A stretch of 54,960 nucleotides of DNA from Bacteroidales bacterium (GCA_025361285.1 JANYAP010000156.1:1-54960); one strand, 5' to 3'; shown: positions 1 through 54,960, counted from the first letter of the stretch. The notes: a model not told the origin generated them from the letters alone. Program-made: numbers and translations.

Positions 1-90
1 GAGCAAAGCGAGAAAACTCACTATAAGACAGGCTATCAACATGTGTTACACTTGAATTTTAAATTGGGTACAACACCCGATACTCATTAA
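1..90 (+). CDS. C-terminal end of an upstream CDS (partial, unidentified)
   Basis: Frame 1 is open from the first base to a TAA at 88-90 and gives 29 residues ending in ...FKLGTTPDTH. The alternating hydrophobic residues (HVLHLNFKLG) would suit the last strand of a beta-barrel, but 29 codons are too few to name a family. The TAA overlaps the start of a family B repeat. It could be a chance open frame. Confidence 0.4.
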   Translation, partial: EQSEKTHYKTGYQHVLHLNFKLGTTPDTH

Positions 91-147
91 CCTTATTTTT
101 ATGGAGATAATTACGATAATATTGTTTACGCCAAGTTAGGAGGTCTG
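85..147 (+). repeat. Family B dispersed repeat, copy 1
   Basis: This 60-bp stretch begins with ATTAACCTTATTTTTATGG, continues through GATAATTACG and GTTTACGCCAAG, and ends with AGGAGGTCTG. A nearly identical copy lies inverted at 27149-27214, and a weaker copy lies near 3610-3680. No transposase is nearby. It occupies the gap before the speA promoter. Confidence 0.7.
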
Positions 148-252
148 ATATTATTGTTGGGTAATACGTTGATTATAAATAGCTAAATAAGTTTTTATAT
201 ATATTTTGCATTGTTTGCCTCCTTATGTAATGTTTTATCCAGCAACATTATA

Positions 253-260
253 TATTTTTG
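253..260 (+). promoter_or_regulatory. Putative -7 element TATTTTTG for speA
   Basis: The octamer fits the Bacteroidota -7 consensus TAnnTTTG. Transcription would start near 267 and give a leader of about 40 nt to the ATG at 308. It lies downstream of the alternative start at 206, which argues against that longer form. No TTG is correctly spaced upstream. Confidence 0.4.
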
Positions 261-307
261 CATTTGTTTTTTTTAGTTTAACATACAACAGACCAAATAC
301 TTATATT

Positions 308-2200
308 ATGAGAAAATGGCGGATTGACGACTCAGCCGAGCTCTACAACATACATGGTTGGGGAGTAAATTATTTTTCGATAAACGAAAAAGGACACATA
401 ATAGTAACCCCAAATAAAAATGGCGTCGAAGTCGATTTAAAAGAATTGATTGACGAACTTCAGGTTCGAGATGTTTCCGCGCCTTTGTTGATACGCTTTC
501 CCGATATTTTGGATAATCGTATCGAAAAAATGTCGAGCTGTTTTAAAATTGCTGCCGAAGAGTATGGCTATAAGGCTCAAAACTTTATAATTTACCCCAT
601 AAAGGTAAACCAAATGCGCCCTGTGGTTGAGGAGATTGTAAACCACGGGAAAAAGTTTAACATAGGCTTGGAAGCAGGCTCGAAACCCGAATTGCACGCC
701 GTAATTGCTATCAATACCGATTCCGACTCTATTATCGTTTGTAATGGATATAAGGACGAAGACTATATAGAGCTTGCCTTGCTTGCTCAAAAAATGGGTA
801 AACGCATTTATCTCGTTGTGGAAAAACTCAACGAGCTTAAACTTATTGTAAACATTTCCAGACGTTTAAGAATAAAACCCAATTTAGGTATTCGTGTAAA
901 ACTTGCCAGTTCGGGTAGCGGAAAATGGGAGGATTCGGGCGGCGACGTTAGTAAATTCGGGCTTACTTCGAGCGAATTGATTGAAGCCTTAGATTTTCTG
1001 GAAAAGAACAAAATGAAGGATTGCCTTAAACTAGTTCATTTTCACATAGGTAGCCAAGTTACTAAAATACGCCGTATAAAAATTGCTTTGCGCGAAGCAT
1101 CGCAGTTTTACGTACAGCTACATGTTAAAGGCTTTAAGGTTGAGTTTGTTGATATTGGCGGTGGGTTAGGAGTCGATTACGATGGCTCGCGCTCGTCCGA
1201 CAGCGAAAGCAGCGTAAATTATTCCATTCAGGAATATGTTAACGACTCCATATCCACAATGGTTGATGCGAGCGACAAAAACAATATTCCTCATCCAAAC
1301 ATTATTACCGAATCGGGGCGATCGCTTACAGCGCATCACTCGGTACTTATTTTCGAGGTTCTTGAGGCAACAACGCTGCCAATTTGGGAAGAAGATGAAG
1401 AGATACAAACCACCGACCATGAGCTAGTTCGCGAGCTTTATTCGCTTTGGGATATGTTAAACCAACCGCGAATGTTCGAAACATGGCACGACGCTCAACA
1501 AATACGCGAGGAAGCGCTCGATAGGTTTAGCTTAGGACTGCTCGACCTTAAAACTCGGGCACAAATTGAGCGCCTATTCTGGTCTATAGCTCGCGATGTT
1601 CATCAAATGACTTCGGAAATGAAACATGTTCCCGATGAACTGCGTCAACTACCTAAATTATTGTCCGATAAATACTTCTGTAACTTTTCGTTGTTTCAGT
1701 CGCTTCCCGATTCGTGGGCTATCGATCAAATTTTTCCGATAATGCCTATTCAACGGCTCGACGAAAAACCTTCGCGGTCGGCTACTTTGCAGGATATTAC
1801 TTGCGATTCGGACGGTAAAATCGACAATTTTATTTCAACAAAAAATATGTCGTATTACTTGCCCGTACACCCACTTCGAGGTAAGGAATCGTACTATATT
1901 GGCGTGTTTTTAGTAGGTGCATATCAGGAAATATTGGGCGACTTGCACAATTTGTTTGGCGATACTAATGCTGTGCACGTTTCGGTTAACGATACAGGCT
2001 ACGAAATAGATCAAATTATTGATGGAGAAACAATTGCCGAAGTTTTGGAATATGTTCAGTACAATCCAAAAAAACTTGTACGAACCGTAGAAACTTGGGT
2101 AACTACCTCGGTAAAATCGGGCATTATTTCGGCCGAAGAAGGAAAGGAATTTCTATCTAATTATCGTTCGGGGCTTTACGGTTACACTTATTTGGAGTAA
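308..2200 (+). CDS. speA: Biosynthetic arginine decarboxylase (SpeA)
   Basis: This PLP-dependent enzyme converts arginine to agmatine and CO2, the first step of the agmatine route to polyamines. The protein is 630 residues, normal for SpeA (about 630-660). The PLP lysine is in YPIKVNQ (K99), followed by an alanine racemase-type barrel containing GLEAGSKPEL, VHFHIGSQ and DIGGGLGVDYDGS, and a C-terminal sheet domain with ESGRSLTAHH. I chose the ATG at 308 (MRKWRIDDS), the usual N-terminus of this family. Starting at 206 would add 34 hydrophobic residues and lie upstream of the putative promoter. Formimidoyltransferase follows 5 nt after the stop, so the two are probably cotranscribed. Confidence 0.95.
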   Translation: MRKWRIDDSAELYNIHGWGVNYFSINEKGHIIVTPNKNGVEVDLKELIDELQVRDVSAPLLIRFPDILDNRIEKMSSCFKIAAEEYGYKAQNFIIYPIKVNQMRPVVEEIVNHGKKFNIGLEAGSKPELHAVIAINTDSDSIIVCNGYKDEDYIELALLAQKMGKRIYLVVEKLNELKLIVNISRRLRIKPNLGIRVKLASSGSGKWEDSGGDVSKFGLTSSELIEALDFLEKNKMKDCLKLVHFHIGSQVTKIRRIKIALREASQFYVQLHVKGFKVEFVDIGGGLGVDYDGSRSSDSESSVNYSIQEYVNDSISTMVDASDKNNIPHPNIITESGRSLTAHHSVLIFEVLEATTLPIWEEDEEIQTTDHELVRELYSLWDMLNQPRMFETWHDAQQIREEALDRFSLGLLDLKTRAQIERLFWSIARDVHQMTSEMKHVPDELRQLPKLLSDKYFCNFSLFQSLPDSWAIDQIFPIMPIQRLDEKPSRSATLQDITCDSDGKIDNFISTKNMSYYLPVHPLRGKESYYIGVFLVGAYQEILGDLHNLFGDTNAVHVSVNDTGYEIDQIIDGETIAEVLEYVQYNPKKLVRTVETWVTTSVKSGIISAEEGKEFLSNYRSGLYGYTYLE

Positions 2201-2205
2201 GCAAA

Positions 2206-3252
2206 TTGACTAGAATTATAGAATGCGTACCAAATTTCAGCGAAGGCTGCAACGAACTTATTATAAATGAAATTGTTGCAGAAATTTCGTCGGTTAATGG
2301 CGTAAAACTTTTGCATATCGATATTGGTAAAGCTGCAAACCGCACCGTTGTTACATTTGCTGGCAATCCCGATGCGGTAGTTGAAGCAGCCTTTCTCGCT
2401 GTAAGTAAAGCAGCCGAGCTAATCGACATGAGCACGCACAAGGGCGAGCATCCACGAATTGGTGCTACCGATGTGCTTCCTCTTATTCCCATTTCGGGAA
2501 TATCCATGGACGAAACAATAGATTATGCACGGAAGCTTGCTAAACGAATTGGCAATGAGCTTTTTATACCCGTTTATTGTTATGCCTACGCAGCATTTAC
2601 CGAAGAGCGAAAGGAGCTAGCGTATTGCCGATTGGGCGAATACGAAGGTTTGAAAGCTAAAATTGAACAGTCCCAATGGAAACCCGATTTTGGACCTGCA
2701 AAATTTAACGCTCAGGCAGGCGCTACGGTTGTTGGAGCGCGTAATTTTCTGGTAGCCTACAACGTAAACTTAAATACTACGTCGGCACAAATAGCCAATC
2801 AAATTGCTTTGGATATACGCGAAAAAGGTCGCATTAAACCTATAAGCCAATCATATACCGAGGTTGATACTTCAAGCAAGATAGGAGGGAAATTAAAATC
2901 GGTGCGCGCAATTGGTTGGTTTATTGAGGAATATGGTATTGCGCAAGTGTCAATGAATCTTACAAATACTAACATTACTCCATTGCATTTGGCCTTTGAG
3001 GAAGTTTGCACTAATGCCGAAGGCAGAGGACTTAGTGTTATAGGATCGGAAATTGTTGGCTTGGTGCCTCTAAAATGCCTACTCGATGCTGGCAGATACT
3101 TTCGTGATAAACAATTCTTTACAAGAGATGAAACCGATGATAAATTGCTCGAAATTGCAGTCAGTGCGTTGGGTTTAAACGATTTGTATGAGTTTAATGT
3201 ACGTGAAAAAATATTTGAATATGTTCTTGAAAATAAGTTATTGGCAGAATAG
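2206..3252 (+). CDS. ftcD: Glutamate formimidoyltransferase
   Basis: The enzyme moves the formimino group between N-formimino-glutamate and tetrahydrofolate, the last step of one histidine degradation route. The 348 residues cover the N- and C-subdomains of the transferase (VPNFSEG near the start, HKGEHPRIGATD with the catalytic-type H82). There is no fused cyclodeaminase, as is common in bacteria. The start is TTG at 2206, because no ATG or GTG precedes the conserved IIECVPNFSEG; a GGAG at 2193-2196, inside the last codons of speA, is suitably placed. No hut genes are visible in the window. The pairing with speA suggests amino-acid nitrogen or one-carbon salvage, which is inference. Confidence 0.92.
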   Translation: MTRIIECVPNFSEGCNELIINEIVAEISSVNGVKLLHIDIGKAANRTVVTFAGNPDAVVEAAFLAVSKAAELIDMSTHKGEHPRIGATDVLPLIPISGISMDETIDYARKLAKRIGNELFIPVYCYAYAAFTEERKELAYCRLGEYEGLKAKIEQSQWKPDFGPAKFNAQAGATVVGARNFLVAYNVNLNTTSAQIANQIALDIREKGRIKPISQSYTEVDTSSKIGGKLKSVRAIGWFIEEYGIAQVSMNLTNTNITPLHLAFEEVCTNAEGRGLSVIGSEIVGLVPLKCLLDAGRYFRDKQFFTRDETDDKLLEIAVSALGLNDLYEFNVREKIFEYVLENKLLAE

Positions 3253-3282
3253 TTTTTCATTCTAATGCTGTAATGGCAAAGC

Positions 3283-3533
3283 TCTCATCGAAGACAAACC
3301 CTAAAAGTGTGCTGTCATTCCGACGCAGGTCGGAACGGCGAAGCGCTCACCGAAGGTAATCAATAAAGAGAACCTTATTGCATTATTTTCGAACGTTCGT
3401 TTGAGATTGCCTTCGGCGAGCTCGTAAACTCGGTTCCGACCTGTTTCGGGATGACAACATCACTACAGCGGTTCCGACCTGCGTCGGAATGACACTAAAT
3501 CGAATGACTTATTTTATTACAAAGCCTAAGGTT
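3283..3533. repeat. Family A palindromic dispersed repeat, copy 1
   Basis: The element contains TGTCATTCCGACGCAGGTCG near 3313 and two opposing half-sites (CCGACCTGTTTCGGGATGACA around 3450, CCGACCTGCGTCGGAATGACA around 3475). Between them are ACCGAAGGTAAT and the imperfect partner ATTGCCTTCGGCG. The 3' tail around 3493-3533 (AATCGAATGACTTATTTTAT, then ACAAAGCCTAAGG) recurs at copy 5. It fills most of the 494-bp gap after the formimidoyltransferase gene. The arms could form a long hairpin in DNA or RNA. Confidence 0.8.
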
Positions 3534-3604
3534 TAAAAATAAACTGTAAAAATTCTTATTTTCAATCTGTTAATCTTAGTATAAATTTGTTTACCTAGAT
3601 TAAA

Positions 3605-3690
3605 AAAAACCTTATTAATCTTTTTTTTTATGGAAACAATTACGACATAATAATTTATGTAAAGTCGGTATCTCTGAAAATTTGTCCTAA
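3605..3690 (+). repeat. Family B dispersed repeat, diverged copy 2
   Basis: The stretch has AACCTTATTAATC, a T-run, ATGGAAACAATTACGAC and a GTAAAGTCGG block, in the same order as copy 1 but much diverged. The remaining bases up to 3746, including CTCCAGC/CTCCAGT words near 3716-3738, show no gene. Confidence 0.45.
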
Positions 3691-3746
3691 CCTATTTCCC
3701 TTCAGTCTAACGCCTCCAGCCTTAAAGCTCCAGTCTCCCTACCTCA

Positions 3747-4121
3747 TTACATCAAATGCTTTTCTAGCATTGAATACAGAGTGCCCGCATGAATGGGCTT
3801 TGATATATACTCGTCGAATCCAGCATCGTAACATTTTGTGGCATCGGTCTTAAAGGCAAACGCAGTTTGGGCTATAACACAAATGTCGCCGCTAATTTTC
3901 CTAATTTCGGGCAGTAAGTTAAAACCAGTAGTGTCTCCTAGTTTCAAATCAAGCAAAATCAAATCTATTTTATTGTTAAGTACCTTATTTATTGTCGATT
4001 CTCTACAACGGGCGGTTAAAACTATTGCTTCCGTTGGCTCAATTAGCTCACACAGAAGTATTAACGAACTCGGATCGTCGTCCACCACTAAAATTGTCTT
4101 GCCTTTTAACTGATATTTCAT
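3747..4121 (-). CDS. Single-domain response regulator (CheY-like receiver)
   Basis: The 124-residue receiver domain has no output domain. The acidic pocket is D14-D16 (VVDDD), the phosphoacceptor is D58 (ILLDLKLGD), the switch threonine is T86 (AQTAF) and the conserved lysine is K108 (YISKPI), so it should be phosphorylatable. It presumably takes phosphate from a histidine kinase encoded elsewhere, since none is adjacent. Receivers this close to the hybrid-kinase type (IAQTAFAF, GFDEYISKPI) often belong to phosphorelays, so an origin as a detached receiver is possible. It is transcribed away from the Crp/Fnr gene; the 373-bp gap between them holds a palindrome. Confidence 0.9.
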   Translation of the reverse strand: MKYQLKGKTILVVDDDPSSLILLCELIEPTEAIVLTARCRESTINKVLNNKIDLILLDLKLGDTTGFNLLPEIRKISGDICVIAQTAFAFKTDATKCYDAGFDEYISKPIHAGTLYSMLEKHLM

Positions 4122-4371
4122 TTTTTTATATTAATTTAAGGTGTTCGATAGTTTTTCGCGCTAAAAGTATGTATAGTTTGCCTAATTATACAAAGCAATT
4201 AGCGTATTTGTTATTTCAAAGCAATGTAATATAAGATACACGAAAATGTAATATGCAATACATTTCGCGAAACTAATGGATTATTTCGATAAGTTTATTG
4301 TAAAATAAGTTACAGACTAGCAATAGTTCGGTAAACTTATAATTTTTTTAATTTCAACGTATTTGTAATGC

Positions 4372-4415
4372 GTTGAAACACATAGAAATATAAAATTATT
4401 TCTATGTGTTTCAAC
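4372..4415. promoter_or_regulatory. Perfect 19-bp inverted repeat, possible operator
   Basis: The arms at 4372-4390 and 4397-4415 (GTTGAAACACATAGAAATA and its complement) are perfect, with a 6-nt AT loop. A second, smaller pair overlaps it: TTTCAACG at 4352-4359 with CGTTGAAA at 4371-4378. It lies 80 bp before the Crp/Fnr gene. There is no U-tract at its end, so it is not a typical terminator. It may be a binding site or a cruciform repeat; a partly similar string occurs near 6616-6640. Confidence 0.6.
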
Positions 4416-4494
4416 TTGTTGGTTATAAGTAAGTTGCAAGAATGTACCGAAGTGTTGTTAAATATAAATACGTTAGAAAAATAGCATCAAAAAT

Positions 4495-5169
4495 ATGGAT
4501 AGCCTTGAGTTCTTAAAAAAATGCAGAATGATAGACACGTTAACTGAAAGTGAGTTACAGTTGTTGTGGTCAAATCTTACCAAAGTTCATTACACTAAAA
4601 ATGAGCGCATTGTTAAAAAGGGAGAGTTTGTAAAGTATATTTATTTTATCGAAAAGGGTTATGCTAAAGTGCATTCCGAGCTTAAAGGCAAGTCGTTTAT
4701 TATAAACATTCATGGGCACAATTCGTTTGTTGGGCTTACTACGATGACTTCCAGAGAGAAACACGAATTCGACATCACCACCTTGGAGGATACATTGGTT
4801 TTATTAATCGATATTAATGTAATATATTCATTTTTAAAGTGTAACGGTTTGTTTGCACAGTGCTTGGTTAAAGAAATGAGTGATAGTACCATGCATTATA
4901 TTCATCATAATATGCTTACGCTCAATCATAATCATATACACGGTCGATTAGCAAATACTCTGATTTATCTTTCGAAATCGGTTTTCAATAGCCTTAATTT
5001 CGATTTGTTGCTATCGCGAAAGGAGCTTTCCCAATACAGCAATATTTCGCGCGAAAATGTAATTAAAATTTTGTACGAGTTTAATAACGAAGGGATTATA
5101 AAGCTATCTGGCAAACATATCACCATCCTTAACCTAGAACAATTGGAAAAATATGCCGACTTTTGCTAA
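4495..5169 (+). CDS. Crp/Fnr-family transcriptional regulator
   Basis: The protein is 224 residues. The N-terminal part is a cyclic-nucleotide-binding-like beta-barrel (RIVKKGEFVKYIYFIEKGYAK, about residues 38-58), followed by the long dimerisation helix and a winged HTH (LSRKELSQYSNISRENVIK, about residues 172-190). The barrel lacks the phosphate-binding cassette GE...RSA of E. coli Crp, and there are no clustered N-terminal cysteines as in Fnr, so the ligand cannot be inferred. Similar proteins are common single-gene regulators in Bacteroidota. The 19-bp palindrome 80 bp upstream could be an autoregulatory site (inference). Confidence 0.88.
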   Translation: MDSLEFLKKCRMIDTLTESELQLLWSNLTKVHYTKNERIVKKGEFVKYIYFIEKGYAKVHSELKGKSFIINIHGHNSFVGLTTMTSREKHEFDITTLEDTLVLLIDINVIYSFLKCNGLFAQCLVKEMSDSTMHYIHHNMLTLNHNHIHGRLANTLIYLSKSVFNSLNFDLLLSRKELSQYSNISRENVIKILYEFNNEGIIKLSGKHITILNLEQLEKYADFC

Positions 5170-5180
5170 AATTATTTTTT

Positions 5181-5300
5181 ATTTTCAATTTTCACATTTT
5201 CAATTTTCACATTTACTCATCTGTCATTTACTCATTTGTAATTTGTAATTTGCACATCTGTAATTTGTAATTTCCACATCTTCACATTTCCACATTTATT
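5181..5300 (+). repeat. Degenerate 7/8-bp tandem array (TAATTTG/CACATTT words)
   Basis: About 120 bp are made of near-repeated words such as ATTTTCA, CATTTAC, TAATTTG (several times), CACATCT and CACATTT, mostly in 7-base phase with some 8-base steps. It fills the whole gap between the Crp/Fnr gene and the M16 promoter. Confidence 0.75.
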
Positions 5301-5302
5301 AG

Positions 5303-5310
5303 TAAGTTTG
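5303..5310 (+). promoter_or_regulatory. -7 promoter element TAAGTTTG for the M16 pair
   Basis: It matches TAnnTTTG and lies 22 bp before the chosen ATG at 5333, giving a leader of about 16 nt. It abuts the end of the heptamer array. No clear TTG lies 19 bp upstream. Confidence 0.55.
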
Positions 5311-5332
5311 CGCCTTGCATTTACATAAAAGT

Positions 5333-6574
5333 ATGGTCAATTTTACTAGGTTTCAATTGCCGAATGGGTTAAAAGTTCTTATCAACGAAGATATTACAAC
5401 ACCTTTGGTAGCAATAAATATTTTGTATGCCGTAGGGTCGCGCAACGAACACCCCGATAGGACTGGCTTTGCACATCTTTTTGAGCATTTAATGTTTGGT
5501 GGTTCGGCAAATATTCCATCGTTCGACGAACCTTTACAAATGGTAGGTGGCGAGAATAACGCATTCACCAGCAACGATATAACAAATTACTATATTACGC
5601 TTCCGGCCGATAATATCGAAACAGGCTTATGGCTCGAATCCGATCGTATGCTAGCCTTAGATTTTTCGGAGAAAAGCCTTAACGTTCAAAAAAACGTGGT
5701 AATGGAGGAGTTTAGGCAACGATATCTTAATCAGTCTTATGGCGATATTTGGCTTTTATTACGGCCGTTGGCATACAAAGTGCATCCGTATCGCTGGCCC
5801 ACCATTGGCGAGAAAATGGAGCATATTCAGGAAGCCACGTTGAGCGATGTAAAGTCGTTCTTCGAAACACATTACGCGCCCAGTAATGCGATTATAGCAA
5901 TATCGGGAAACATTAACGCCAGCAATGGTTTCGCCTTAGTGGAAAAGTGGTTTGGTAATATAAAATCATCAGCAAGCAAAAAGCAGCAAATAGTGCCAGA
6001 GCCAGCTCAAACCGAGGCGCGAACCCTTACCGTTACGCGAAAGGTTCCGTTCGATGCCATATATAAAGCATGGCATATACCAAGCCGCCTCGATAAGGGC
6101 TATTACGTTTGCGATATGATAACCGATCTGCTTTCGAGCGGTAAATCGGCTAGGCTATACCAAACTTTGGTTAAGGAAAAGAAATTGTTTAGCGATATTA
6201 ACGCCTTTGTTAGTGGCGATGTTGATGCAGGCATATTGGTTATTGGCGGTAAAGTAATGAAAAACGTACCAACGGAAACGGCTAATTTGGCTATACTCGA
6301 AATTTTATCGAACCTTTCCCAAACACCTATTTCGGCACGCGAACTGAAAAAGGTACAAAATCGCTACGAAACCAATCTGCTTCTTAGTCAAACCAATGCG
6401 CTAAATAAGGCTATGAATATTGCCTATTTCGAAATGCTTGGCGATGCTAACCTATTAAACCACGAGGTTGATAAGTACTGTTCCATTGCACCAAGCGATG
6501 TAGCAAATACAGCAAAAGCAATATTTACCGAGCAAAATTGCTCAACACTTTATTATATGGCCGAAAATAATTAG
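5333..6574 (+). CDS. M16-family zinc metallopeptidase, catalytic subunit
   Basis: The protein is 413 residues. It carries the inverted zinc motif HXXEH as HLFEH (H48, E51, H52), with the third ligand glutamate in VVMEEFRQR (E125/E126), the layout of an active insulinase-like peptidase. No signal peptide is visible, so cytoplasmic action is likely, typically on short peptides or processed precursors. The start is placed at ATG 5333 (MVNFTRF) rather than the TTG at 5315, which would lie at or before the predicted transcription start. The second M16 gene, 132 bp downstream, lacks the zinc site. The two probably form a heterodimer as in other bacterial M16B pairs (family knowledge). Confidence 0.92.
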   Translation: MVNFTRFQLPNGLKVLINEDITTPLVAINILYAVGSRNEHPDRTGFAHLFEHLMFGGSANIPSFDEPLQMVGGENNAFTSNDITNYYITLPADNIETGLWLESDRMLALDFSEKSLNVQKNVVMEEFRQRYLNQSYGDIWLLLRPLAYKVHPYRWPTIGEKMEHIQEATLSDVKSFFETHYAPSNAIIAISGNINASNGFALVEKWFGNIKSSASKKQQIVPEPAQTEARTLTVTRKVPFDAIYKAWHIPSRLDKGYYVCDMITDLLSSGKSARLYQTLVKEKKLFSDINAFVSGDVDAGILVIGGKVMKNVPTETANLAILEILSNLSQTPISARELKKVQNRYETNLLLSQTNALNKAMNIAYFEMLGDANLLNHEVDKYCSIAPSDVANTAKAIFTEQNCSTLYYMAENN

Positions 6575-6586
6575 TTTTTGTGTATA

Positions 6587-6614
6587 GAGCCAAGAGCCAA
6601 GAGCCAAGAATAAT
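6587..6614 (+). repeat. Heptamer array GAGCCAA x3
   Basis: Three exact GAGCCAA units at 6587-6607 are followed by one decayed unit (GAATAAT). They sit 12 bp after the stop of the first M16 gene. Confidence 0.7.
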
Positions 6615-6706
6615 ATTTCTATGCATTTCAATATATTTCTAAAGTAGAGAATATGATTGATTTGCGCATCTAATAAAATAAATACCAAGAAATTAACAAA
6701 TAAAAC

Positions 6707-7993
6707 ATGATTTTAAACAGAAGTGAACAACCATTAATAAAAGATATAGAATCGTTTAATATATCGAAAGCCCCATCGTTACTACTGCCCAACGGTATTC
6801 CATTCTATTATTTGAATACTGGCAGCAGCGAAATGATTAAAGTGGAATGGATGTTTAACGCTGGTAATTGGCATCAATCGCAATCATTAGTGGCGTTTGC
6901 AGTTAATAATATGTTAATTGAAGGTACAGCACGGTATTCGTCGTTGCAAATTGCCGAAAGCATTGAGTTTTATGGCGGGCATCTGGGTTTTCATGTCGAT
7001 AAGGATAACGCTTTCGTTTCGTTAATGTGCATGCGCAAGTACCTGCCTCAAATACTCGAATTTGTTGAAGATATAATTAAAAATCCCACATTTCCTGAGT
7101 TAGAATTGGAGACCTTCAAAAACAAACATAAACAACAATTTCAGGTTGAACAAACCAAGCTTAAGAGTATAGCCCGCATTGTGCATACACGTATGCTATT
7201 CGGCAACGAGCATCCTTACGGTTGTGTAGTAAACGAAACCGATTTCGACCAACTTTCCTGTATGCAGTTGCTAGGGTTTCATAAACAATTTTATCACGCA
7301 AAGTGCTGTAAAATAATAGCTTCGGGCAAAGTAGCCGAAGCCGAAATAAATATTATAGAAGAACATTTTGGAAGTAACGATTGGAGTTCGCCTGAAACTA
7401 CTATTGATATGCAATATGCCATACAAACCGAAACCGAACAGCGTGTATTTATCGAAAAGCCCGAGGCTGTTCAAAGTGCCGTGCGTATTGGAAAAATACT
7501 GGTTAATAAGGATCATGCCGATTATGTTGGCTTAACCGTATTGAATTGTATTTTAGGCGGTTACTTCGGCTCGCGATTAATGAAAACGATTCGCGAAGAA
7601 AAAGGATACACTTATGGAATAAATTCGCTGTATGTAACCTTTAGTAGCGCAGGGTATATTACAATTGCTTCCGAAATAGGTACATCGGTTACAAACAATG
7701 CTATTGACGATATATATGCCGAAATTGAATTGCTTCGTGAGGAATTAGTTTCAGCAGAAGAGTTGTCGCGGGTAAAAAATTATATGCTTGGCGAAATGGT
7801 ACGTATGTTCGATGGTCCTTTTGCTCAGGCCGAAAGCCTTATATCGCTGTTGGAATACAATTTACAATACAAACATTTCAACGAAACTATAGAAAAAATA
7901 AAATCTATTTCATCAACCAATATTCTCGAGCTGGCAAACCAATATTTCGAACCATCTTCGTTTCATCAAGTTATAGTGGGAAAACTCGAATAA
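6707..7993 (+). CDS. M16-family peptidase-like protein, non-catalytic partner
   Basis: The 428-residue protein has the M16 double-domain fold. At the place of HXXEH it reads VAFAVNNMLIEGT, so no zinc ligand remains. The C-terminal half keeps the substrate-binding stretch RLMKTIREEKGYTYGINSLY (Arg and Tyr conserved). This is the pattern of the inactive half of M16B heterodimers: one subunit carries zinc, the other the Arg/Tyr pair. It follows the catalytic gene in the same direction after 132 bp holding a short heptamer array. The division of labour is inferred from motifs and family knowledge. Confidence 0.88.
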   Translation: MILNRSEQPLIKDIESFNISKAPSLLLPNGIPFYYLNTGSSEMIKVEWMFNAGNWHQSQSLVAFAVNNMLIEGTARYSSLQIAESIEFYGGHLGFHVDKDNAFVSLMCMRKYLPQILEFVEDIIKNPTFPELELETFKNKHKQQFQVEQTKLKSIARIVHTRMLFGNEHPYGCVVNETDFDQLSCMQLLGFHKQFYHAKCCKIIASGKVAEAEINIIEEHFGSNDWSSPETTIDMQYAIQTETEQRVFIEKPEAVQSAVRIGKILVNKDHADYVGLTVLNCILGGYFGSRLMKTIREEKGYTYGINSLYVTFSSAGYITIASEIGTSVTNNAIDDIYAEIELLREELVSAEELSRVKNYMLGEMVRMFDGPFAQAESLISLLEYNLQYKHFNETIEKIKSISSTNILELANQYFEPSSFHQVIVGKLE

Positions 7994-8034
7994 TTGATTC
8001 TGTTCTGGTATTTAATTTTCGTGTAATTTTTACG

Positions 8035-8163
8035 TTGGCTGGCGCGGCGAAGATTTAACCGAAGGTAATCTCAAGCACAGGAGCGATAATAATGCAATAA
8101 CGAAATCTTTATGGATTACCTTCGGTGAAGGCTTCGCCGCGCCCACCTATGTCGGGATGACAA
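8035..8163. repeat. Family A palindromic dispersed repeat, copy 2
   Basis: The left arm GGCGCGGCGAAG plus ACCGAAGGTAATC (8041-8070) pairs with the right arm GATTACCTTCGGT plus CTTCGCCGCGCC (8114-8143), around a loop of about 43 nt. A trailing GTCGGGATGACA half-site follows. It fills much of the 306-bp gap after the M16 pair; the rest of the gap is AT-rich without a gene. Confidence 0.8.
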
Positions 8164-8299
8164 TGCCACTACTTTAATCTGCGTAAATTGTATTATCGAA
8201 GCAGAATTACAGATTTAACATAAAAAGAGTAAATTAGAATATTTTTATTTTCATAAAACGAACGACATATTTGATTGCAAAGCACTAAATTACATATAC

Positions 8300-9739
8300 T
8301 TGAAACACTTAATTTTAATATTGTTTGGTTTTGCGTGTTTATCTGAGTTATTAGGTCAGGAAATAACTATACCCCCTGCAATTGAGTATGTTAGCGTTGT
8401 TCCCGACTCAAATAGCGTTTTTATTCAATGGACACCCAGTTCTACCATTAATTTCAAAGGGTATAATATTTACGAATACGATAGCCCTTATATTTCGGGT
8501 GGCGACACAATATTTTTTACAGATTCGTTACGGAACGTTTTGTTCAAATATGATACTGTTACCATTCGTGCTGTAACATTAGCAATGTCAACTGTAAAAG
8601 GTACGCTCAGAGAGGTTTTATCTATTCTTAACCATCGCACAGTATTTTTAACCACCGCTGTCGATTCGTGCGCCCACACCATTACTTTAACATGGACAAA
8701 ATACATTGGCTGGGATGTGGAAAAATATGAGATTTATGTATATAAACCCAATAATAGCTTGTCATTAGGCGTAAATACTGGTTCGGACACAACATTTGTA
8801 ATTGAAAATTTCGAATTTGGACAACCGTATAGTTATTATGTAGCAGCTTTTCAAAAAACTAATAACCAACCTTTTATTTCGAACTCCAACCGCGTCGATA
8901 TTAACATTTCTGGTCCACTAGCCCCTACCATTACTGCCGATAATGCAAATTTTACTTCCAATAACAAAGTAGAAGTTCAGTTTTCGCTCACACCTACTCC
9001 TGTAAACAACTTTATTTACCATGTTACCAAATCGGTCTATCCCGATAGTGGTTTTCAGGTATTTACAGAAAAATCTTCGGTAAACAGTTATCAATCAATA
9101 ACTATTTCCGACACGGCATTTGCAACAACTTATTACAGAATAGAATGGCTATTAAAAAACGATTGCGAAAAGGGCGTTAATTTAACCAACAATGTTGCCA
9201 CCGCAATAGTGCCAAAAATTGAAAATAATGATAAATTTATTAATTTGCAGTGGGATAAGTATTTAGGCTGGGGCGATAACGTACAGTACAATATTTTTCG
9301 TAACGGAAGTAAAATTGAAAGCGAAATTTCCGGCACCACTATTTCCGACCCAATTTCCGATTTAATGGGTAAAAATATGCCCGACGAGGTTTGTTATTAT
9401 ATTGAAGCAAAGGGCGTTAACTCCGTTAGCAAATCGGCTACAGTATGTATTAATGTGGAAAATTCAATTTTTATCCCGGAAGGCTTTACACCTAACGGAA
9501 ACGATGTAAACCGCGTGTTTAAACCGTGGTTTGCATTTACGCCAATTTCGTACTCGTTAGTTATTTTCAACAGGTTTGGCTTTAAGGTTTTCGAAACTAA
9601 AAATATCGACAACGGATGGGAAGGTAATTATAACGGAAAACCCGCTCTCGATGGCGTTTACGTGTATTTTATTACCTTTAAAACCAGCTCAGGTAAAACC
9701 GTTGAAAAGAGTGGAAATTTATCGCTTATTTATCTTTAA
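8300..9739 (+). CDS. Secreted FN3 protein with gliding-motility-type C-terminal domain (T9SS type B)
   Basis: The protein is 479 residues. A signal peptide (MKHLILILFGFACLSELLGQ) is followed by fibronectin III-like segments (VFIQWTPSSTINFKGYNIYE, ITLTWTKYIGWDVEKYEIYV, FINLQWDKYLGW...). The last 90 residues match the gliding motility-associated C-terminal domain: IFIPEGFTPNGNDVNRVFKP, then FNRFGFKVFE and DGVYVYFI. Such proteins are exported by Sec, then by the type IX system, and kept at the cell surface. The start is TTG at 8300, directly before the signal peptide, with no better ATG. It is monocistronic, and its stop is only 5 bp before the rel promoter. The ligand is unknown. Confidence 0.88.
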   Translation: MKHLILILFGFACLSELLGQEITIPPAIEYVSVVPDSNSVFIQWTPSSTINFKGYNIYEYDSPYISGGDTIFFTDSLRNVLFKYDTVTIRAVTLAMSTVKGTLREVLSILNHRTVFLTTAVDSCAHTITLTWTKYIGWDVEKYEIYVYKPNNSLSLGVNTGSDTTFVIENFEFGQPYSYYVAAFQKTNNQPFISNSNRVDINISGPLAPTITADNANFTSNNKVEVQFSLTPTPVNNFIYHVTKSVYPDSGFQVFTEKSSVNSYQSITISDTAFATTYYRIEWLLKNDCEKGVNLTNNVATAIVPKIENNDKFINLQWDKYLGWGDNVQYNIFRNGSKIESEISGTTISDPISDLMGKNMPDEVCYYIEAKGVNSVSKSATVCINVENSIFIPEGFTPNGNDVNRVFKPWFAFTPISYSLVIFNRFGFKVFETKNIDNGWEGNYNGKPALDGVYVYFITFKTSSGKTVEKSGNLSLIYL

Positions 9740-9744
9740 ATAAT

Positions 9745-9752
9745 TAATTTTG
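9745..9752 (+). promoter_or_regulatory. -7 promoter element TAATTTTG for rel/spoT
   Basis: It matches TAnnTTTG and starts 5 bp after the previous stop, 25 bp before the ATG at 9777. The predicted leader is about 18 nt. No correctly spaced TTG is seen. Confidence 0.5.
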
Positions 9753-9776
9753 CGAGTTTACTGAAATTTAAGGTCA

Positions 9777-12035
9777 ATGGGAGTACTTACAGCACAGGAC
9801 GAGGTTTTGATTAAAGAGCGATTCGAGGAAATGCTGTCGCATTGTACACGAATGAAAGGCGAGGAAGACCGACAACTAATTATTCGTGCTTTTGAACTTG
9901 CAAACGAAGCTCATAAGGAGATGCGTCGCAAGTCGGGCGAGCCGTATATCCTTCATCCTATTGCGGTTGCACGCATTGTAATTCACGAAATTGGCTTAGG
10001 TACAACATCGTTAATTAGTGCTTTATTGCACGATATTGTTGAAGATACCGATTATACGTTAGACTATATCGAAACTCATTTTGGTAAAAAAGTAGCCTCA
10101 ATAGTCGATGGGCTTACAAAAATATCGGGTGTGTTCGATAAAAACTCATCGTTGCAGGCCGAAAACTTCCGTAAAATGCTTCTCACCCTTTCCGACGATG
10201 TAAGGGTTATATTCATTAAGTTAGCCGACAGATTGCACAATATGCGTACCCTCGATGCGCTTCCAGCGCACAAACAAATTAAAATTTCGGGCGAAACAAT
10301 ATTTCTGTATGCTCCTTTGGCACACAGACTTGGCCTATATTCCCTTAAAACCGAATTGGAGGACTTAAGTTTAAAATACCGTCATCCTAAAATATTTAAC
10401 GAAATAGTTAGCCGCCTGGCCGATAACGAAGAGAACCGGAAACAACAGATACGTGAGTTCTCGGAACCTATTAGCGAGGTTCTTCGAAAAAATAATATTT
10501 CGTTCGAAATTACCGGTCGCCCCAAATCAATCTATTCCATCTATTATAAAATGCAGCATAAAAGTGTTCCTTTCGAGGAAGTTTACGATTTGCTTGCTGT
10601 TCGCGTTGTTTTCGATCCATCGGGCGAAATACCCGAAAAGACGCAATGCTGGAATATATATTCGTTAATTTCCGACCAGTACATGCCCAAGCCCGACAGG
10701 ATTAGGGATTGGGTTAGTACGCCAAAAGCAAATGGTTACGAGGCGCTACATGCTACCGTAATGGGCCCTCACGGCAAATGGGTTGAGGTTCAGGTACGTA
10801 CACGCCGAATGGACGAGATAGCCGAGCGTGGTTTTGCCGCCCATTGGAAATACAAAAATACTGGTACTCAGGAGTCGGAGATAGATAAATGGCTTAAAAG
10901 CATCCGCGAAATGCTCGACAACCCTAGTGCCGACGCATTGGAATTTCTCGATGAGTTTAAACTTAATTTGTTTTATTCCGAAATACATGTATTTACCCCA
11001 AAAGGTCAGATACTTACATTACCCAAAAATTCAACTGTATTAGATTTTGCTTACGATATACACTCGGTAATTGGAAACTCAGCCATTGCTGCCAAAGTAA
11101 ACCATAAACTTGTGCCGCTGAACTACGTGCTTAGCAGTGGCGATCAGGTTGAGATAGTAACCTCCGACAAGAAGAAATCGCAGCGCGAATGGCTCGAATA
11201 TGTGGCTACAGCGAAAGCTAAAACAGCTATCAAGGATTCTATTAAAACCGACATAAAAAACCGTACAGAGCTAGGCAAACAAATGATCGAGGAAAAATTA
11301 AGCGAAATGAATCTTATTCCAAGCTCGCGAATCTTTAAAAAACTACTTCCAGAATACGAAGTAACATCTAAGGACGAGCTTTACAGTAAAATAGGAAGCG
11401 GCATAATTGTGCTCGAAGATTTACAAAAAGTTCTGAAAAAGAACACCAAAAATAAATGGATCCGATATTGGGAGCTTCAGTTAACAAAGGTTATTCCTAC
11501 CAAGGACGATACTTCCGTTGCAACAACAACCGATGACGAAAAAGTGGTTATTGACACAAAAGCACCGTTCCTATTGCGCGAAAACCCCGATGGCACCGAA
11601 GCAAATTATAAACTCGCAAAATGCTGTAATCCAATTCCAGGCGACGATATTGTGGGGCACCGAAACGCAAACGAGGACTTCGTAATTATTCACAAATCGC
11701 GCTGCCCACATGCTGTTAAGCTTGTTTCGGCTCATGCCGATTTGCTTATTCAGGCAAAATGGACAACCTACAAAATACTTTCGTTTCTGGCACGAGTATC
11801 CATAAGGGGAATCGATAAGTTTGGGATATATAACCAAATAACCACCATTATTTGTAAGGAACTCAATGTTAACATACGAGCAATAAACCTGTCGAGCCAC
11901 GATGGAATTTTTGAGGGTACTATGGATTTGTACGTACATAATGCAAAGGACTTAAATAATTTAATTACTAATATGTTGAACATCAAGGGTGTTGAGCAAG
12001 TTAGCAGGGTTGAAAGCATGAACGAATTACCGTAA
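9777..12035 (+). CDS. rel: Bifunctional (p)ppGpp synthetase/hydrolase (RelA/SpoT family)
   Basis: It makes and degrades the stringent-response alarmone. Its 752 residues run in order: HD hydrolase (H60, H85-D86, E89-D90, N155), synthetase (GRPKS 247-251, NGYEALHATV 319-328, EVQVRT 337-342), TGS (about 402-462), a zinc-finger/helical region (CCNPIPGDD) and a C-terminal ACT domain (about 675-750). The hydrolase residues are intact. The loop that separates RelA (acidic EXDD) from bifunctional enzymes (RXKD) reads RIRD (308-311), so the enzyme should do both reactions. It stands before a Fur-family gene and purA; GTP/purine metabolism and ppGpp are linked, but common transcription is not shown here. 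Confidence 0.96.
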   Translation: MGVLTAQDEVLIKERFEEMLSHCTRMKGEEDRQLIIRAFELANEAHKEMRRKSGEPYILHPIAVARIVIHEIGLGTTSLISALLHDIVEDTDYTLDYIETHFGKKVASIVDGLTKISGVFDKNSSLQAENFRKMLLTLSDDVRVIFIKLADRLHNMRTLDALPAHKQIKISGETIFLYAPLAHRLGLYSLKTELEDLSLKYRHPKIFNEIVSRLADNEENRKQQIREFSEPISEVLRKNNISFEITGRPKSIYSIYYKMQHKSVPFEEVYDLLAVRVVFDPSGEIPEKTQCWNIYSLISDQYMPKPDRIRDWVSTPKANGYEALHATVMGPHGKWVEVQVRTRRMDEIAERGFAAHWKYKNTGTQESEIDKWLKSIREMLDNPSADALEFLDEFKLNLFYSEIHVFTPKGQILTLPKNSTVLDFAYDIHSVIGNSAIAAKVNHKLVPLNYVLSSGDQVEIVTSDKKKSQREWLEYVATAKAKTAIKDSIKTDIKNRTELGKQMIEEKLSEMNLIPSSRIFKKLLPEYEVTSKDELYSKIGSGIIVLEDLQKVLKKNTKNKWIRYWELQLTKVIPTKDDTSVATTTDDEKVVIDTKAPFLLRENPDGTEANYKLAKCCNPIPGDDIVGHRNANEDFVIIHKSRCPHAVKLVSAHADLLIQAKWTTYKILSFLARVSIRGIDKFGIYNQITTIICKELNVNIRAINLSSHDGIFEGTMDLYVHNAKDLNNLITNMLNIKGVEQVSRVESMNELP

Positions 12036-12114
12036 TTTTTAATCGGTCTAAAATATTTGCATCAAAGCAAAAAAAAGGTTTACTTTGATACCTTATTTAT
12101 AATTAGTCTAATTT

Positions 12115-12570
12115 ATGATTCAAGAAAGTACACGCGAAACAGTAAAGAAAATCTTTACCGACTATCTCGAAAAGAAAGGTCATAGAAAAACGCCCGAACG
12201 ATTTGCTATTCTTGATGAGATATATACCCGCGATACCCATTTTGATATAGAGACGCTTTACATTTACATGAAAAATAAAAACTATCGTGTAAGCCGCGCA
12301 ACCCTTTATAACACAATGGATTTGCTTTTGGAATGCGGCTTGGTGGTAAAGCATCAATTTGGTAAAAATATATCGCAATTCGAAAAGGCCTACCAATGCA
12401 CTCAACACGATCATCTTATATGCGCTCAAACAGGTAGAGTTATTGAGTTTTGCGACCCTCGAATACTCGAAATTATAAAAACAGCCTGCGAGCTTAATAA
12501 TTTTGAACCAAGCCATCATTCCCTGTATATTTACGGAGAACTTAAAGAGGCTGGGTTAACAAAAAAGTAG
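12115..12570 (+). CDS. Fur-family metalloregulator
   Basis: The 151-residue protein has a winged helix ([19 protein letters not shown]-reading helix [13 protein letters not shown]) and a dimerisation domain with the metal motif HDH (98-100). The usual structural-zinc pair HxHxxCxxC is incomplete: C103 is present but the second cysteine is T106 (HDHLICAQT), and there is no C-terminal CxxC. It therefore probably lacks the structural Zn site of E. coli Fur. It could be Fur, Zur or PerR; metal specificity cannot be read from the sequence. It is 79 bp downstream of rel. A TACTTTG string at 12080-12086 is a one-base-short promoter-like match. Confidence 0.88.
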
Positions 12571-12601
12571 AAATTCGCTCAAAAAAATTAATAATATATA
12601 C

Positions 12602-12659
12602 AACGAATTTATTAAACTGACATATTAAATTTTAACGCACTAGTTTACAGTTTATCATG
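12602..12659 (+). repeat. Family C dispersed module, copy 1
   Basis: AACGAATTTATTAAACTGAC, then a TTAAATTTTAACGCACTAG block and a TTTACAGTTTATCAT block. Homologous 60-bp segments lie at 16688 and 45682, each just downstream of a plus-strand stop codon and each followed by a CTTGGTT-type heptamer array. Confidence 0.7.
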
Positions 12660-12660
12660 T

Positions 12661-12690
12661 CTTGATTCTTGGCTCTTGATTCTTGCGTTC
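12661..12690 (+). repeat. Heptamer array CTTGATT/CTTGGCT
   Basis: Four units in exact 7-bp phase: CTTGATT, CTTGGCT, CTTGATT, CTTGCGT. It directly follows the family C module. Confidence 0.7.
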
Positions 12691-12785
12691 TATATAGTAT
12701 AAGTGAAACGTAAATTAGAAGAAAAATATTTTGCGTTTGATTATTTAAGAAAATAGAAAACTCATTAAAAATAAATTATATACTG

Positions 12786-14045
12786 ATGAAATTGGATGTT
12801 TTATTAGGTCTTCAGTGGGGAGACGAAGGAAAGGGTAAGATAGTTGACGTATTAACACCTAAATACGATGTTATTGCGCGGTTTCAAGGCGGTCCAAATG
12901 CTGGCCACACTTTGGAATTTAATAATATAAAGCACGTTTTGCATACAATACCATCTGGTATTTTTCATCCCGAAAAGGTTAATATTATTGGTAATGGCGT
13001 AGTTATCGACCCAGTTATTTTTCGCAAGGAAATAGAAAGTCTAAAAAAGTATAACCTTACATTTTCAAACCTTTACATTTCGAAGAAGGCGCATTTTATT
13101 TTGCCAACGCATCGCATGCTCGATGCCGCCTCGGAAGCAGCCAAAGGAGTTACTAAAATTGGATCGACCTTAAAAGGTATTGGACCAACTTATATGGACA
13201 AAACTGGTCGCAACGGTTTGCGTGTTGGCGATATTTTGGCTCCCGATTTTAAACAGCGGTACGAATTTCTTAAAAAGAAACATATCGACATTCTTAATCA
13301 GCATGATTTTACCTACGATATAAATGAATATGAGGCCGATTGGTTTGAAGGTATAGATACTATAAGGTCGTTTCAACTTGTTGATAGCGAATATATGGTT
13401 AACCAATTCCTGAACGATAAGAAGTCGGTTTTAGCCGAAGGAGCCCAAGGAACCATGCTCGATATCGATTTTGGATCGTACCCATTCGTTACATCGTCGA
13501 ACACAATTTGCGCTGGAGCATCAACAGGGCTTGGCGTTGCACCAAACAAATTTGGCGAAGTTATGGGTATTGTAAAAGCCTATTGCACGCGCGTAGGTAG
13601 TGGCCCATTCCCTACCGAACTTAACGATAATACTGGCGAGGAAATGCGTAAGGTAGGCAACGAATTTGGCTCAACAACTGGTCGCCCACGCCGCTGCGGA
13701 TGGTTGGATTTGCCAGCACTTAAATATTCGATTATGATTAATGGGGTAACACAAATTATCCTTACCAAAGCCGATGTTCTTTCGGTGTTCGACACAATTA
13801 AAGTGTGCACATCGTATAAAATTGAAGGTAAAACAACCGATCAATTACCTTACGATGTAAATTTGCCCATTGAGCCAATATATAAGGAGTTTAAGGGTTG
13901 GAAGAAGGATTTAACAAATGCTACAACACTTAACGAATTACCAAAGGAATTCCTCGATTATATTAGCTTTATCGAGCATGAGGTAAAAGTGCCTATAACC
14001 ATTGTATCGGTTGGTCCCAACAGGAAACAAACGATAATTAGATAG
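12786..14045 (+). CDS. purA: Adenylosuccinate synthetase (PurA)
   Basis: The enzyme makes adenylosuccinate from IMP, aspartate and GTP, the first committed AMP step. It is 419 residues, full length. The N-terminal WGDEGKGK (11-18, with D13 as the general base) and GGPNAGHT are present, as are QGTMLDIDFGSYPFVTSS and the GTP-binding TGRPRRCGWLD region. Its partner PurB is encoded at 30207-31553. The 215-bp gap before it holds a family C module and a heptamer array. A TATTTTG string about 55 bp upstream is a short promoter-like match only. Confidence 0.97.
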   Translation: MKLDVLLGLQWGDEGKGKIVDVLTPKYDVIARFQGGPNAGHTLEFNNIKHVLHTIPSGIFHPEKVNIIGNGVVIDPVIFRKEIESLKKYNLTFSNLYISKKAHFILPTHRMLDAASEAAKGVTKIGSTLKGIGPTYMDKTGRNGLRVGDILAPDFKQRYEFLKKKHIDILNQHDFTYDINEYEADWFEGIDTIRSFQLVDSEYMVNQFLNDKKSVLAEGAQGTMLDIDFGSYPFVTSSNTICAGASTGLGVAPNKFGEVMGIVKAYCTRVGSGPFPTELNDNTGEEMRKVGNEFGSTTGRPRRCGWLDLPALKYSIMINGVTQIILTKADVLSVFDTIKVCTSYKIEGKTTDQLPYDVNLPIEPIYKEFKGWKKDLTNATTLNELPKEFLDYISFIEHEVKVPITIVSVGPNRKQTIIR

Positions 14046-14097
14046 GGTTTTAGTTTGTTTAACATGTTGACTATTTGGTTATAGCATTTCTATCAAA

Positions 14098-14170
14098 AGT
14101 CGTTTTGAATTGCCTTCGGCGAGTTTGTACATTCGGTTTCGATCAACGTGGGGATGACGCTCAATCGCAT
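14098..14170. repeat. Family A dispersed repeat, partial copy 3
   Basis: Only the right half is seen: GAATTGCCTTCGGCGAG, TTCGGTTTCGATCAACG, GGGATGACGCTCAATCGCAT. The left arm is missing. It lies in the 234-bp convergent gap between purA and the MFS gene; the rest of that gap is AT-rich without a clear terminator. Confidence 0.6.
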
Positions 14171-14279
14171 TGTAGGAGCAAACACGCATATTAATCATTA
14201 AAGTAGCAGTATAATAATATTTTTATCATTCTAAATTACGTTACGTTATTTTATTACAACGTATTGCTTCGAGGTATTC

Positions 14280-15632
14280 TTATTTACTCATTCCCTTTTC
14301 TAAGCCATGAGAATGAGAACCTTGTTCGTTTATGCGTAGCAGTAATGCGAATAAAAAGCCCATAAAGCCTAAGATACTGAATATCCACATCCCTAAATGG
14401 TAGCCCGCAGGGTTTGCTGCACCAGCCTGCGAATAATCGTTTGCCCAGCCTATAAGCAAATTAAATGCTGCCAAACCAATGTTTTGAATCATTGTCATAA
14501 GTCCATAGGCGGTGCCCAGTTTGTTCTGATCGACTATTAGCGCAACCGAAGGCCACATAATAGCTGGTATAAGCGAAAATGCAACGCCCATCATTATCAT
14601 CGGAATTAATAGGTTTGTGCTGATAATTACATCGATACTAAAAAGCGAAAGCGACACGTGAACTTTATCGGCAATTCCGAAAAAACCAGCAATATCAATT
14701 TTATAGCCCATAAATAAATACACGGGTATAATTAATATTGAGCCGAACATCATTAATAATGAGCGTTTTCCAATTTTATCGGCCAACAATCCGAATAGGG
14801 GAGTTGCCACCATTGCCGACAAGGTTAAAATACTCGATAAAAAGCCTCCAATTTCGCGACTTTCGCTATGAACTTCCTGGAAAAATTTAACTGCAAATGT
14901 TTGAAATGGAAACATTGCCGAGTAAAAAGTAACGCATAATAAGCTTATAAACCAAAACGATCTACCGAATTTAAACACCTCTTTAAGTACAAATTTATCT
15001 TGTGTTCCTTCGGGGGTTAATTTGTAGTTGTTTTCCGAATATCTGTCGAGTATCCAATAAAGCGATAGGCAAACAACCGATATTATGCCTGTTAACGCCG
15101 CAAACCAAAGCGGATCGTGCCAGTTAATGTACATTGCTTTTCCCCACGATGGTGAGTTGAGAGCAGTAAACGAGCCAAGCCGTGCAATAGTGAGGTTCAA
15201 CCCAAATGCGAAAGATAATTCCTTGCCTTTGAACCATCGGGCAATTACAGTTGTTGTTGCAACAATCATCGATTCGGCACCAAGTCCAAAAACTAACCTG
15301 CCCAGTGCCATGGTAAATAAATCGCCTTTAAGAGCAGTTATAAACCCGCCACACATCATTAGAATAGAGAACAATAACGCCGATTTTTTGGTTCCAATTC
15401 TGTCGATAATAATACCGCCAATTAACACCATAATTACGTTGGGTATGCTGTATATGGCATTGAGCGTTCCAATATTCGAATCGGAAAAATTAAGTTGCTT
15501 CTTAAGCAAATCAGCAACGGGGCTTATACTATCGTAAATATAGTAGTTGCCGAACATTGCCATACTTATTAGGAGCAAAACGCCCCATCGGAAAATAGCT
15601 GGTGGTAGGGGCTTTGAGTTATTAGTTTTCAT
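14280..15632 (-). CDS. MFS transporter
   Basis: The protein is 450 residues with 12 hydrophobic segments and the MFS loop motif GGIIIDRIGTKKSAL between TM2 and TM3, with the related LLADKIGKRSLL between TM8 and TM9. I placed the start at 15632 (MKTNNSKPLPPAIFRWG); a start at 15692 would add 20 residues not expected in the family. The substrate is unknown. An AraC-family gene is divergently transcribed 159 bp away, an arrangement often seen when the regulator controls the transporter (inference). Confidence 0.88.
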   Translation of the reverse strand: MKTNNSKPLPPAIFRWGVLLLISMAMFGNYYIYDSISPVADLLKKQLNFSDSNIGTLNAIYSIPNVIMVLIGGIIIDRIGTKKSALLFSILMMCGGFITALKGDLFTMALGRLVFGLGAESMIVATTTVIARWFKGKELSFAFGLNLTIARLGSFTALNSPSWGKAMYINWHDPLWFAALTGIISVVCLSLYWILDRYSENNYKLTPEGTQDKFVLKEVFKFGRSFWFISLLCVTFYSAMFPFQTFAVKFFQEVHSESREIGGFLSSILTLSAMVATPLFGLLADKIGKRSLLMMFGSILIIPVYLFMGYKIDIAGFFGIADKVHVSLSLFSIDVIISTNLLIPMIMMGVAFSLIPAIMWPSVALIVDQNKLGTAYGLMTMIQNIGLAAFNLLIGWANDYSQAGAANPAGYHLGMWIFSILGFMGFLFALLLRINEQGSHSHGLEKGMSK

Positions 15633-15700
15633 TTTGTATTTTTTTAATACGCATTCAAATATGCATAAAATCTTTTTAAAATCGCAGTACATTGTTATTT

Positions 15701-15717
15701 CAAATTTATTAATTTTG
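15701..15717. promoter_or_regulatory. Divergent -7 elements for MFS and AraC genes
   Basis: The minus-strand TAAATTTG (15701-15708) faces the MFS gene and the plus-strand TAATTTTG (15710-15717) faces the AraC gene, back to back with one base between. Leaders would be about 60-70 nt. Neither has a clearly spaced TTG. Confidence 0.45.
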
Positions 15718-15791
15718 AAACGATAGTGCTTTTAGGGTTTGCGATATTATAACAGCGACAAAAGCTTAACTATTAAATTATTTATGTACGG

Positions 15792-16679
15792 ATGAAACTG
15801 GAAAACATACGATTACTAAAAGACCTCGACAAATCGTTTATTGTTTGTCACGACACTCAACCTTTCTCGCTTTGGCATAATCATCTCGAATACGAATTAG
15901 TTTTAATTGTAAAAGGTAGAGGTAAGAGAATGATTGGCGACCATATCGACAGGTTTGTGGCGAACGATTTGGTATTAGTTGGCACAGGCTTGCCGCACGA
16001 ATGGTTATACGATAGCGAGGTTTCTGGTAATTCCGATGGTTTTCAGGGCGAAAGTATTGTTTATATGTTTCTTCCCAACTTTTTAGGTTCCGAATTCTTT
16101 GAACTTCCCGAAAACAGAAATTTGAAGCGGTTGCTAGGCGATTCGTCGAGAGGGATTAAATTTATTGGCAAAACAAAAGAGAAAATACGATTGTTGATGT
16201 TGCAAAACCATGACCACGATGGATCTGCAAGGCTTTACTCGCTGTTGTCGATATTTGGAATTATAGCTAATACCAAAGAATATACTTTACTTGCAAGCCA
16301 AGGATTTAGGGAGCCATTTCATAGAAAGGGAAACGAGCCTATGCAGAAAGTTCTTGAGTATATTCTGCAAAATTTTCACCGTGAGGTTTCTATTAAAGAG
16401 GTGCTAAATTTAACAAATATGTCGAACACTGCGTTTTGCCTGTCGTTTAAAAAGACTTACCGAATGACGTTTACTGAGTATTTGTTAAATACGCGTATTG
16501 GCTATGCTTGCAAACTACTAACCGACGGCTCGCTTAATATTTCGCAAATAGCTTATAATTGTGGGTTCGAGAATATGTCGAATTTTAATAGGCATTTTAA
16601 AAAACTGAAAGGCATTACGCCTTCGCAATTTAAATATAAAATGGAATTTGATAGTGTGGATTCGGTAATTCAGGCTTAA
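15792..16679 (+). CDS. AraC-family transcriptional regulator
   Basis: The protein is 295 residues. An N-terminal cupin-like sensor (LWHNHLEYELVLIVKGRGKR, about 27-46; HEWLYD) is followed by two HTH motifs (EVSIKEVLNLTNMSNTAFC; NISQIAYNCGFENMSNFNRH) and the family signature FKKLKGITPSQFK. The cupin suggests binding of a small molecule, possibly a sugar. It is divergent from the MFS transporter, the most likely target. Confidence 0.9.
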   Translation: MKLENIRLLKDLDKSFIVCHDTQPFSLWHNHLEYELVLIVKGRGKRMIGDHIDRFVANDLVLVGTGLPHEWLYDSEVSGNSDGFQGESIVYMFLPNFLGSEFFELPENRNLKRLLGDSSRGIKFIGKTKEKIRLLMLQNHDHDGSARLYSLLSIFGIIANTKEYTLLASQGFREPFHRKGNEPMQKVLEYILQNFHREVSIKEVLNLTNMSNTAFCLSFKKTYRMTFTEYLLNTRIGYACKLLTDGSLNISQIAYNCGFENMSNFNRHFKKLKGITPSQFKYKMEFDSVDSVIQA

Positions 16680-16687
16680 ATTATATA

Positions 16688-16748
16688 AAACGAATTTTTA
16701 ATAAACCAACGCTACAATTTTAACACACTAATTTACAATTCATTACAA
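16688..16748 (+). repeat. Family C dispersed module, copy 2
   Basis: AACGAATTTTTAATAAACC, then a block with ATTTTAACACACTAATTTAC and ATTCATTACA, aligns along its length with the copies at 12602 and 45682. It begins 8 bp after the AraC stop codon. Confidence 0.65.
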
Positions 16749-16780
16749 CTTGGTTCTTGTTATTTGGTTCGGTACTTGGG
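16749..16780 (+). repeat. Heptamer array CTTGGTT/CTTGTTA/TTTGGTT
   Basis: Three 7-bp units in phase (CTTGGTT, CTTGTTA, TTTGGTT) and a decayed tail follow the family C module, the same order as at 12602-12690. Confidence 0.6.
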
Positions 16781-16816
16781 AGTTGTAATTAAATAAGTTG
16801 TACAAATGTTTGAACT

Positions 16817-17010
16817 GCAAAGCTCTCCAAGAAGGCAATCCATAAAAGTATGCTGTCATTCCTACGCAGGTCGGAACCGAGTATACGAACTCGCCAAAGG
16901 CAATCCCTAGTGGTTTTTTGTTTTATGGATTACCTTCGGTGAGGGCTTCGCTAGTCCTACCTGCATCGGAATGACACTTAATCGCATGACTTATTTATTT
17001 ACAAGTTCTT
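16817..17010. repeat. Family A palindromic dispersed repeat, copy 4
   Basis: It contains TGCTGTCATTCCTACGCAGG, CAAAGGCAATCC, GGATTACCTTCGGTGAGGGC and CCTGCATCGGAATGACA, then the shared tail TTAATCGCATGACTTATTTA. The similarity to copy 1 starts already at TGCAAAGCTCTC. It lies in the 365-bp gap between the convergent araC and ftsE genes. Confidence 0.8.
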
Positions 17011-17044
17011 GGCTCTATATAATGAAAGCAATAATACGTAATAC

Positions 17045-17758
17045 TTAATCCTCCATTAATCCTGCAAAGTCAATTTCTTCGGTTTGATCAATTTCTTTAA
17101 TCTCGTCTTTATCACATTTAAACGTTCTGCCCGGGAATTTCTTTAACAAAGTGTGGTTGTGCGTTGCCATCATTACTGCTCTGCCAGTATTTTTTATCTC
17201 GGTAAGTAAATTCATTATTTCTGTGGATGCTTCTGGGTCGAGGTTTCCAGTAGGCTCGTCGGCCAAAATTATTTCGGGGTCGTTAAGTAAAGCACGTGCA
17301 ATAGCTAGGCGCTGCTGCTCGCCACCCGAAAGTTGATGTGGCATCTTGTAACCTTTATTTACAAGACCAACTTTCTCCAGCACGTCGTTAATACGTTGCT
17401 CTATTTCCGTATTATTTTTCCATCCGGTAGCATTTAATACAAAAAGCAGATTGTTATGTACGTTTCTATCGATAAGTAGCTGAAAATCTTGAAAAATTAT
17501 GCCCATTTTACGTCGCAAATAGGGTATATGTCTCTGTTTAATTTTGCGCAGGTTGTATCCAGCCACAGTTGCTTCGCCCGATAATAGTGGTATCTCGGCA
17601 TTAATGGTTTTAATAAGGCTCGATTTTCCGCTTCCTACCTTACCAATTAGGTAAACAAATTCGCCCTTTTGCAGTGTAAAAGTTACATCCTTCAATATCA
17701 GGTTTTCGTTCTGATATATTGATGCATTATCGAATTCAATAATTGTGTCGAGACTCAT
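17045..17758 (-). CDS. ftsE: FtsE-like ABC transporter ATPase
   Basis: The 237-residue ATPase has Walker A GKVGSGKSS, Q-loop FQDFQ, signature LSGGEQQRLAIARALLNDP, Walker B IILADEPTGNLD and switch histidine ATHNH. This is the FtsE/LolD type; the family role is with FtsX to control cell-wall hydrolases at the septum. No ftsX is adjacent, as is often the case in Bacteroidota. The C-terminal 20 residues are acidic (DKDEIKEIDQTEEIDF). LolD-like function is the main alternative. A minus-strand TACATTTG lies about 60 bp upstream. Confidence 0.88.
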   Translation of the reverse strand: MSLDTIIEFDNASIYQNENLILKDVTFTLQKGEFVYLIGKVGSGKSSLIKTINAEIPLLSGEATVAGYNLRKIKQRHIPYLRRKMGIIFQDFQLLIDRNVHNNLLFVLNATGWKNNTEIEQRINDVLEKVGLVNKGYKMPHQLSGGEQQRLAIARALLNDPEIILADEPTGNLDPEASTEIMNLLTEIKNTGRAVMMATHNHTLLKKFPGRTFKCDKDEIKEIDQTEEIDFAGLMED

Positions 17759-17819
17759 AATTTATGTTCATTTAAACCCGTTTAATGGATGTATATTAGA
17801 GGGAATTTAATAATTTCAA

Positions 17820-17827
17820 CAAATGTA
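17820..17827 (-). promoter_or_regulatory. -7 promoter element TACATTTG for ftsE
   Basis: The minus-strand octamer matches TAnnTTTG and gives a leader of about 55 nt to the ATG ending at 17758. No -33 TTG is seen at the right distance. Confidence 0.45.
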
Positions 17828-17946
17828 TATATTTATAGGGTGTTTTTTTAGCATTATGCATGAATTATTTTTAAATCAAAAAATACCAAATATTATTTCA
17901 GGCATTAATAATCAGCAAGTTGTAAAAAAACATTTTCGATTTTCGC

Positions 17947-17954
17947 TACCTTTG
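17947..17954 (+). promoter_or_regulatory. -7 promoter element TACCTTTG without an obvious adjacent gene
   Basis: It matches the -7 consensus and has a TTG 24 bp upstream (17920-17922), slightly wider than usual. The next CDS starts 153 bp downstream. The stretch 17961-18107 has no ORF worth calling. Confidence 0.4.
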
Positions 17955-18048
17955 TATGCCTATTAATAAGATAATTACAAATTGACAAAGTTGCAAAGAG
18001 TATATTAATAATTAGTCAATTAATATATTAGCTACAATTATGAAATAG

Positions 18049-18056
18049 TAAATTTG
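18049..18056 (+). promoter_or_regulatory. -7 promoter element TAAATTTG for the PIN toxin-antitoxin pair
   Basis: It lies 52 bp before the antitoxin ATG. A second octamer, TAATTTTG at 18095-18102, lies too near the ATG to leave a leader. No suitably spaced TTG is present. Confidence 0.4.
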
Positions 18057-18107
18057 CATTTGACGCATTAAGTTGTTTTTTTATACGCAATAAATAATTT
18101 TGAAATT

Positions 18108-18359
18108 ATGGAAACAAAATTAACATTGAGATTAAATGATAATGTAATTGAAAGAGCTAAAGAATACGCTTTTAATCATAAGATTAGTCTTTCAAAAATG
18201 ATTGAATCCTATCTTGATAGTATAACTAGACAAAAACTATTAGATCAAAAATTTTCAATTACTCCACTTGTTGATAGTTTGATTGGTGTAATAGATTTAC
18301 AAACTGCCTTTGATTATAAAAAGGAGTATCGTGATTATTTAGATAATAAGTATAAATGA
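18108..18359 (+). CDS. Antitoxin of a PIN toxin-antitoxin pair (DUF6364-like, ribbon-helix-helix)
   Basis: The 83-residue protein begins METKLTLRLNDNVIERAKEY, the pattern of a beta-strand plus two helices found in RHH and DUF6364 antitoxins. The C-terminal part (DLQTAFDYKKEYRDYLDNKY) would be the toxin-binding tail. Its stop overlaps the toxin start by 4 bp (ATGA), so the two are translationally coupled. Such antitoxins normally repress their own promoter. Codon choice is AT-rich with AGA arginine, unlike the housekeeping genes, hinting at transfer. Confidence 0.82.
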   Translation: METKLTLRLNDNVIERAKEYAFNHKISLSKMIESYLDSITRQKLLDQKFSITPLVDSLIGVIDLQTAFDYKKEYRDYLDNKYK

Positions 18360-18772
18360 AAAAGATTTTTGTAGATACAAACATCGTAATAGATTTATTA
18401 TCAAGAAGAGAACCGTTTTTTGAAGAAGCAGCAATATTGTTTTCATTAGCAGACAAAAATGAAGTCGAATTATCAGTTTCTTCTTTAACTATTGCTAATG
18501 CTAGTTATGTGTTGTTTAGGCAAATAGACTCGAAAAGGGTGAAAACAGTTATTAGTAAACTACGATTGATAATAAAGATATTGCCTTTAGATGATAAAAT
18601 AATTGGAATAGCATTGAATGATGATGCTTTTTTAAATTTTGAGGATAGTCTTCAATATTTTACTGCAATTGAACATAGACAAGAATTGATAATAACGCGG
18701 AATCTAAAAGATTTTAAAAAATCAAAATTGCCAACTATGACTGCCAGGCAATTTATTGAAACTATAAAATAA
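18356..18772 (+). CDS. PIN-domain toxin (VapC-like ribonuclease)
   Basis: The 138-residue protein has the PIN fold: acidic D7 and D13 in VDTNIVIDLLSRREPF, and the C-terminal acidic motif in NFEDSLQYFTAIEH followed by LIITRNLKDFKKS. These residues hold Mg2+ in PIN nucleases that cut RNA. The second conserved acid is not obvious in SSLTIANASYVL, as in several Bacteroidota PIN families. It pairs with the overlapping antitoxin. Arginines are mostly AGA/AGG, in contrast to the CGC/CGA-rich genes around it. Confidence 0.88.
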   Translation: MKKIFVDTNIVIDLLSRREPFFEEAAILFSLADKNEVELSVSSLTIANASYVLFRQIDSKRVKTVISKLRLIIKILPLDDKIIGIALNDDAFLNFEDSLQYFTAIEHRQELIITRNLKDFKKSKLPTMTARQFIETIK

Positions 18773-18779
18773 GGCTAGA

Positions 18780-18925
18780 TTTTCACAGCGGCTCTTATCC
18801 AATAAGGGTTTCAGTGGGTTTCGGAGTGCATCACCCGCATCATTTTTCGGTATCGGCAGATAAAGCTTGAGCGCCGCAGATTTATAATTGGGCATAGCCG
18901 CAGACGATAGACATGCTCAAAAGAA
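18780..18925. other. GC-richer non-coding segment after the toxin gene
   Basis: The segment contains GGGTTTCAGTGGGTTTCGGA, GCATCACCCGCATC, AGCGCCGCAGATTTATAATT and CATAGCCGCAGACGATAG. It differs in composition from the AT-rich DNA on both sides and has no ORF, terminator or attC-type core that I can defend. It may be the edge of an inserted element that brought the toxin-antitoxin pair. Confidence 0.3.
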
Positions 18926-18987
18926 AATAATATTCGATAAAATGAAAAATCATTTAACAGTTACTTACAGAATCAAAATAATTTATA

Positions 18988-18995
18988 TACATTTG
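18988..18995 (+). promoter_or_regulatory. -7 promoter element TACATTTG for the HU-like gene
   Basis: It matches TAnnTTTG, 48 bp before the ATG at 19043. No -33 TTG is apparent. Confidence 0.5.
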
Positions 18996-19042
18996 CTAAC
19001 TAGATAAATAAACTATATAGTTCAACAAAAAAACAAATTAAG

Positions 19043-19327
19043 ATGACTAAAAACGATTTGATCATTGAAATTTCCAAAAGTACAAGCGTTGACAAAGCCG
19101 CTGTAGGAAAGACAATTGAAGCTTTAATGGAAAGTATTAAAGGTTCATTAGTAAAAAACAAGAATGTGTATTTGAGAGGTTTTGGCAGTTTTATTGTTAA
19201 GAAAAGAGCAAAGAAAACAGCCAGAAATATCTCGAAAGGCACAACTTTAATTGTTCCTGAACACTTTATACCTGCTTTCAAACCATCGAAAGAATTTGTA
19301 GCTAAGGTAAAATCGAAAGTGAAGTAA
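19043..19327 (+). CDS. HU/IHF-family DNA-binding protein
   Basis: The 94-residue protein matches HU/IHF in length and order: N-terminal helices (MTKNDLIIEISKSTSVDKAA), a dimer core (VYLRGFGSFIVKKRAKKTAR), the DNA-intercalating arm near IVPEHFIPAFKPSK and a basic tail. HU arms usually read ...IPA..VPAFK...; here VPEHFIPAFKP keeps the proline. It bends DNA in the nucleoid. It is monocistronic, with its own -7 box and a terminator hairpin at 19457-19490. Confidence 0.93.
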   Translation: MTKNDLIIEISKSTSVDKAAVGKTIEALMESIKGSLVKNKNVYLRGFGSFIVKKRAKKTARNISKGTTLIVPEHFIPAFKPSKEFVAKVKSKVK

Positions 19328-19456
19328 TATCACTTATTTCCCTTATAATATTCATTAATTGTAGGTTTTCCATAATGATCCTATAAGGTTGCTATAAAAT
19401 TTAACTAAACATTCGATTCAGAAAGCGCTTTGTGTATTGAATGAGTATAATTTACA

Positions 19457-19490
19457 CCCTGCCATAGTCGAGAGATTGGGGCAGGGTTTT
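19457..19490 (+). terminator. Rho-independent-type terminator after the HU-like gene
   Basis: The stem CCCTGCC (19457-19463) pairs with GGCAGGG (19480-19486) around a 16-nt loop and is followed by TTTT. It lies 130 bp after the stop. The stretch 19328-19456 shows no gene. Confidence 0.65.
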
Positions 19491-19595
19491 GTTATTATGT
19501 TGATTAAGAACATATTGATGCGCTTTTATTATTTTACAGTATGAAACAGTTTTTTGCAGCCAATTAAAAAAATGGGTTAATGGTTTTTTAGTTAT

Positions 19596-20582
19596 ATGTT
19601 TATGATAAAGAAATACCTTATATATATTGGCATTACTGTTGCTTTGGGTGTAATTTCTATAGTAATTTACAACAACGATAAAGCGGGTACATTGAAAGTT
19701 GAAAGTAGCGTATTTGCTGTTACCGACACAATGTCTATATCAACTATTAGGCTCAGCGATGGTATTTCGGAGCTCGCCATTGTGAGGCAGGGTAACGGAT
19801 GGAATGTTAATAATGTATTACATGCACGTAGTAAGGCTGTTAAGGCACTTTTGAATGTTATTGCGAACCTAGAGGTAAGCTCGCCAGTTTCGAAAAGTAT
19901 GTTACCCGATGTGTTAAACAATTTTACATACAACGCTTTATTGGTAACGGTAGAGTCGTTGGATGGAGTTTTAAAGGAGTACAAAATTACTGAAAACGAT
20001 AGTTTACGAATAGGCTCGTTTGCTATGCTTATAGGCGATAATACCCCCTACGTGGTTCGAATTGCTGGTTACGATGGGCGCATTAGCAAACTTTTCCCTC
20101 TCGATTACAGGTTTTGGCGCGACAATACGCTGTTTTCCTATCGCTTAGCCGATATATTATCTGTAGAAATTGAATATACTTTACACCCCGAAAACTCCTT
20201 TGCATACCAGTTTTTCGGAATTACCGATATGAAGATTAAGCAGTTAAGCAGCCATAAGATACTTAATATTGAAAAAAATACAGCTCGGAACTTTCTACTA
20301 AATTTTTCGGCATTACCGTATCAATTAATTGATAAACAGCAATCCAAGCACATTTACGACTCACTGATATTGCAAAAGCCATTTTGCGAAATACGAGTAA
20401 AAAATATCGAGAATAAAACAAAAACTGTAAAAACATACCAAATGCCCGACACAAAGAATTTGGGTAAAATTAACATCAATTTTATGTACGCTATCATTCA
20501 GGACGATACAGAACCTGTAATTGTAAAATACGTTGATTTAGACCCTATTATGAAAAGCTTTACCGATTTTTCTTCAAAATAA
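19596..20582 (+). CDS. DUF4340-like membrane-anchored protein
   Basis: The 328-residue protein has an N-terminal transmembrane anchor (YLIYIGITVALGVISIVIY) and then a periplasmic beta-rich region with the DUF4340 look: repeated modules with GNGWNVNN, PVSKSMLPDV, LRIGSFAMLIGDNTPYVVRI and SKLFPLDYRFWRDNTLF. DUF4340 proteins usually sit beside Gld-type ABC transporter genes; here the gene stands alone before dnaN. Function is unknown. The ATG at 19602 is an equally good start. Confidence 0.7.
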   Translation: MFMIKKYLIYIGITVALGVISIVIYNNDKAGTLKVESSVFAVTDTMSISTIRLSDGISELAIVRQGNGWNVNNVLHARSKAVKALLNVIANLEVSSPVSKSMLPDVLNNFTYNALLVTVESLDGVLKEYKITENDSLRIGSFAMLIGDNTPYVVRIAGYDGRISKLFPLDYRFWRDNTLFSYRLADILSVEIEYTLHPENSFAYQFFGITDMKIKQLSSHKILNIEKNTARNFLLNFSALPYQLIDKQQSKHIYDSLILQKPFCEIRVKNIENKTKTVKTYQMPDTKNLGKININFMYAIIQDDTEPVIVKYVDLDPIMKSFTDFSSK

Positions 20583-20694
20583 AAATAGATATATCGTTGT
20601 GTGCAATGATATTTTTTTCGTATTATTGGAATTACTTTTTGTACGAATAATTAATTGAAAGTCAATAATATTTGATAATTTAAAATAGATAGAT

Positions 20695-21819
20695 ATGAAA
20701 TTTGTTGTATCAAGTTCCGATTTGCTTAACCATCTGCAATCGATAAGTAGGGTTATTAGCAGTAAAAATACATTGCCAATACTTGACAATTTCCTTTTTA
20801 ATTTGGAAGCCAAGGTGTTAGAGATTACTGCATCCGATTTGGAATCGACATTTATTACACGGATGACACTCGAGAATGCATCCGAACCAGGTAGTATAGC
20901 TATTCCTGCTAAAATTTTGCTCGACACATTAAAGGAATTTCCCGACCAGCCTTTAACTTTCGACATATCGTTGGAAAACCTTTCGGTAACTATTATTTCG
21001 GCTAATGGACAGTTTAATATTATTGGTCAGAATGGAATTGATTTCCCGCAAGTTCCTAGTGTTAAGTCCGATAAAAAAACATCTCTTCGCGTTAATTACG
21101 AAGTGTTGCTTAATGGTATTTCTAAAACGTTGTTTGCCACTGCCGACGATGAGCTTCGCCCTGTAATGAATGGCGTGTTTATTGAACTTGCTGAAAGCAG
21201 CCTTACCTTTGTGGCATCCGATGCGCATAAACTAGTGCGCTACCGCCGCAACGACGTTAAACCTGGCGTTGAAGCTTCGTTTATTTTACCAAAAAAACCT
21301 GCTTCGTTATTAAAAAATATTTTACCTAAGGAGTCGAACGATATTCAAATTGAATTCGACGACAAAAATGCCGTGTTTACACTTACTAATTTTACCTTAG
21401 TTTCGCGTTTGGTAGAAGGTAATTACCCTAGTTATAACTCGGTTATACCAATGGAAAACCCTAACGCACTTACTATCGATAGGGTTGAGCTTTATAATGC
21501 ACTTCGCCGAGTGTCGGTATTTGCTAATCAGGCTAGTAACTTAGTAAAATTGTCGATAGTAGGCAACGAACTTACTGTTTCGGCTCAGGATTTAGATTTT
21601 TCTATCTCGGCATACGAACGACTTAGTGGTCAGTACGAAGGCGATGATTTAGACATAGGGTTTAAGTCAACTTTCTTTGTCGAAATTCTTTCGAACCTGT
21701 CGTCGGCCGATGTGATTTTGCAAATGAGCGACCCATCGCGCGCTGGCATTGTGGTTCCGGCTCAATCGGATATTGAAGGCGAAGATGTGCTTATGTTGCT
21801 TATGCCAATGATGATTTAA
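20695..21819 (+). CDS. dnaN: DNA polymerase III beta clamp (DnaN)
   Basis: The sliding clamp tethers the replicative polymerase and loads partner proteins. The protein is 374 residues, the usual length, with three clamp domains starting MKFVVSSSDLLNHLQSISRV and ending in the canonical VLMLLMPMMI, close to the E. coli tail. It is followed by a strong terminator and then an exonuclease gene. No dnaA or origin is visible next to it. Confidence 0.97.
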   Translation: MKFVVSSSDLLNHLQSISRVISSKNTLPILDNFLFNLEAKVLEITASDLESTFITRMTLENASEPGSIAIPAKILLDTLKEFPDQPLTFDISLENLSVTIISANGQFNIIGQNGIDFPQVPSVKSDKKTSLRVNYEVLLNGISKTLFATADDELRPVMNGVFIELAESSLTFVASDAHKLVRYRRNDVKPGVEASFILPKKPASLLKNILPKESNDIQIEFDDKNAVFTLTNFTLVSRLVEGNYPSYNSVIPMENPNALTIDRVELYNALRRVSVFANQASNLVKLSIVGNELTVSAQDLDFSISAYERLSGQYEGDDLDIGFKSTFFVEILSNLSSADVILQMSDPSRAGIVVPAQSDIEGEDVLMLLMPMMI

Positions 21820-21964
21820 TTATTGAGAAGGTTAACAATACTTCGGTAAACTCTTTGGTGACTTGGTAATTTGGTGGCTATTACATAATTTTTGCCACTA
21901 AAACACAAAAACACCAAATTACATTAAATCAAAGGGTTAAGGTTAATACAAGCATACATTAATG

Positions 21965-22008
21965 CAAGCGAGGTTGTCTGGATTACTAGATAACCTCGCT
22001 TGGTTTTT
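21965..22008 (+). terminator. Rho-independent terminator after dnaN
   Basis: The perfect 11-bp stem CAAGCGAGGTT (21965-21975) pairs with AACCTCGCTTG (21992-22002), followed by GTTTTT. It lies 145 bp after dnaN and separates it from the exonuclease gene. Between the stop and the stem is a TTTGGTGA/CTTGGTAA word array. Confidence 0.85.
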
Positions 22009-22056
22009 AACTAGCACGTTTTAAGGCTTTAACAATAATAATTGACTAAAACTAAA

Positions 22057-22830
22057 ATGAAATTAAATCTAAAAAATCCTCTCGTAATATTCGATTTAGA
22101 AACTACTGGTTTAAATGTTGTAACCGACAGAGTTATTGAAATTTCGTACCTAAAAGTGTACCCCGATGGTCGCGAAGAATCGAAAACTATGAAGGTAAAC
22201 CCCGAAATGCCAATCGACCCTAAAGCTACAGCTGTTCATGGCGTTACCAACGAGGATTTGAAAGATGCTCCTACATTTAAAGAAATAGCTCATAATCTGG
22301 TTACTGCATTCGAAGGCTGCGATTTTGCTGGGTACAATTCTAATAAATTCGACCTTCCACTTTTGGCCGAAGAATTTCTGCGTTGCGAAATTGATTTCGA
22401 CTTAAAAAAGCGTAAGTTTATTGATGTTCAGGTTATTTTCCATAAGATGGAGCAGCGCACACTTGGAGCAGCATATAAATTTTACTGCAATAAGGAAATA
22501 GAGAATGCTCATACTGCCGAAGCCGATACCAGAGCGACTTACGAGGTTTTGCAATCGCAATTAGATAGATACAAGGATTTGGAAAACGATATCGATAAAT
22601 TGTCGGATTTCTCGGCACAAACAAAAAATGTTGATTTTGTTGGTCGCGTAATTCTTAACGAGAAAAATGTTGAAGTGTTCGGATTCGGCAAGCATAAAGG
22701 TGTTCCCGTTGAGGATGTTTTTGAGAAAGAACCCGCCTATTACGGTTGGATGATGAATAACGAATTTCCTTTATACACCAAAAAGGTGCTTACAGCCATT
22801 AAGTTACGAGGTTTCAATAAGAAAAAATAA
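22057..22830 (+). CDS. DnaQ-like 3'-5' exonuclease with C-terminal DUF3820
   Basis: The 257-residue protein has the DEDDh exonuclease motifs: FDLETTG (D13, E15) and HTAEADTRATYE for the final His/Asp. The C-terminal part (VEVFGFGKHKGVPVEDVF...YYGWMMNNEFP) resembles DUF3820, a small domain often fused to such exonucleases in Bacteroidota. It may proofread or trim DNA or RNA ends. The start is placed at ATG 22057 (MKLNLKNPLVIFD); a TTG at 22042 would add five residues. The FAH-family gene follows after 22 bp, so cotranscription is likely. Confidence 0.88.
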   Translation: MKLNLKNPLVIFDLETTGLNVVTDRVIEISYLKVYPDGREESKTMKVNPEMPIDPKATAVHGVTNEDLKDAPTFKEIAHNLVTAFEGCDFAGYNSNKFDLPLLAEEFLRCEIDFDLKKRKFIDVQVIFHKMEQRTLGAAYKFYCNKEIENAHTAEADTRATYEVLQSQLDRYKDLENDIDKLSDFSAQTKNVDFVGRVILNEKNVEVFGFGKHKGVPVEDVFEKEPAYYGWMMNNEFPLYTKKVLTAIKLRGFNKKK

Positions 22831-22852
22831 TTAAGCAAGGATACCTAATAAC

Positions 22853-23464
22853 ATGAAAATTTTTGCCATCGGTCGCAATTATATCGATCACGCCAAGGAG
22901 CTGAACAACGCGATTCCGCTGGAGCCTATGTTCTTTATGAAGCCCGATACGGCGTTGATACACAATAATCGGCCATTTTTTTACCCCGATTTTACAGCAG
23001 AATTGCATTACGAGGTTGAAATAGTATTGAAATTGAACAAGGTAGGGAAAAGCGTTGACGAAAAGTTTGCCAGTAGGTATTACAACGAAATTGGCATAGG
23101 CATCGATTTTACCGCCCGCGACTTACAAGCTAAATGCAAGCAAAATGGCACTCCTTGGGAAATAGCAAAAGCCTTCGACGGATCGGCTCCTGTGAGTAAC
23201 TTTGTGCCTAAAAATCAATTTATTGACGTTAACAATATCAACTTCCGTTTAGATATTAATGGCGTAACCGTTCAAACGGGCAATACCAAAGACCTTATTT
23301 TTTCGTTTGAGAAGGTTATTTCGCATATTTCCAGATACATAACAATAAAAATTGGCGATTTAATTTTTACAGGAACGCCAGCTGGTGTTGGTGAAGTGAA
23401 AATTGGCGATCGTCTTCAGGCGTATATCGAAAATGAATTGATGCTCGATTTTTATGTGAGGTAA
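22853..23464 (+). CDS. Fumarylacetoacetate hydrolase-family enzyme
   Basis: The 203-residue protein is the short FAH form (YcgM-like). The N-terminus MKIFAIGRNYIDHAKEL is typical. Divalent metal ligands are in LHYEVEI (E54, E56) and IGIDFTARD (D85), and the C-terminal LIFTGTPAGVGEVKIGD is the family signature. Such enzymes act on 2-oxo acids (hydrolase, oxaloacetate decarboxylase or isomerase); the exact substrate cannot be told. It probably shares a transcript with the exonuclease gene. Confidence 0.9.
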   Translation: MKIFAIGRNYIDHAKELNNAIPLEPMFFMKPDTALIHNNRPFFYPDFTAELHYEVEIVLKLNKVGKSVDEKFASRYYNEIGIGIDFTARDLQAKCKQNGTPWEIAKAFDGSAPVSNFVPKNQFIDVNNINFRLDINGVTVQTGNTKDLIFSFEKVISHISRYITIKIGDLIFTGTPAGVGEVKIGDRLQAYIENELMLDFYVR

Positions 23465-23504
23465 CTGTTTTTGCTTAACTGATAATGTTTTACACGCATG
23501 AATT

Positions 23505-24377
23505 ATGAAAGTTTGCGGCTTTACAATAGTTAGAAACGCTATTAAATTCGATTATCCTGTAATTGAGTCGATTATGTCGATTTTACCTGTTTGCGACAAA
23601 TTTATTGTTTGCTTAGGTAATTCCGAAGATACTACCCGACAGGCAATTGAGGCAATTAATAGCGATAAAATTGAAATTATCGATAGCATTTGGGACGATT
23701 CGTTGCGCGAAGGCGGTGCTGTACTTGCTATTGAAACCAATAAAGCTTTCGATGCCATAACTAGCGATTACGATTGGGCTTTTTACATTCAGGCCGATGA
23801 GGTTGTGCACGAAAAATATTACACCGAAATACGCGAATCGATGCATAAATACTTGAACGACAGCTCAGTTGAAGGACTTTTATTTAAGTACGAACATTTT
23901 TTTGGAAACTATAAATATATAGCCGATTCGCGCAAGTGGTATAGACATGAGATACGAATTATCAGAAATAATAAACAAATTCGATCGTATAAGGATGCAC
24001 AGGGTTTCCGAATTTCGGGAACTAATAAACTGAAAGTGAAGCCTTTAAATGCATACGTTTACCATTACGGTTGGGTAAAAAACCCTTATCAACTTAAGGA
24101 AAAGCAAAAGGATTTTAATAAATATTGGCATACCGACGAATGGATTAAAAAGATGGTTGGCGAAGATGATTTGTTCAACTTCAATTGTGTCGATTCCCTT
24201 AATGTTTTCAGGGGCTCGCACCCAAACGTTATGGCCGACCGTATTGCCAAGCGAGATTGGGATTTTGAATTCGATATTTCTACTAAAAAGTTTGACCTAC
24301 GTACTAAAATCCTTTATTTTATTGAAAAGCATACTGGGATAAGGCTTTTCGAATATAAGAACTACCGGTTGGCTTAA
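23505..24377 (+). CDS. Glycosyltransferase family 2-like protein
   Basis: The 290-residue protein begins KVCGFTIVRNAIKFDYPV, as in GT2-like enzymes that open with a nucleotide-sugar-binding strand, and carries WAFYIQADEVVHEKYY in place of the DXD motif (QADE). The C-terminal region (KWYRHEIRIIRNN..., HYGWVKNPYQL) is well conserved in Bacteroidota members. It lacks transmembrane segments. The acceptor is unknown; cell-envelope glycan is the likely target. It follows the FAH gene by 40 bp. Confidence 0.8.
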   Translation: MKVCGFTIVRNAIKFDYPVIESIMSILPVCDKFIVCLGNSEDTTRQAIEAINSDKIEIIDSIWDDSLREGGAVLAIETNKAFDAITSDYDWAFYIQADEVVHEKYYTEIRESMHKYLNDSSVEGLLFKYEHFFGNYKYIADSRKWYRHEIRIIRNNKQIRSYKDAQGFRISGTNKLKVKPLNAYVYHYGWVKNPYQLKEKQKDFNKYWHTDEWIKKMVGEDDLFNFNCVDSLNVFRGSHPNVMADRIAKRDWDFEFDISTKKFDLRTKILYFIEKHTGIRLFEYKNYRLA

Positions 24378-24402
24378 TAAACCTGCCGAAACTATTCTGG
24401 TC

Positions 24403-24430
24403 GTAGACTGTAGGCTAGAGGCTGTAGGAA
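24403..24430 (+). repeat. Heptamer array/family D: GTAGACT, GTAGGCT, AGAGGCT, GTAGGAA
   Basis: Four units in 7-bp phase end in GGCTGTAGGAACTTC, a string shared with the arrays at 25320 and (inverted) 37950. It lies between convergent genes. Confidence 0.65.
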
Positions 24431-24435
24431 CTTCT

Positions 24436-25293
24436 TTACAAGCTATCAAATTCGCGCATTTCCTTATGTAACCGATGGAAGAAGTGCTGGCAATAGAAGT
24501 CGGTATTGCTCAATGTTTTATCTAAGCAAACCTCATTTGGGCTTCTTTTTTTATCGAGTATTTCGTTTTTGATGTAATTTACTACGCCGATAGGGCCTAG
24601 TAGGGTTTGCGGCGAGTATTCTATTCTACCAATCTGAAAATTTAAATCCTTAAAGAAATTTCGCGAGGTTATATATCGTTGATAATGAGCAGTAACAAGT
24701 TGAGGGAAATGAGCAAAGTTTTCGGAGAAATGTTTGTAGCGCCTTTCCATATTGGTTAAAACCGCCTCAGGTATTGCTTTAACGGCTATTTGCCGCAGTA
24801 AATATATTTCGGTATAACGGTATGCTCCAATTGTTCCGAAAGCGTCTAAATCGTCGGCGGTGTTTATAAATACTTGAATATTAAATTCATCGGCTATTGA
24901 TATAGGTTTTAAATATTCTTTATTGTCGTGATTTTCAATAGCATCCAGCACTTGTTCGAAAAAGTCGGGCTTTGGAATATTACACTTGTTAATGAACGCT
25001 TTACACATTTTTCGGCTAATTTTTCCGTGATCTTTGGAAGATGTTTCGCTCATTCCTTGATCGTGGATGAACACCGCAATGATAAGTCGTTCAATATCGT
25101 TTTCGGAAATTATCATTCCATTTTGCGACGTTTTAATAATGAGGTCTTTAGCATATTCCCAAACACGTTTGTGATGGGTTTGATTGTGCGATGGTAAATG
25201 TGTGTTAGCAAATTGCTGTGTACAAGCAATCATCAATGGTTCGAGCCAAATTGTTTCGGTTTTACGAATTATTTTATCGATGTTTGAAGTCAT
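24436..25293 (-). CDS. HD-domain phosphohydrolase-like protein
   Basis: The 285-residue protein has HD-superfamily metal ligands in order: H40/H41 (NQTHHKRV), H77-D78 (FIHDQG), H89 (KDHGK), H122 (ENHDNKEY) and D147/D148 (NTADDLDAFG). It should be a metal-dependent phosphohydrolase of small phosphorylated substrates. No nucleotide-synthesis or GGDEF domain is attached. The substrate is unknown. It is flanked on both sides by family D/heptamer repeats. Confidence 0.85.
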   Translation of the reverse strand: MTSNIDKIIRKTETIWLEPLMIACTQQFANTHLPSHNQTHHKRVWEYAKDLIIKTSQNGMIISENDIERLIIAVFIHDQGMSETSSKDHGKISRKMCKAFINKCNIPKPDFFEQVLDAIENHDNKEYLKPISIADEFNIQVFINTADDLDAFGTIGAYRYTEIYLLRQIAVKAIPEAVLTNMERRYKHFSENFAHFPQLVTAHYQRYITSRNFFKDLNFQIGRIEYSPQTLLGPIGVVNYIKNEILDKKRSPNEVCLDKTLSNTDFYCQHFFHRLHKEMREFDSL

Positions 25294-25319
25294 TGGCGTA
25301 ATTGTTTAGGCTGTATTTA

Positions 25320-25347
25320 TTTAGGCTGTAGGCTTTAGGCTGTAGGA
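25320..25347 (+). repeat. Heptamer array/family D: TTTAGGC/TGTAGGC x2
   Basis: TTTAGGC, TGTAGGC, TTTAGGC, TGTAGGA in exact phase, followed by ACTTC. The flanking bases (GTAAAAT about 15 bp later) are shared with the inverted copy near 37950. Confidence 0.7.
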
Positions 25348-25399
25348 ACTTCAGTGCAACTAGTAAAATCACATTTTTCTTTAAAAATTAAAATATTTA

Positions 25400-25545
25400 G
25401 TTCCGACCTACGTAGTGGAGTTGTCATCCCGACGTAGGTCGGGATCTCAAACGAACGCTCGAAAGTAATGCAATAGCGCACCCGTATTGGATTACCTTCG
25501 GTGAGGGCTTAAATCGAATGTTTTATTTTATTACAAAGCCTAAGG
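25400..25545. repeat. Family A palindromic dispersed repeat, copy 5
   Basis: It has TTCCGACCTACGTAGTGG, TTGTCATCCCGACGTAGGTC, GGATTACCTTCGGTGAGGGC and the tail AAATCGAATGTTTTATTTTA followed by ACAAAGCCTAAGG, the same tail as copy 1. The inner left arm (ACCGAAGGTAATC) is missing, so this copy is rearranged. Confidence 0.75.
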
Positions 25546-25554
25546 TTAAAATAT

Positions 25555-25578
25555 TGAAAATAAGGTTTTACAACCTTA
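25555..25578 (-). terminator. Putative terminator of pyruvate kinase
   Basis: On the minus strand TAAGGTT, loop GTAA, AACCTTA is followed by TTTTCAATATTTT. It lies 28 bp after the stop. The 7-bp stem is AT-rich, so confidence is moderate. Confidence 0.45.
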
Positions 25579-25605
25579 ACCTTTAGCCTACAGACTAAAC
25601 AGCTA

Positions 25606-27030
25606 TTAAACAAAGCTCAGTTTAACTATGTTAGTTTGTCCTCTTTTTTCGAATGGAATACTGCCAACGTGTACAACTATATCGCCATCATGCAGATAGT
25701 CGTTATTTTTTAGAAATTCGATAGAATGTTTAATTGCGGTGTCCATTTTTTTGTGCTCGGCAATAGGGAAGGCTCGTACGCCCCAAAGCAACGATAATTT
25801 ACGCAGCAATGTTTTATTTCGGGTAAAGGCAAAGATATCGGCGTTTGGTCGGTGGCTCGAAATTTTAAAAGCCGTATGTCCTGAATTAGTGAATGTTACA
25901 ATTGCTTTTGCACCTGTTTGACTTGCTAATCGGCAAGCGTTTAAGCAAATAGAATCGGGGAGGAAGGTTATGGAATTGGCTGTAGGAGGCGTTTCGCGGT
26001 CGAAAACGAATCCTTTTTCGGTCCAATCGATAATTCGTTGCATTGCAATGATAGAGCCAAGTGGGTATTTGCCTGCCGATGTTTCGGCGCTAAGCATAAG
26101 AGCGTCGGCGCCATCGATTACTGCGTTTCCAATATCGTTTGCTTCGGCGCGGGTTGGTCGAAAATTGGTAATCATGCTTTCTAACATTTGCGTTGCAATA
26201 ATTACTGGCTTAGCCTTTTCAATGCATCGTTTTACCAAATCTTTTTGAATAAGTGGCACTTGGTCGAAAGGCACTTCAACGCCTAAATCGCCGCGTGCAA
26301 CCATAATGCCATTGGAGGCTTCAATAATATTGTCGATATCGGCAAGAGCTTCTGGTTTTTCAATTTTGGCTATTATTCGCGCAAGCTTTTTCTTTTTTCG
26401 TATTATTTCTTTAAGTTGAAACAGATCGTTGGCCGAGCGCACGAACGATAGCGCAATCCAGTCGGCATGGTTATCGAGGGCAAAGTTAACATCGGCAATG
26501 TCTTTTTCAGTCAAACTGGGTATCGATATTTTTGTGTTAGGTAGGTTTACACCTTTTTTCGACGAAAGAAAACCTCCGTAAATTACGCGAGCTTTTACCG
26601 TGTCAAGTTTATTGGTTTCAAGCACTTCCAACTTTATTTTGCCGTCGTCGATAAGTATGCTGTCGCCAACATTTACGTCTTTTGGGAAGTTAGTATAGCT
26701 AAGATATAGTTTTTGCGCTGTGCCAATGCATTTTTCGGTAACAAATAGTACTTCCGTGCAGTCCTTTAGCTCAATTTTATTGTCTTGCACATCGCCAATG
26801 CGAATTTTAGGACCTTGTAAATCGGCAAGAATGGCAACGTTGGTATTGAGTTCCGCATTTAATTCCAAAATATAATTTATTACTTGAAGGTGTTCCTCGT
26901 GTGTGCCATGCGAGAAGTTAAGGCGACATACATCGATACCTTCGTGAAACATTTTTTCGAGCATTTCTTTCGACGATGATGCAGGGCCTATGGTTGCAAT
27001 TACTTTGGTTTGTGAACGGTTTTGTCTCAT
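25606..27030 (-). CDS. pyk: Pyruvate kinase
   Basis: It converts phosphoenolpyruvate and ADP to pyruvate and ATP. The 474-residue protein, full length, has the N-terminal TKVIATIGPASSSKEML, RLNFSHGTHEEH, catalytic IIAKIEKPEAL, GIMVARGDLGVEVPF with ATQMLESM, and a C-terminal regulatory domain. I placed the start at 27030 (MRQNRSQTKV); a start at 27087 would add 19 residues outside the family. A minus-strand TAAATTTG at 27110-27117 could serve as its promoter. Confidence 0.96.
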   Translation of the reverse strand: MRQNRSQTKVIATIGPASSSKEMLEKMFHEGIDVCRLNFSHGTHEEHLQVINYILELNAELNTNVAILADLQGPKIRIGDVQDNKIELKDCTEVLFVTEKCIGTAQKLYLSYTNFPKDVNVGDSILIDDGKIKLEVLETNKLDTVKARVIYGGFLSSKKGVNLPNTKISIPSLTEKDIADVNFALDNHADWIALSFVRSANDLFQLKEIIRKKKKLARIIAKIEKPEALADIDNIIEASNGIMVARGDLGVEVPFDQVPLIQKDLVKRCIEKAKPVIIATQMLESMITNFRPTRAEANDIGNAVIDGADALMLSAETSAGKYPLGSIIAMQRIIDWTEKGFVFDRETPPTANSITFLPDSICLNACRLASQTGAKAIVTFTNSGHTAFKISSHRPNADIFAFTRNKTLLRKLSLLWGVRAFPIAEHKKMDTAIKHSIEFLKNNDYLHDGDIVVHVGSIPFEKRGQTNIVKLSFV

Positions 27031-27109
27031 GTGTGTTAAAGATATTTGCTTTAAAGTGATTGATTTACTGATGTATGCGTTAAACAAATTAGCTCATGTA
27101 TAAAGGTAG

Positions 27110-27117
27110 CAAATTTA
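27110..27117 (-). promoter_or_regulatory. -7 promoter element TAAATTTG for pyk
   Basis: The octamer matches TAnnTTTG on the minus strand and gives a leader of about 70 nt to the ATG at 27030. TTG strings occur 11 and 24 bp upstream, neither at the ideal distance. Confidence 0.4.
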
Positions 27118-27148
27118 GGCTTAAAATTCAATAGTATTTTTCAATTTC

Positions 27149-27362
27149 AGACCTCCTGACTTGGCGTAAACTATATTGGCGTAATTATCTCCATAAAATA
27201 AGGTTAATAAGGTTTTTAGAAATTTCGATATAGTTAATTTCTACAAAGGTTAACAAATTCAAAATAAGGTTTGCAACTATACTTTTTTAACCTTAGTAGA
27301 AAAATATGAACCCATACAAACAACCTTATTACCTTATTGTTATGACAAAAATATTTACGAAC
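27149..27362. repeat. Composite family B element with inverted ends
   Basis: An inverted copy of the family B unit (27149-27214) and a second B-like end at 27322-27362 face each other. AATAAGGTTAATAAGGTT (27197-27214) is complementary, with one base missing, to AACCTTATTACCTTATT (27322-27338), and TTACG follows at 27354. The roughly 105 bp between them are AT-rich with several AAGGTT words. A 27-codon ORF at 27342-27425 starts inside the right end and has no recognisable product. Confidence 0.55.
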
Positions 27363-27442
27363 GCCGAAACCCTCACCGCTGGTAATAAGCTCAAACAAAT
27401 GACTGATTACCAATTAATGGGTTAGGAGTTCTGGATTAGTAC

Positions 27443-27473
27443 AAAAAAAAAAGGAGTGATTTCTCACTCCTTT
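27443..27473 (-). terminator. Strong terminator of the small lipoprotein gene
   Basis: The 9-bp stem AAGGAGTGA/TCACTCCTT has a 4-nt loop and a run of ten A on the plus strand, which is a U-tract on the minus-strand transcript. It lies about 20 bp after the lipoprotein stop. Confidence 0.9.
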
Positions 27474-27494
27474 CCTCAATGTGTTAAAAGAAAA

Positions 27495-27746
27495 TTATTT
27501 CTTTTTACCTTTTTTGCCAGCTTCTGCAGCAGCAATCGAATCAGCTTTAGCTTTTTCAGCTACAGCAGCAATCGAATCAGCTTTTACTTTTTCGATAGCA
27601 GCGATAGAATCTAAACGAACTTGTTCAGCAGCTACAGCAGCGATTGAATCAGCTTCAGCTTTAGCTTTTTGTTCAGCTGCATTAGGACCACAAGAAACAA
27701 CTGCAAACATAGCAGCGATAGCAAGAGAGAAAAATACTTTTTTCAT
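27495..27746 (-). CDS. Small lipoprotein with repeated DSIAA motif
   Basis: The 83-residue protein has a lipoprotein signal (MKKVFFSLAIAAMFAVVSCG, lipobox ending at C19). The mature part is alanine/lysine/glutamate-rich and repeats DSIAA four times at spacings of 13, 11 and 12 residues (ADSIAAVAAEQV, LDSIAAIEKVK, ADSIAAVAEKAK, ADSIAAAEAG), ending GKKGKKK. It is probably a long amphipathic helix or coiled coil in the periplasm, a shape that recalls Braun-type Lpp, though homology is not evident. It has an ideal promoter (TTG-N19-TATTTTTG) and a strong terminator, which suggests a short, abundant monocistronic mRNA. Confidence 0.85.
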   Translation of the reverse strand: MKKVFFSLAIAAMFAVVSCGPNAAEQKAKAEADSIAAVAAEQVRLDSIAAIEKVKADSIAAVAEKAKADSIAAAEAGKKGKKK

Positions 27747-27775
27747 AATATTATTTTGTTTTTAAGATACGGGTA

Positions 27776-27805
27776 CAAAAATATGCCAAAAATTTCATTT
27801 TGCAA
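27776..27805 (-). promoter_or_regulatory. Consensus promoter TTG-N19-TATTTTTG for the small lipoprotein
   Basis: On the minus strand TTG (27803-27805) lies exactly 19 bp before TATTTTTG (27776-27783). The leader to the ATG at 27746 would be about 22-25 nt. It is one of the two best promoter matches in the window. Confidence 0.75.
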
Positions 27806-27895
27806 GCGTTTTGCCAATTATTTTTTGACAATTTTTTACAATTCGATGACATTTGATGACAATGTTAGGGTAAAGACTTGTATATCAAGTAAATA

Positions 27896-29317
27896 CTATG
27901 TAATTTTTTTTACGTATAATTGTCCCGATTCGTAACGAGTTATGCTAATATTTTCGCCAGCTTCGATAAATCCTAACTCCGAAAAGGCATCACATACTTT
28001 ATTGTTTACTTCAATTTTACCCGATGGTCGTAAAATAGAAAGTGTAACGCCCAACATTCCAACTAGTTCCGATTTGTCGTCGAAACTTTTGTATCCATCG
28101 GTGCTTTTTTGTTCGGCATTAAGCGCCATTCCTTGTATGTACGAGCTTGTTATAAGTTTTTGTGAGAGATATATCGATGTAACCAGCGATATTATAATTG
28201 ATGTGATTACAATAAACAGCGATCGGAACAATACCGTAAGTGCTTTGCCTAGTTCGAGGTCGAATAATTTGCTATCGAACATACTTAGCGATAACCCAAT
28301 AACTACAAATGAAATGCCTGTTATTCCGGTAATACCGAAGCCCGGTATTACAAATACTTCGAGTCCAATAAGTATAAGCCCAATTACGAAAAGTATCATT
28401 TCCCAGTGCTGTGCCAAACCTTCGAGGTATAAAGGGGCGAAATACAATATAGCTGCCAGTATAGCTGCACCAATGGGGAAAAACATTCCTGGCGATTGCA
28501 TTTCGAAATATATTCCTGCAACAATTATCATTATTAGAAAGCCTTGAATAACAGGGTTTACCAGAAAACCTATCATTTTTTCGAGGGTTGTATGTTTGTA
28601 TTCTCTTATCTGGTAGTTAGTTATGTTGGTTTGTTGTATTACTTCTTTTAGAGTATTGGCTTTTCCTTCGCAAAAATAATGTTTCATTGCTTCTTCGGTG
28701 GTAAATGTGAGCACTTTGCCCGAATCGTTAACGCCAGGTATGTATGTTCGTGGATCCACCATTGCTTCGGCAATTTTGGGATCGCGATGCCACCGTATTA
28801 TTGTGTCGTTGCCCGTAATTATTGTATCCTTACCATGTGCTTCGCAGGTAGAGCGCATCATCGATCGCATAAACGATTGGTATTTGTCGGGCATTGCTTC
28901 GCCAGTTTGGTTAACTACTGTTGCGGCTCCAATGCTGGCTCCGCCGCGCATATAAATACGGTCGGCGGCAATGGATATGAGTGCTCCGGCCGATGCGGCG
29001 TTATTATCGATAAACACATAAACGGGTATGTGGCTGTTTAGTATTAAGGTACGTATGGAATCGGCGGCATCAACGGCGCCTCCATAAGTATTCATGCGAA
29101 TTATAATTAAATCGGCATTAATTTTTTTGGCCTCCGCAAAACTTTGGTTTGTAATACGCCATATAGCGGGGCCTATTTCCTTATTTATGTCGAATGTGTA
29201 TATAAGAACTTTGTTTGTGCTTTTCCATATTTTGTCGCGATTTGGTTTCGCGAAAGCGGTATTTAATATGCTAATAGTTAGCAACATAAATAATAGTCGT
29301 AAATATTGCTTCTTCAT
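27896..29317 (-). CDS. NfeD-family membrane-bound serine protease (ClpP class)
   Basis: The 473-residue protein has a signal peptide (MKKQYLRLLFMLLTISILNTAFA), a ClpP-like protease domain (IIIRMNTYGGAVDAAD; catalytic S109 in NNAASAGA; likely K145 in MPDKYQS), four or five transmembrane helices (about 265-385) and a C-terminal NfeD beta-barrel (LVGMLGVTLSILRPSGKIEV). The catalytic pair is the Ser-Lys type of this family; related enzymes cleave stomatin partners. No stomatin gene follows here. I prefer the start at 29317 over 29353 because it leaves a 16-bp gap after mqnA and begins with the signal peptide. Confidence 0.9.
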   Translation of the reverse strand: MKKQYLRLLFMLLTISILNTAFAKPNRDKIWKSTNKVLIYTFDINKEIGPAIWRITNQSFAEAKKINADLIIIRMNTYGGAVDAADSIRTLILNSHIPVYVFIDNNAASAGALISIAADRIYMRGGASIGAATVVNQTGEAMPDKYQSFMRSMMRSTCEAHGKDTIITGNDTIIRWHRDPKIAEAMVDPRTYIPGVNDSGKVLTFTTEEAMKHYFCEGKANTLKEVIQQTNITNYQIREYKHTTLEKMIGFLVNPVIQGFLIMIIVAGIYFEMQSPGMFFPIGAAILAAILYFAPLYLEGLAQHWEMILFVIGLILIGLEVFVIPGFGITGITGISFVVIGLSLSMFDSKLFDLELGKALTVLFRSLFIVITSIIISLVTSIYLSQKLITSSYIQGMALNAEQKSTDGYKSFDDKSELVGMLGVTLSILRPSGKIEVNNKVCDAFSELGFIEAGENISITRYESGQLYVKKIT

Positions 29318-29333
29318 AAAACTGATTATTGAT

Positions 29334-30104
29334 TTAGGTGTTTTTATCGTCATTTAAAATAATTTTTTTGGCATAATCTAAAAATAAATTCATGGCCTCC
29401 TTTTTGGGTGTATCTAACTGATAACTAATATTATTGGTAAGGTAGCTTAAAATATCTACTTCGTTAGTAAGTGCGTGGTTATTAAGCGTTACCGAAGCTC
29501 CCAAATTGTTAATTCCGTGGTTTAAAGCACTATTAAACCGCTCTTTAAAACTGTTACTTAGTTTTTTGTTTGTAACCCAAGCGGCGAATACAAATGGCAG
29601 ATTAGTAAGGGTTTTCCATTCGTGAGCCAAATCGTACCTATACTTGGAATCTACCGAAAATGTGCGGTCGCCAATAATTACAGCCCCCGAAGTGTTGTTA
29701 ATAGTTTCGTTTTCGAATCCATTTTTGGTAGAAACCCATGTTGGAGCTATATTCCATAGGTGTTTAGCCAATACCTTAATAAGCATTACCGACGTACGCG
29801 ATTGATAGTCGAGATGTATTACCGAAAGTTTTTCAACTGGTTGATTTGCTGCTAGTATTACTGTTTTCACGTTATCGTTTGCTCCAATGCATAAATCGGA
29901 AATAATTTCGAAGTTTTTCATGCGAAGTAGCTCAACAATGGGTATCAGACCAATGTCGGCTTGGCCAGAAAGTAATTTGTCGGCGCACACCGAAGGAATA
30001 TCGAGACTTAGATTAATATCGCTAATAATTTCGGAGTTACGAAGGCCGTAAACGAAAGGTAATGAGTTGGAATACGAAACAACCGAAACGTTAATTTTTT
30101 GCAT
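29334..30104 (-). CDS. mqnA: Chorismate dehydratase of the futalosine pathway (MqnA)
   Basis: It turns chorismate into 3-enolpyruvyl-benzoate, the first step of the futalosine route to menaquinone. The 256-residue protein has the periplasmic-binding-like fold typical of MqnA/MqnD: VSYSNSLPFVYGL near the start, LLSGQADIGLIPIVELLR, DYQSRTSVML, AVIIGDRTF and LPFVFAAWVTN. Chorismate dehydratase and MqnD are related; the SVVSYSNSLPF start and the placement favour MqnA. It is probably cotranscribed with the NfeD protease, 16 bp downstream. A TATCTTTG -7 box lies about 24 bp upstream. Confidence 0.88.
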   Translation of the reverse strand: MQKINVSVVSYSNSLPFVYGLRNSEIISDINLSLDIPSVCADKLLSGQADIGLIPIVELLRMKNFEIISDLCIGANDNVKTVILAANQPVEKLSVIHLDYQSRTSVMLIKVLAKHLWNIAPTWVSTKNGFENETINNTSGAVIIGDRTFSVDSKYRYDLAHEWKTLTNLPFVFAAWVTNKKLSNSFKERFNSALNHGINNLGASVTLNNHALTNEVDILSYLTNNISYQLDTPKKEAMNLFLDYAKKIILNDDKNT

Positions 30105-30127
30105 CTTATATATTGTTCAACCAACGT

Positions 30128-30135
30128 CAAAGATA
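30128..30135 (-). promoter_or_regulatory. -7 promoter element TATCTTTG for mqnA-nfeD
   Basis: The minus-strand octamer fits TAnnTTTG, with a leader of about 17 nt to the ATG at 30104. A plus-strand near-match TAACTTCG at 30172-30179 could serve purB. The 102-bp intergenic stretch is thus a divergent promoter region. Confidence 0.5.
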
Positions 30136-30206
30136 CAGTTTCCTTAGCAAAAATACCTTGATATTTTTTTGTAACTTCGCACCGTTTTTTAAAAGAAGTA
30201 GATAAT

Positions 30207-31553
30207 ATGGAAATTACTATGTTAACGGCCATTTCGCCCATCGATGGTAGGTATCGTTCTAAGGTTGACGAGCTTGCTATTTATTTTTCGGAATATGCTT
30301 TAATAAGGTATAGGGTGTTTGTTGAAATTGAATATTTTATTGCTTTAGCCGAGTTACCATTACCTCAGTTAAAGAACATTAGTACTGATATTTACGAGAA
30401 ATTACGTTTGGTGTATCAGGATTTTTCGATTGAAGATGCTCAACGTATAAAAGATATCGAAAAGATTACTAATCACGATGTTAAAGCTGTTGAATACTTT
30501 ATAAAGGATAAGTTCGATGAGCTTGGGCTCGAAGCGAGTAAGGAGTTTATTCACTTTGGTTTAACGTCGCAAGATATTAATAATACAGCCATTCCATATT
30601 CGCTTAAAGTTGCTGTTAATGAGGTATATATTCCATTATTGGAAGATTTAGTTGAAAAGCTCGAAACGTATTCCGTTGAATGGCAAAATATACCGTTATT
30701 AGCACGAACGCATGGGCAACCAGCTTCGCCAACAAAACTTGGAAAGGAGTTTTTTGTATTTGTGGAACGTTTGAAAAAACAACTTACACAACTTGTTGCA
30801 ATTCCTTTTTCGGCAAAATTTGGTGGGGCTACAGGTAATTTTAATGCGCATGTATTAGCTTATCCATCAATCGATTGGGTGTCGTTCGGCAATGCTTATG
30901 TAAATGGTGTTTTAGGTTTGGATCGCAGCCAAACTACCACTCAAATAGAACATTACGATAATATGGCCGCTCTGTTTGATGCTATGAAACGCATTAACAC
31001 TATATTAATAGACTTAAACAGAGATGTTTGGACGTATATTTCGATGGACTATTTTAAGCAGAAAATTAAGAAGGACGAAATAGGCTCGTCGGCCATGCCA
31101 CATAAGGTAAATCCGATAGATTTTGAAAATGCGGAAGGTAATTTGGGCATGGCAAATGCAATATTCGAACATTTGGCTGCTAAGTTGCCCATTTCCAGGC
31201 TTCAGCGCGATTTAACCGACTCTACAGTTTTGCGTAATATAGGAGTGCCTATTGCTCATACTATACTTTCTTTTAAGTCGTTACAAAAGGGGCTCGATAA
31301 ACTTATAGTTAATTTCGATGCCATACACCACGATTTGGATCGTAACTGGAGTGTGGTTGCCGAGGGCATTCAAACTATTTTAAGGCGCGAAGGCTATCCA
31401 AACCCTTACGAGGCGCTGAAAGATCTTACACGCACTAACCAAAAAATGACACACGAGGTTATTAGTGAGTTTATTAATACGCTTAATGTTAGCGATTTAG
31501 TTAAAGCCGAATTGCAAGGTGTTACACCACAGACATATACAGGGGTGTTTTAA
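30207..31553 (+). CDS. purB: Adenylosuccinate lyase (PurB)
   Basis: It cleaves adenylosuccinate to AMP and SAICAR to AICAR, each releasing fumarate. The 448-residue protein is the E. coli-like form (MLTAISPIDGRYRSKV near the start). It has the fumarase-superfamily signature SSAMPHKVNPIDFENAEGN, FIHFGLTSQDINNTAI, and ARTHGQPASPTKLGKE. The ATG at 30219 is an alternative start. It works after PurA (12786-14045). Its TAA lies in a TTAA palindrome that also supplies the stop of the convergent glycosyltransferase gene. Confidence 0.96.
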   Translation: MEITMLTAISPIDGRYRSKVDELAIYFSEYALIRYRVFVEIEYFIALAELPLPQLKNISTDIYEKLRLVYQDFSIEDAQRIKDIEKITNHDVKAVEYFIKDKFDELGLEASKEFIHFGLTSQDINNTAIPYSLKVAVNEVYIPLLEDLVEKLETYSVEWQNIPLLARTHGQPASPTKLGKEFFVFVERLKKQLTQLVAIPFSAKFGGATGNFNAHVLAYPSIDWVSFGNAYVNGVLGLDRSQTTTQIEHYDNMAALFDAMKRINTILIDLNRDVWTYISMDYFKQKIKKDEIGSSAMPHKVNPIDFENAEGNLGMANAIFEHLAAKLPISRLQRDLTDSTVLRNIGVPIAHTILSFKSLQKGLDKLIVNFDAIHHDLDRNWSVVAEGIQTILRREGYPNPYEALKDLTRTNQKMTHEVISEFINTLNVSDLVKAELQGVTPQTYTGVF

Positions 31554-32383
31554 TCAATGCTCATGCCACTATCTTTAAGTATTTCATTCATTTTATCTAA
31601 ATCTTTCCATTTATCTTGAATTGATATTAGATTGTCGAAATCTTTAAAAGGAGGATATTGGCTTTTAATGGTAAGCCTTATGTAATGATGAAAATACAAG
31701 CCTAGTAATAAGTGTACTGGCTTAATATCTCCACGTTCAATACTTCTTAGTTTGGCTCGAATACACAAATCGAAGTCGGCGCTTTGTATTCTGTCATCCC
31801 ATAAACCAATTTTGTCAATAGCCGAGCGTTTCATAATTACATTTGAACCAGCAATACCCTCATTTATAGTCGATCCAAAAGTCGAATATCGCTTAGCAGC
31901 ATATTTCTCCCAGTTTCCACAATGTAAGAAATGCATTAACTTTAAATTGCAATATTTTGCTCCGAAAAGAAACAATAAGGGATTTCTTATATACTTCCAT
32001 TTTTTTTGACTACGATATGTTGCAATGTTCGATTCCATTCTGTCTGTAGCACAACATGTTGCAATTTCAAGTTCATGCAGGCTCATTATTTCCAGAGCTT
32101 TTACATCCCAGTTTTTCGACACTAAAAGGTCGTTGTTTAAAAAGGCGAACGTGTTGTATTTAGCTATTGCTATACCCTGATTCATACAATGAGGGTACGA
32201 ATAATTCGCGTGGTTTCGTATTACAACAGCGCCATTTTTTTCGAAATAGTCTGCGCTTCCATCTGTTGAGCCATTATCAATAATAATAAGTTCGAACTTA
32301 TTGTTAGTACACTGTGTTAGATATTCGATAAATAATCGGTTCATCGATATCTGATTATATATAGCGGTAATAATACTAACCAT
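31550..32383 (-). CDS. Glycosyltransferase family 2
   Basis: The 277-residue protein starts MVSIITAIYNQIS, the classic GT2 opening, with DNGSTDGSADYF, the DXD-like FLNNDLLVSKN and a second acidic patch SADFDLCIRAKL. No transmembrane helix is seen. It should add a sugar from a nucleotide donor to an envelope glycan. I placed the start at 32383; starting at 32443 would add 20 residues before the conserved opening and would run through the promoter palindrome. It diverges from the MsbA-like gene, suggesting an envelope-glycolipid role. Confidence 0.9.
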   Translation of the reverse strand: MVSIITAIYNQISMNRLFIEYLTQCTNNKFELIIIDNGSTDGSADYFEKNGAVVIRNHANYSYPHCMNQGIAIAKYNTFAFLNNDLLVSKNWDVKALEIMSLHELEIATCCATDRMESNIATYRSQKKWKYIRNPLLFLFGAKYCNLKLMHFLHCGNWEKYAAKRYSTFGSTINEGIAGSNVIMKRSAIDKIGLWDDRIQSADFDLCIRAKLRSIERGDIKPVHLLLGLYFHHYIRLTIKSQYPPFKDFDNLISIQDKWKDLDKMNEILKDSGMSID

Positions 32384-32404
32384 GGAAGTATAAATGATTT
32401 TTAG

Positions 32405-32420
32405 TAAGTTTGCAAACTTA
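32405..32420. promoter_or_regulatory. Palindromic divergent promoter TAAGTTTG/CAAACTTA
   Basis: TAAGTTTGCAAACTTA is a perfect 16-bp palindrome in which each half is a full TAnnTTTG -7 box on opposite strands. The plus-strand box drives the MsbA-like gene (ATG 32461) and the minus-strand box the GT2 gene (ATG 32383). For the minus-strand box, a TTTG lies 20 bp upstream. Each start site would fall inside or just beyond the other box, so the two promoters should exclude each other. Confidence 0.65.
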
Positions 32421-32460
32421 TTCAAAAAAGTAAGTTTTCCCAAATATAAAGAAGCCGTAA

Positions 32461-34278
32461 ATGCGTGATTTTTTAAGACTGATTAGGTTTGTTTTTCCAT
32501 ATAAATCGTATGCTGCAGGAAATATAGGTTTTAATTTGGTGTCTATTGTATTCTCGCTAGGTTCGTTAACGATGGTTATTCCATTTCTTACCATTCTATT
32601 TAATTCCACTGGAACCGAAAGAATATTAACACTTTTGCCGTGGACATTCGACAATATTAAGCACAACTTATATTATTACCTAAGTCAAATAGTTGTTAAT
32701 CAAGGCGAAGTACGTGCTTTACTTATTGTAAGCATACTTTTAATTACAATGACTTTTTTTAAAACAGCATTTAATTATATTGCTAGTTATTGTATGGCCC
32801 CAATAATAAACGGGGTTGTGCGCGATTTTCAGAAAAAAATTTACGATAAGATTTTAATTTTACCCATCGGCTATTTCTCCGACGAGCGCAAAGGAGATAT
32901 TATTTCGCGTATAACAAGTGATGTTCACGAAGTTAAGTTTTCCATTATGAGCTCTCTCGACATGGTTTTTCGAGATCCGCTAACCATTATAATATACCTG
33001 ACGTTTCTGCTTTTTACAAGCCCTCAGCTAACTCTCTTTGCACTATTGCTTTTACCTCTTGGAGGCGGCATTATAGGCTATTTGGGTAAAAATCTGAAAA
33101 AGGAATCGATGATTGGTCAGATAAAAATGGGGGAGATTATCTCTATGGTTGAGGAAACTCTTTCGGGATTGCGAATTATAAAAGCTTTCAACGCCGAGGA
33201 AAAAATGTCGGGTCGATTTAGTAGCCTTAACGATAGTTATTTACATATTGTAAATAAGCTTACTCGTCGCCGATCGCTGTCAACTCCATTAAGTGAGTTT
33301 TTGGGCACTATTGTGATAGTAATAATTATGTATTATGGTGGTTCTAAGGTTCTTGACCTTTCGAGTAAATTAAAACCCGAAGAGTTTATTACGTATTTAG
33401 TTATCTTTTCGCAGATAATAACACCCGCGAAATCGCTATCGAATGCATGGTACAATATTCAAAAAGGAATTGCGTCGGTTCATCGTATCGACTTTATTAT
33501 TAAGGCTGAAGTGTCGATAAAGGATAAGACTGATGCAATATCTAAGACCAATTTTGTTGATTCGATTGAATTTAAAGATGTTACATTTAAATACACGGAT
33601 GCCGAGGTGCTTAAAAATGTAAATTTAAAAATTGAAAAGGGTCGTTCAATTGCGCTTGTAGGTCAATCGGGTTCTGGCAAATCAACGCTTGTGGATCTTA
33701 TTCCTCGATTTTACGATGTTGAAAGTGGCGAAATTTTATTAGATAGTATACCTATCAAGGATTTGAAAATGTTTGATTTGCGTTCGCTGATGGGAAACGT
33801 TAATCAGGAATCGATTTTGTTTAATGATACCATTTATAATAACATTGCATTTGGTGTAAAAACTGCAACTTTAGAGGAGGTTATTGCGGCGGCAAAGGTT
33901 GCCAATGCACATAATTTTATTATGGCAATCGAAAACGGGTACGAGTCGAATATTGGTGATAGGGGTTCCAAGCTTTCAGGTGGTCAGCGTCAACGTATTA
34001 GCATTGCGCGAGCAGTACTTAAAAATCCACCAATCCTAATTTTAGACGAAGCAACTTCGGCGCTCGATACCGAATCGGAATATCTTGTACAAGAAGCACT
34101 TACTAATTTAATGAAAAACCGAACATCGATAGTAATTGCTCATCGATTATCGACAATAAAAAGCGCCGACGAAATATGCGTTCTCCACGAAGGTAGAATT
34201 GTTGAGCGTGGCAAACACGACCAGCTACTCGAATTGAACGGATATTATAAGAAATTATATGATTTGCAGATGTTTTAA
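32461..34278 (+). CDS. msbA: MsbA-like ABC exporter (permease-ATPase fusion)
   Basis: The 605-residue half-transporter has six transmembrane helices in the first 320 residues and a C-terminal ATPase: Walker A GQSGSGKST (about 399), signature LSGGQRQRISIARA (about 504), Walker B LILDEATSALD (about 526), and H-loop IAHRLS. The family flips lipid A-core, lipids or drugs. Position ahead of GT9 and WaaA genes favours a lipid A or glycolipid flippase role, but substrate cannot be read from sequence. It is followed by the long heptamer array. Confidence 0.88.
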   Translation: MRDFLRLIRFVFPYKSYAAGNIGFNLVSIVFSLGSLTMVIPFLTILFNSTGTERILTLLPWTFDNIKHNLYYYLSQIVVNQGEVRALLIVSILLITMTFFKTAFNYIASYCMAPIINGVVRDFQKKIYDKILILPIGYFSDERKGDIISRITSDVHEVKFSIMSSLDMVFRDPLTIIIYLTFLLFTSPQLTLFALLLLPLGGGIIGYLGKNLKKESMIGQIKMGEIISMVEETLSGLRIIKAFNAEEKMSGRFSSLNDSYLHIVNKLTRRRSLSTPLSEFLGTIVIVIIMYYGGSKVLDLSSKLKPEEFITYLVIFSQIITPAKSLSNAWYNIQKGIASVHRIDFIIKAEVSIKDKTDAISKTNFVDSIEFKDVTFKYTDAEVLKNVNLKIEKGRSIALVGQSGSGKSTLVDLIPRFYDVESGEILLDSIPIKDLKMFDLRSLMGNVNQESILFNDTIYNNIAFGVKTATLEEVIAAAKVANAHNFIMAIENGYESNIGDRGSKLSGGQRQRISIARAVLKNPPILILDEATSALDTESEYLVQEALTNLMKNRTSIVIAHRLSTIKSADEICVLHEGRIVERGKHDQLLELNGYYKKLYDLQMF

Positions 34279-34283
34279 TTAAG

Positions 34284-34416
34284 TACCAAGTACTGAGTAC
34301 CAAGTACCAAGTATCAAGTACTGAGTATCAAGTATCAAGTACCAAGTGCTATTTACTAATTACTAAGTACTAATTACTTAGTGCAATTAACCATTAACCA
34401 CCCATTAAAGCACTAA
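34284..34416 (+). repeat. Long degenerate heptamer array (about 19 units) running into the GT9 gene
   Basis: Nine units of TACCAAG/TACTGAG/TATCAAG occupy 34284-34346 in perfect 7-bp phase. Ten more decayed units (TGCTATT, TACTAAT, TACTAAG, TACTAAT, TACTTAG, TGCAATT, AACCATT, AACCACC, CATTAAA, GCACTAA) continue in the same phase to 34416, where the GT9 coding frame is already open. The units drift gradually from one word to the next. Confidence 0.85.
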
Positions 34417-35426
34417 ACAAAATATTAATTATTCGTTTCAGTTCCATCGGAGATATTATTATAGCAACTCCTTTGGTACGTGCTTTGCGTGCGGCATTTC
34501 CGAATGCTCAAATCGACTTTGCTATTAAAAGTCAGTTTGCCGATTTAATGCGGCACAATCCGCATATAAACAATTTGTTAGTGTTCGAAAAGGAACTTGG
34601 TATTGAAACTTTACAAGATAAAATTAAACACGAAAATTACGATCATATTGTCGATATTCATAAAAACCTACGTAGTTCAATCATAAAACTTTCATCGAAA
34701 GCGAGTTCCTCAACTTACCCTAAGTATATATTTAGACGTACGTTGCTGGTTAAATTTGGGATTAATTATTATAAGCACATAGAACCTGTTTATATTCGTT
34801 ATTTTAAGGCAGTTAAACAGTTTGGCGTGGCTTACGATAATGGTGGAACGGAAGTGTTTTATTCTTCTGCCGATGCTGTAAAGGTTAACACGGCAATAAC
34901 CAATGTTGGCTTGTCTTCTAGCGATAAAATTATAGTAATTTGTCCTGCTGCTAGTTATACCAATAAGCAATGGCTTCCCGATAGGTTTGCCGAATTAGCC
35001 GACCGATTTGTGAAACAAGGATACAATGTTGTGTTTCATGGTGGCGAAAAGGATATTAACCTGTGTAACTGCATTATGCATGTGATGAAAAGGGAAAGTG
35101 TTAGTTTTGCTGGAAAATTTTCACTTCTCGAATCGGCAGTGCTTTTAAAAACTGCAAAGCTGGCTATTACAAACGACTCGGGCATGATGCATTTGGCGCA
35201 GTCGCAAAAAACCTCGGTTGTAGCTATTTTTGGGCCTACAACTAAAGAGCTTGGCTATTTTCCATTTCCTGAACGTAGCCAAGTTGTTGAAAAAAAAGTA
35301 TCTTGCAGGCCTTGTACGCATAATGGGCTGAACTACTGTCCTAAAAAACATTTTCGTTGTATGACCGATATTGAGGTTGATGATGTAGAGAAGGCGGCTA
35401 AGATACTATTAATGAATCTATCATAA
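34404..35426 (+). CDS. GT9 (heptosyltransferase-family) protein with a non-standard or lost start codon
   Basis: The protein is about 340 residues and resembles ADP-heptose:LPS heptosyltransferases (VVFHGGEKDINLCN; AKLAITNDSGMMHLAQSQKT; VAIFGPTTKELGYFP). The frame is open from 34398 after a TAA. The conserved N-terminal motif ILIIRFSSIGDIIIATPLVR is fully encoded at 34422-34481, but no ATG, GTG or TTG precedes it. The first standard codon is TTG at 34473, which would remove the motif. ATT at 34404 or ATA at 34422 are candidate rare starts; I give 34404 as the left limit. It precedes waaA by 9 bp. Confidence 0.8.
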   Translation: MKALNKILIIRFSSIGDIIIATPLVRALRAAFPNAQIDFAIKSQFADLMRHNPHINNLLVFEKELGIETLQDKIKHENYDHIVDIHKNLRSSIIKLSSKASSSTYPKYIFRRTLLVKFGINYYKHIEPVYIRYFKAVKQFGVAYDNGGTEVFYSSADAVKVNTAITNVGLSSSDKIIVICPAASYTNKQWLPDRFAELADRFVKQGYNVVFHGGEKDINLCNCIMHVMKRESVSFAGKFSLLESAVLLKTAKLAITNDSGMMHLAQSQKTSVVAIFGPTTKELGYFPFPERSQVVEKKVSCRPCTHNGLNYCPKKHFRCMTDIEVDDVEKAAKILLMNLS

Positions 35427-35435
35427 ATTAATTAA

Positions 35436-36737
35436 ATGGGGAAATTAGTTCTTATTTTATACAATTTTTTGTTTATCCCAGTTTTTAGGCTCGGCTTTTA
35501 CCTCGGCAGCTTTTTTAATGTTAAAATGAAGCTTGGTATTGAAGGTCGTAAAGGGCTGTATATTAATCTTAAGCATGCATTATCGCAGATTGATAGCAGC
35601 CGAAAACGGATATGGTTTCATTGCACTTCGGTGGGCGAGTGGGAGCAAGCCGTTCCTATTATCGACGAGATAAAGCGAAGTAATCCTGATATTTACGTGC
35701 TGGTGAGTTTTTTTTCGCCATCGGGGTATAACTATGTAAAGCGTTATGATAATGTCGATTATAAAACATATCTACCATTCGATACTTTTTCGAATGCCAA
35801 ACAGTTTATTTCCATAGTAAAGCCTAATTTGTGGGTTATTTCGAAATTCGATGTGTGGCCATCGCATCTCTATATTGCTGGTAAAATGAACGTTCCAGTA
35901 GTGTTAACGGCAGCCACGTTATCGTCGAATTCAGGTCGCGATAAGGGTTTGTCGAAATGGCTTAACACCTTTGTTTACAGAAATATATCGTTGGTTTTTC
36001 CTATATCGGAAATTGATAAAAACAGATTTTTGAATATCTTTCCTTATCCCGAAAGGATTGTTGTAGCGGGTGATACACGTTTCGATCAGGTTTTTATTAA
36101 AGCACAAAAGGTAATAGAATCCGAAGAGGTTACTATTTTTGCCGATAATGCTGGTATTAAGTTAATTACGGGTAGTATTTGGCCAGCCGACGAAAAACAC
36201 TTACTTACAGCACTTATTAACTTATATAAGAAATATAAATTTCTGAAACTGATATTAGTGCCACACGAACTTCACGAATCGCATATTGCTGATATTGAAG
36301 ATGTTTTAAATGCATCGGGTATTGAAAGCGAACGTTATACGTTGTTCGAAAAAACTGGCGGAACCACAAAGCGCATTGCTATTATCAACACAATTGGTAT
36401 GTTGGCGCGTATTTACAAGCAAACTCAAATTGCGTACGTTGGTGGAAGCTTTAGTTCGGGCGTTCACAATGTTATGGAGCCTGCGGTATTTGGACAGCCA
36501 GTGGTATTTGGTCCAGAATATCATAATTCGTTCGAAGCACTTGAACTTATTCGCGAAGGCTGTGCTTTTAATGGCTCGAACACTGTGGAACTCGAAAATA
36601 TTTTAGATAGGTTTATAGGCAACGAAGCCGATAGAATTGAAACTGGCAACCGAGCACGTAATTTAATTGAACAAAACATAGGGGCAACCCAAATAATTAT
36701 TCAAAAACTAAAAGAAACGTATGGTTTTATTTCCTAA
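35436..36737 (+). CDS. waaA: Kdo transferase (WaaA/KdtA)
   Basis: The enzyme transfers 3-deoxy-D-manno-octulosonate from CMP-Kdo to lipid IVA at the inner membrane. The 433-residue protein has an N-terminal membrane anchor, the catalytic motif CTSVGEWEQA (E68), KPNLWVISKFDVWPSHL and the C-terminal GT30 features YVGGSFSSGVHNVMEPAVFG, then FGPEYHNSFEA. It confirms Kdo-containing lipid A in this organism. The next gene begins 17 bp before its stop. Confidence 0.94.
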   Translation: MGKLVLILYNFLFIPVFRLGFYLGSFFNVKMKLGIEGRKGLYINLKHALSQIDSSRKRIWFHCTSVGEWEQAVPIIDEIKRSNPDIYVLVSFFSPSGYNYVKRYDNVDYKTYLPFDTFSNAKQFISIVKPNLWVISKFDVWPSHLYIAGKMNVPVVLTAATLSSNSGRDKGLSKWLNTFVYRNISLVFPISEIDKNRFLNIFPYPERIVVAGDTRFDQVFIKAQKVIESEEVTIFADNAGIKLITGSIWPADEKHLLTALINLYKKYKFLKLILVPHELHESHIADIEDVLNASGIESERYTLFEKTGGTTKRIAIINTIGMLARIYKQTQIAYVGGSFSSGVHNVMEPAVFGQPVVFGPEYHNSFEALELIREGCAFNGSNTVELENILDRFIGNEADRIETGNRARNLIEQNIGATQIIIQKLKETYGFIS

Positions 36738-37566
36738 GTACATACAGATAGAGACATCGGTGGTATGTAACAGTAAATGTGTATTTTGTCCTCACGAAGA
36801 AATGGAACGTGGCCCTAACTATATGGAGGATTGGGTGTGGAAGAAAATTATCGACGAAAGTCGCGGTAAAGGTATCATATACAGGCCGTTTATGATTAAT
36901 GAGCCGCTAATCGACCCTCGTATGCCCGAAATAGTGCGGTACATAAAACAAGATCCCACTGCTAAAGTAGAGTTTAATTCGAATGGAAACCTAGCAGTAA
37001 AAACTGATGTAGAGGCACTTATAGCTTCAAATATCGATTGGGTGCGCTTTAGTTTAGATGGTTTTACTGCCGAATCGTTTAAAGCAAGCGGACGTGGTGG
37101 AAAGTTCGAAAAAATAGTTGAAAATATACATCGTTTTATCGATGAGCGTAATAGACAGAAAAGCGATACATATATTGAGGTTCGTATTATCGATCTCGAC
37201 GAAAACCGACACGAGCATGCCGACTTTGTTAAGTATTGGAGCCAATATGTAAACAAAGCTACTGTAACGCCTTTGTACGCTTGGCCTTGGACTGGACAAA
37301 CCGAGCCGCACCTTGCACCATGCATGAAAGTTCGCGACGAAATGTTTTTTATGACCGACGGTAACGCCACCCTTTGTTGCTGGGACGCTTTTGGCAGAGG
37401 CATTGTTGGTAATGTTACCAAAAATACCGTAGAGGAGATTTGGCTTGGCGAAACCAATCAAAAATACCGCGATATTCTTAGCAAAGGCGAACGCGAACAA
37501 ATTTTATTGTGTTCTAAATGTGATGCTTACAAAAACTACGATTTCACTAATTGGCCAGGGTATTAA
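36721..37566 (+). CDS. Radical SAM/SPASM-domain protein
   Basis: The 281-residue protein has the 4Fe-4S radical SAM motif CNSKCVFC (C16, C20, C23) and a C-terminal SPASM region with paired cysteines (APCMKV, ATLCCWDAFGRG, LLCSKC). It should generate a 5'-deoxyadenosyl radical; SPASM members modify peptides or sugars. It overlaps waaA by 17 bp, so it belongs to the same operon and may act on LPS or another glycan (inference). The product is unknown. Confidence 0.9.
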   Translation: MVLFPKYIQIETSVVCNSKCVFCPHEEMERGPNYMEDWVWKKIIDESRGKGIIYRPFMINEPLIDPRMPEIVRYIKQDPTAKVEFNSNGNLAVKTDVEALIASNIDWVRFSLDGFTAESFKASGRGGKFEKIVENIHRFIDERNRQKSDTYIEVRIIDLDENRHEHADFVKYWSQYVNKATVTPLYAWPWTGQTEPHLAPCMKVRDEMFFMTDGNATLCCWDAFGRGIVGNVTKNTVEEIWLGETNQKYRDILSKGEREQILLCSKCDAYKNYDFTNWPGY

Positions 37567-37575
37567 TCGGTGAAC

Positions 37576-37713
37576 ATCCGTAATGTCTGGCAACAGGCGA
37601 AACCTTTTCATTGAGTATTCTATTTTACGCTGCAATAAGCTTATAATCTGTTATTTTAAAAAGGTTTTGCCTGTTCTCGATTCATTATTTTGCCCATTAT
37701 CGACATTACGGAT
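37576..37713. repeat. Nested palindromic element (about 138 bp) after the radical SAM gene
   Basis: Outer arms ATCCGTAATGTC (37576-37587) and GACATTACGGAT (37702-37713) are a perfect 12-bp pair. Inner arms AACAGGCGAAACCTTTT (37592-37608) and AAAAGGTTTTGCCTGTT (37659-37675) pair over 17 bp with one G-T. No transposase is present. The design fits a miniature inverted-repeat element or a long structured RNA. It is unrelated in sequence to families A-D. Confidence 0.65.
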
Positions 37714-37857
37714 TTACACTTATAAAACTATGTAGTTTTGGTGGCGTTAATTATTTTCTATATATTTCATATCTAAAAAGATACATATTCTCACTTGCAT
37801 AAGTAATTTATAAACAATTGTTTATAATTGCATATTAATTATTATTCATGCTTTAGA

Positions 37858-37987
37858 CAAAGGCTGTAGGCTTTAGTCCATAGCTTTAGGAGAAAGAAAC
37901 GATGGTAAATATATATTTTTTACATACAATTTTACAAATTCCAATGAAGTTCCTACAGCCTCTAGCCTACAGCCTACAGCCTATTTT
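37858..37987. repeat. Inverted pair of family D heptamer arrays
   Basis: A GGCTGTA/GGCTTTA-type array at 37858-37892 and a CTACAGC/CTCTAGC array at 37953-37987 are complementary to each other around about 60 bp. The right array, read on the minus strand, ends in GGCTGTAGGAACTTC like the arrays at 24403 and 25320. With the nested palindrome it fills the 440-bp gap before the three-gene operon. Confidence 0.65.
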
Positions 37988-38006
37988 CAATAACTAATAA
38001 ACTTTT

Positions 38007-41000
38007 ATGGTAAAATACATCATTAATTTGCTGGGTATCGATGTTCTGCCAAAATGGCTGTTAACCCATCTTTTATTGATGTCGCTGGCTTTGGGCGGCT
38101 TTAATGCCGTGTTTTTTATTCAAGCTGTGTCGGGGTTTCTCGAAGAAGGTAAATTAGCCTATTTCCCTTATATAATGGCTCTTTCGGGTATTATAGGGTT
38201 GTTACTTTATAACCTGTATAAATATTATGAAAGTAAATTTACTTCTAAATATTCGTGGCTCATGTTTTGGGGCTTAGTACTCACATTATTAAGTCTATCT
38301 AAGCTGTTCCCCTTTATTATACCCGAGTTTTCGCGCCATGTAATCCTATTCACTATTTACTTACCAATAACAATAGTCGCAAATCAAATATTTCTGTCGA
38401 TGGGCAATAACCTTCCTATCGCAAAAGAAAACCTGAACTTAAGGCGTTTCCTCGATTCTGGGTTAATGCTTGGGGCTGCTATATCGAGTTTTATAATTAT
38501 CATTCTTACAATTACCAAAATAAACCTTCCGTTTTTTGCAACCGAGGTAATACTGATATTGTTTGTGATTTTCGACTACTTTTTTATCGTCCGCCAGCTC
38601 GATTTCGAAGAGAAAAAAATAGAAGAATCGGGTATCGACTCTATGATAACCATTTTTACTAGCATTACCCCTAAAAAAGCAGTGTTTTCGTTGGTAATAT
38701 TTTGTTTTTTCTCTACTCTTAATTTTATTTTCATCGATTTTTCTTTTTTTACCGTAATTCGTAGCGTTTATACCGATATCGATAATCTTGTAAAATTCGT
38801 AGCGTTCTTTTTTGGATCGGTTATGATGGTAAGCATCGTTTTTAAAGTATTTGTTTATCAGAATCTTATAAAGACTTTCCGAATTGGCAAAGCATTATTT
38901 TTATCGCCAATATTTTTTGTTGGATGTTTATTAATACTTAATATTCTGTTACTTAAGCCAAGCCGTGCCGTTATTTCCAGCCCTTTTACATTGGTTTTTC
39001 TTATGGTTTTGTTTAGTAGGTTCTTTGCGTTCTTGCTTCGCGAATCGTTCGAAAACCTTTCGGCAAAGCAGTATTTTATTGCAATAGAATCGTTTAACCG
39101 AAAGCCTCTTTCGCGTAATTTAATTAACGTAATTGGGTTCTGGTCCTTTTTGGTAGCAGGTTTAGTGCTATTAATGCTTTTAAGTTTGGACATAAAAACC
39201 TTTACATTCATAATGTATCTCAACATGGCCATTGCCGTAGCTTGGCTTTTGTTTACTGTTTTTACATCAAAGAGATACATAAATACTATTTCCCGACTTG
39301 TTTATAAGCTTACAACCGACTATAAACCTAGTACTGCCGAGCATCAAAAGAAGTTTAAAGACAGGGTTATGATTTCCACTAATCTTTCGGGATTAAGGTA
39401 TCTTTTAAACTATCAGCGTCATTATCAGCCTAATAACTTCCTAAAAACTATCGAAGCAATTCCTATTGATTTAAAAGATAAGCTAAAGATTTCGAATTCT
39501 AATAGTGCATTTTCTACTTCGCGCATAGCAAATGTTTTTGCAGAAGAAGAAAGGCCAATTAGTTTCTACGATTCCAACGATAATATTAAAGATAAGGATG
39601 TTGAAGTGTTGGCCATTTCGTATAGAGTGAAGGATAGAATTGATGCCGCTAAAATGATTCAAAAGTCGCTCGATTCGCGTTCTTTCGGCATTTTAAAAAT
39701 GTTATTGCGCGATACCGACGACGAAGTTAAACGGAATGCAATTATTACTGTAGCAACATGTTATAATTACGATCTTATTAACGAGTTGCTCGAGTTTATT
39801 AGTTACGAGGATTTTGCCGATCTTACAGCCGATGTACTTGCCACAATTGGTGCGCCAGCTGTCGATTCGCTTGTTGGGCTATTTCATAAGTCGGATATTG
39901 AGTTTAGAATACAGGTTAAAATAATTAAGATTATTGGCAAAATTTCGAGCGAGCGAGCCATTAAGTTTTTACTCGCAACTATTTTGTACCCAAACAAATG
40001 GATTGTTATTGAAGTTGTTAAGTCCCTTAGCGAGAACAATTACAAAGTTTTAGAAAGCGACGACATTGTAATTAATACGGCCATTAAAAAGACTATTGGT
40101 GCTGCTGCATGGCTTCTTTCTATGGAAGCAAGTGTGGAACCAATCGACAGAATTAACCCTATAAAAGCTGCTTTAGTTGAGGAATATTCAGTTACAATCG
40201 ACCTTTTGTTTAATCTATTAGCTTTAAAATATAGCGATGGGGTAATTAGCGAGGTAAAGGGATATATTATTGGTAATTCGAATAACGAGCAGCGCGAATT
40301 GGGTGTTGAACTGCTTGATTATGTTATCGATACCGACTTAAAAAAGTTTCTGTTTCCATTATTGCATAATAATGCGTTGCACGAGAAATTAACTCAACTT
40401 AAGGAGTTTTATCCTATTGATATTAAGAATTATATCGACGCTTTACGCGAAATAGTAAATACCGATTTGGGTCGCGTTAGTTTATGGTCTAAAGCTTGCG
40501 CATTAAATGCCTTTATCGACAATTTAGAAGACATGAACTCCGACGATATTTTCTCGCAAGTGTTTAATAACGAGGCATTACTTGCCGAAGTAGCATTTTT
40601 TGGACTTTACAAAAAAAATAAAACTATTGCAGCCGAATTGTATAAGCGTTTGCCTAAAAAATCTAAACAGCAAATTAGTGCAATACTCAAAGTTGGCAAA
40701 AATTTCGAATATAAGTTGTTATTTAATAAAGTATTAACTTTAAAAAAGATTTGCCATTTCCAAAAGGTTAAAGGACACCACTTATTGCCTTTCGCCGAAG
40801 TGCTTACCGAGGAATACCTGCAGGCCGGAAACTCTACGTTCCTACATTGTTCCGATGAGGAAGTTCTGCCTATATTTACTGTGCCATTTGGCGAGGTTTC
40901 GTTGGTCGATTTGCATAAAAGAGTGTTTCGCTTAAACCGAAATTTCCTCTATGGACTTGGACTTTATGCTGGTGGGGTTAAATTGAAAGCCTTCTCCGAC

Positions 41001-41108
41001 TCGGTTGTATATCTGACCAAAGCGGAACAAATTGGCTCATTGGTTATTAACTACGAGGAATTATCCGATGCATTGTTTAAATACATTCAAAACAGTAATT
41101 TCTATTAA
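38007..41108 (+). CDS. 12-TM nucleotide-transporter-like (Npt/NTT-type) protein with HEAT repeats
   Basis: The 1033-residue protein has about 12 transmembrane helices in residues 18-425 and a large cytoplasmic part. The N-terminus (LLTHLLLMSLALGGFNAVFF, then YFPYIMALSGIIGLLLYNLY) resembles the Npt1/Npt2 branch of ATP/ADP translocases. Residues about 540-700 are HEAT-like helical repeats (RSFGILKMLLRDTDDEVKRN, VDSLVGLFHKSDIEFRIQVK, AIKFLLATILYPNKWIVIEV). The last 80 residues (VKLKAFSDSVVYLTKAEQIG...) look like a degenerate cyclic-nucleotide-binding barrel. NTT proteins fused to HEAT and cNMP domains are known in free-living bacteria. Transport is not proved. It is 14 bp before the TIR-like gene. 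Confidence 0.65.
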   Translation: MVKYIINLLGIDVLPKWLLTHLLLMSLALGGFNAVFFIQAVSGFLEEGKLAYFPYIMALSGIIGLLLYNLYKYYESKFTSKYSWLMFWGLVLTLLSLSKLFPFIIPEFSRHVILFTIYLPITIVANQIFLSMGNNLPIAKENLNLRRFLDSGLMLGAAISSFIIIILTITKINLPFFATEVILILFVIFDYFFIVRQLDFEEKKIEESGIDSMITIFTSITPKKAVFSLVIFCFFSTLNFIFIDFSFFTVIRSVYTDIDNLVKFVAFFFGSVMMVSIVFKVFVYQNLIKTFRIGKALFLSPIFFVGCLLILNILLLKPSRAVISSPFTLVFLMVLFSRFFAFLLRESFENLSAKQYFIAIESFNRKPLSRNLINVIGFWSFLVAGLVLLMLLSLDIKTFTFIMYLNMAIAVAWLLFTVFTSKRYINTISRLVYKLTTDYKPSTAEHQKKFKDRVMISTNLSGLRYLLNYQRHYQPNNFLKTIEAIPIDLKDKLKISNSNSAFSTSRIANVFAEEERPISFYDSNDNIKDKDVEVLAISYRVKDRIDAAKMIQKSLDSRSFGILKMLLRDTDDEVKRNAIITVATCYNYDLINELLEFISYEDFADLTADVLATIGAPAVDSLVGLFHKSDIEFRIQVKIIKIIGKISSERAIKFLLATILYPNKWIVIEVVKSLSENNYKVLESDDIVINTAIKKTIGAAAWLLSMEASVEPIDRINPIKAALVEEYSVTIDLLFNLLALKYSDGVISEVKGYIIGNSNNEQRELGVELLDYVIDTDLKKFLFPLLHNNALHEKLTQLKEFYPIDIKNYIDALREIVNTDLGRVSLWSKACALNAFIDNLEDMNSDDIFSQVFNNEALLAEVAFFGLYKKNKTIAAELYKRLPKKSKQQISAILKVGKNFEYKLLFNKVLTLKKICHFQKVKGHHLLPFAEVLTEEYLQAGNSTFLHCSDEEVLPIFTVPFGEVSLVDLHKRVFRLNRNFLYGLGLYAGGVKLKAFSDSVVYLTKAEQIGSLVINYEELSDALFKYIQNSNFY

Positions 41109-41122
41109 TCGATTAAATTAGA

Positions 41123-42544
41123 ATGAAAGACTACCTGCAAATATACCTCCACTTTATTGAAAATACTGATGAAAATGCACAGTGGAATTCCGAATTTAGT
41201 TACAATTTTTCGGTTGTAATTAAACAAATTGTTGGATACTCCCCAATATTATTGTCGAATATCGATGTTTATGGAGCGCAAATATATACATACCAGACAG
41301 TTGACGACCTAGTGGACAAAAACGCGGTAATTTTTATTTTAAGCTCGAAAGTTAAGGATTCCGATTTCGAATTTATCCTTAACATGTTGCCTAACATTGC
41401 ATTGTCGAACGTGTTTTTAGTTTATAGGTTGTATAATACCGATGTTGTAGCTACCGATACTATTAAGGCATTGCCATCGTACAATTTTTTCGACAACAAT
41501 CCTTATAATCTTGAAGTTACAGAGTTTTTGTCTGGTGGGCAAGGCGAAATATCAAACCAATTTTGGAATAAAATTACCGATTTAGCTTACGATGTAAAGT
41601 TACTCTGCTCTAAATCAAATAATTTACCTAATGTCTCTTCAGCTGAAAATACTATTTTTCTAGCAGAAGTGTCTGGAGATCAGGCGAAAAATCGCGAAAA
41701 GCTACTTCGCGAATTGCTTCTGTCGGGTTACCGTGTGCTGCCCGAAAAACCACTGCCATCAACTATAACCCATTGTGAAATGACAGTTGCCGACCAGCTC
41801 TCGCAGTGTGTGTTATCAATTAATATTATGGGTGAAGCTTATGGCGATACGCCCACCGAATCGGATTATTCGTACGTGGAAATTCAAAACCGAATGTTTA
41901 CCAAGCTTATTTCGAAAATTTCCGATGAAGAAAGCACCCAACATATTCAACGTATTGTGTGGTTTCCTCCTGTATTCGAACCTTTCGACGATAAGCAAAT
42001 TCAATATCTAAAGCGTTTAAAAAAGGAAATTGTTGATAGCAACCATACCGAACTGATACACTCCTCCCTTAACGACCTTAAAGATATTGTAGATGAGAAA
42101 CTTACTCTTTTAGGGAAAGCTAATAATGATGATTTTTTTGGCGAATTAACTCCAATTCTACTAATCTCCGATCAAGTCGATTCGGAAGTTATTGTAAATG
42201 TTGAAGGCAAGCTTCGTAAACAAGGTGTTGAATATGTTAACTTTACATTGTTGCATAAGGAAACCAGCCTAATCTCGTTAAAATTCGACGAATTTAAAAG
42301 GTACTCTAACTTTTTGATTGTTAGTACTAAAGGTAACAATTTATGGGCTAATAGTATTACCAGTATTTTAATACGATCAAAAAGTTTCTCAAGCTCAAAC
42401 CGAAAAAGCACTATTGGGTTACTTTTGCCAGAGGCGAGCGGAAAAATAGCCAAATGCGCTAACGTAAAAGTGATAGCGCAAACATACAACAAAAGTAATT
42501 TAGATACAGCATTAACTTCCTTAATATCAAGCATAACAATATGA
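41123..42544 (+). CDS. Protein with TIR-like (DUF4062-like) domains, partner of the STAND gene
   Basis: The 473-residue protein has no signal or membrane segment and appears to hold three alpha/beta domains. The central one (about 176-330: NTIFLAEVSGDQAKNREKLL, SGYRVLPEKPLP, SQCVLSINIMGEAYGDTP, SYVEIQNRMF) matches the TIR-like/DUF4062 type found beside nSTAND NTPases. The N-terminal part (YLQIYLHFIENTDENAQW, VIFILSSKVKDSDFEFI) and C-terminal part (FLIVSTKGNNLWANSI) look like degenerate copies. The NAD-cleaving glutamate cannot be assigned with confidence. Its stop overlaps the STAND gene start by 4 bp (ATGA), so the two are translationally coupled. Confidence 0.6.
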   Translation: MKDYLQIYLHFIENTDENAQWNSEFSYNFSVVIKQIVGYSPILLSNIDVYGAQIYTYQTVDDLVDKNAVIFILSSKVKDSDFEFILNMLPNIALSNVFLVYRLYNTDVVATDTIKALPSYNFFDNNPYNLEVTEFLSGGQGEISNQFWNKITDLAYDVKLLCSKSNNLPNVSSAENTIFLAEVSGDQAKNREKLLRELLLSGYRVLPEKPLPSTITHCEMTVADQLSQCVLSINIMGEAYGDTPTESDYSYVEIQNRMFTKLISKISDEESTQHIQRIVWFPPVFEPFDDKQIQYLKRLKKEIVDSNHTELIHSSLNDLKDIVDEKLTLLGKANNDDFFGELTPILLISDQVDSEVIVNVEGKLRKQGVEYVNFTLLHKETSLISLKFDEFKRYSNFLIVSTKGNNLWANSITSILIRSKSFSSSNRKSTIGLLLPEASGKIAKCANVKVIAQTYNKSNLDTALTSLISSITI

Positions 42545-45500
42545 TTAACCAGGAACCTGCTAACGCAAAGCGTAACGATATAACTAGCAATATATTAACT
42601 CATAGTCTGCCAAATATTCCTTTCGTAGGTTTACGACCATTTCGTACCGAAGAAAGTCATCTGTTTTTTGGTCAGCACAATACCAGCGAAAAGGTTATCG
42701 CAAAATTACAGGCTAACAAATTCGTTTGCCTGCTAGGTGGCGCTGGTGTTGGTAAAACTTCGTTAATTAATTGCGATATTAAGCCATGGCTTTACAGTGG
42801 TTTTGCTTATGATAGCAACGCCAATTGGCATATTTTCGATTCACAACCCGGATACGATCCGATAAGGAATTTGGCGAAATCAATTTGCTCGGAGCCGAAC
42901 GATTTTTTCGACGAAAACAAACCTATTCTGGAACAAATTAGCTATAGCGTATTGCGACGAGGAAAATCTGGTATTCATGAGTTGTTTGAGCAACTAAAAT
43001 TGCCCACAAATACAAACTATCTCTTTGTTATCGACCAATTCGAAGATCTGTTTCGCACTCGTTCCAAAACCGACGAGGTAGATTTTTTCGAAGAAGCCTT
43101 GGAGTTTGTAATCCTCTTATTAGAAGGTTGTAACGATAAGGAATACAACATTTACGTTATTGTTTCCATTCGCTCCGATTTTACCGACGATTGCGTTATG
43201 TTTCCGGCTTTAGCCGAAATGATAAATCGTAGTAATGTATTGATTCCTAAGATGTCGCGTAATCAAATTCAACAAGCCATTTTAGGTCCGTTAAACACCT
43301 TAAATATAAAAATCGACAAAACTTGCTTGGCGCAGATTTTAAACGACGCAACTACTGCCGACGACCTTCTCCCGCGTTTGCAACACGCCATGAAACGTAC
43401 ATGGGAATCGTGGAGCAGTTTGCATAGTGCCGACAAACCAATATCCATAAAGGAATACGAATCGGTTGGCGGTATTCAAGGGTCGATTGCGGCACATGCT
43501 AATTTCGTTTTCGATGAGTTAAACGACAATGACAGAAATACTTGCGAGCTTATTTTTAAATCTCTTACCGAAAGAGGTTCTGAAAACAAGGGTCTTACTC
43601 GTGTTTGTTCTGTTAATGAACTTGCCGAAATAGCCATGATTGAAGTTGCTGATATTGTGCGCATTGTTTCAATTTTTAGTCATCCCGAAATAGGTTTTTT
43701 AGTGTCGGATACGCCTGATATTAAACCCGAAACATTTGTGCAACTTTCGCATGTAAGCCTTATGCGTGCTTGGAATAATCTTCGGCAATGGGTTGACGAT
43801 GAGGCCATTTCGGGGCAAATGTTTCAGCAACTGTCCAATGCATCTGCAGCTTATCAAATTGGGCGAGTAGGCTTACTTCGTCCTCCCGATCTTCAGTTTG
43901 CAATTAATTGGCGCGAAAAGCAGAAGCCTACAAATGCCTGGGCTAAACGATATAGCCTTGCTTTTGAACGAACTATGGTATATTTGCGTACAAGCCTCAA
44001 TTCGTTCGAAGCCGAGGAAGCGCTAAAAAAGGTACAGGCAAAAAAAGCCATACGCAAAGTACGTTCTTTGTCAATAATATTAGGCACTACAGCCATTTTG
44101 GCAATGATGGTAATGCTGTATTCGCAAGTATTGCGTCGTAATGCCGAAACTCAGAAGCGATTAGCACTCTATCAGATGCAAGAGGCCGACTCTAAATCTA
44201 TTACTGCCGAAAAAATATCGAAAGAAGCCCTCGAAGATAAGTTTCATGCCGAAATTGCAGCCAACGAAGCCGAAAAAAATAAGTTGCAAGCTTTGCAGGA
44301 AACAGAAGTGCTAAGTCAACAAAAGAGCTTTGCCGAAATAACTGCGCAAGAGGCAGTTAAAAAAACTTCGGAAACGGAATTAAATCTTATTGAAATTACT
44401 AAGCAAAATCAACAGATAGAGAAAGCGGCACTTCAAGCCAGTCTCCAAAAAACTGAGGCCGAAAAAGAAAAGGAAGAAACTTTTAAAAAACGTTTGTTAA
44501 CTATATCTCAGGCCATTGCTGTTAAGTCGAGTCAAGTGTTGAACAATAAAACGCTAAAAGCACTTTTGGCAGCTCAAGCTTATCAATTTAACACAAAGTA
44601 TGGCGGAATCGATTGTCATCCCGACATATATAATGCGCTTTTCAACTCTTTATCTGATAACGGCATAAATCTTCGCCGTAAGTTTAAAGGGCATACCGGT
44701 TCAGTTAAAGCTTTATGCGTTAATTCTAACACAAATATAATGTATTCCACTGGCAGCGATGGAAAGGTTATAGCGTGGAACTTGAATGAAGCCGATGTGC
44801 CTGCAACAACGTACATAAAAGGCGGAGGTGGTAACCTTAGTCTCGCTATTAGCCAAAACGGCCGATTGCTTGCTGTGGGTTCCGAAGTTGGAAATATTCA
44901 AATTATCGATTTAATAAATCCAACTGCAAAGCCAGTTCAATTAAAGGCTCATCAAGGTGCTGTTTATAGCATAACTTTCTCTAAGGACGGTCAACAGCTT
45001 TTCTCTACTGGTGCCGATAAGAAAATTCTGCTTTGGGATCTTGCAACTTCTTCACCGTCGGTTATTTACAACGAAGGAAATACGGTTAGAGCTTTGAGTA
45101 TCAGTCCCGACGGAAAATTCTTGGCTAGCGGTGCCGAAGATGGTCGTGTTTTGGTGTGGGATATTAGAAATAATCAAATGGTTACCTTTGGTGGCGACGA
45201 CAGAAACCCTGTTTACGCCGTGTCGTTTAATTATTCGGGCACGCTACTGGCATCGGGCGATATAAAGGGAAATGTTAAGCTATGGAATCCTTATTCCAAA
45301 AAGCTAATAAAAAGCTTTAAAAGCCACAGTGCGCGGGTTGTCGATATTAAATTCAGTGCCAAAAGCGATCTTATGGTTTCGTCGAGTTACGATGGTAGCG
45401 TATATATTTTCGATACACGATATGTTAATGCACCACCTATAATTGTTAGAGAACCTGCTACATGGATACTGTCGGTAGCGTTAAGTGTTGATAATAAATA

Positions 45501-45663
45501 TCTTATTATGGCTACAAACAAACCCGATTTTATTATTTCGGTACCTTCTCAAACAAAATATATGGCCGATTTATTGTGTTCGAAAATTACTCGAGACCTA
45601 ACTAACGATGAATGGAACACATACATCGGCTCCGATTTGAAATATGAAAAAACTTGCGAATAA
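42541..45663 (+). CDS. Membrane-anchored nSTAND NTPase with WD40 propeller
   Basis: The 1040-residue protein opens with the nSTAND1 signature (IPFVGLRPFRTEESHLFFGQ, 26-45), then Walker A GGAGVGKT (66-73), Walker B LFVIDQFED (161-169) and sensor RSDF (211-214). A winged-helix/helical arm reaches about 500, followed by one transmembrane helix (509-530, SLSIILGTTAILAMMVMLYS), a long coiled coil (535-655) and seven WD40-type repeats (about 714-1010) closing with ...GSDGKVIAWNL, GADKKILLWDL, AEDGRVLVWDI and so on. STAND NTPases are switch-like receptors; the propeller probably senses the trigger. The helix between NTPase and propeller is unusual because it may place the propeller outside the cytoplasm. 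Confidence 0.88.
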   Translation: MINQEPANAKRNDITSNILTHSLPNIPFVGLRPFRTEESHLFFGQHNTSEKVIAKLQANKFVCLLGGAGVGKTSLINCDIKPWLYSGFAYDSNANWHIFDSQPGYDPIRNLAKSICSEPNDFFDENKPILEQISYSVLRRGKSGIHELFEQLKLPTNTNYLFVIDQFEDLFRTRSKTDEVDFFEEALEFVILLLEGCNDKEYNIYVIVSIRSDFTDDCVMFPALAEMINRSNVLIPKMSRNQIQQAILGPLNTLNIKIDKTCLAQILNDATTADDLLPRLQHAMKRTWESWSSLHSADKPISIKEYESVGGIQGSIAAHANFVFDELNDNDRNTCELIFKSLTERGSENKGLTRVCSVNELAEIAMIEVADIVRIVSIFSHPEIGFLVSDTPDIKPETFVQLSHVSLMRAWNNLRQWVDDEAISGQMFQQLSNASAAYQIGRVGLLRPPDLQFAINWREKQKPTNAWAKRYSLAFERTMVYLRTSLNSFEAEEALKKVQAKKAIRKVRSLSIILGTTAILAMMVMLYSQVLRRNAETQKRLALYQMQEADSKSITAEKISKEALEDKFHAEIAANEAEKNKLQALQETEVLSQQKSFAEITAQEAVKKTSETELNLIEITKQNQQIEKAALQASLQKTEAEKEKEETFKKRLLTISQAIAVKSSQVLNNKTLKALLAAQAYQFNTKYGGIDCHPDIYNALFNSLSDNGINLRRKFKGHTGSVKALCVNSNTNIMYSTGSDGKVIAWNLNEADVPATTYIKGGGGNLSLAISQNGRLLAVGSEVGNIQIIDLINPTAKPVQLKAHQGAVYSITFSKDGQQLFSTGADKKILLWDLATSSPSVIYNEGNTVRALSISPDGKFLASGAEDGRVLVWDIRNNQMVTFGGDDRNPVYAVSFNYSGTLLASGDIKGNVKLWNPYSKKLIKSFKSHSARVVDIKFSAKSDLMVSSSYDGSVYIFDTRYVNAPPIIVREPATWILSVALSVDNKYLIMATNKPDFIISVPSQTKYMADLLCSKITRDLTNDEWNTYIGSDLKYEKTCE

Positions 45664-45681
45664 TTTCGTAAATTTATATGT

Positions 45682-45740
45682 AACGAATTTATTAAACCGA
45701 CACATTAATTAAACGCATTAATTTTCAGCCTATCACATCT
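45682..45740 (+). repeat. Family C dispersed module, copy 3
   Basis: AACGAATTTATTAAACCGAC, then TTAATTAAACGCATTAATTT and TCAGCCTATCACATCT align with the copies at 12602 and 16688. It begins 18 bp after the STAND stop. Confidence 0.7.
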
Positions 45741-45782
45741 TTACTGTTACTTCTTGGTTCTTACTTCTTGGTTCTTGATGAG
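45741..45782 (+). repeat. Heptamer array TACTTCT/TGGTTCT x2
   Basis: TACTTCT, TGGTTCT, TACTTCT, TGGTTCT in exact 7-bp phase (45748-45775), with a decayed unit on each side, directly after the family C module. Confidence 0.7.
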
Positions 45783-45804
45783 TTTCAAATTCTGAGCTCG
45801 TAAT

Positions 45805-45834
45805 TTGTATTTCCAGTTATATGTCTTATATTTG
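45805..45834 (+). promoter_or_regulatory. Consensus promoter TTG-N19-TATATTTG for the Xre/RES pair
   Basis: TTG (45805-45807) lies exactly 19 bp before TATATTTG (45827-45834). Transcription would start near 45841, which favours the antitoxin start at 45860 over 45821. It shows that the toxin-antitoxin pair has its own promoter, separate from the STAND operon. Confidence 0.75.
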
Positions 45835-45859
45835 TGGACAAATGTCTAATTTATTTATT

Positions 45860-46360
45860 ATGACTAAAACCGATTCGAAAATTACAGATAAATTAGACAA
45901 AGAAATTGTCTCGTTCTTTAGGCAATCGCATCTTGACGATAAGTATTCTTCATCAATTGAAAACTTAACTTATTCAAATTTTCTTTCAAATAGATTGCTT
46001 ATAATATATATTATAAAGCAAGGCGTACCGTATTCTTTATTCAATTTAATTCAACTTACTACTCCTTTTACCGATAATGATTGGGCAAATATTCTTGATA
46101 TATCAACCAAGTCGTTACAGCGTTACAAACAGACTTCAAAACAATTCAAATCAATACAATCAGAAAAAATAATTGAAATGGCAGAAGTTACTAATATTGG
46201 ATTAGATGTTTTTGGCGATATCGACAAATTTAAACTGTGGTTAGATACTCCAAATTATTCATTAGGTAATTTAAAACCATTTGATTTACTTAAAGATTCG
46301 TATGGTAAAGAGATGGTAATTAGCGAATTAACTCGAATTAATTTTGGCATTTTGTCATAA
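45860..46360 (+). CDS. Xre/MbcA/ParS-type antitoxin of a RES toxin
   Basis: The 166-residue protein (start MTKTDSKITDKL) has an Xre-like N-terminal half (WANILDISTKSLQRYKQTSK, the DNA-binding helix region) and a C-terminal toxin-binding domain (EVTNIGLDVFGDIDKFKLWL, then LKPFDLLKDSYGKEMVISEL with the PFDLL-type motif). It should neutralise the RES protein and repress the promoter. Starts at 45821 and 45842 are possible but lie before or at the predicted transcription start. Its TAA overlaps the toxin ATG by one base. Confidence 0.85.
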   Translation: MTKTDSKITDKLDKEIVSFFRQSHLDDKYSSSIENLTYSNFLSNRLLIIYIIKQGVPYSLFNLIQLTTPFTDNDWANILDISTKSLQRYKQTSKQFKSIQSEKIIEMAEVTNIGLDVFGDIDKFKLWLDTPNYSLGNLKPFDLLKDSYGKEMVISELTRINFGILS

Positions 46361-46818
46361 TGGAAGTTTATCGATTATCACGCCAAAAATTTGCCGATAC
46401 TTTGTCAGGTAAAGGTTCAGCATTAAAAGGTGCTCGATGGAATTCTGTAGGAGTTGAACTGATTTATACAGCGTCAAATCGTTCGCTGGCAATGGCAGAG
46501 GTTTCGGTGCATTTCACATTGGCAACACTACCATCCGATTATGTAATGATGACTATTTACATTCCAGATGATATTAATGTTCAAATTATTGATATACAGA
46601 ATTTATCTCCAAATTGGAATACTTTTCCCTATATTATCAAAACACAAATAATTGGAGATAAATTCGCAGTCGAAAACAAGTTTTGCATTTATAAAGTACC
46701 GTCAGCAGTAACTATGGGCGATTTTAATATTTTGATTAATCCGAATCATACCGATTTTTCTAAGATTAGAATCTCAAATATTGATAATTTCCCCTTTGAT
46801 ATACGAATTTTTAAATGA
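46360..46818 (+). CDS. RES-domain toxin (NAD+-degrading)
   Basis: The 152-residue protein shows the three conserved RES residues: R26 in GARWNS, E47 in AMAEVSVHF and S115 in KVPSAV, plus the trailing ILINPNHTDFSKI. RES toxins of this kind degrade cellular NAD+ (family knowledge). It is translationally coupled to the antitoxin. The neighbouring STAND/TIR-like operon is also a candidate NAD-linked defence locus. Confidence 0.9.
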   Translation: MEVYRLSRQKFADTLSGKGSALKGARWNSVGVELIYTASNRSLAMAEVSVHFTLATLPSDYVMMTIYIPDDINVQIIDIQNLSPNWNTFPYIIKTQIIGDKFAVENKFCIYKVPSAVTMGDFNILINPNHTDFSKIRISNIDNFPFDIRIFK

Positions 46819-46984
46819 ACTTTAAAACCGAAGAAATTAAGCCATTATGCTAATTATCAATTAAATATAGTTAATTCTAAATTAGTATTGATTTTGAACA
46901 AATTCGAGTAATTAATGTACATATTTTAATTGTCAACGAATTTTAGTATGACGTTAAGATTGATATAAAAAGAATAATTATATT

Positions 46985-48043
46985 ATGAAGTTGTTTATTA
47001 TTAGATTTTTATCTATAAGTTTTGTCCTTTTTGCTTTTACATATAATCTTGTAGCTCAAGATTGTACAGGTAAATTGCAGCAAGCTCAGCAATTGTTCGA
47101 TGCCGGACAGATTGAGCAAATACCTTCATTATTAGACTCTTGCATTCAAATCGGCTTTTCTACCGAAGATAAACAAAAGGCATATAGGCTATTAATTCAG
47201 GTTAATCTTTTCGATTACAATCGAGATAATGCCGACTCGTTAATGCTAAAATTTCTTAGCAACTACCCCGAATATAAAATTCAATCAACCGACCCTTCGG
47301 AGTTTTCGGAATTATTTAATCTATATAAGGTACACAAAACGTGGGGTTTAGGCGTTAGTTTGGGTTACAACTTACCTCAAATTAGTGTTTCCGAGCATTT
47401 TTCGGTTGCTAGCTTAAACAAAATAAATTCAACGTATTCTCCAATAGTTGGCAATTTTACTGCTGGTGTACTCATTAATAGATACATAGGCTCGCATTTG
47501 TGGATTTCGAGCGATATAAAGTATTCGGTATTAAATTTAAAAAATATTGAAACATTAAGTGTTTATAAAGAGGTAATTACATATAAAGAGAAAACTAAAT
47601 GGTTGAATATTCCCGTAATGCTTAACTATAGTTTCGGGAACAAACAAATTTCGCCATTTATTTTTTGCGGAGGCGAGTTGGGGTACTTATTATCAGCATC
47701 ATCCGAAATTAAACGATCGATAGTTTACGATAATATTTACCCCGAAATAGTTCAACCTTTAACCAATATTTCTAATACTCGCGAAAAAATTAATATATGG
47801 GGCGTAGGTGGGGTAGGAGCGAATTTTAATGTACGCGGCGGATATTTTTCTGTCCGTGCTGGGTATAATTACAATTTCTCGTCGTATGTAAAGCCCGAAT
47901 ATAGGTACTTCGGCATTAGTAAAATTCAATATCACAATTATATCGACGATAATTTCGTAATTAATAATATGTTTTTCAATATCAGCTATTCCCGATTATT
48001 TTATCGTATTAAAAAAAGTGTTGTAAATGATACTTCGAATTAA
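46985..48043 (+). CDS. Outer-membrane beta-barrel protein
   Basis: The 352-residue protein has a signal peptide ending ...FAFTYNLVAQ, a short helical region (25-110, CTGKLQQAQQLFDAGQIEQI, resembling a TPR) and then alternating strands that form a barrel (WGLGVSLGYNLPQISVSEH, WISSDIKYSVLNL, ISPFIFCGGELGYLL, GGYFSVRAGYNYNFSSYVKP) with an aromatic end. It fits the general Bacteroidota PorT/OMP_b-brl type. Function is unknown. It overlaps the following lipoprotein gene by 17 bp, so the two are probably cotranscribed and may form a surface complex. Confidence 0.8.
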   Translation: MKLFIIRFLSISFVLFAFTYNLVAQDCTGKLQQAQQLFDAGQIEQIPSLLDSCIQIGFSTEDKQKAYRLLIQVNLFDYNRDNADSLMLKFLSNYPEYKIQSTDPSEFSELFNLYKVHKTWGLGVSLGYNLPQISVSEHFSVASLNKINSTYSPIVGNFTAGVLINRYIGSHLWISSDIKYSVLNLKNIETLSVYKEVITYKEKTKWLNIPVMLNYSFGNKQISPFIFCGGELGYLLSASSEIKRSIVYDNIYPEIVQPLTNISNTREKINIWGVGGVGANFNVRGGYFSVRAGYNYNFSSYVKPEYRYFGISKIQYHNYIDDNFVINNMFFNISYSRLFYRIKKSVVNDTSN

Positions 48044-49223
48044 AAAAATATTAAATTATTGTATTGTTCTTATTGTTCTTGCTTCGTGCGCTAAGGATCC
48101 TCAAATTAGTACTTTTCAATCTAAACAATTTGTTAAGTATTTCGGTGGTTCTCAAGTAGATAAAGCATCGTCGGTAGTAGAATGTGCCGATGGTGGGTTT
48201 GCGTTAACTGGCTCAATGTTAGATGATAATAACAAAACCCGCGCCTTTTTGATTCGCACCGACCGTTTTGGAAACGAATTGCCATGGTCGCCTTTATTGT
48301 TAGGCGATTCAATTAATAGTACAGGGCATTCTATAATTAATATTAACGATAATGGTTTGTTAATTGTTGGCTCAACAACTATTATTGCTAACAATATGCC
48401 TAATACCGATGTGCTTGTGGTTAAGATTAATAGCAATGGCGATACAGCATGGCAAAAAAACTTTGGCGGTAGGTTGAACGACGAAGCCTTATGCGTAAAA
48501 CAAACCATAAGTGGTAACTTTCTTATTGGAGGGTACACCGAAAGTAATATCAATAATAAGGGTGGCAAGGACGCGTGGTTAATTATGATCGACAATAACG
48601 GAAATAAGATTTGGGATCGCACCGAAGGATTTAGTAAAAATGAAATGTATAAGGCTATTGTTGAAACAAAACTCAACTATATACTCGTTGGTTCTACCGA
48701 ATTGGTTGCAGTTGATAGTTTTGACAGAAGTATATTTTTTATAAAAATCGATAAAACATCCACAATAGGCGTTCCATTGGATTATAACTCAATCGATTGG
48801 CTATCATATAAATCTGCAATTAAAGTAATTAAAGTTGAGGACGAAAGTCTCATTGTTATGAAAAACATATACAATCCTTCAACAAACTTATCTAACATTC
48901 AGTTATTGAAGGTTCAGGAAGATTTTCAGCAAGTTGTTTGGACGAAAAACATATCTTTCTCATCTGTAAACGAATACGGTAGTAATTTATTTATTCGAAA
49001 CGATACTATCGAAGTGATAGGCAACTCACTGAATGGCGCTACAAAGCAATTTATTGTAACAAAGGTAAACCAAGCTGGCGATCCTCAAAGTAGAAATATC
49101 GAAATTGGCATTGTAAATCAAATTGTTAATGACGGCTTTATTTCCACCGATGGACATTTAATAATTGCAGGTTCCACAGTAATCAATGGATATTCGAAAA
49201 TATCGTTACGCAAAGTTAAATAG
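48027..49223 (+). CDS. Lipoprotein with repeated propeller-type modules
   Basis: The 398-residue protein has a lipoprotein signal with lipobox VLASC (C21). The mature part repeats a module of roughly 45-60 residues of the type ...GDTAWQKNFGGRLNDEALCV..., GGKDAWLIMIDNNGNKIWDR and ADGGFALTGSMLDDNNKTRA, common in Bacteroidota extracellular propellers. It would sit on the outer membrane, perhaps with the barrel encoded just upstream. Ligand and enzymatic activity are unknown. Confidence 0.82.
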   Translation: MILRIKKILNYCIVLIVLASCAKDPQISTFQSKQFVKYFGGSQVDKASSVVECADGGFALTGSMLDDNNKTRAFLIRTDRFGNELPWSPLLLGDSINSTGHSIININDNGLLIVGSTTIIANNMPNTDVLVVKINSNGDTAWQKNFGGRLNDEALCVKQTISGNFLIGGYTESNINNKGGKDAWLIMIDNNGNKIWDRTEGFSKNEMYKAIVETKLNYILVGSTELVAVDSFDRSIFFIKIDKTSTIGVPLDYNSIDWLSYKSAIKVIKVEDESLIVMKNIYNPSTNLSNIQLLKVQEDFQQVVWTKNISFSSVNEYGSNLFIRNDTIEVIGNSLNGATKQFIVTKVNQAGDPQSRNIEIGIVNQIVNDGFISTDGHLIIAGSTVINGYSKISLRKVK

Positions 49224-49251
49224 TGGTTTTTTGCAACATTTCACCTAAAAT

Positions 49252-49279
49252 GAGTGTTTAGTCAAAAAACTAGGCACTC
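49252..49279 (+). terminator. Hairpin after the propeller lipoprotein
   Basis: The 11-bp stem GAGTGTTTAGT/ACTAGGCACTC (two G-T pairs) has a 6-nt loop. No strong U-tract follows, so it is only a possible terminator. Confidence 0.35.
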
Positions 49280-49374
49280 TGGTAAATATTATTGTTATTA
49301 TATTTTTCACTTTTCATAACTTGCGTATTATTTTCACTTTTCATTATTGCGAGTCAATGTCGTTTAGTTAAGCC

Positions 49375-49432
49375 TGAAGGGCTTTAATTTAAATAACCAC
49401 GGGTGTAAACCTGTGGTTATAATAACAAAGGC
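49375..49432. repeat. Hairpin repeat with ATAACCAC arms
   Basis: The stem ATAACCACGG/CTGTGGTTAT (49393-49402 and 49411-49420) is preceded by GCCTGAAGGGCTTTAAT and followed by a CAATAACAACCCTGAA block. I believe similar palindromic blocks recur in other Bacteroidota genomes, but no second copy lies in this window. Confidence 0.45.
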
Positions 49433-49522
49433 AATAACAACCCTGAACTTAGCGGCATTGAATTGCAAGTATTAATTTTTATTGTCCTTTTTTTGGGCAT
49501 ATATTTTAATAAAAAGAACCCT

Positions 49523-52500
49523 ATGAAAACTCTAATTATAGCCTTATTATTCTTTGTAAATCAAATAGTTATCGGTCAAACACTATCTGTAATCACAAGT
49601 AGTGCAACAGCCTCTGTTACAGAGAATAATGTGTCAGCTATTACTGTTACAGCTACCGACGACGACCCTGCGGAGGTTTTAGTATATTCTATTTCTGGAG
49701 GAATTGATGCCACCATGTTTTCTATCGATGCCAACTTTGGTGTACTAACTTTTAACACACCACCCAACTTTGAAAACCCAACTGATAATAACACCGACAA
49801 CGAATACGAATTGAGCGTTCAAGTTATCGGGAACGATTTTTTAGCAGCTACCCAAAATATTTTAATTACCGTAACCAACTTAAACGAATCACCCACCGAT
49901 ATTGCCTTGAGCGCAACTTCTATTAACGAAAATGTTGCTACAAACGCTCCCGTAGGCACTTTCACCACCACCGATGTCGATGCCGCCAATACCTTTACAT
50001 ACACCTTAGTTACTGGAACTGGTAGTAGCGACAATGCTGCGTTTTCTATCGTTGGAAACACCTTGCAAATAAACAATTCGCCAAATTACGAGGTCGATAA
50101 CAGCTTTAGCATTCGCATTCGAAGTACCGATCAAGGAAGTTTATGGTTCGAGAAAACTTTTGTTATTACCGTAACCAACTTAAACGAATCACCCACCGAT
50201 ATTGCCTTGAGCGCAACTTCTATTAACGAAAACGTACCAGCAAACACCGCCGTAGGCACTTTCACCACCACCGATGTCGATGCCTCCAATACCTTTACAT
50301 ACACCTTAGTTTCTGGAACAGGTAGTAGCGACAATGCTACGTTCTCTATCGTGGGAAACACCTTGCACATAGTTAATTCGCCTAATTACGAGGTCGATAA
50401 CAGCTTTAGCATTCGCATTCGAAGTACCGATCAAGGAAGCTTGCCTTTCGAAAAAGCTTTTACAATTATAATAAACGATGTTAACGAAGCTCCTACTAAC
50501 CTAACAATAAGTAAATCATCTATAAACGAAAACGTACCGGCTAATTCTTTAATAGGGGTCTTTTCAACCACCGATGTCGATGCTGGAAGCACATTCATTT
50601 ATGCTTTAGCATCAGGCGCAGGAAATGCCGATAATGCTTTTGTTTCGATTAATGATAACGACCTGTATATTAACGACTCTCCAAATTTTGAATCAAAAGA
50701 CACATTCAATATTCGCATCCGAACAACCGATCAGGGTGGAATATGGTTCGAAAAAGCGTTCATCATTACCATAAACGATGTTAATGATAAACCTACAAAT
50801 ATTTTATTATCAGCCACAACCATCAACGAAAATGTCTCAGCAAATGCATCTGTGGGTACTTTATCGTCCACCGATCCAGATGCTGGCAATACATTCACCT
50901 ATTCCATTGTCTCAGGCGCCGGAGGAACTGATAATGCTTCGTTTACTGTCGCAGGAAGCACCCTTCGCATTGTTGCTTCGCCCGATTTTGAAACCCAAAG
51001 CAGCTATAATATTCGCATTCGAACAACCGATCAAGATAGCGCTTTTTACGAAGAAGCTTTTTCTATCACAATTTTCGATTTAAATGAAGCTCCAATAGCT
51101 AACAACGTATCTATTAGCGGTAACACTACGGTTTGTAAAACCCTAACCGGAAGCTACACATACTCCGATCCCGAAAACAACCCCCAAAGTGTATCCACAT
51201 TTAAATGGTATTGGGCTAGTACTTTAAGCGGTGCTAAAACCGTTATTTCTGGCGCTGTTTCAAGCACATATACATTAACAACAAACGAATATAACAAATA
51301 CATATTTTTTGAAGTTACACCTAAAGCTTCTGATGGAGTTGCTGTTGGCACGCCAGTAATAAGTGCTGCCTCAACTATTGTTACCGATCTTTTACCCACA
51401 GTAGCAATATATTCTTCATCGCCAAGTTTTTGCGATGGAAAAAGTGTGAATTTAACATTCACATTTGCAAAAGGCACGCCGCCATTTAATCTTACCTATA
51501 CAAATGGTACACAAAATTATTTCATAACTTCAAATGAAACAAATCATTACGTTACCATCACTAAAGGTGGAACTTATAAAGGCGTTACCCTTACCGACAA
51601 TCTAAATTGCCCTGTTACAAATTTACCTTCAACGGTAAGTGTTACTTTAAATCCGTTACCTGTGGTTAAAATAAGCGGATTAAATACTGCCTATAATGTT
51701 AACAACAGCCCTGTTGTAATGACTGGTACGCCTATTGGCGGAGCTTTTTCGGGTAACGGCGTTGTGCCTGCCTCTAAAACCTTTCATCCTTCAATTGCTG
51801 GAGTCGATGGTTCCCCTCATGCTATTGTTTATCAATATACTACTCCATCAACTGGTTGTTCAAATACCGATACTGTTAAAGTAACAATTAAAGATGCAAA
51901 TGCATTTATCGATGGTTTTAGGTCGCAAAATAAATATTGTAATTTCGATGCACCTTTTATCATTTCGGGAGCCAACAATGTTGCGGCAGTTGGTAGTTTT
52001 TCTATTACTGGTGGGGTGGGTATTGTTGATAATCATAACAATACGGCAACAATAACCCCTGTTACACTTGGGCAAGGAACTTTTACAGTAACTTATACTT
52101 ATACCAATGCTAGCGTGCAATTATCGGTAACTCGAACATTTTCTGTTGAAACATTGGTAGATGCCAATATAATTAACCTTTCCGAATCGGTTTATTGTTC
52201 CAACGTGCCAAACATTAAGCTTACAGGAACATACAATTCGGGAATTACCAAAAAAGGTATTTTCTCCGGAAACGGAATTGTGAAAACATCCGACTCGCTG
52301 TTTTATTTTAAACCTTCCGAAGCAACTGCAGGAACCAGCTTTGTGCGGTATAGTTATACTACTAATTACGGTTGTAAAACTGCCGATTCTGTGCAGGTTA
52401 CAGTCGCAACTAAGCCAGCTTCGTTGTTCGAAGTATCAAATAAATGTTGGAACAACGATATTACTGTTTATAACAATCAATCGTCGCCAGTTGGTTCAAT

Positions 52501-54463
52501 TACAAATAGTTATTGGAATTTTGGTGATTATCAAGCTACCGAAATCGACAATAATTCAACACTAACAAATCCAACTCATAAGTATTTATCGCCAGGAAAC
52601 AAAACCGTTAAATTGGTTTCGGTTACCAATATGGGATGCCGCGATACAGTTTTGAACACTTTCTATTTGGGAAGCATTCCCAGCCTCGATTTTACATGGA
52701 ATACCGAATGCTTTAACTACGAAACACCAGTAAACTTTACCAGTTCCGTTTCTAGTATCGATGCTATTGGAACCTATTCGTGGGAAATTAGCGGAAGTGC
52801 AATTAATACAGTAAATTACGTAACACCCAATTGCATGCATTCCTTTGGCTCAGCTGGCGATTTTAGAGTTAAATTATTAATAAAAACTATTGCTAATTGC
52901 GAAAATAGCATTCAAAAGCAAATTAGGCTTAAGCCAACCTTTTCATTAAAAGACGGTAGTTATAGCAACGACTTCGAAAATGGAAAGGATTTTTGGTTCG
53001 AAAACGAAAATACTTCCAATAAATGGATGTTCGGGCTACCATCGGGAACTACTATTAAATCAACTTATTCGGGTGTAAATTCGTTCTATACCTCCCTCGG
53101 AGGGCCTTCTAACCAGCAGTTAATTGTATCCAGTCCTTGTTTCAATTTTACGCAAACTGGTAAACCGTTTATCGAAATGTGGATCAATTCCAATAATCCT
53201 AAAGATACAGAAGGTGCTGTTTTACAATATCAATTGGAAAACACTACCAATTGGCATACACTTGGCTCATTAGCATCGGGAATAAATTGGTATAACAGCA
53301 ATTCAATTGCATCAAGCCCTGGAAATCAAAGTTTTGGTTGGTCTGGTGCAACTAACGGCTGGATATCTACTCGCCATTCTCTTGATGAATTAATAGGAAA
53401 TAACAATGTTCGTTTTCAGGTTGTGTATGCAACAAATGCCTCTGTTACTGGGCGCGATGGATTTGCATTCGATAATGTGTTTATAGGTCAGCGCAATAAA
53501 ACAATTATGTTGGAACATTTCGCTAATAATTCAAGTACCGAAAGCAATCTGTCGAACAGTAAAGTTTCGGAACTTTTAGGCCAAGCGCCATCCGATATAG
53601 TTAGTCTTCAGTATCACACATCGTTTCCAGGCGTCGATTCTCTTAACTCAAACAACAAATCCGACCCTAGTGCGCGAGTTCTATACTACGGCGTCGAAAA
53701 TATCCCTACAGGGTATTTGAATGGCGGAGCTGAGGCGAAGTATGTTTACGATTTTTCGAGCACCACGCCCAATATTAGCGATATTAATTTCCTTGCTATG
53801 CGCGATGCCGAATATAAATTAAATATTACAGTCGAGAATGTCAATTCGGTAATATCAGGCTCAGTTAAAATAGAGGCATTGAAAAACATATCTCAACGCC
53901 AAACAATGGTGTATATTGCAATTGCCGAAGACATTGCCATTCAGTCGGGTGCCAATCAGATAATGTATTTCAACGTTCTTAAAAAGTTTTTGCCAACTGC
54001 TGCCGGAACACCTTTAAATATAGCTTTGGCGCAGGACCAATCGGTAACATTTCCATTTTCGTGGGCGAGTTCAAAAATATATAATTTCGATCGTTTGTGG
54101 GTTATTGCCTTCATTCAGGACGAGCTAACCCGCGAAATATACCAGGTTGCATCCTCAAACCCTCAATATTATACGGCAATTCTTCCATTTCAATCGAAAA
54201 CCTCAAACGATTTTATCGACATGAAGGTTTACCCAAACCCCGCCAGCGACCTGTTGTTTGTTTCGTTCGATAAGGAGTTAGCAGCCGAATCGGTAGTTCA
54301 GCTAATCGACAATTATGGGCGAATGGTTAAAAATACAAAAGTATTTGCACACATTTCGGCTTTAGAGATGAGTATTAGCGACTTACCCGAAGGCATTTAT
54401 TTCGTTCGACTTATTCAAAAAGGTGCGTATAGCCGAGCAGCTAAGGTTTTGGTGATGCATTAA
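49523..54463 (+). CDS. Giant cadherin-repeat surface protein with T9SS type A tail
   Basis: The 1646-residue protein has a signal peptide (MKTLIIALLFFVNQIVIGQ), then five cadherin-like repeats (the last four exactly 300 bp = 100 residues apart, with INENVPAN, TTDVDA, IRIRSTDQGS motifs), Ig/PKD-like domains (PKD about 966-1046, YWNFGDYQATE), a jelly-roll/MAM-like region (about 1151-1325) and an Omp28-like segment (about 1328-1440) whose usual CxxC is missing. The tail DMKVYPNPASDLLFVSF... is a type A T9SS sorting signal. The start at 49523 begins the signal peptide; 49463 would add 20 residues. It is probably an adhesin or matrix protein. Confidence 0.88.
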   Translation: MKTLIIALLFFVNQIVIGQTLSVITSSATASVTENNVSAITVTATDDDPAEVLVYSISGGIDATMFSIDANFGVLTFNTPPNFENPTDNNTDNEYELSVQVIGNDFLAATQNILITVTNLNESPTDIALSATSINENVATNAPVGTFTTTDVDAANTFTYTLVTGTGSSDNAAFSIVGNTLQINNSPNYEVDNSFSIRIRSTDQGSLWFEKTFVITVTNLNESPTDIALSATSINENVPANTAVGTFTTTDVDASNTFTYTLVSGTGSSDNATFSIVGNTLHIVNSPNYEVDNSFSIRIRSTDQGSLPFEKAFTIIINDVNEAPTNLTISKSSINENVPANSLIGVFSTTDVDAGSTFIYALASGAGNADNAFVSINDNDLYINDSPNFESKDTFNIRIRTTDQGGIWFEKAFIITINDVNDKPTNILLSATTINENVSANASVGTLSSTDPDAGNTFTYSIVSGAGGTDNASFTVAGSTLRIVASPDFETQSSYNIRIRTTDQDSAFYEEAFSITIFDLNEAPIANNVSISGNTTVCKTLTGSYTYSDPENNPQSVSTFKWYWASTLSGAKTVISGAVSSTYTLTTNEYNKYIFFEVTPKASDGVAVGTPVISAASTIVTDLLPTVAIYSSSPSFCDGKSVNLTFTFAKGTPPFNLTYTNGTQNYFITSNETNHYVTITKGGTYKGVTLTDNLNCPVTNLPSTVSVTLNPLPVVKISGLNTAYNVNNSPVVMTGTPIGGAFSGNGVVPASKTFHPSIAGVDGSPHAIVYQYTTPSTGCSNTDTVKVTIKDANAFIDGFRSQNKYCNFDAPFIISGANNVAAVGSFSITGGVGIVDNHNNTATITPVTLGQGTFTVTYTYTNASVQLSVTRTFSVETLVDANIINLSESVYCSNVPNIKLTGTYNSGITKKGIFSGNGIVKTSDSLFYFKPSEATAGTSFVRYSYTTNYGCKTADSVQVTVATKPASLFEVSNKCWNNDITVYNNQSSPVGSITNSYWNFGDYQATEIDNNSTLTNPTHKYLSPGNKTVKLVSVTNMGCRDTVLNTFYLGSIPSLDFTWNTECFNYETPVNFTSSVSSIDAIGTYSWEISGSAINTVNYVTPNCMHSFGSAGDFRVKLLIKTIANCENSIQKQIRLKPTFSLKDGSYSNDFENGKDFWFENENTSNKWMFGLPSGTTIKSTYSGVNSFYTSLGGPSNQQLIVSSPCFNFTQTGKPFIEMWINSNNPKDTEGAVLQYQLENTTNWHTLGSLASGINWYNSNSIASSPGNQSFGWSGATNGWISTRHSLDELIGNNNVRFQVVYATNASVTGRDGFAFDNVFIGQRNKTIMLEHFANNSSTESNLSNSKVSELLGQAPSDIVSLQYHTSFPGVDSLNSNNKSDPSARVLYYGVENIPTGYLNGGAEAKYVYDFSSTTPNISDINFLAMRDAEYKLNITVENVNSVISGSVKIEALKNISQRQTMVYIAIAEDIAIQSGANQIMYFNVLKKFLPTAAGTPLNIALAQDQSVTFPFSWASSKIYNFDRLWVIAFIQDELTREIYQVASSNPQYYTAILPFQSKTSNDFIDMKVYPNPASDLLFVSFDKELAAESVVQLIDNYGRMVKNTKVFAHISALEMSISDLPEGIYFVRLIQKGAYSRAAKVLVMH
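49881..51080 (+). repeat. Four in-frame 300-bp tandem repeats within the adhesin gene
   Basis: Units start about 49881, 50181, 50481 and 50781, exactly 300 bp apart. The first two are almost identical at the DNA level: the 68-bp stretch from 49865 recurs at 50165 with a few changes. The last two have diverged. A more distant unit precedes at about 49575. Confidence 0.85.
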
Positions 54464-54960
54464 CGCTTTGGTTTTTAGCGTGTTAAGTTTTTCATAATTA
54501 AAAGTTTACTAACTCGAAATTACCTATGCTTATACCTTAGCCCACATTGCAGCCTATTATTTATAAAGTTAATTTCTATGTATAATTAAATGTGCAACAA
54601 TAATTAAAGAAGGCACTGTTAAACATTTAAAACAGCAAGCAATATCGGCTTATATTTGATGTCTGTTTGGTAGTTTGTTCGTGTTTCGGCACTCCATTTG
54701 CGTACGAGGTAATTTAACAAAAAATTGTACTTCAAGCCCGAACTAAAATATTGTCGTTACGTTTTGTAATTACCGAAATATTTGTATATTTGGCATATAT
54801 AAATAAATATTATAACCACAAAACAACACCATACCCGATGCAATATAAACACCTATACAAAGTCAGATCAATATTATGTTCGCCTGTCTTTTCGGCGCAT
54901 GCAGCGAACCGCACCCCTTGTCGATATAATAGCAATATAAACCACTGGTGTGTATATTGA
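54464..54960. other. Non-coding tail of the window with a consensus promoter
   Basis: After the adhesin is a weak hairpin (ACGCT/AGCGT, 54465-54481). TATATTTG at 54651-54658 and, more convincingly, TTG (54764-54766) 18 bp before TATATTTG (54785-54792) look like plus-strand promoters. The first ATG after the second is at 54838 and gives only 40 codons to a TGA at 54958-54960, with no recognisable product. The real gene may start beyond the window. Confidence 0.45.

Follow-up and report, generated by a model that had tools for sequence, protein, structure and literature searches.

A conserved Bacteroidota gene cassette joining an NTT-HEAT-cNBD protein and a membrane STAND NTPase to outer-membrane genes and a giant T9SS surface protein

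Why should a transporter-like protein, a TIR-like protein and a membrane-anchored STAND NTPase be encoded side by side in a Bacteroidales genome, and do these three genes make up the whole of the unit to which they belong? We addressed this for a stretch of 54,960 nucleotides from a Bacteroidales bacterium (GCA_025361285.1, JANYAP010000156.1:1-54960; the whole stretch is called the window below), for which a first-pass annotation had described the three genes, here A, B and C, as an operon with a possible part in prokaryotic conflict and immunity. The three ORFs were recovered as described, with a gap of 14 bp between A and B and a 4 bp overlap (ATGA) between B and C, and their reading as a single operon is supported. 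The unit itself, however, is not one of three genes, a reading ruled out by a conserved gene set that runs on past C to position 54463 through three further genes, D, E and F, which the annotation had missed. The conserved cassette is thus one of five to seven genes, and its products include an outer-membrane barrel, a lipoprotein and a giant protein secreted by the T9SS. Scanning for promoters and terminators gave results no better than those for shuffled sequences. The features of the locus are:

38007..41108, + strand: gene A (ORF call), 1033 aa; MFS/NTT-type region with 12 TM segments (aa about 1-437), HEAT repeats (about 530-910) and a degenerate cNMP-binding beta-barrel (about 920-1030)
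41123..42544, + strand: gene B (ORF call), 473 aa; three TIR/flavodoxin-like domains, aa 1-164, 173-333 (the DUF4062 region) and 341-473; cytosolic, no TM
42541..45663, + strand: gene C (ORF call), 1040 aa; nSTAND1 NTPase (aa 27-439), TM (about 509-527), coiled coil and WD40 propeller (about 712-994)
45821-46360, + strand: Xre antitoxin, between C and D
46360-46818, + strand: RES toxin, between C and D
46985..48043, + strand: gene D, 352 aa; signal peptide, N-terminal domain of about 100 aa and outer-membrane beta-barrel (OMP_b-brl_2)
48027..49223, + strand: gene E, 398 aa; lipoprotein (lipobox LASC), repeat/propeller-like
49463..54463, + strand: gene F, up to 1666 aa; signal peptide, cadherin/PKD modules, Omp28-like domain and T9SS type A sorting tail

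In the window, A, B and C make up one half, that of the cytoplasm and the inner membrane, of a larger Bacteroidota cassette, which extends from the cytoplasm to a secreted giant surface protein. Homologues of A were gathered from the same order regardless of their neighbours and, additionally, from 80 named contigs, by way of an alignment of nine closer A sequences; the source genomes are almost all uncultured Bacteroidales/Bacteroidota MAGs, with a few Cytophagales and Flavobacteriales. Removal of duplicates left 107 distinct A loci, 81 of them informative in that they have enough downstream sequence or that an opposite-strand gene ends the run. Annotation of the neighbours reveals a recurrent gene order, A-(X)-(B)-C-D-E, where X is a phosphatase gene considered below. 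A, C, D and E are present in 57 of the 81 informative loci (37 AXBCDE, 12 AXCDE, 6 ABCDE, one in which two frames share C between them, and the window itself), and the others mostly have A in different contexts. Adjacency of A, B and C held up in other Bacteroidota genomes, and that of the cassette genes is far beyond chance. Median intergenic gaps, for cassette loci that were not de-duplicated, are 1 bp (B-C), 7 bp (C-D) and 3 bp (D-E), and the C-D gap is at most 50 bp in 75 of 78 such loci; these are the gaps of tight operons. Co-variation is stronger among the cassette genes (rho 0.45-0.78) than between them and Vut_1, which flanks the cassette (0.29-0.49). In the closest relative (G003, L059) C and D overlap, so the Xre/RES pair is most simply explained as an insertion in the window lineage, lying outside the conserved cassette. 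A single genome from a different order within the same class (f128) holds both ABCDE and ACDE copies; genomes of the f128 type are near-complete and perhaps those of isolates. There is also a second kind of A/C cassette with the order C, TonB receptor, a protein of about 295 aa, A and histidine kinase. Gene set, order, domain content, spacing and motif conservation are direct observations.

The annotation of C as a membrane STAND NTPase was confirmed. nSTAND1 (PF20703) matches window C with an E-value of 6.6e-75, WD40 is also matched, and the Walker A/B motifs are intact in the window and kept in 80 of 81 C proteins. The seven propeller blades proposed for C are consistent with the length of that region, about 300 aa. 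A single TM near residue 500 occurs in all 81 C proteins, and the mean net charge of the 15 residues flanking it is +5.7 before and +0.8 after; judged by the positive-inside rule, that is by charge bias only, the STAND domain is probably cytoplasmic and the WD40 propeller periplasmic. Though C shares its domain content with other nSTAND1-WD40 proteins, the predicted periplasmic position of its propeller and its coupling to outer-membrane genes set it apart from cytosolic immune STANDs.

The cassette genes beyond C encode proteins of the outer membrane and the cell surface. TonB-dependent receptors of the second kind of A/C cassette start with the same N-terminal domain as D (E about 1e-14 to 1e-22). 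Two different outer-membrane barrels therefore share this domain and both adjoin C, which suggests that it may be the contact to C and would tie C to the periplasmic face of outer-membrane proteins. A search of E against Pfam gave no family above cut-off; a loose pattern finds a lipobox in 64 of 82 E proteins. E is followed by a gene of its own orientation in 58 of 59 loci, and in nearly every region with long enough sequence there is a giant F after E. We collected 19 distinct F proteins, which are 1460-4114 aa long and complete in 17 cases; in the window, the likely start of F by inspection is the ATG at 49523, which gives the first plausible signal peptide. All nine F proteins scanned carry the T9SS type A sorting tail (PF18962, Por_Secre_tail), with a variable set of cadherin, PKD, Ig, SprB-repeat or CUB modules. 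F shares its signal peptide, Ig/PKD/cadherin/SprB-type modules and type A tail with giant T9SS adhesins of the SprB kind, and differs from them in an alignable C-terminal region before the tail, with an Omp28-like domain (Pfam Omp28 matches are below cut-off), and in adjoining the STAND/NTT cassette.

Gene A had been described as a nucleotide-carrier-type protein with HEAT repeats, which stood at the level of the family but only in part for the window copy. Window A has 12 hydrophobic segments and a HEAT_2 match (E 7.5e-8). The A family profile matches NTT1 of plastids (an ATP/ADP carrier, E 3e-15) and of chlamydiae (E 3e-14) as well as HEAT proteins and alphaRep/HEAT structures, and PF03219 is above cut-off in the orthologues G280, G200 and G441; the window copy has no match and is ruled out as a direct PF03219 member. 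The AlphaFold model of A (pLDDT 78) is nearest to AtNTT1 (Z 34.9, 418 aa, 3.2 A), with LacY at Z 29. Additionally, A ends in a cyclic-nucleotide-binding fold that had been overlooked: the family profile matches the PKG cNBD (E about 1e-13), a beta-barrel is visible at this position in the predicted model, and the alignment has no recognisable canonical phosphate-binding cassette. The order of NTT-type 12-TM region, HEAT repeats and cNMP-binding fold is that of the NTT-HEAT-cNBD fusion carriers, none of whose published members is characterised and which Major et al. (2017, PMC5381601) do not link to STAND, outer-membrane or T9SS genes. Window A differs from these in lacking two conserved carrier motifs, RQGKR and, in the NTT region, DGxxNE, for which alignment pairs the D and N with AtNTT1. 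The idea that window A moves nucleotides is not supported, given these losses and the missing PF03219 match; as its carrier motifs are degraded and X is missing there, the part played by window A is probably that of a scaffold or sensor and not of a nucleotide exchanger.

X, which most cassettes carry, combines a sensor region outside the cytoplasm, by eye similar to Cache, with HAMP and SpoIIE/PP2C, and its catalytic motifs are intact in 54-56 of 57. Its best NCBIfam match is SiaA, at 244 bits, below the equivalog cut-off of 700. SiaA is an aggregation/biofilm phosphatase of Pseudomonas that acts by dephosphorylating SiaC (PMC7647112). The combination of membrane sensor, HAMP and PP2C is shared with the SiaABCD pathway, and all 17 genomes tested contain SiaC homologues (1-21 per genome) compared to none of 14 controls, though their presence does not separate genomes with X from those without it. 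Unlike in the Pseudomonas pathway, no SiaB, SiaC or SiaD was seen in the cassette. The nearness of X to SiaA is a clue to adhesion signalling, but X is absent from the window, where nothing of the kind lies between A and B, as also in families f1, f43, f118 and f128.

The TIR-like nature of B was likewise upheld. DUF4062 (PF13271) matches window B under the Pfam cut-off (E 4.4e-4) and its homologue L066 above it (E 7.5e-6), and the model of B (pLDDT 80) has three alpha/beta domains of flavodoxin/TIR-like type. For domain 2 the structural resemblance is to TIR domains and to MilB, with Z about 12 (12.1 for the TIR fold), domain 3 resembles receivers and TIR with Z about 10-11, and domain 1 has a TIR_2 match in a homologue; Foldseek with the whole B model found no match at E<=0.001. 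According to a 2026 preprint (PMC13174449), DUF4062 proteins are TIR-like NADases that act in defence against phages, and the middle domain of B shares both DUF4062 and the TIR fold with these NADases, Swarozyc among them. B, however, has three tandem TIR-like domains where Swarozyc has one and a portal-binding auxiliary domain (PMC13174449), and differs further in its position outside a defence island and in its catalytic Glu. This presumed DUF4062 residue, located by sequence alignment and not by superposed active sites, is E253 in the window; among 59 homologues it is E in 37, D in 11 and another residue in 11, and by this alignment is not conserved. Since B is absent from 12 of the 57 cassettes it is dispensable and, with the Glu variable as well, an adaptor role is likelier than that of a universal NADase.

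Our preferred reading, to which we would give a probability of roughly 45%, is that the cassette is an envelope-spanning module for sensing through, or control of, the surface protein F; our confidence in the cassette itself is much higher than in this functional reading. From the gene content we infer the contacts, direction, signal and role as follows. F on the cell surface would act through the barrel D and the lipoprotein E, with the N-terminal domain of D facing the periplasm, and D and E would in turn act on C at its WD40 propeller, probably in the periplasm. Such input would switch the cytosolic STAND NTPase, whose state might be read at the inner membrane by A, as an NTT-HEAT-cNBD scaffold or carrier, in the cytosol by the optional adaptor B, and also by the optional phosphatase X. 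The most likely role would be the sensing or control of surface contact, adhesion or aggregation. Operon membership of C, D, E and F is no proof of a complex, and F could be co-regulated cargo only. It is doubtful whether one may go further and see a new trans-envelope machine, in which F with D and E switches C through its propeller and the STAND domain controls A, nucleotide exchange being part of the signal.

The direction of control could also run from the inside out, with A and C, as a dedicated T9SS accessory, using ATP to drive or gate how F is secreted, anchored or released by way of D and E. Giant T9SS adhesins have dedicated partners, such as SprF for SprB, and by analogy the position of F next to E, its T9SS tail and the strictly conserved NTPase motifs of C would fit such a scheme. 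We nevertheless think it unlikely, as D matches OMP_b-brl_2 with no match to PorP/SprF seen, sorting-tail proteins are normally handled by the T9SS without dedicated extra factors, and the WD40/STAND architecture is typical of sensing. Were A a true nucleotide exchanger, as its NTT fold and profile might imply, its flux and X could instead report energy status, with F a mere regulated output. Among A proteins adjoining a C gene, all 56 that have X downstream contain DGxxNE and none of the 22 lacking X does, which is suggestive of a coupling between carrier function and the phosphatase. It is not proof, however, because only two to three independent changes of X status on the tree underlie the association, and the motif is lost not only in the window but in several lineages that keep C-D-E; given also the cNBD without a phosphate-binding cassette, we regard energy sensing as improbable.

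The immunity role originally proposed fares worst, and we consider it very unlikely that C senses infection, B acts as a TIR-like NADase effector and A handles nucleotides or NAD. The reported anti-phage activity of DUF4062 proteins, the Glu present in window B and most of its homologues, the frequency of STAND proteins in immunity and the occurrence of B'-C' pairs without A all speak for it. Against it, B is missing from some cassettes, its Glu is replaced in 22 of 59 homologues, and PADLOC matched none of B, D and E, its matches to A and C being weak or generic. In 45 of 74 loci Vut_1, AroK, ParC or ParE is found among the four genes upstream, and from these housekeeping neighbours we reject a defence island, though a location outside islands weighs little alone, since only about 20% of DUF4062 homologues sit in them (PMC13174449). 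LPS genes lie upstream in the window, and a PADLOC match at 32461-34278 falls on an MsbA-like exporter and is of the generic ABC-ATPase kind. Additionally, the clades of A mostly track taxon families instead of showing patchy transfer, and an outer-membrane barrel, a lipoprotein and a T9SS protein are ill-suited to a cytosolic abortive-infection switch. A machine for surface sensing or adhesion control is thus more likely than an anti-phage system.

All of the families are known singly, and their combination as a system apparently fits no described kind that we could name; we found no paper describing it in the open-access literature, where absence is weak evidence. STAND NTPases have mainly been studied as cytosolic immune switches, whereas the sensor propeller of C seems to lie in the periplasm, and C seems to be conserved together with outer-membrane and surface proteins. 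The natural presence and absence of B and X separates the core of the cassette from its accessory parts. Moreover, the cassette links a STAND protein to nucleotide-carrier fusions that were reported as uncharacterised in 2017, and gives both a testable genetic context.

Among the A proteins (the NTT-type carrier-like HEAT proteins) in the 79 loci holding both A and C, the nSTAND1-WD40 gene, the motif DGxxNE in the NTT region is present in all 56 with X, the SiaA-like sensor phosphatase, downstream, compared to none of the 22 without it. X is tandemly duplicated inside the cassette at loci L080 and L175 (copies of 835 and 656 aa). SiaC (PF09345) is strongly expanded, with up to 21 copies per genome (17 genomes, including G000), and SpoIIE genes lie near some SiaC genes (C63 and C170 of G000).

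In the window, nested imperfect inverted repeats lie in 37563-37982, within the 440 bp upstream of A (example arms: AGGCTGTAGGCTTTAG / CTACAGCCT). The operon is tight except at the junction of C with D, the outer-membrane barrel gene, which is broken by an inserted Xre/RES toxin–antitoxin pair (45821-46818); the close relative L059 is without this insert.

A second cassette type (L090, L095, L096, L103, L104, L110, L271, L274 and L275) has the order C, TonB-dependent receptor, a protein of about 295 aa (formyltransferase-like in L096), A and a Reg_prop/Y_Y_Y histidine kinase, and its receptor opens with the N-terminal domain also found in D. A separate B'–C' pair, made up of a B-like TIR-like protein and a C-like nSTAND protein, occurs without A in other families (L135, L136, L138 and L124-L131). 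A 1272-aa protein encoded by a Desulfococcaceae genome and another from a Gracilibacteria MAG are distant relatives of A (L218, L220); in the MAG an X-like protein of 1065 aa comes next. These occurrences may reflect transfer or misbinning.
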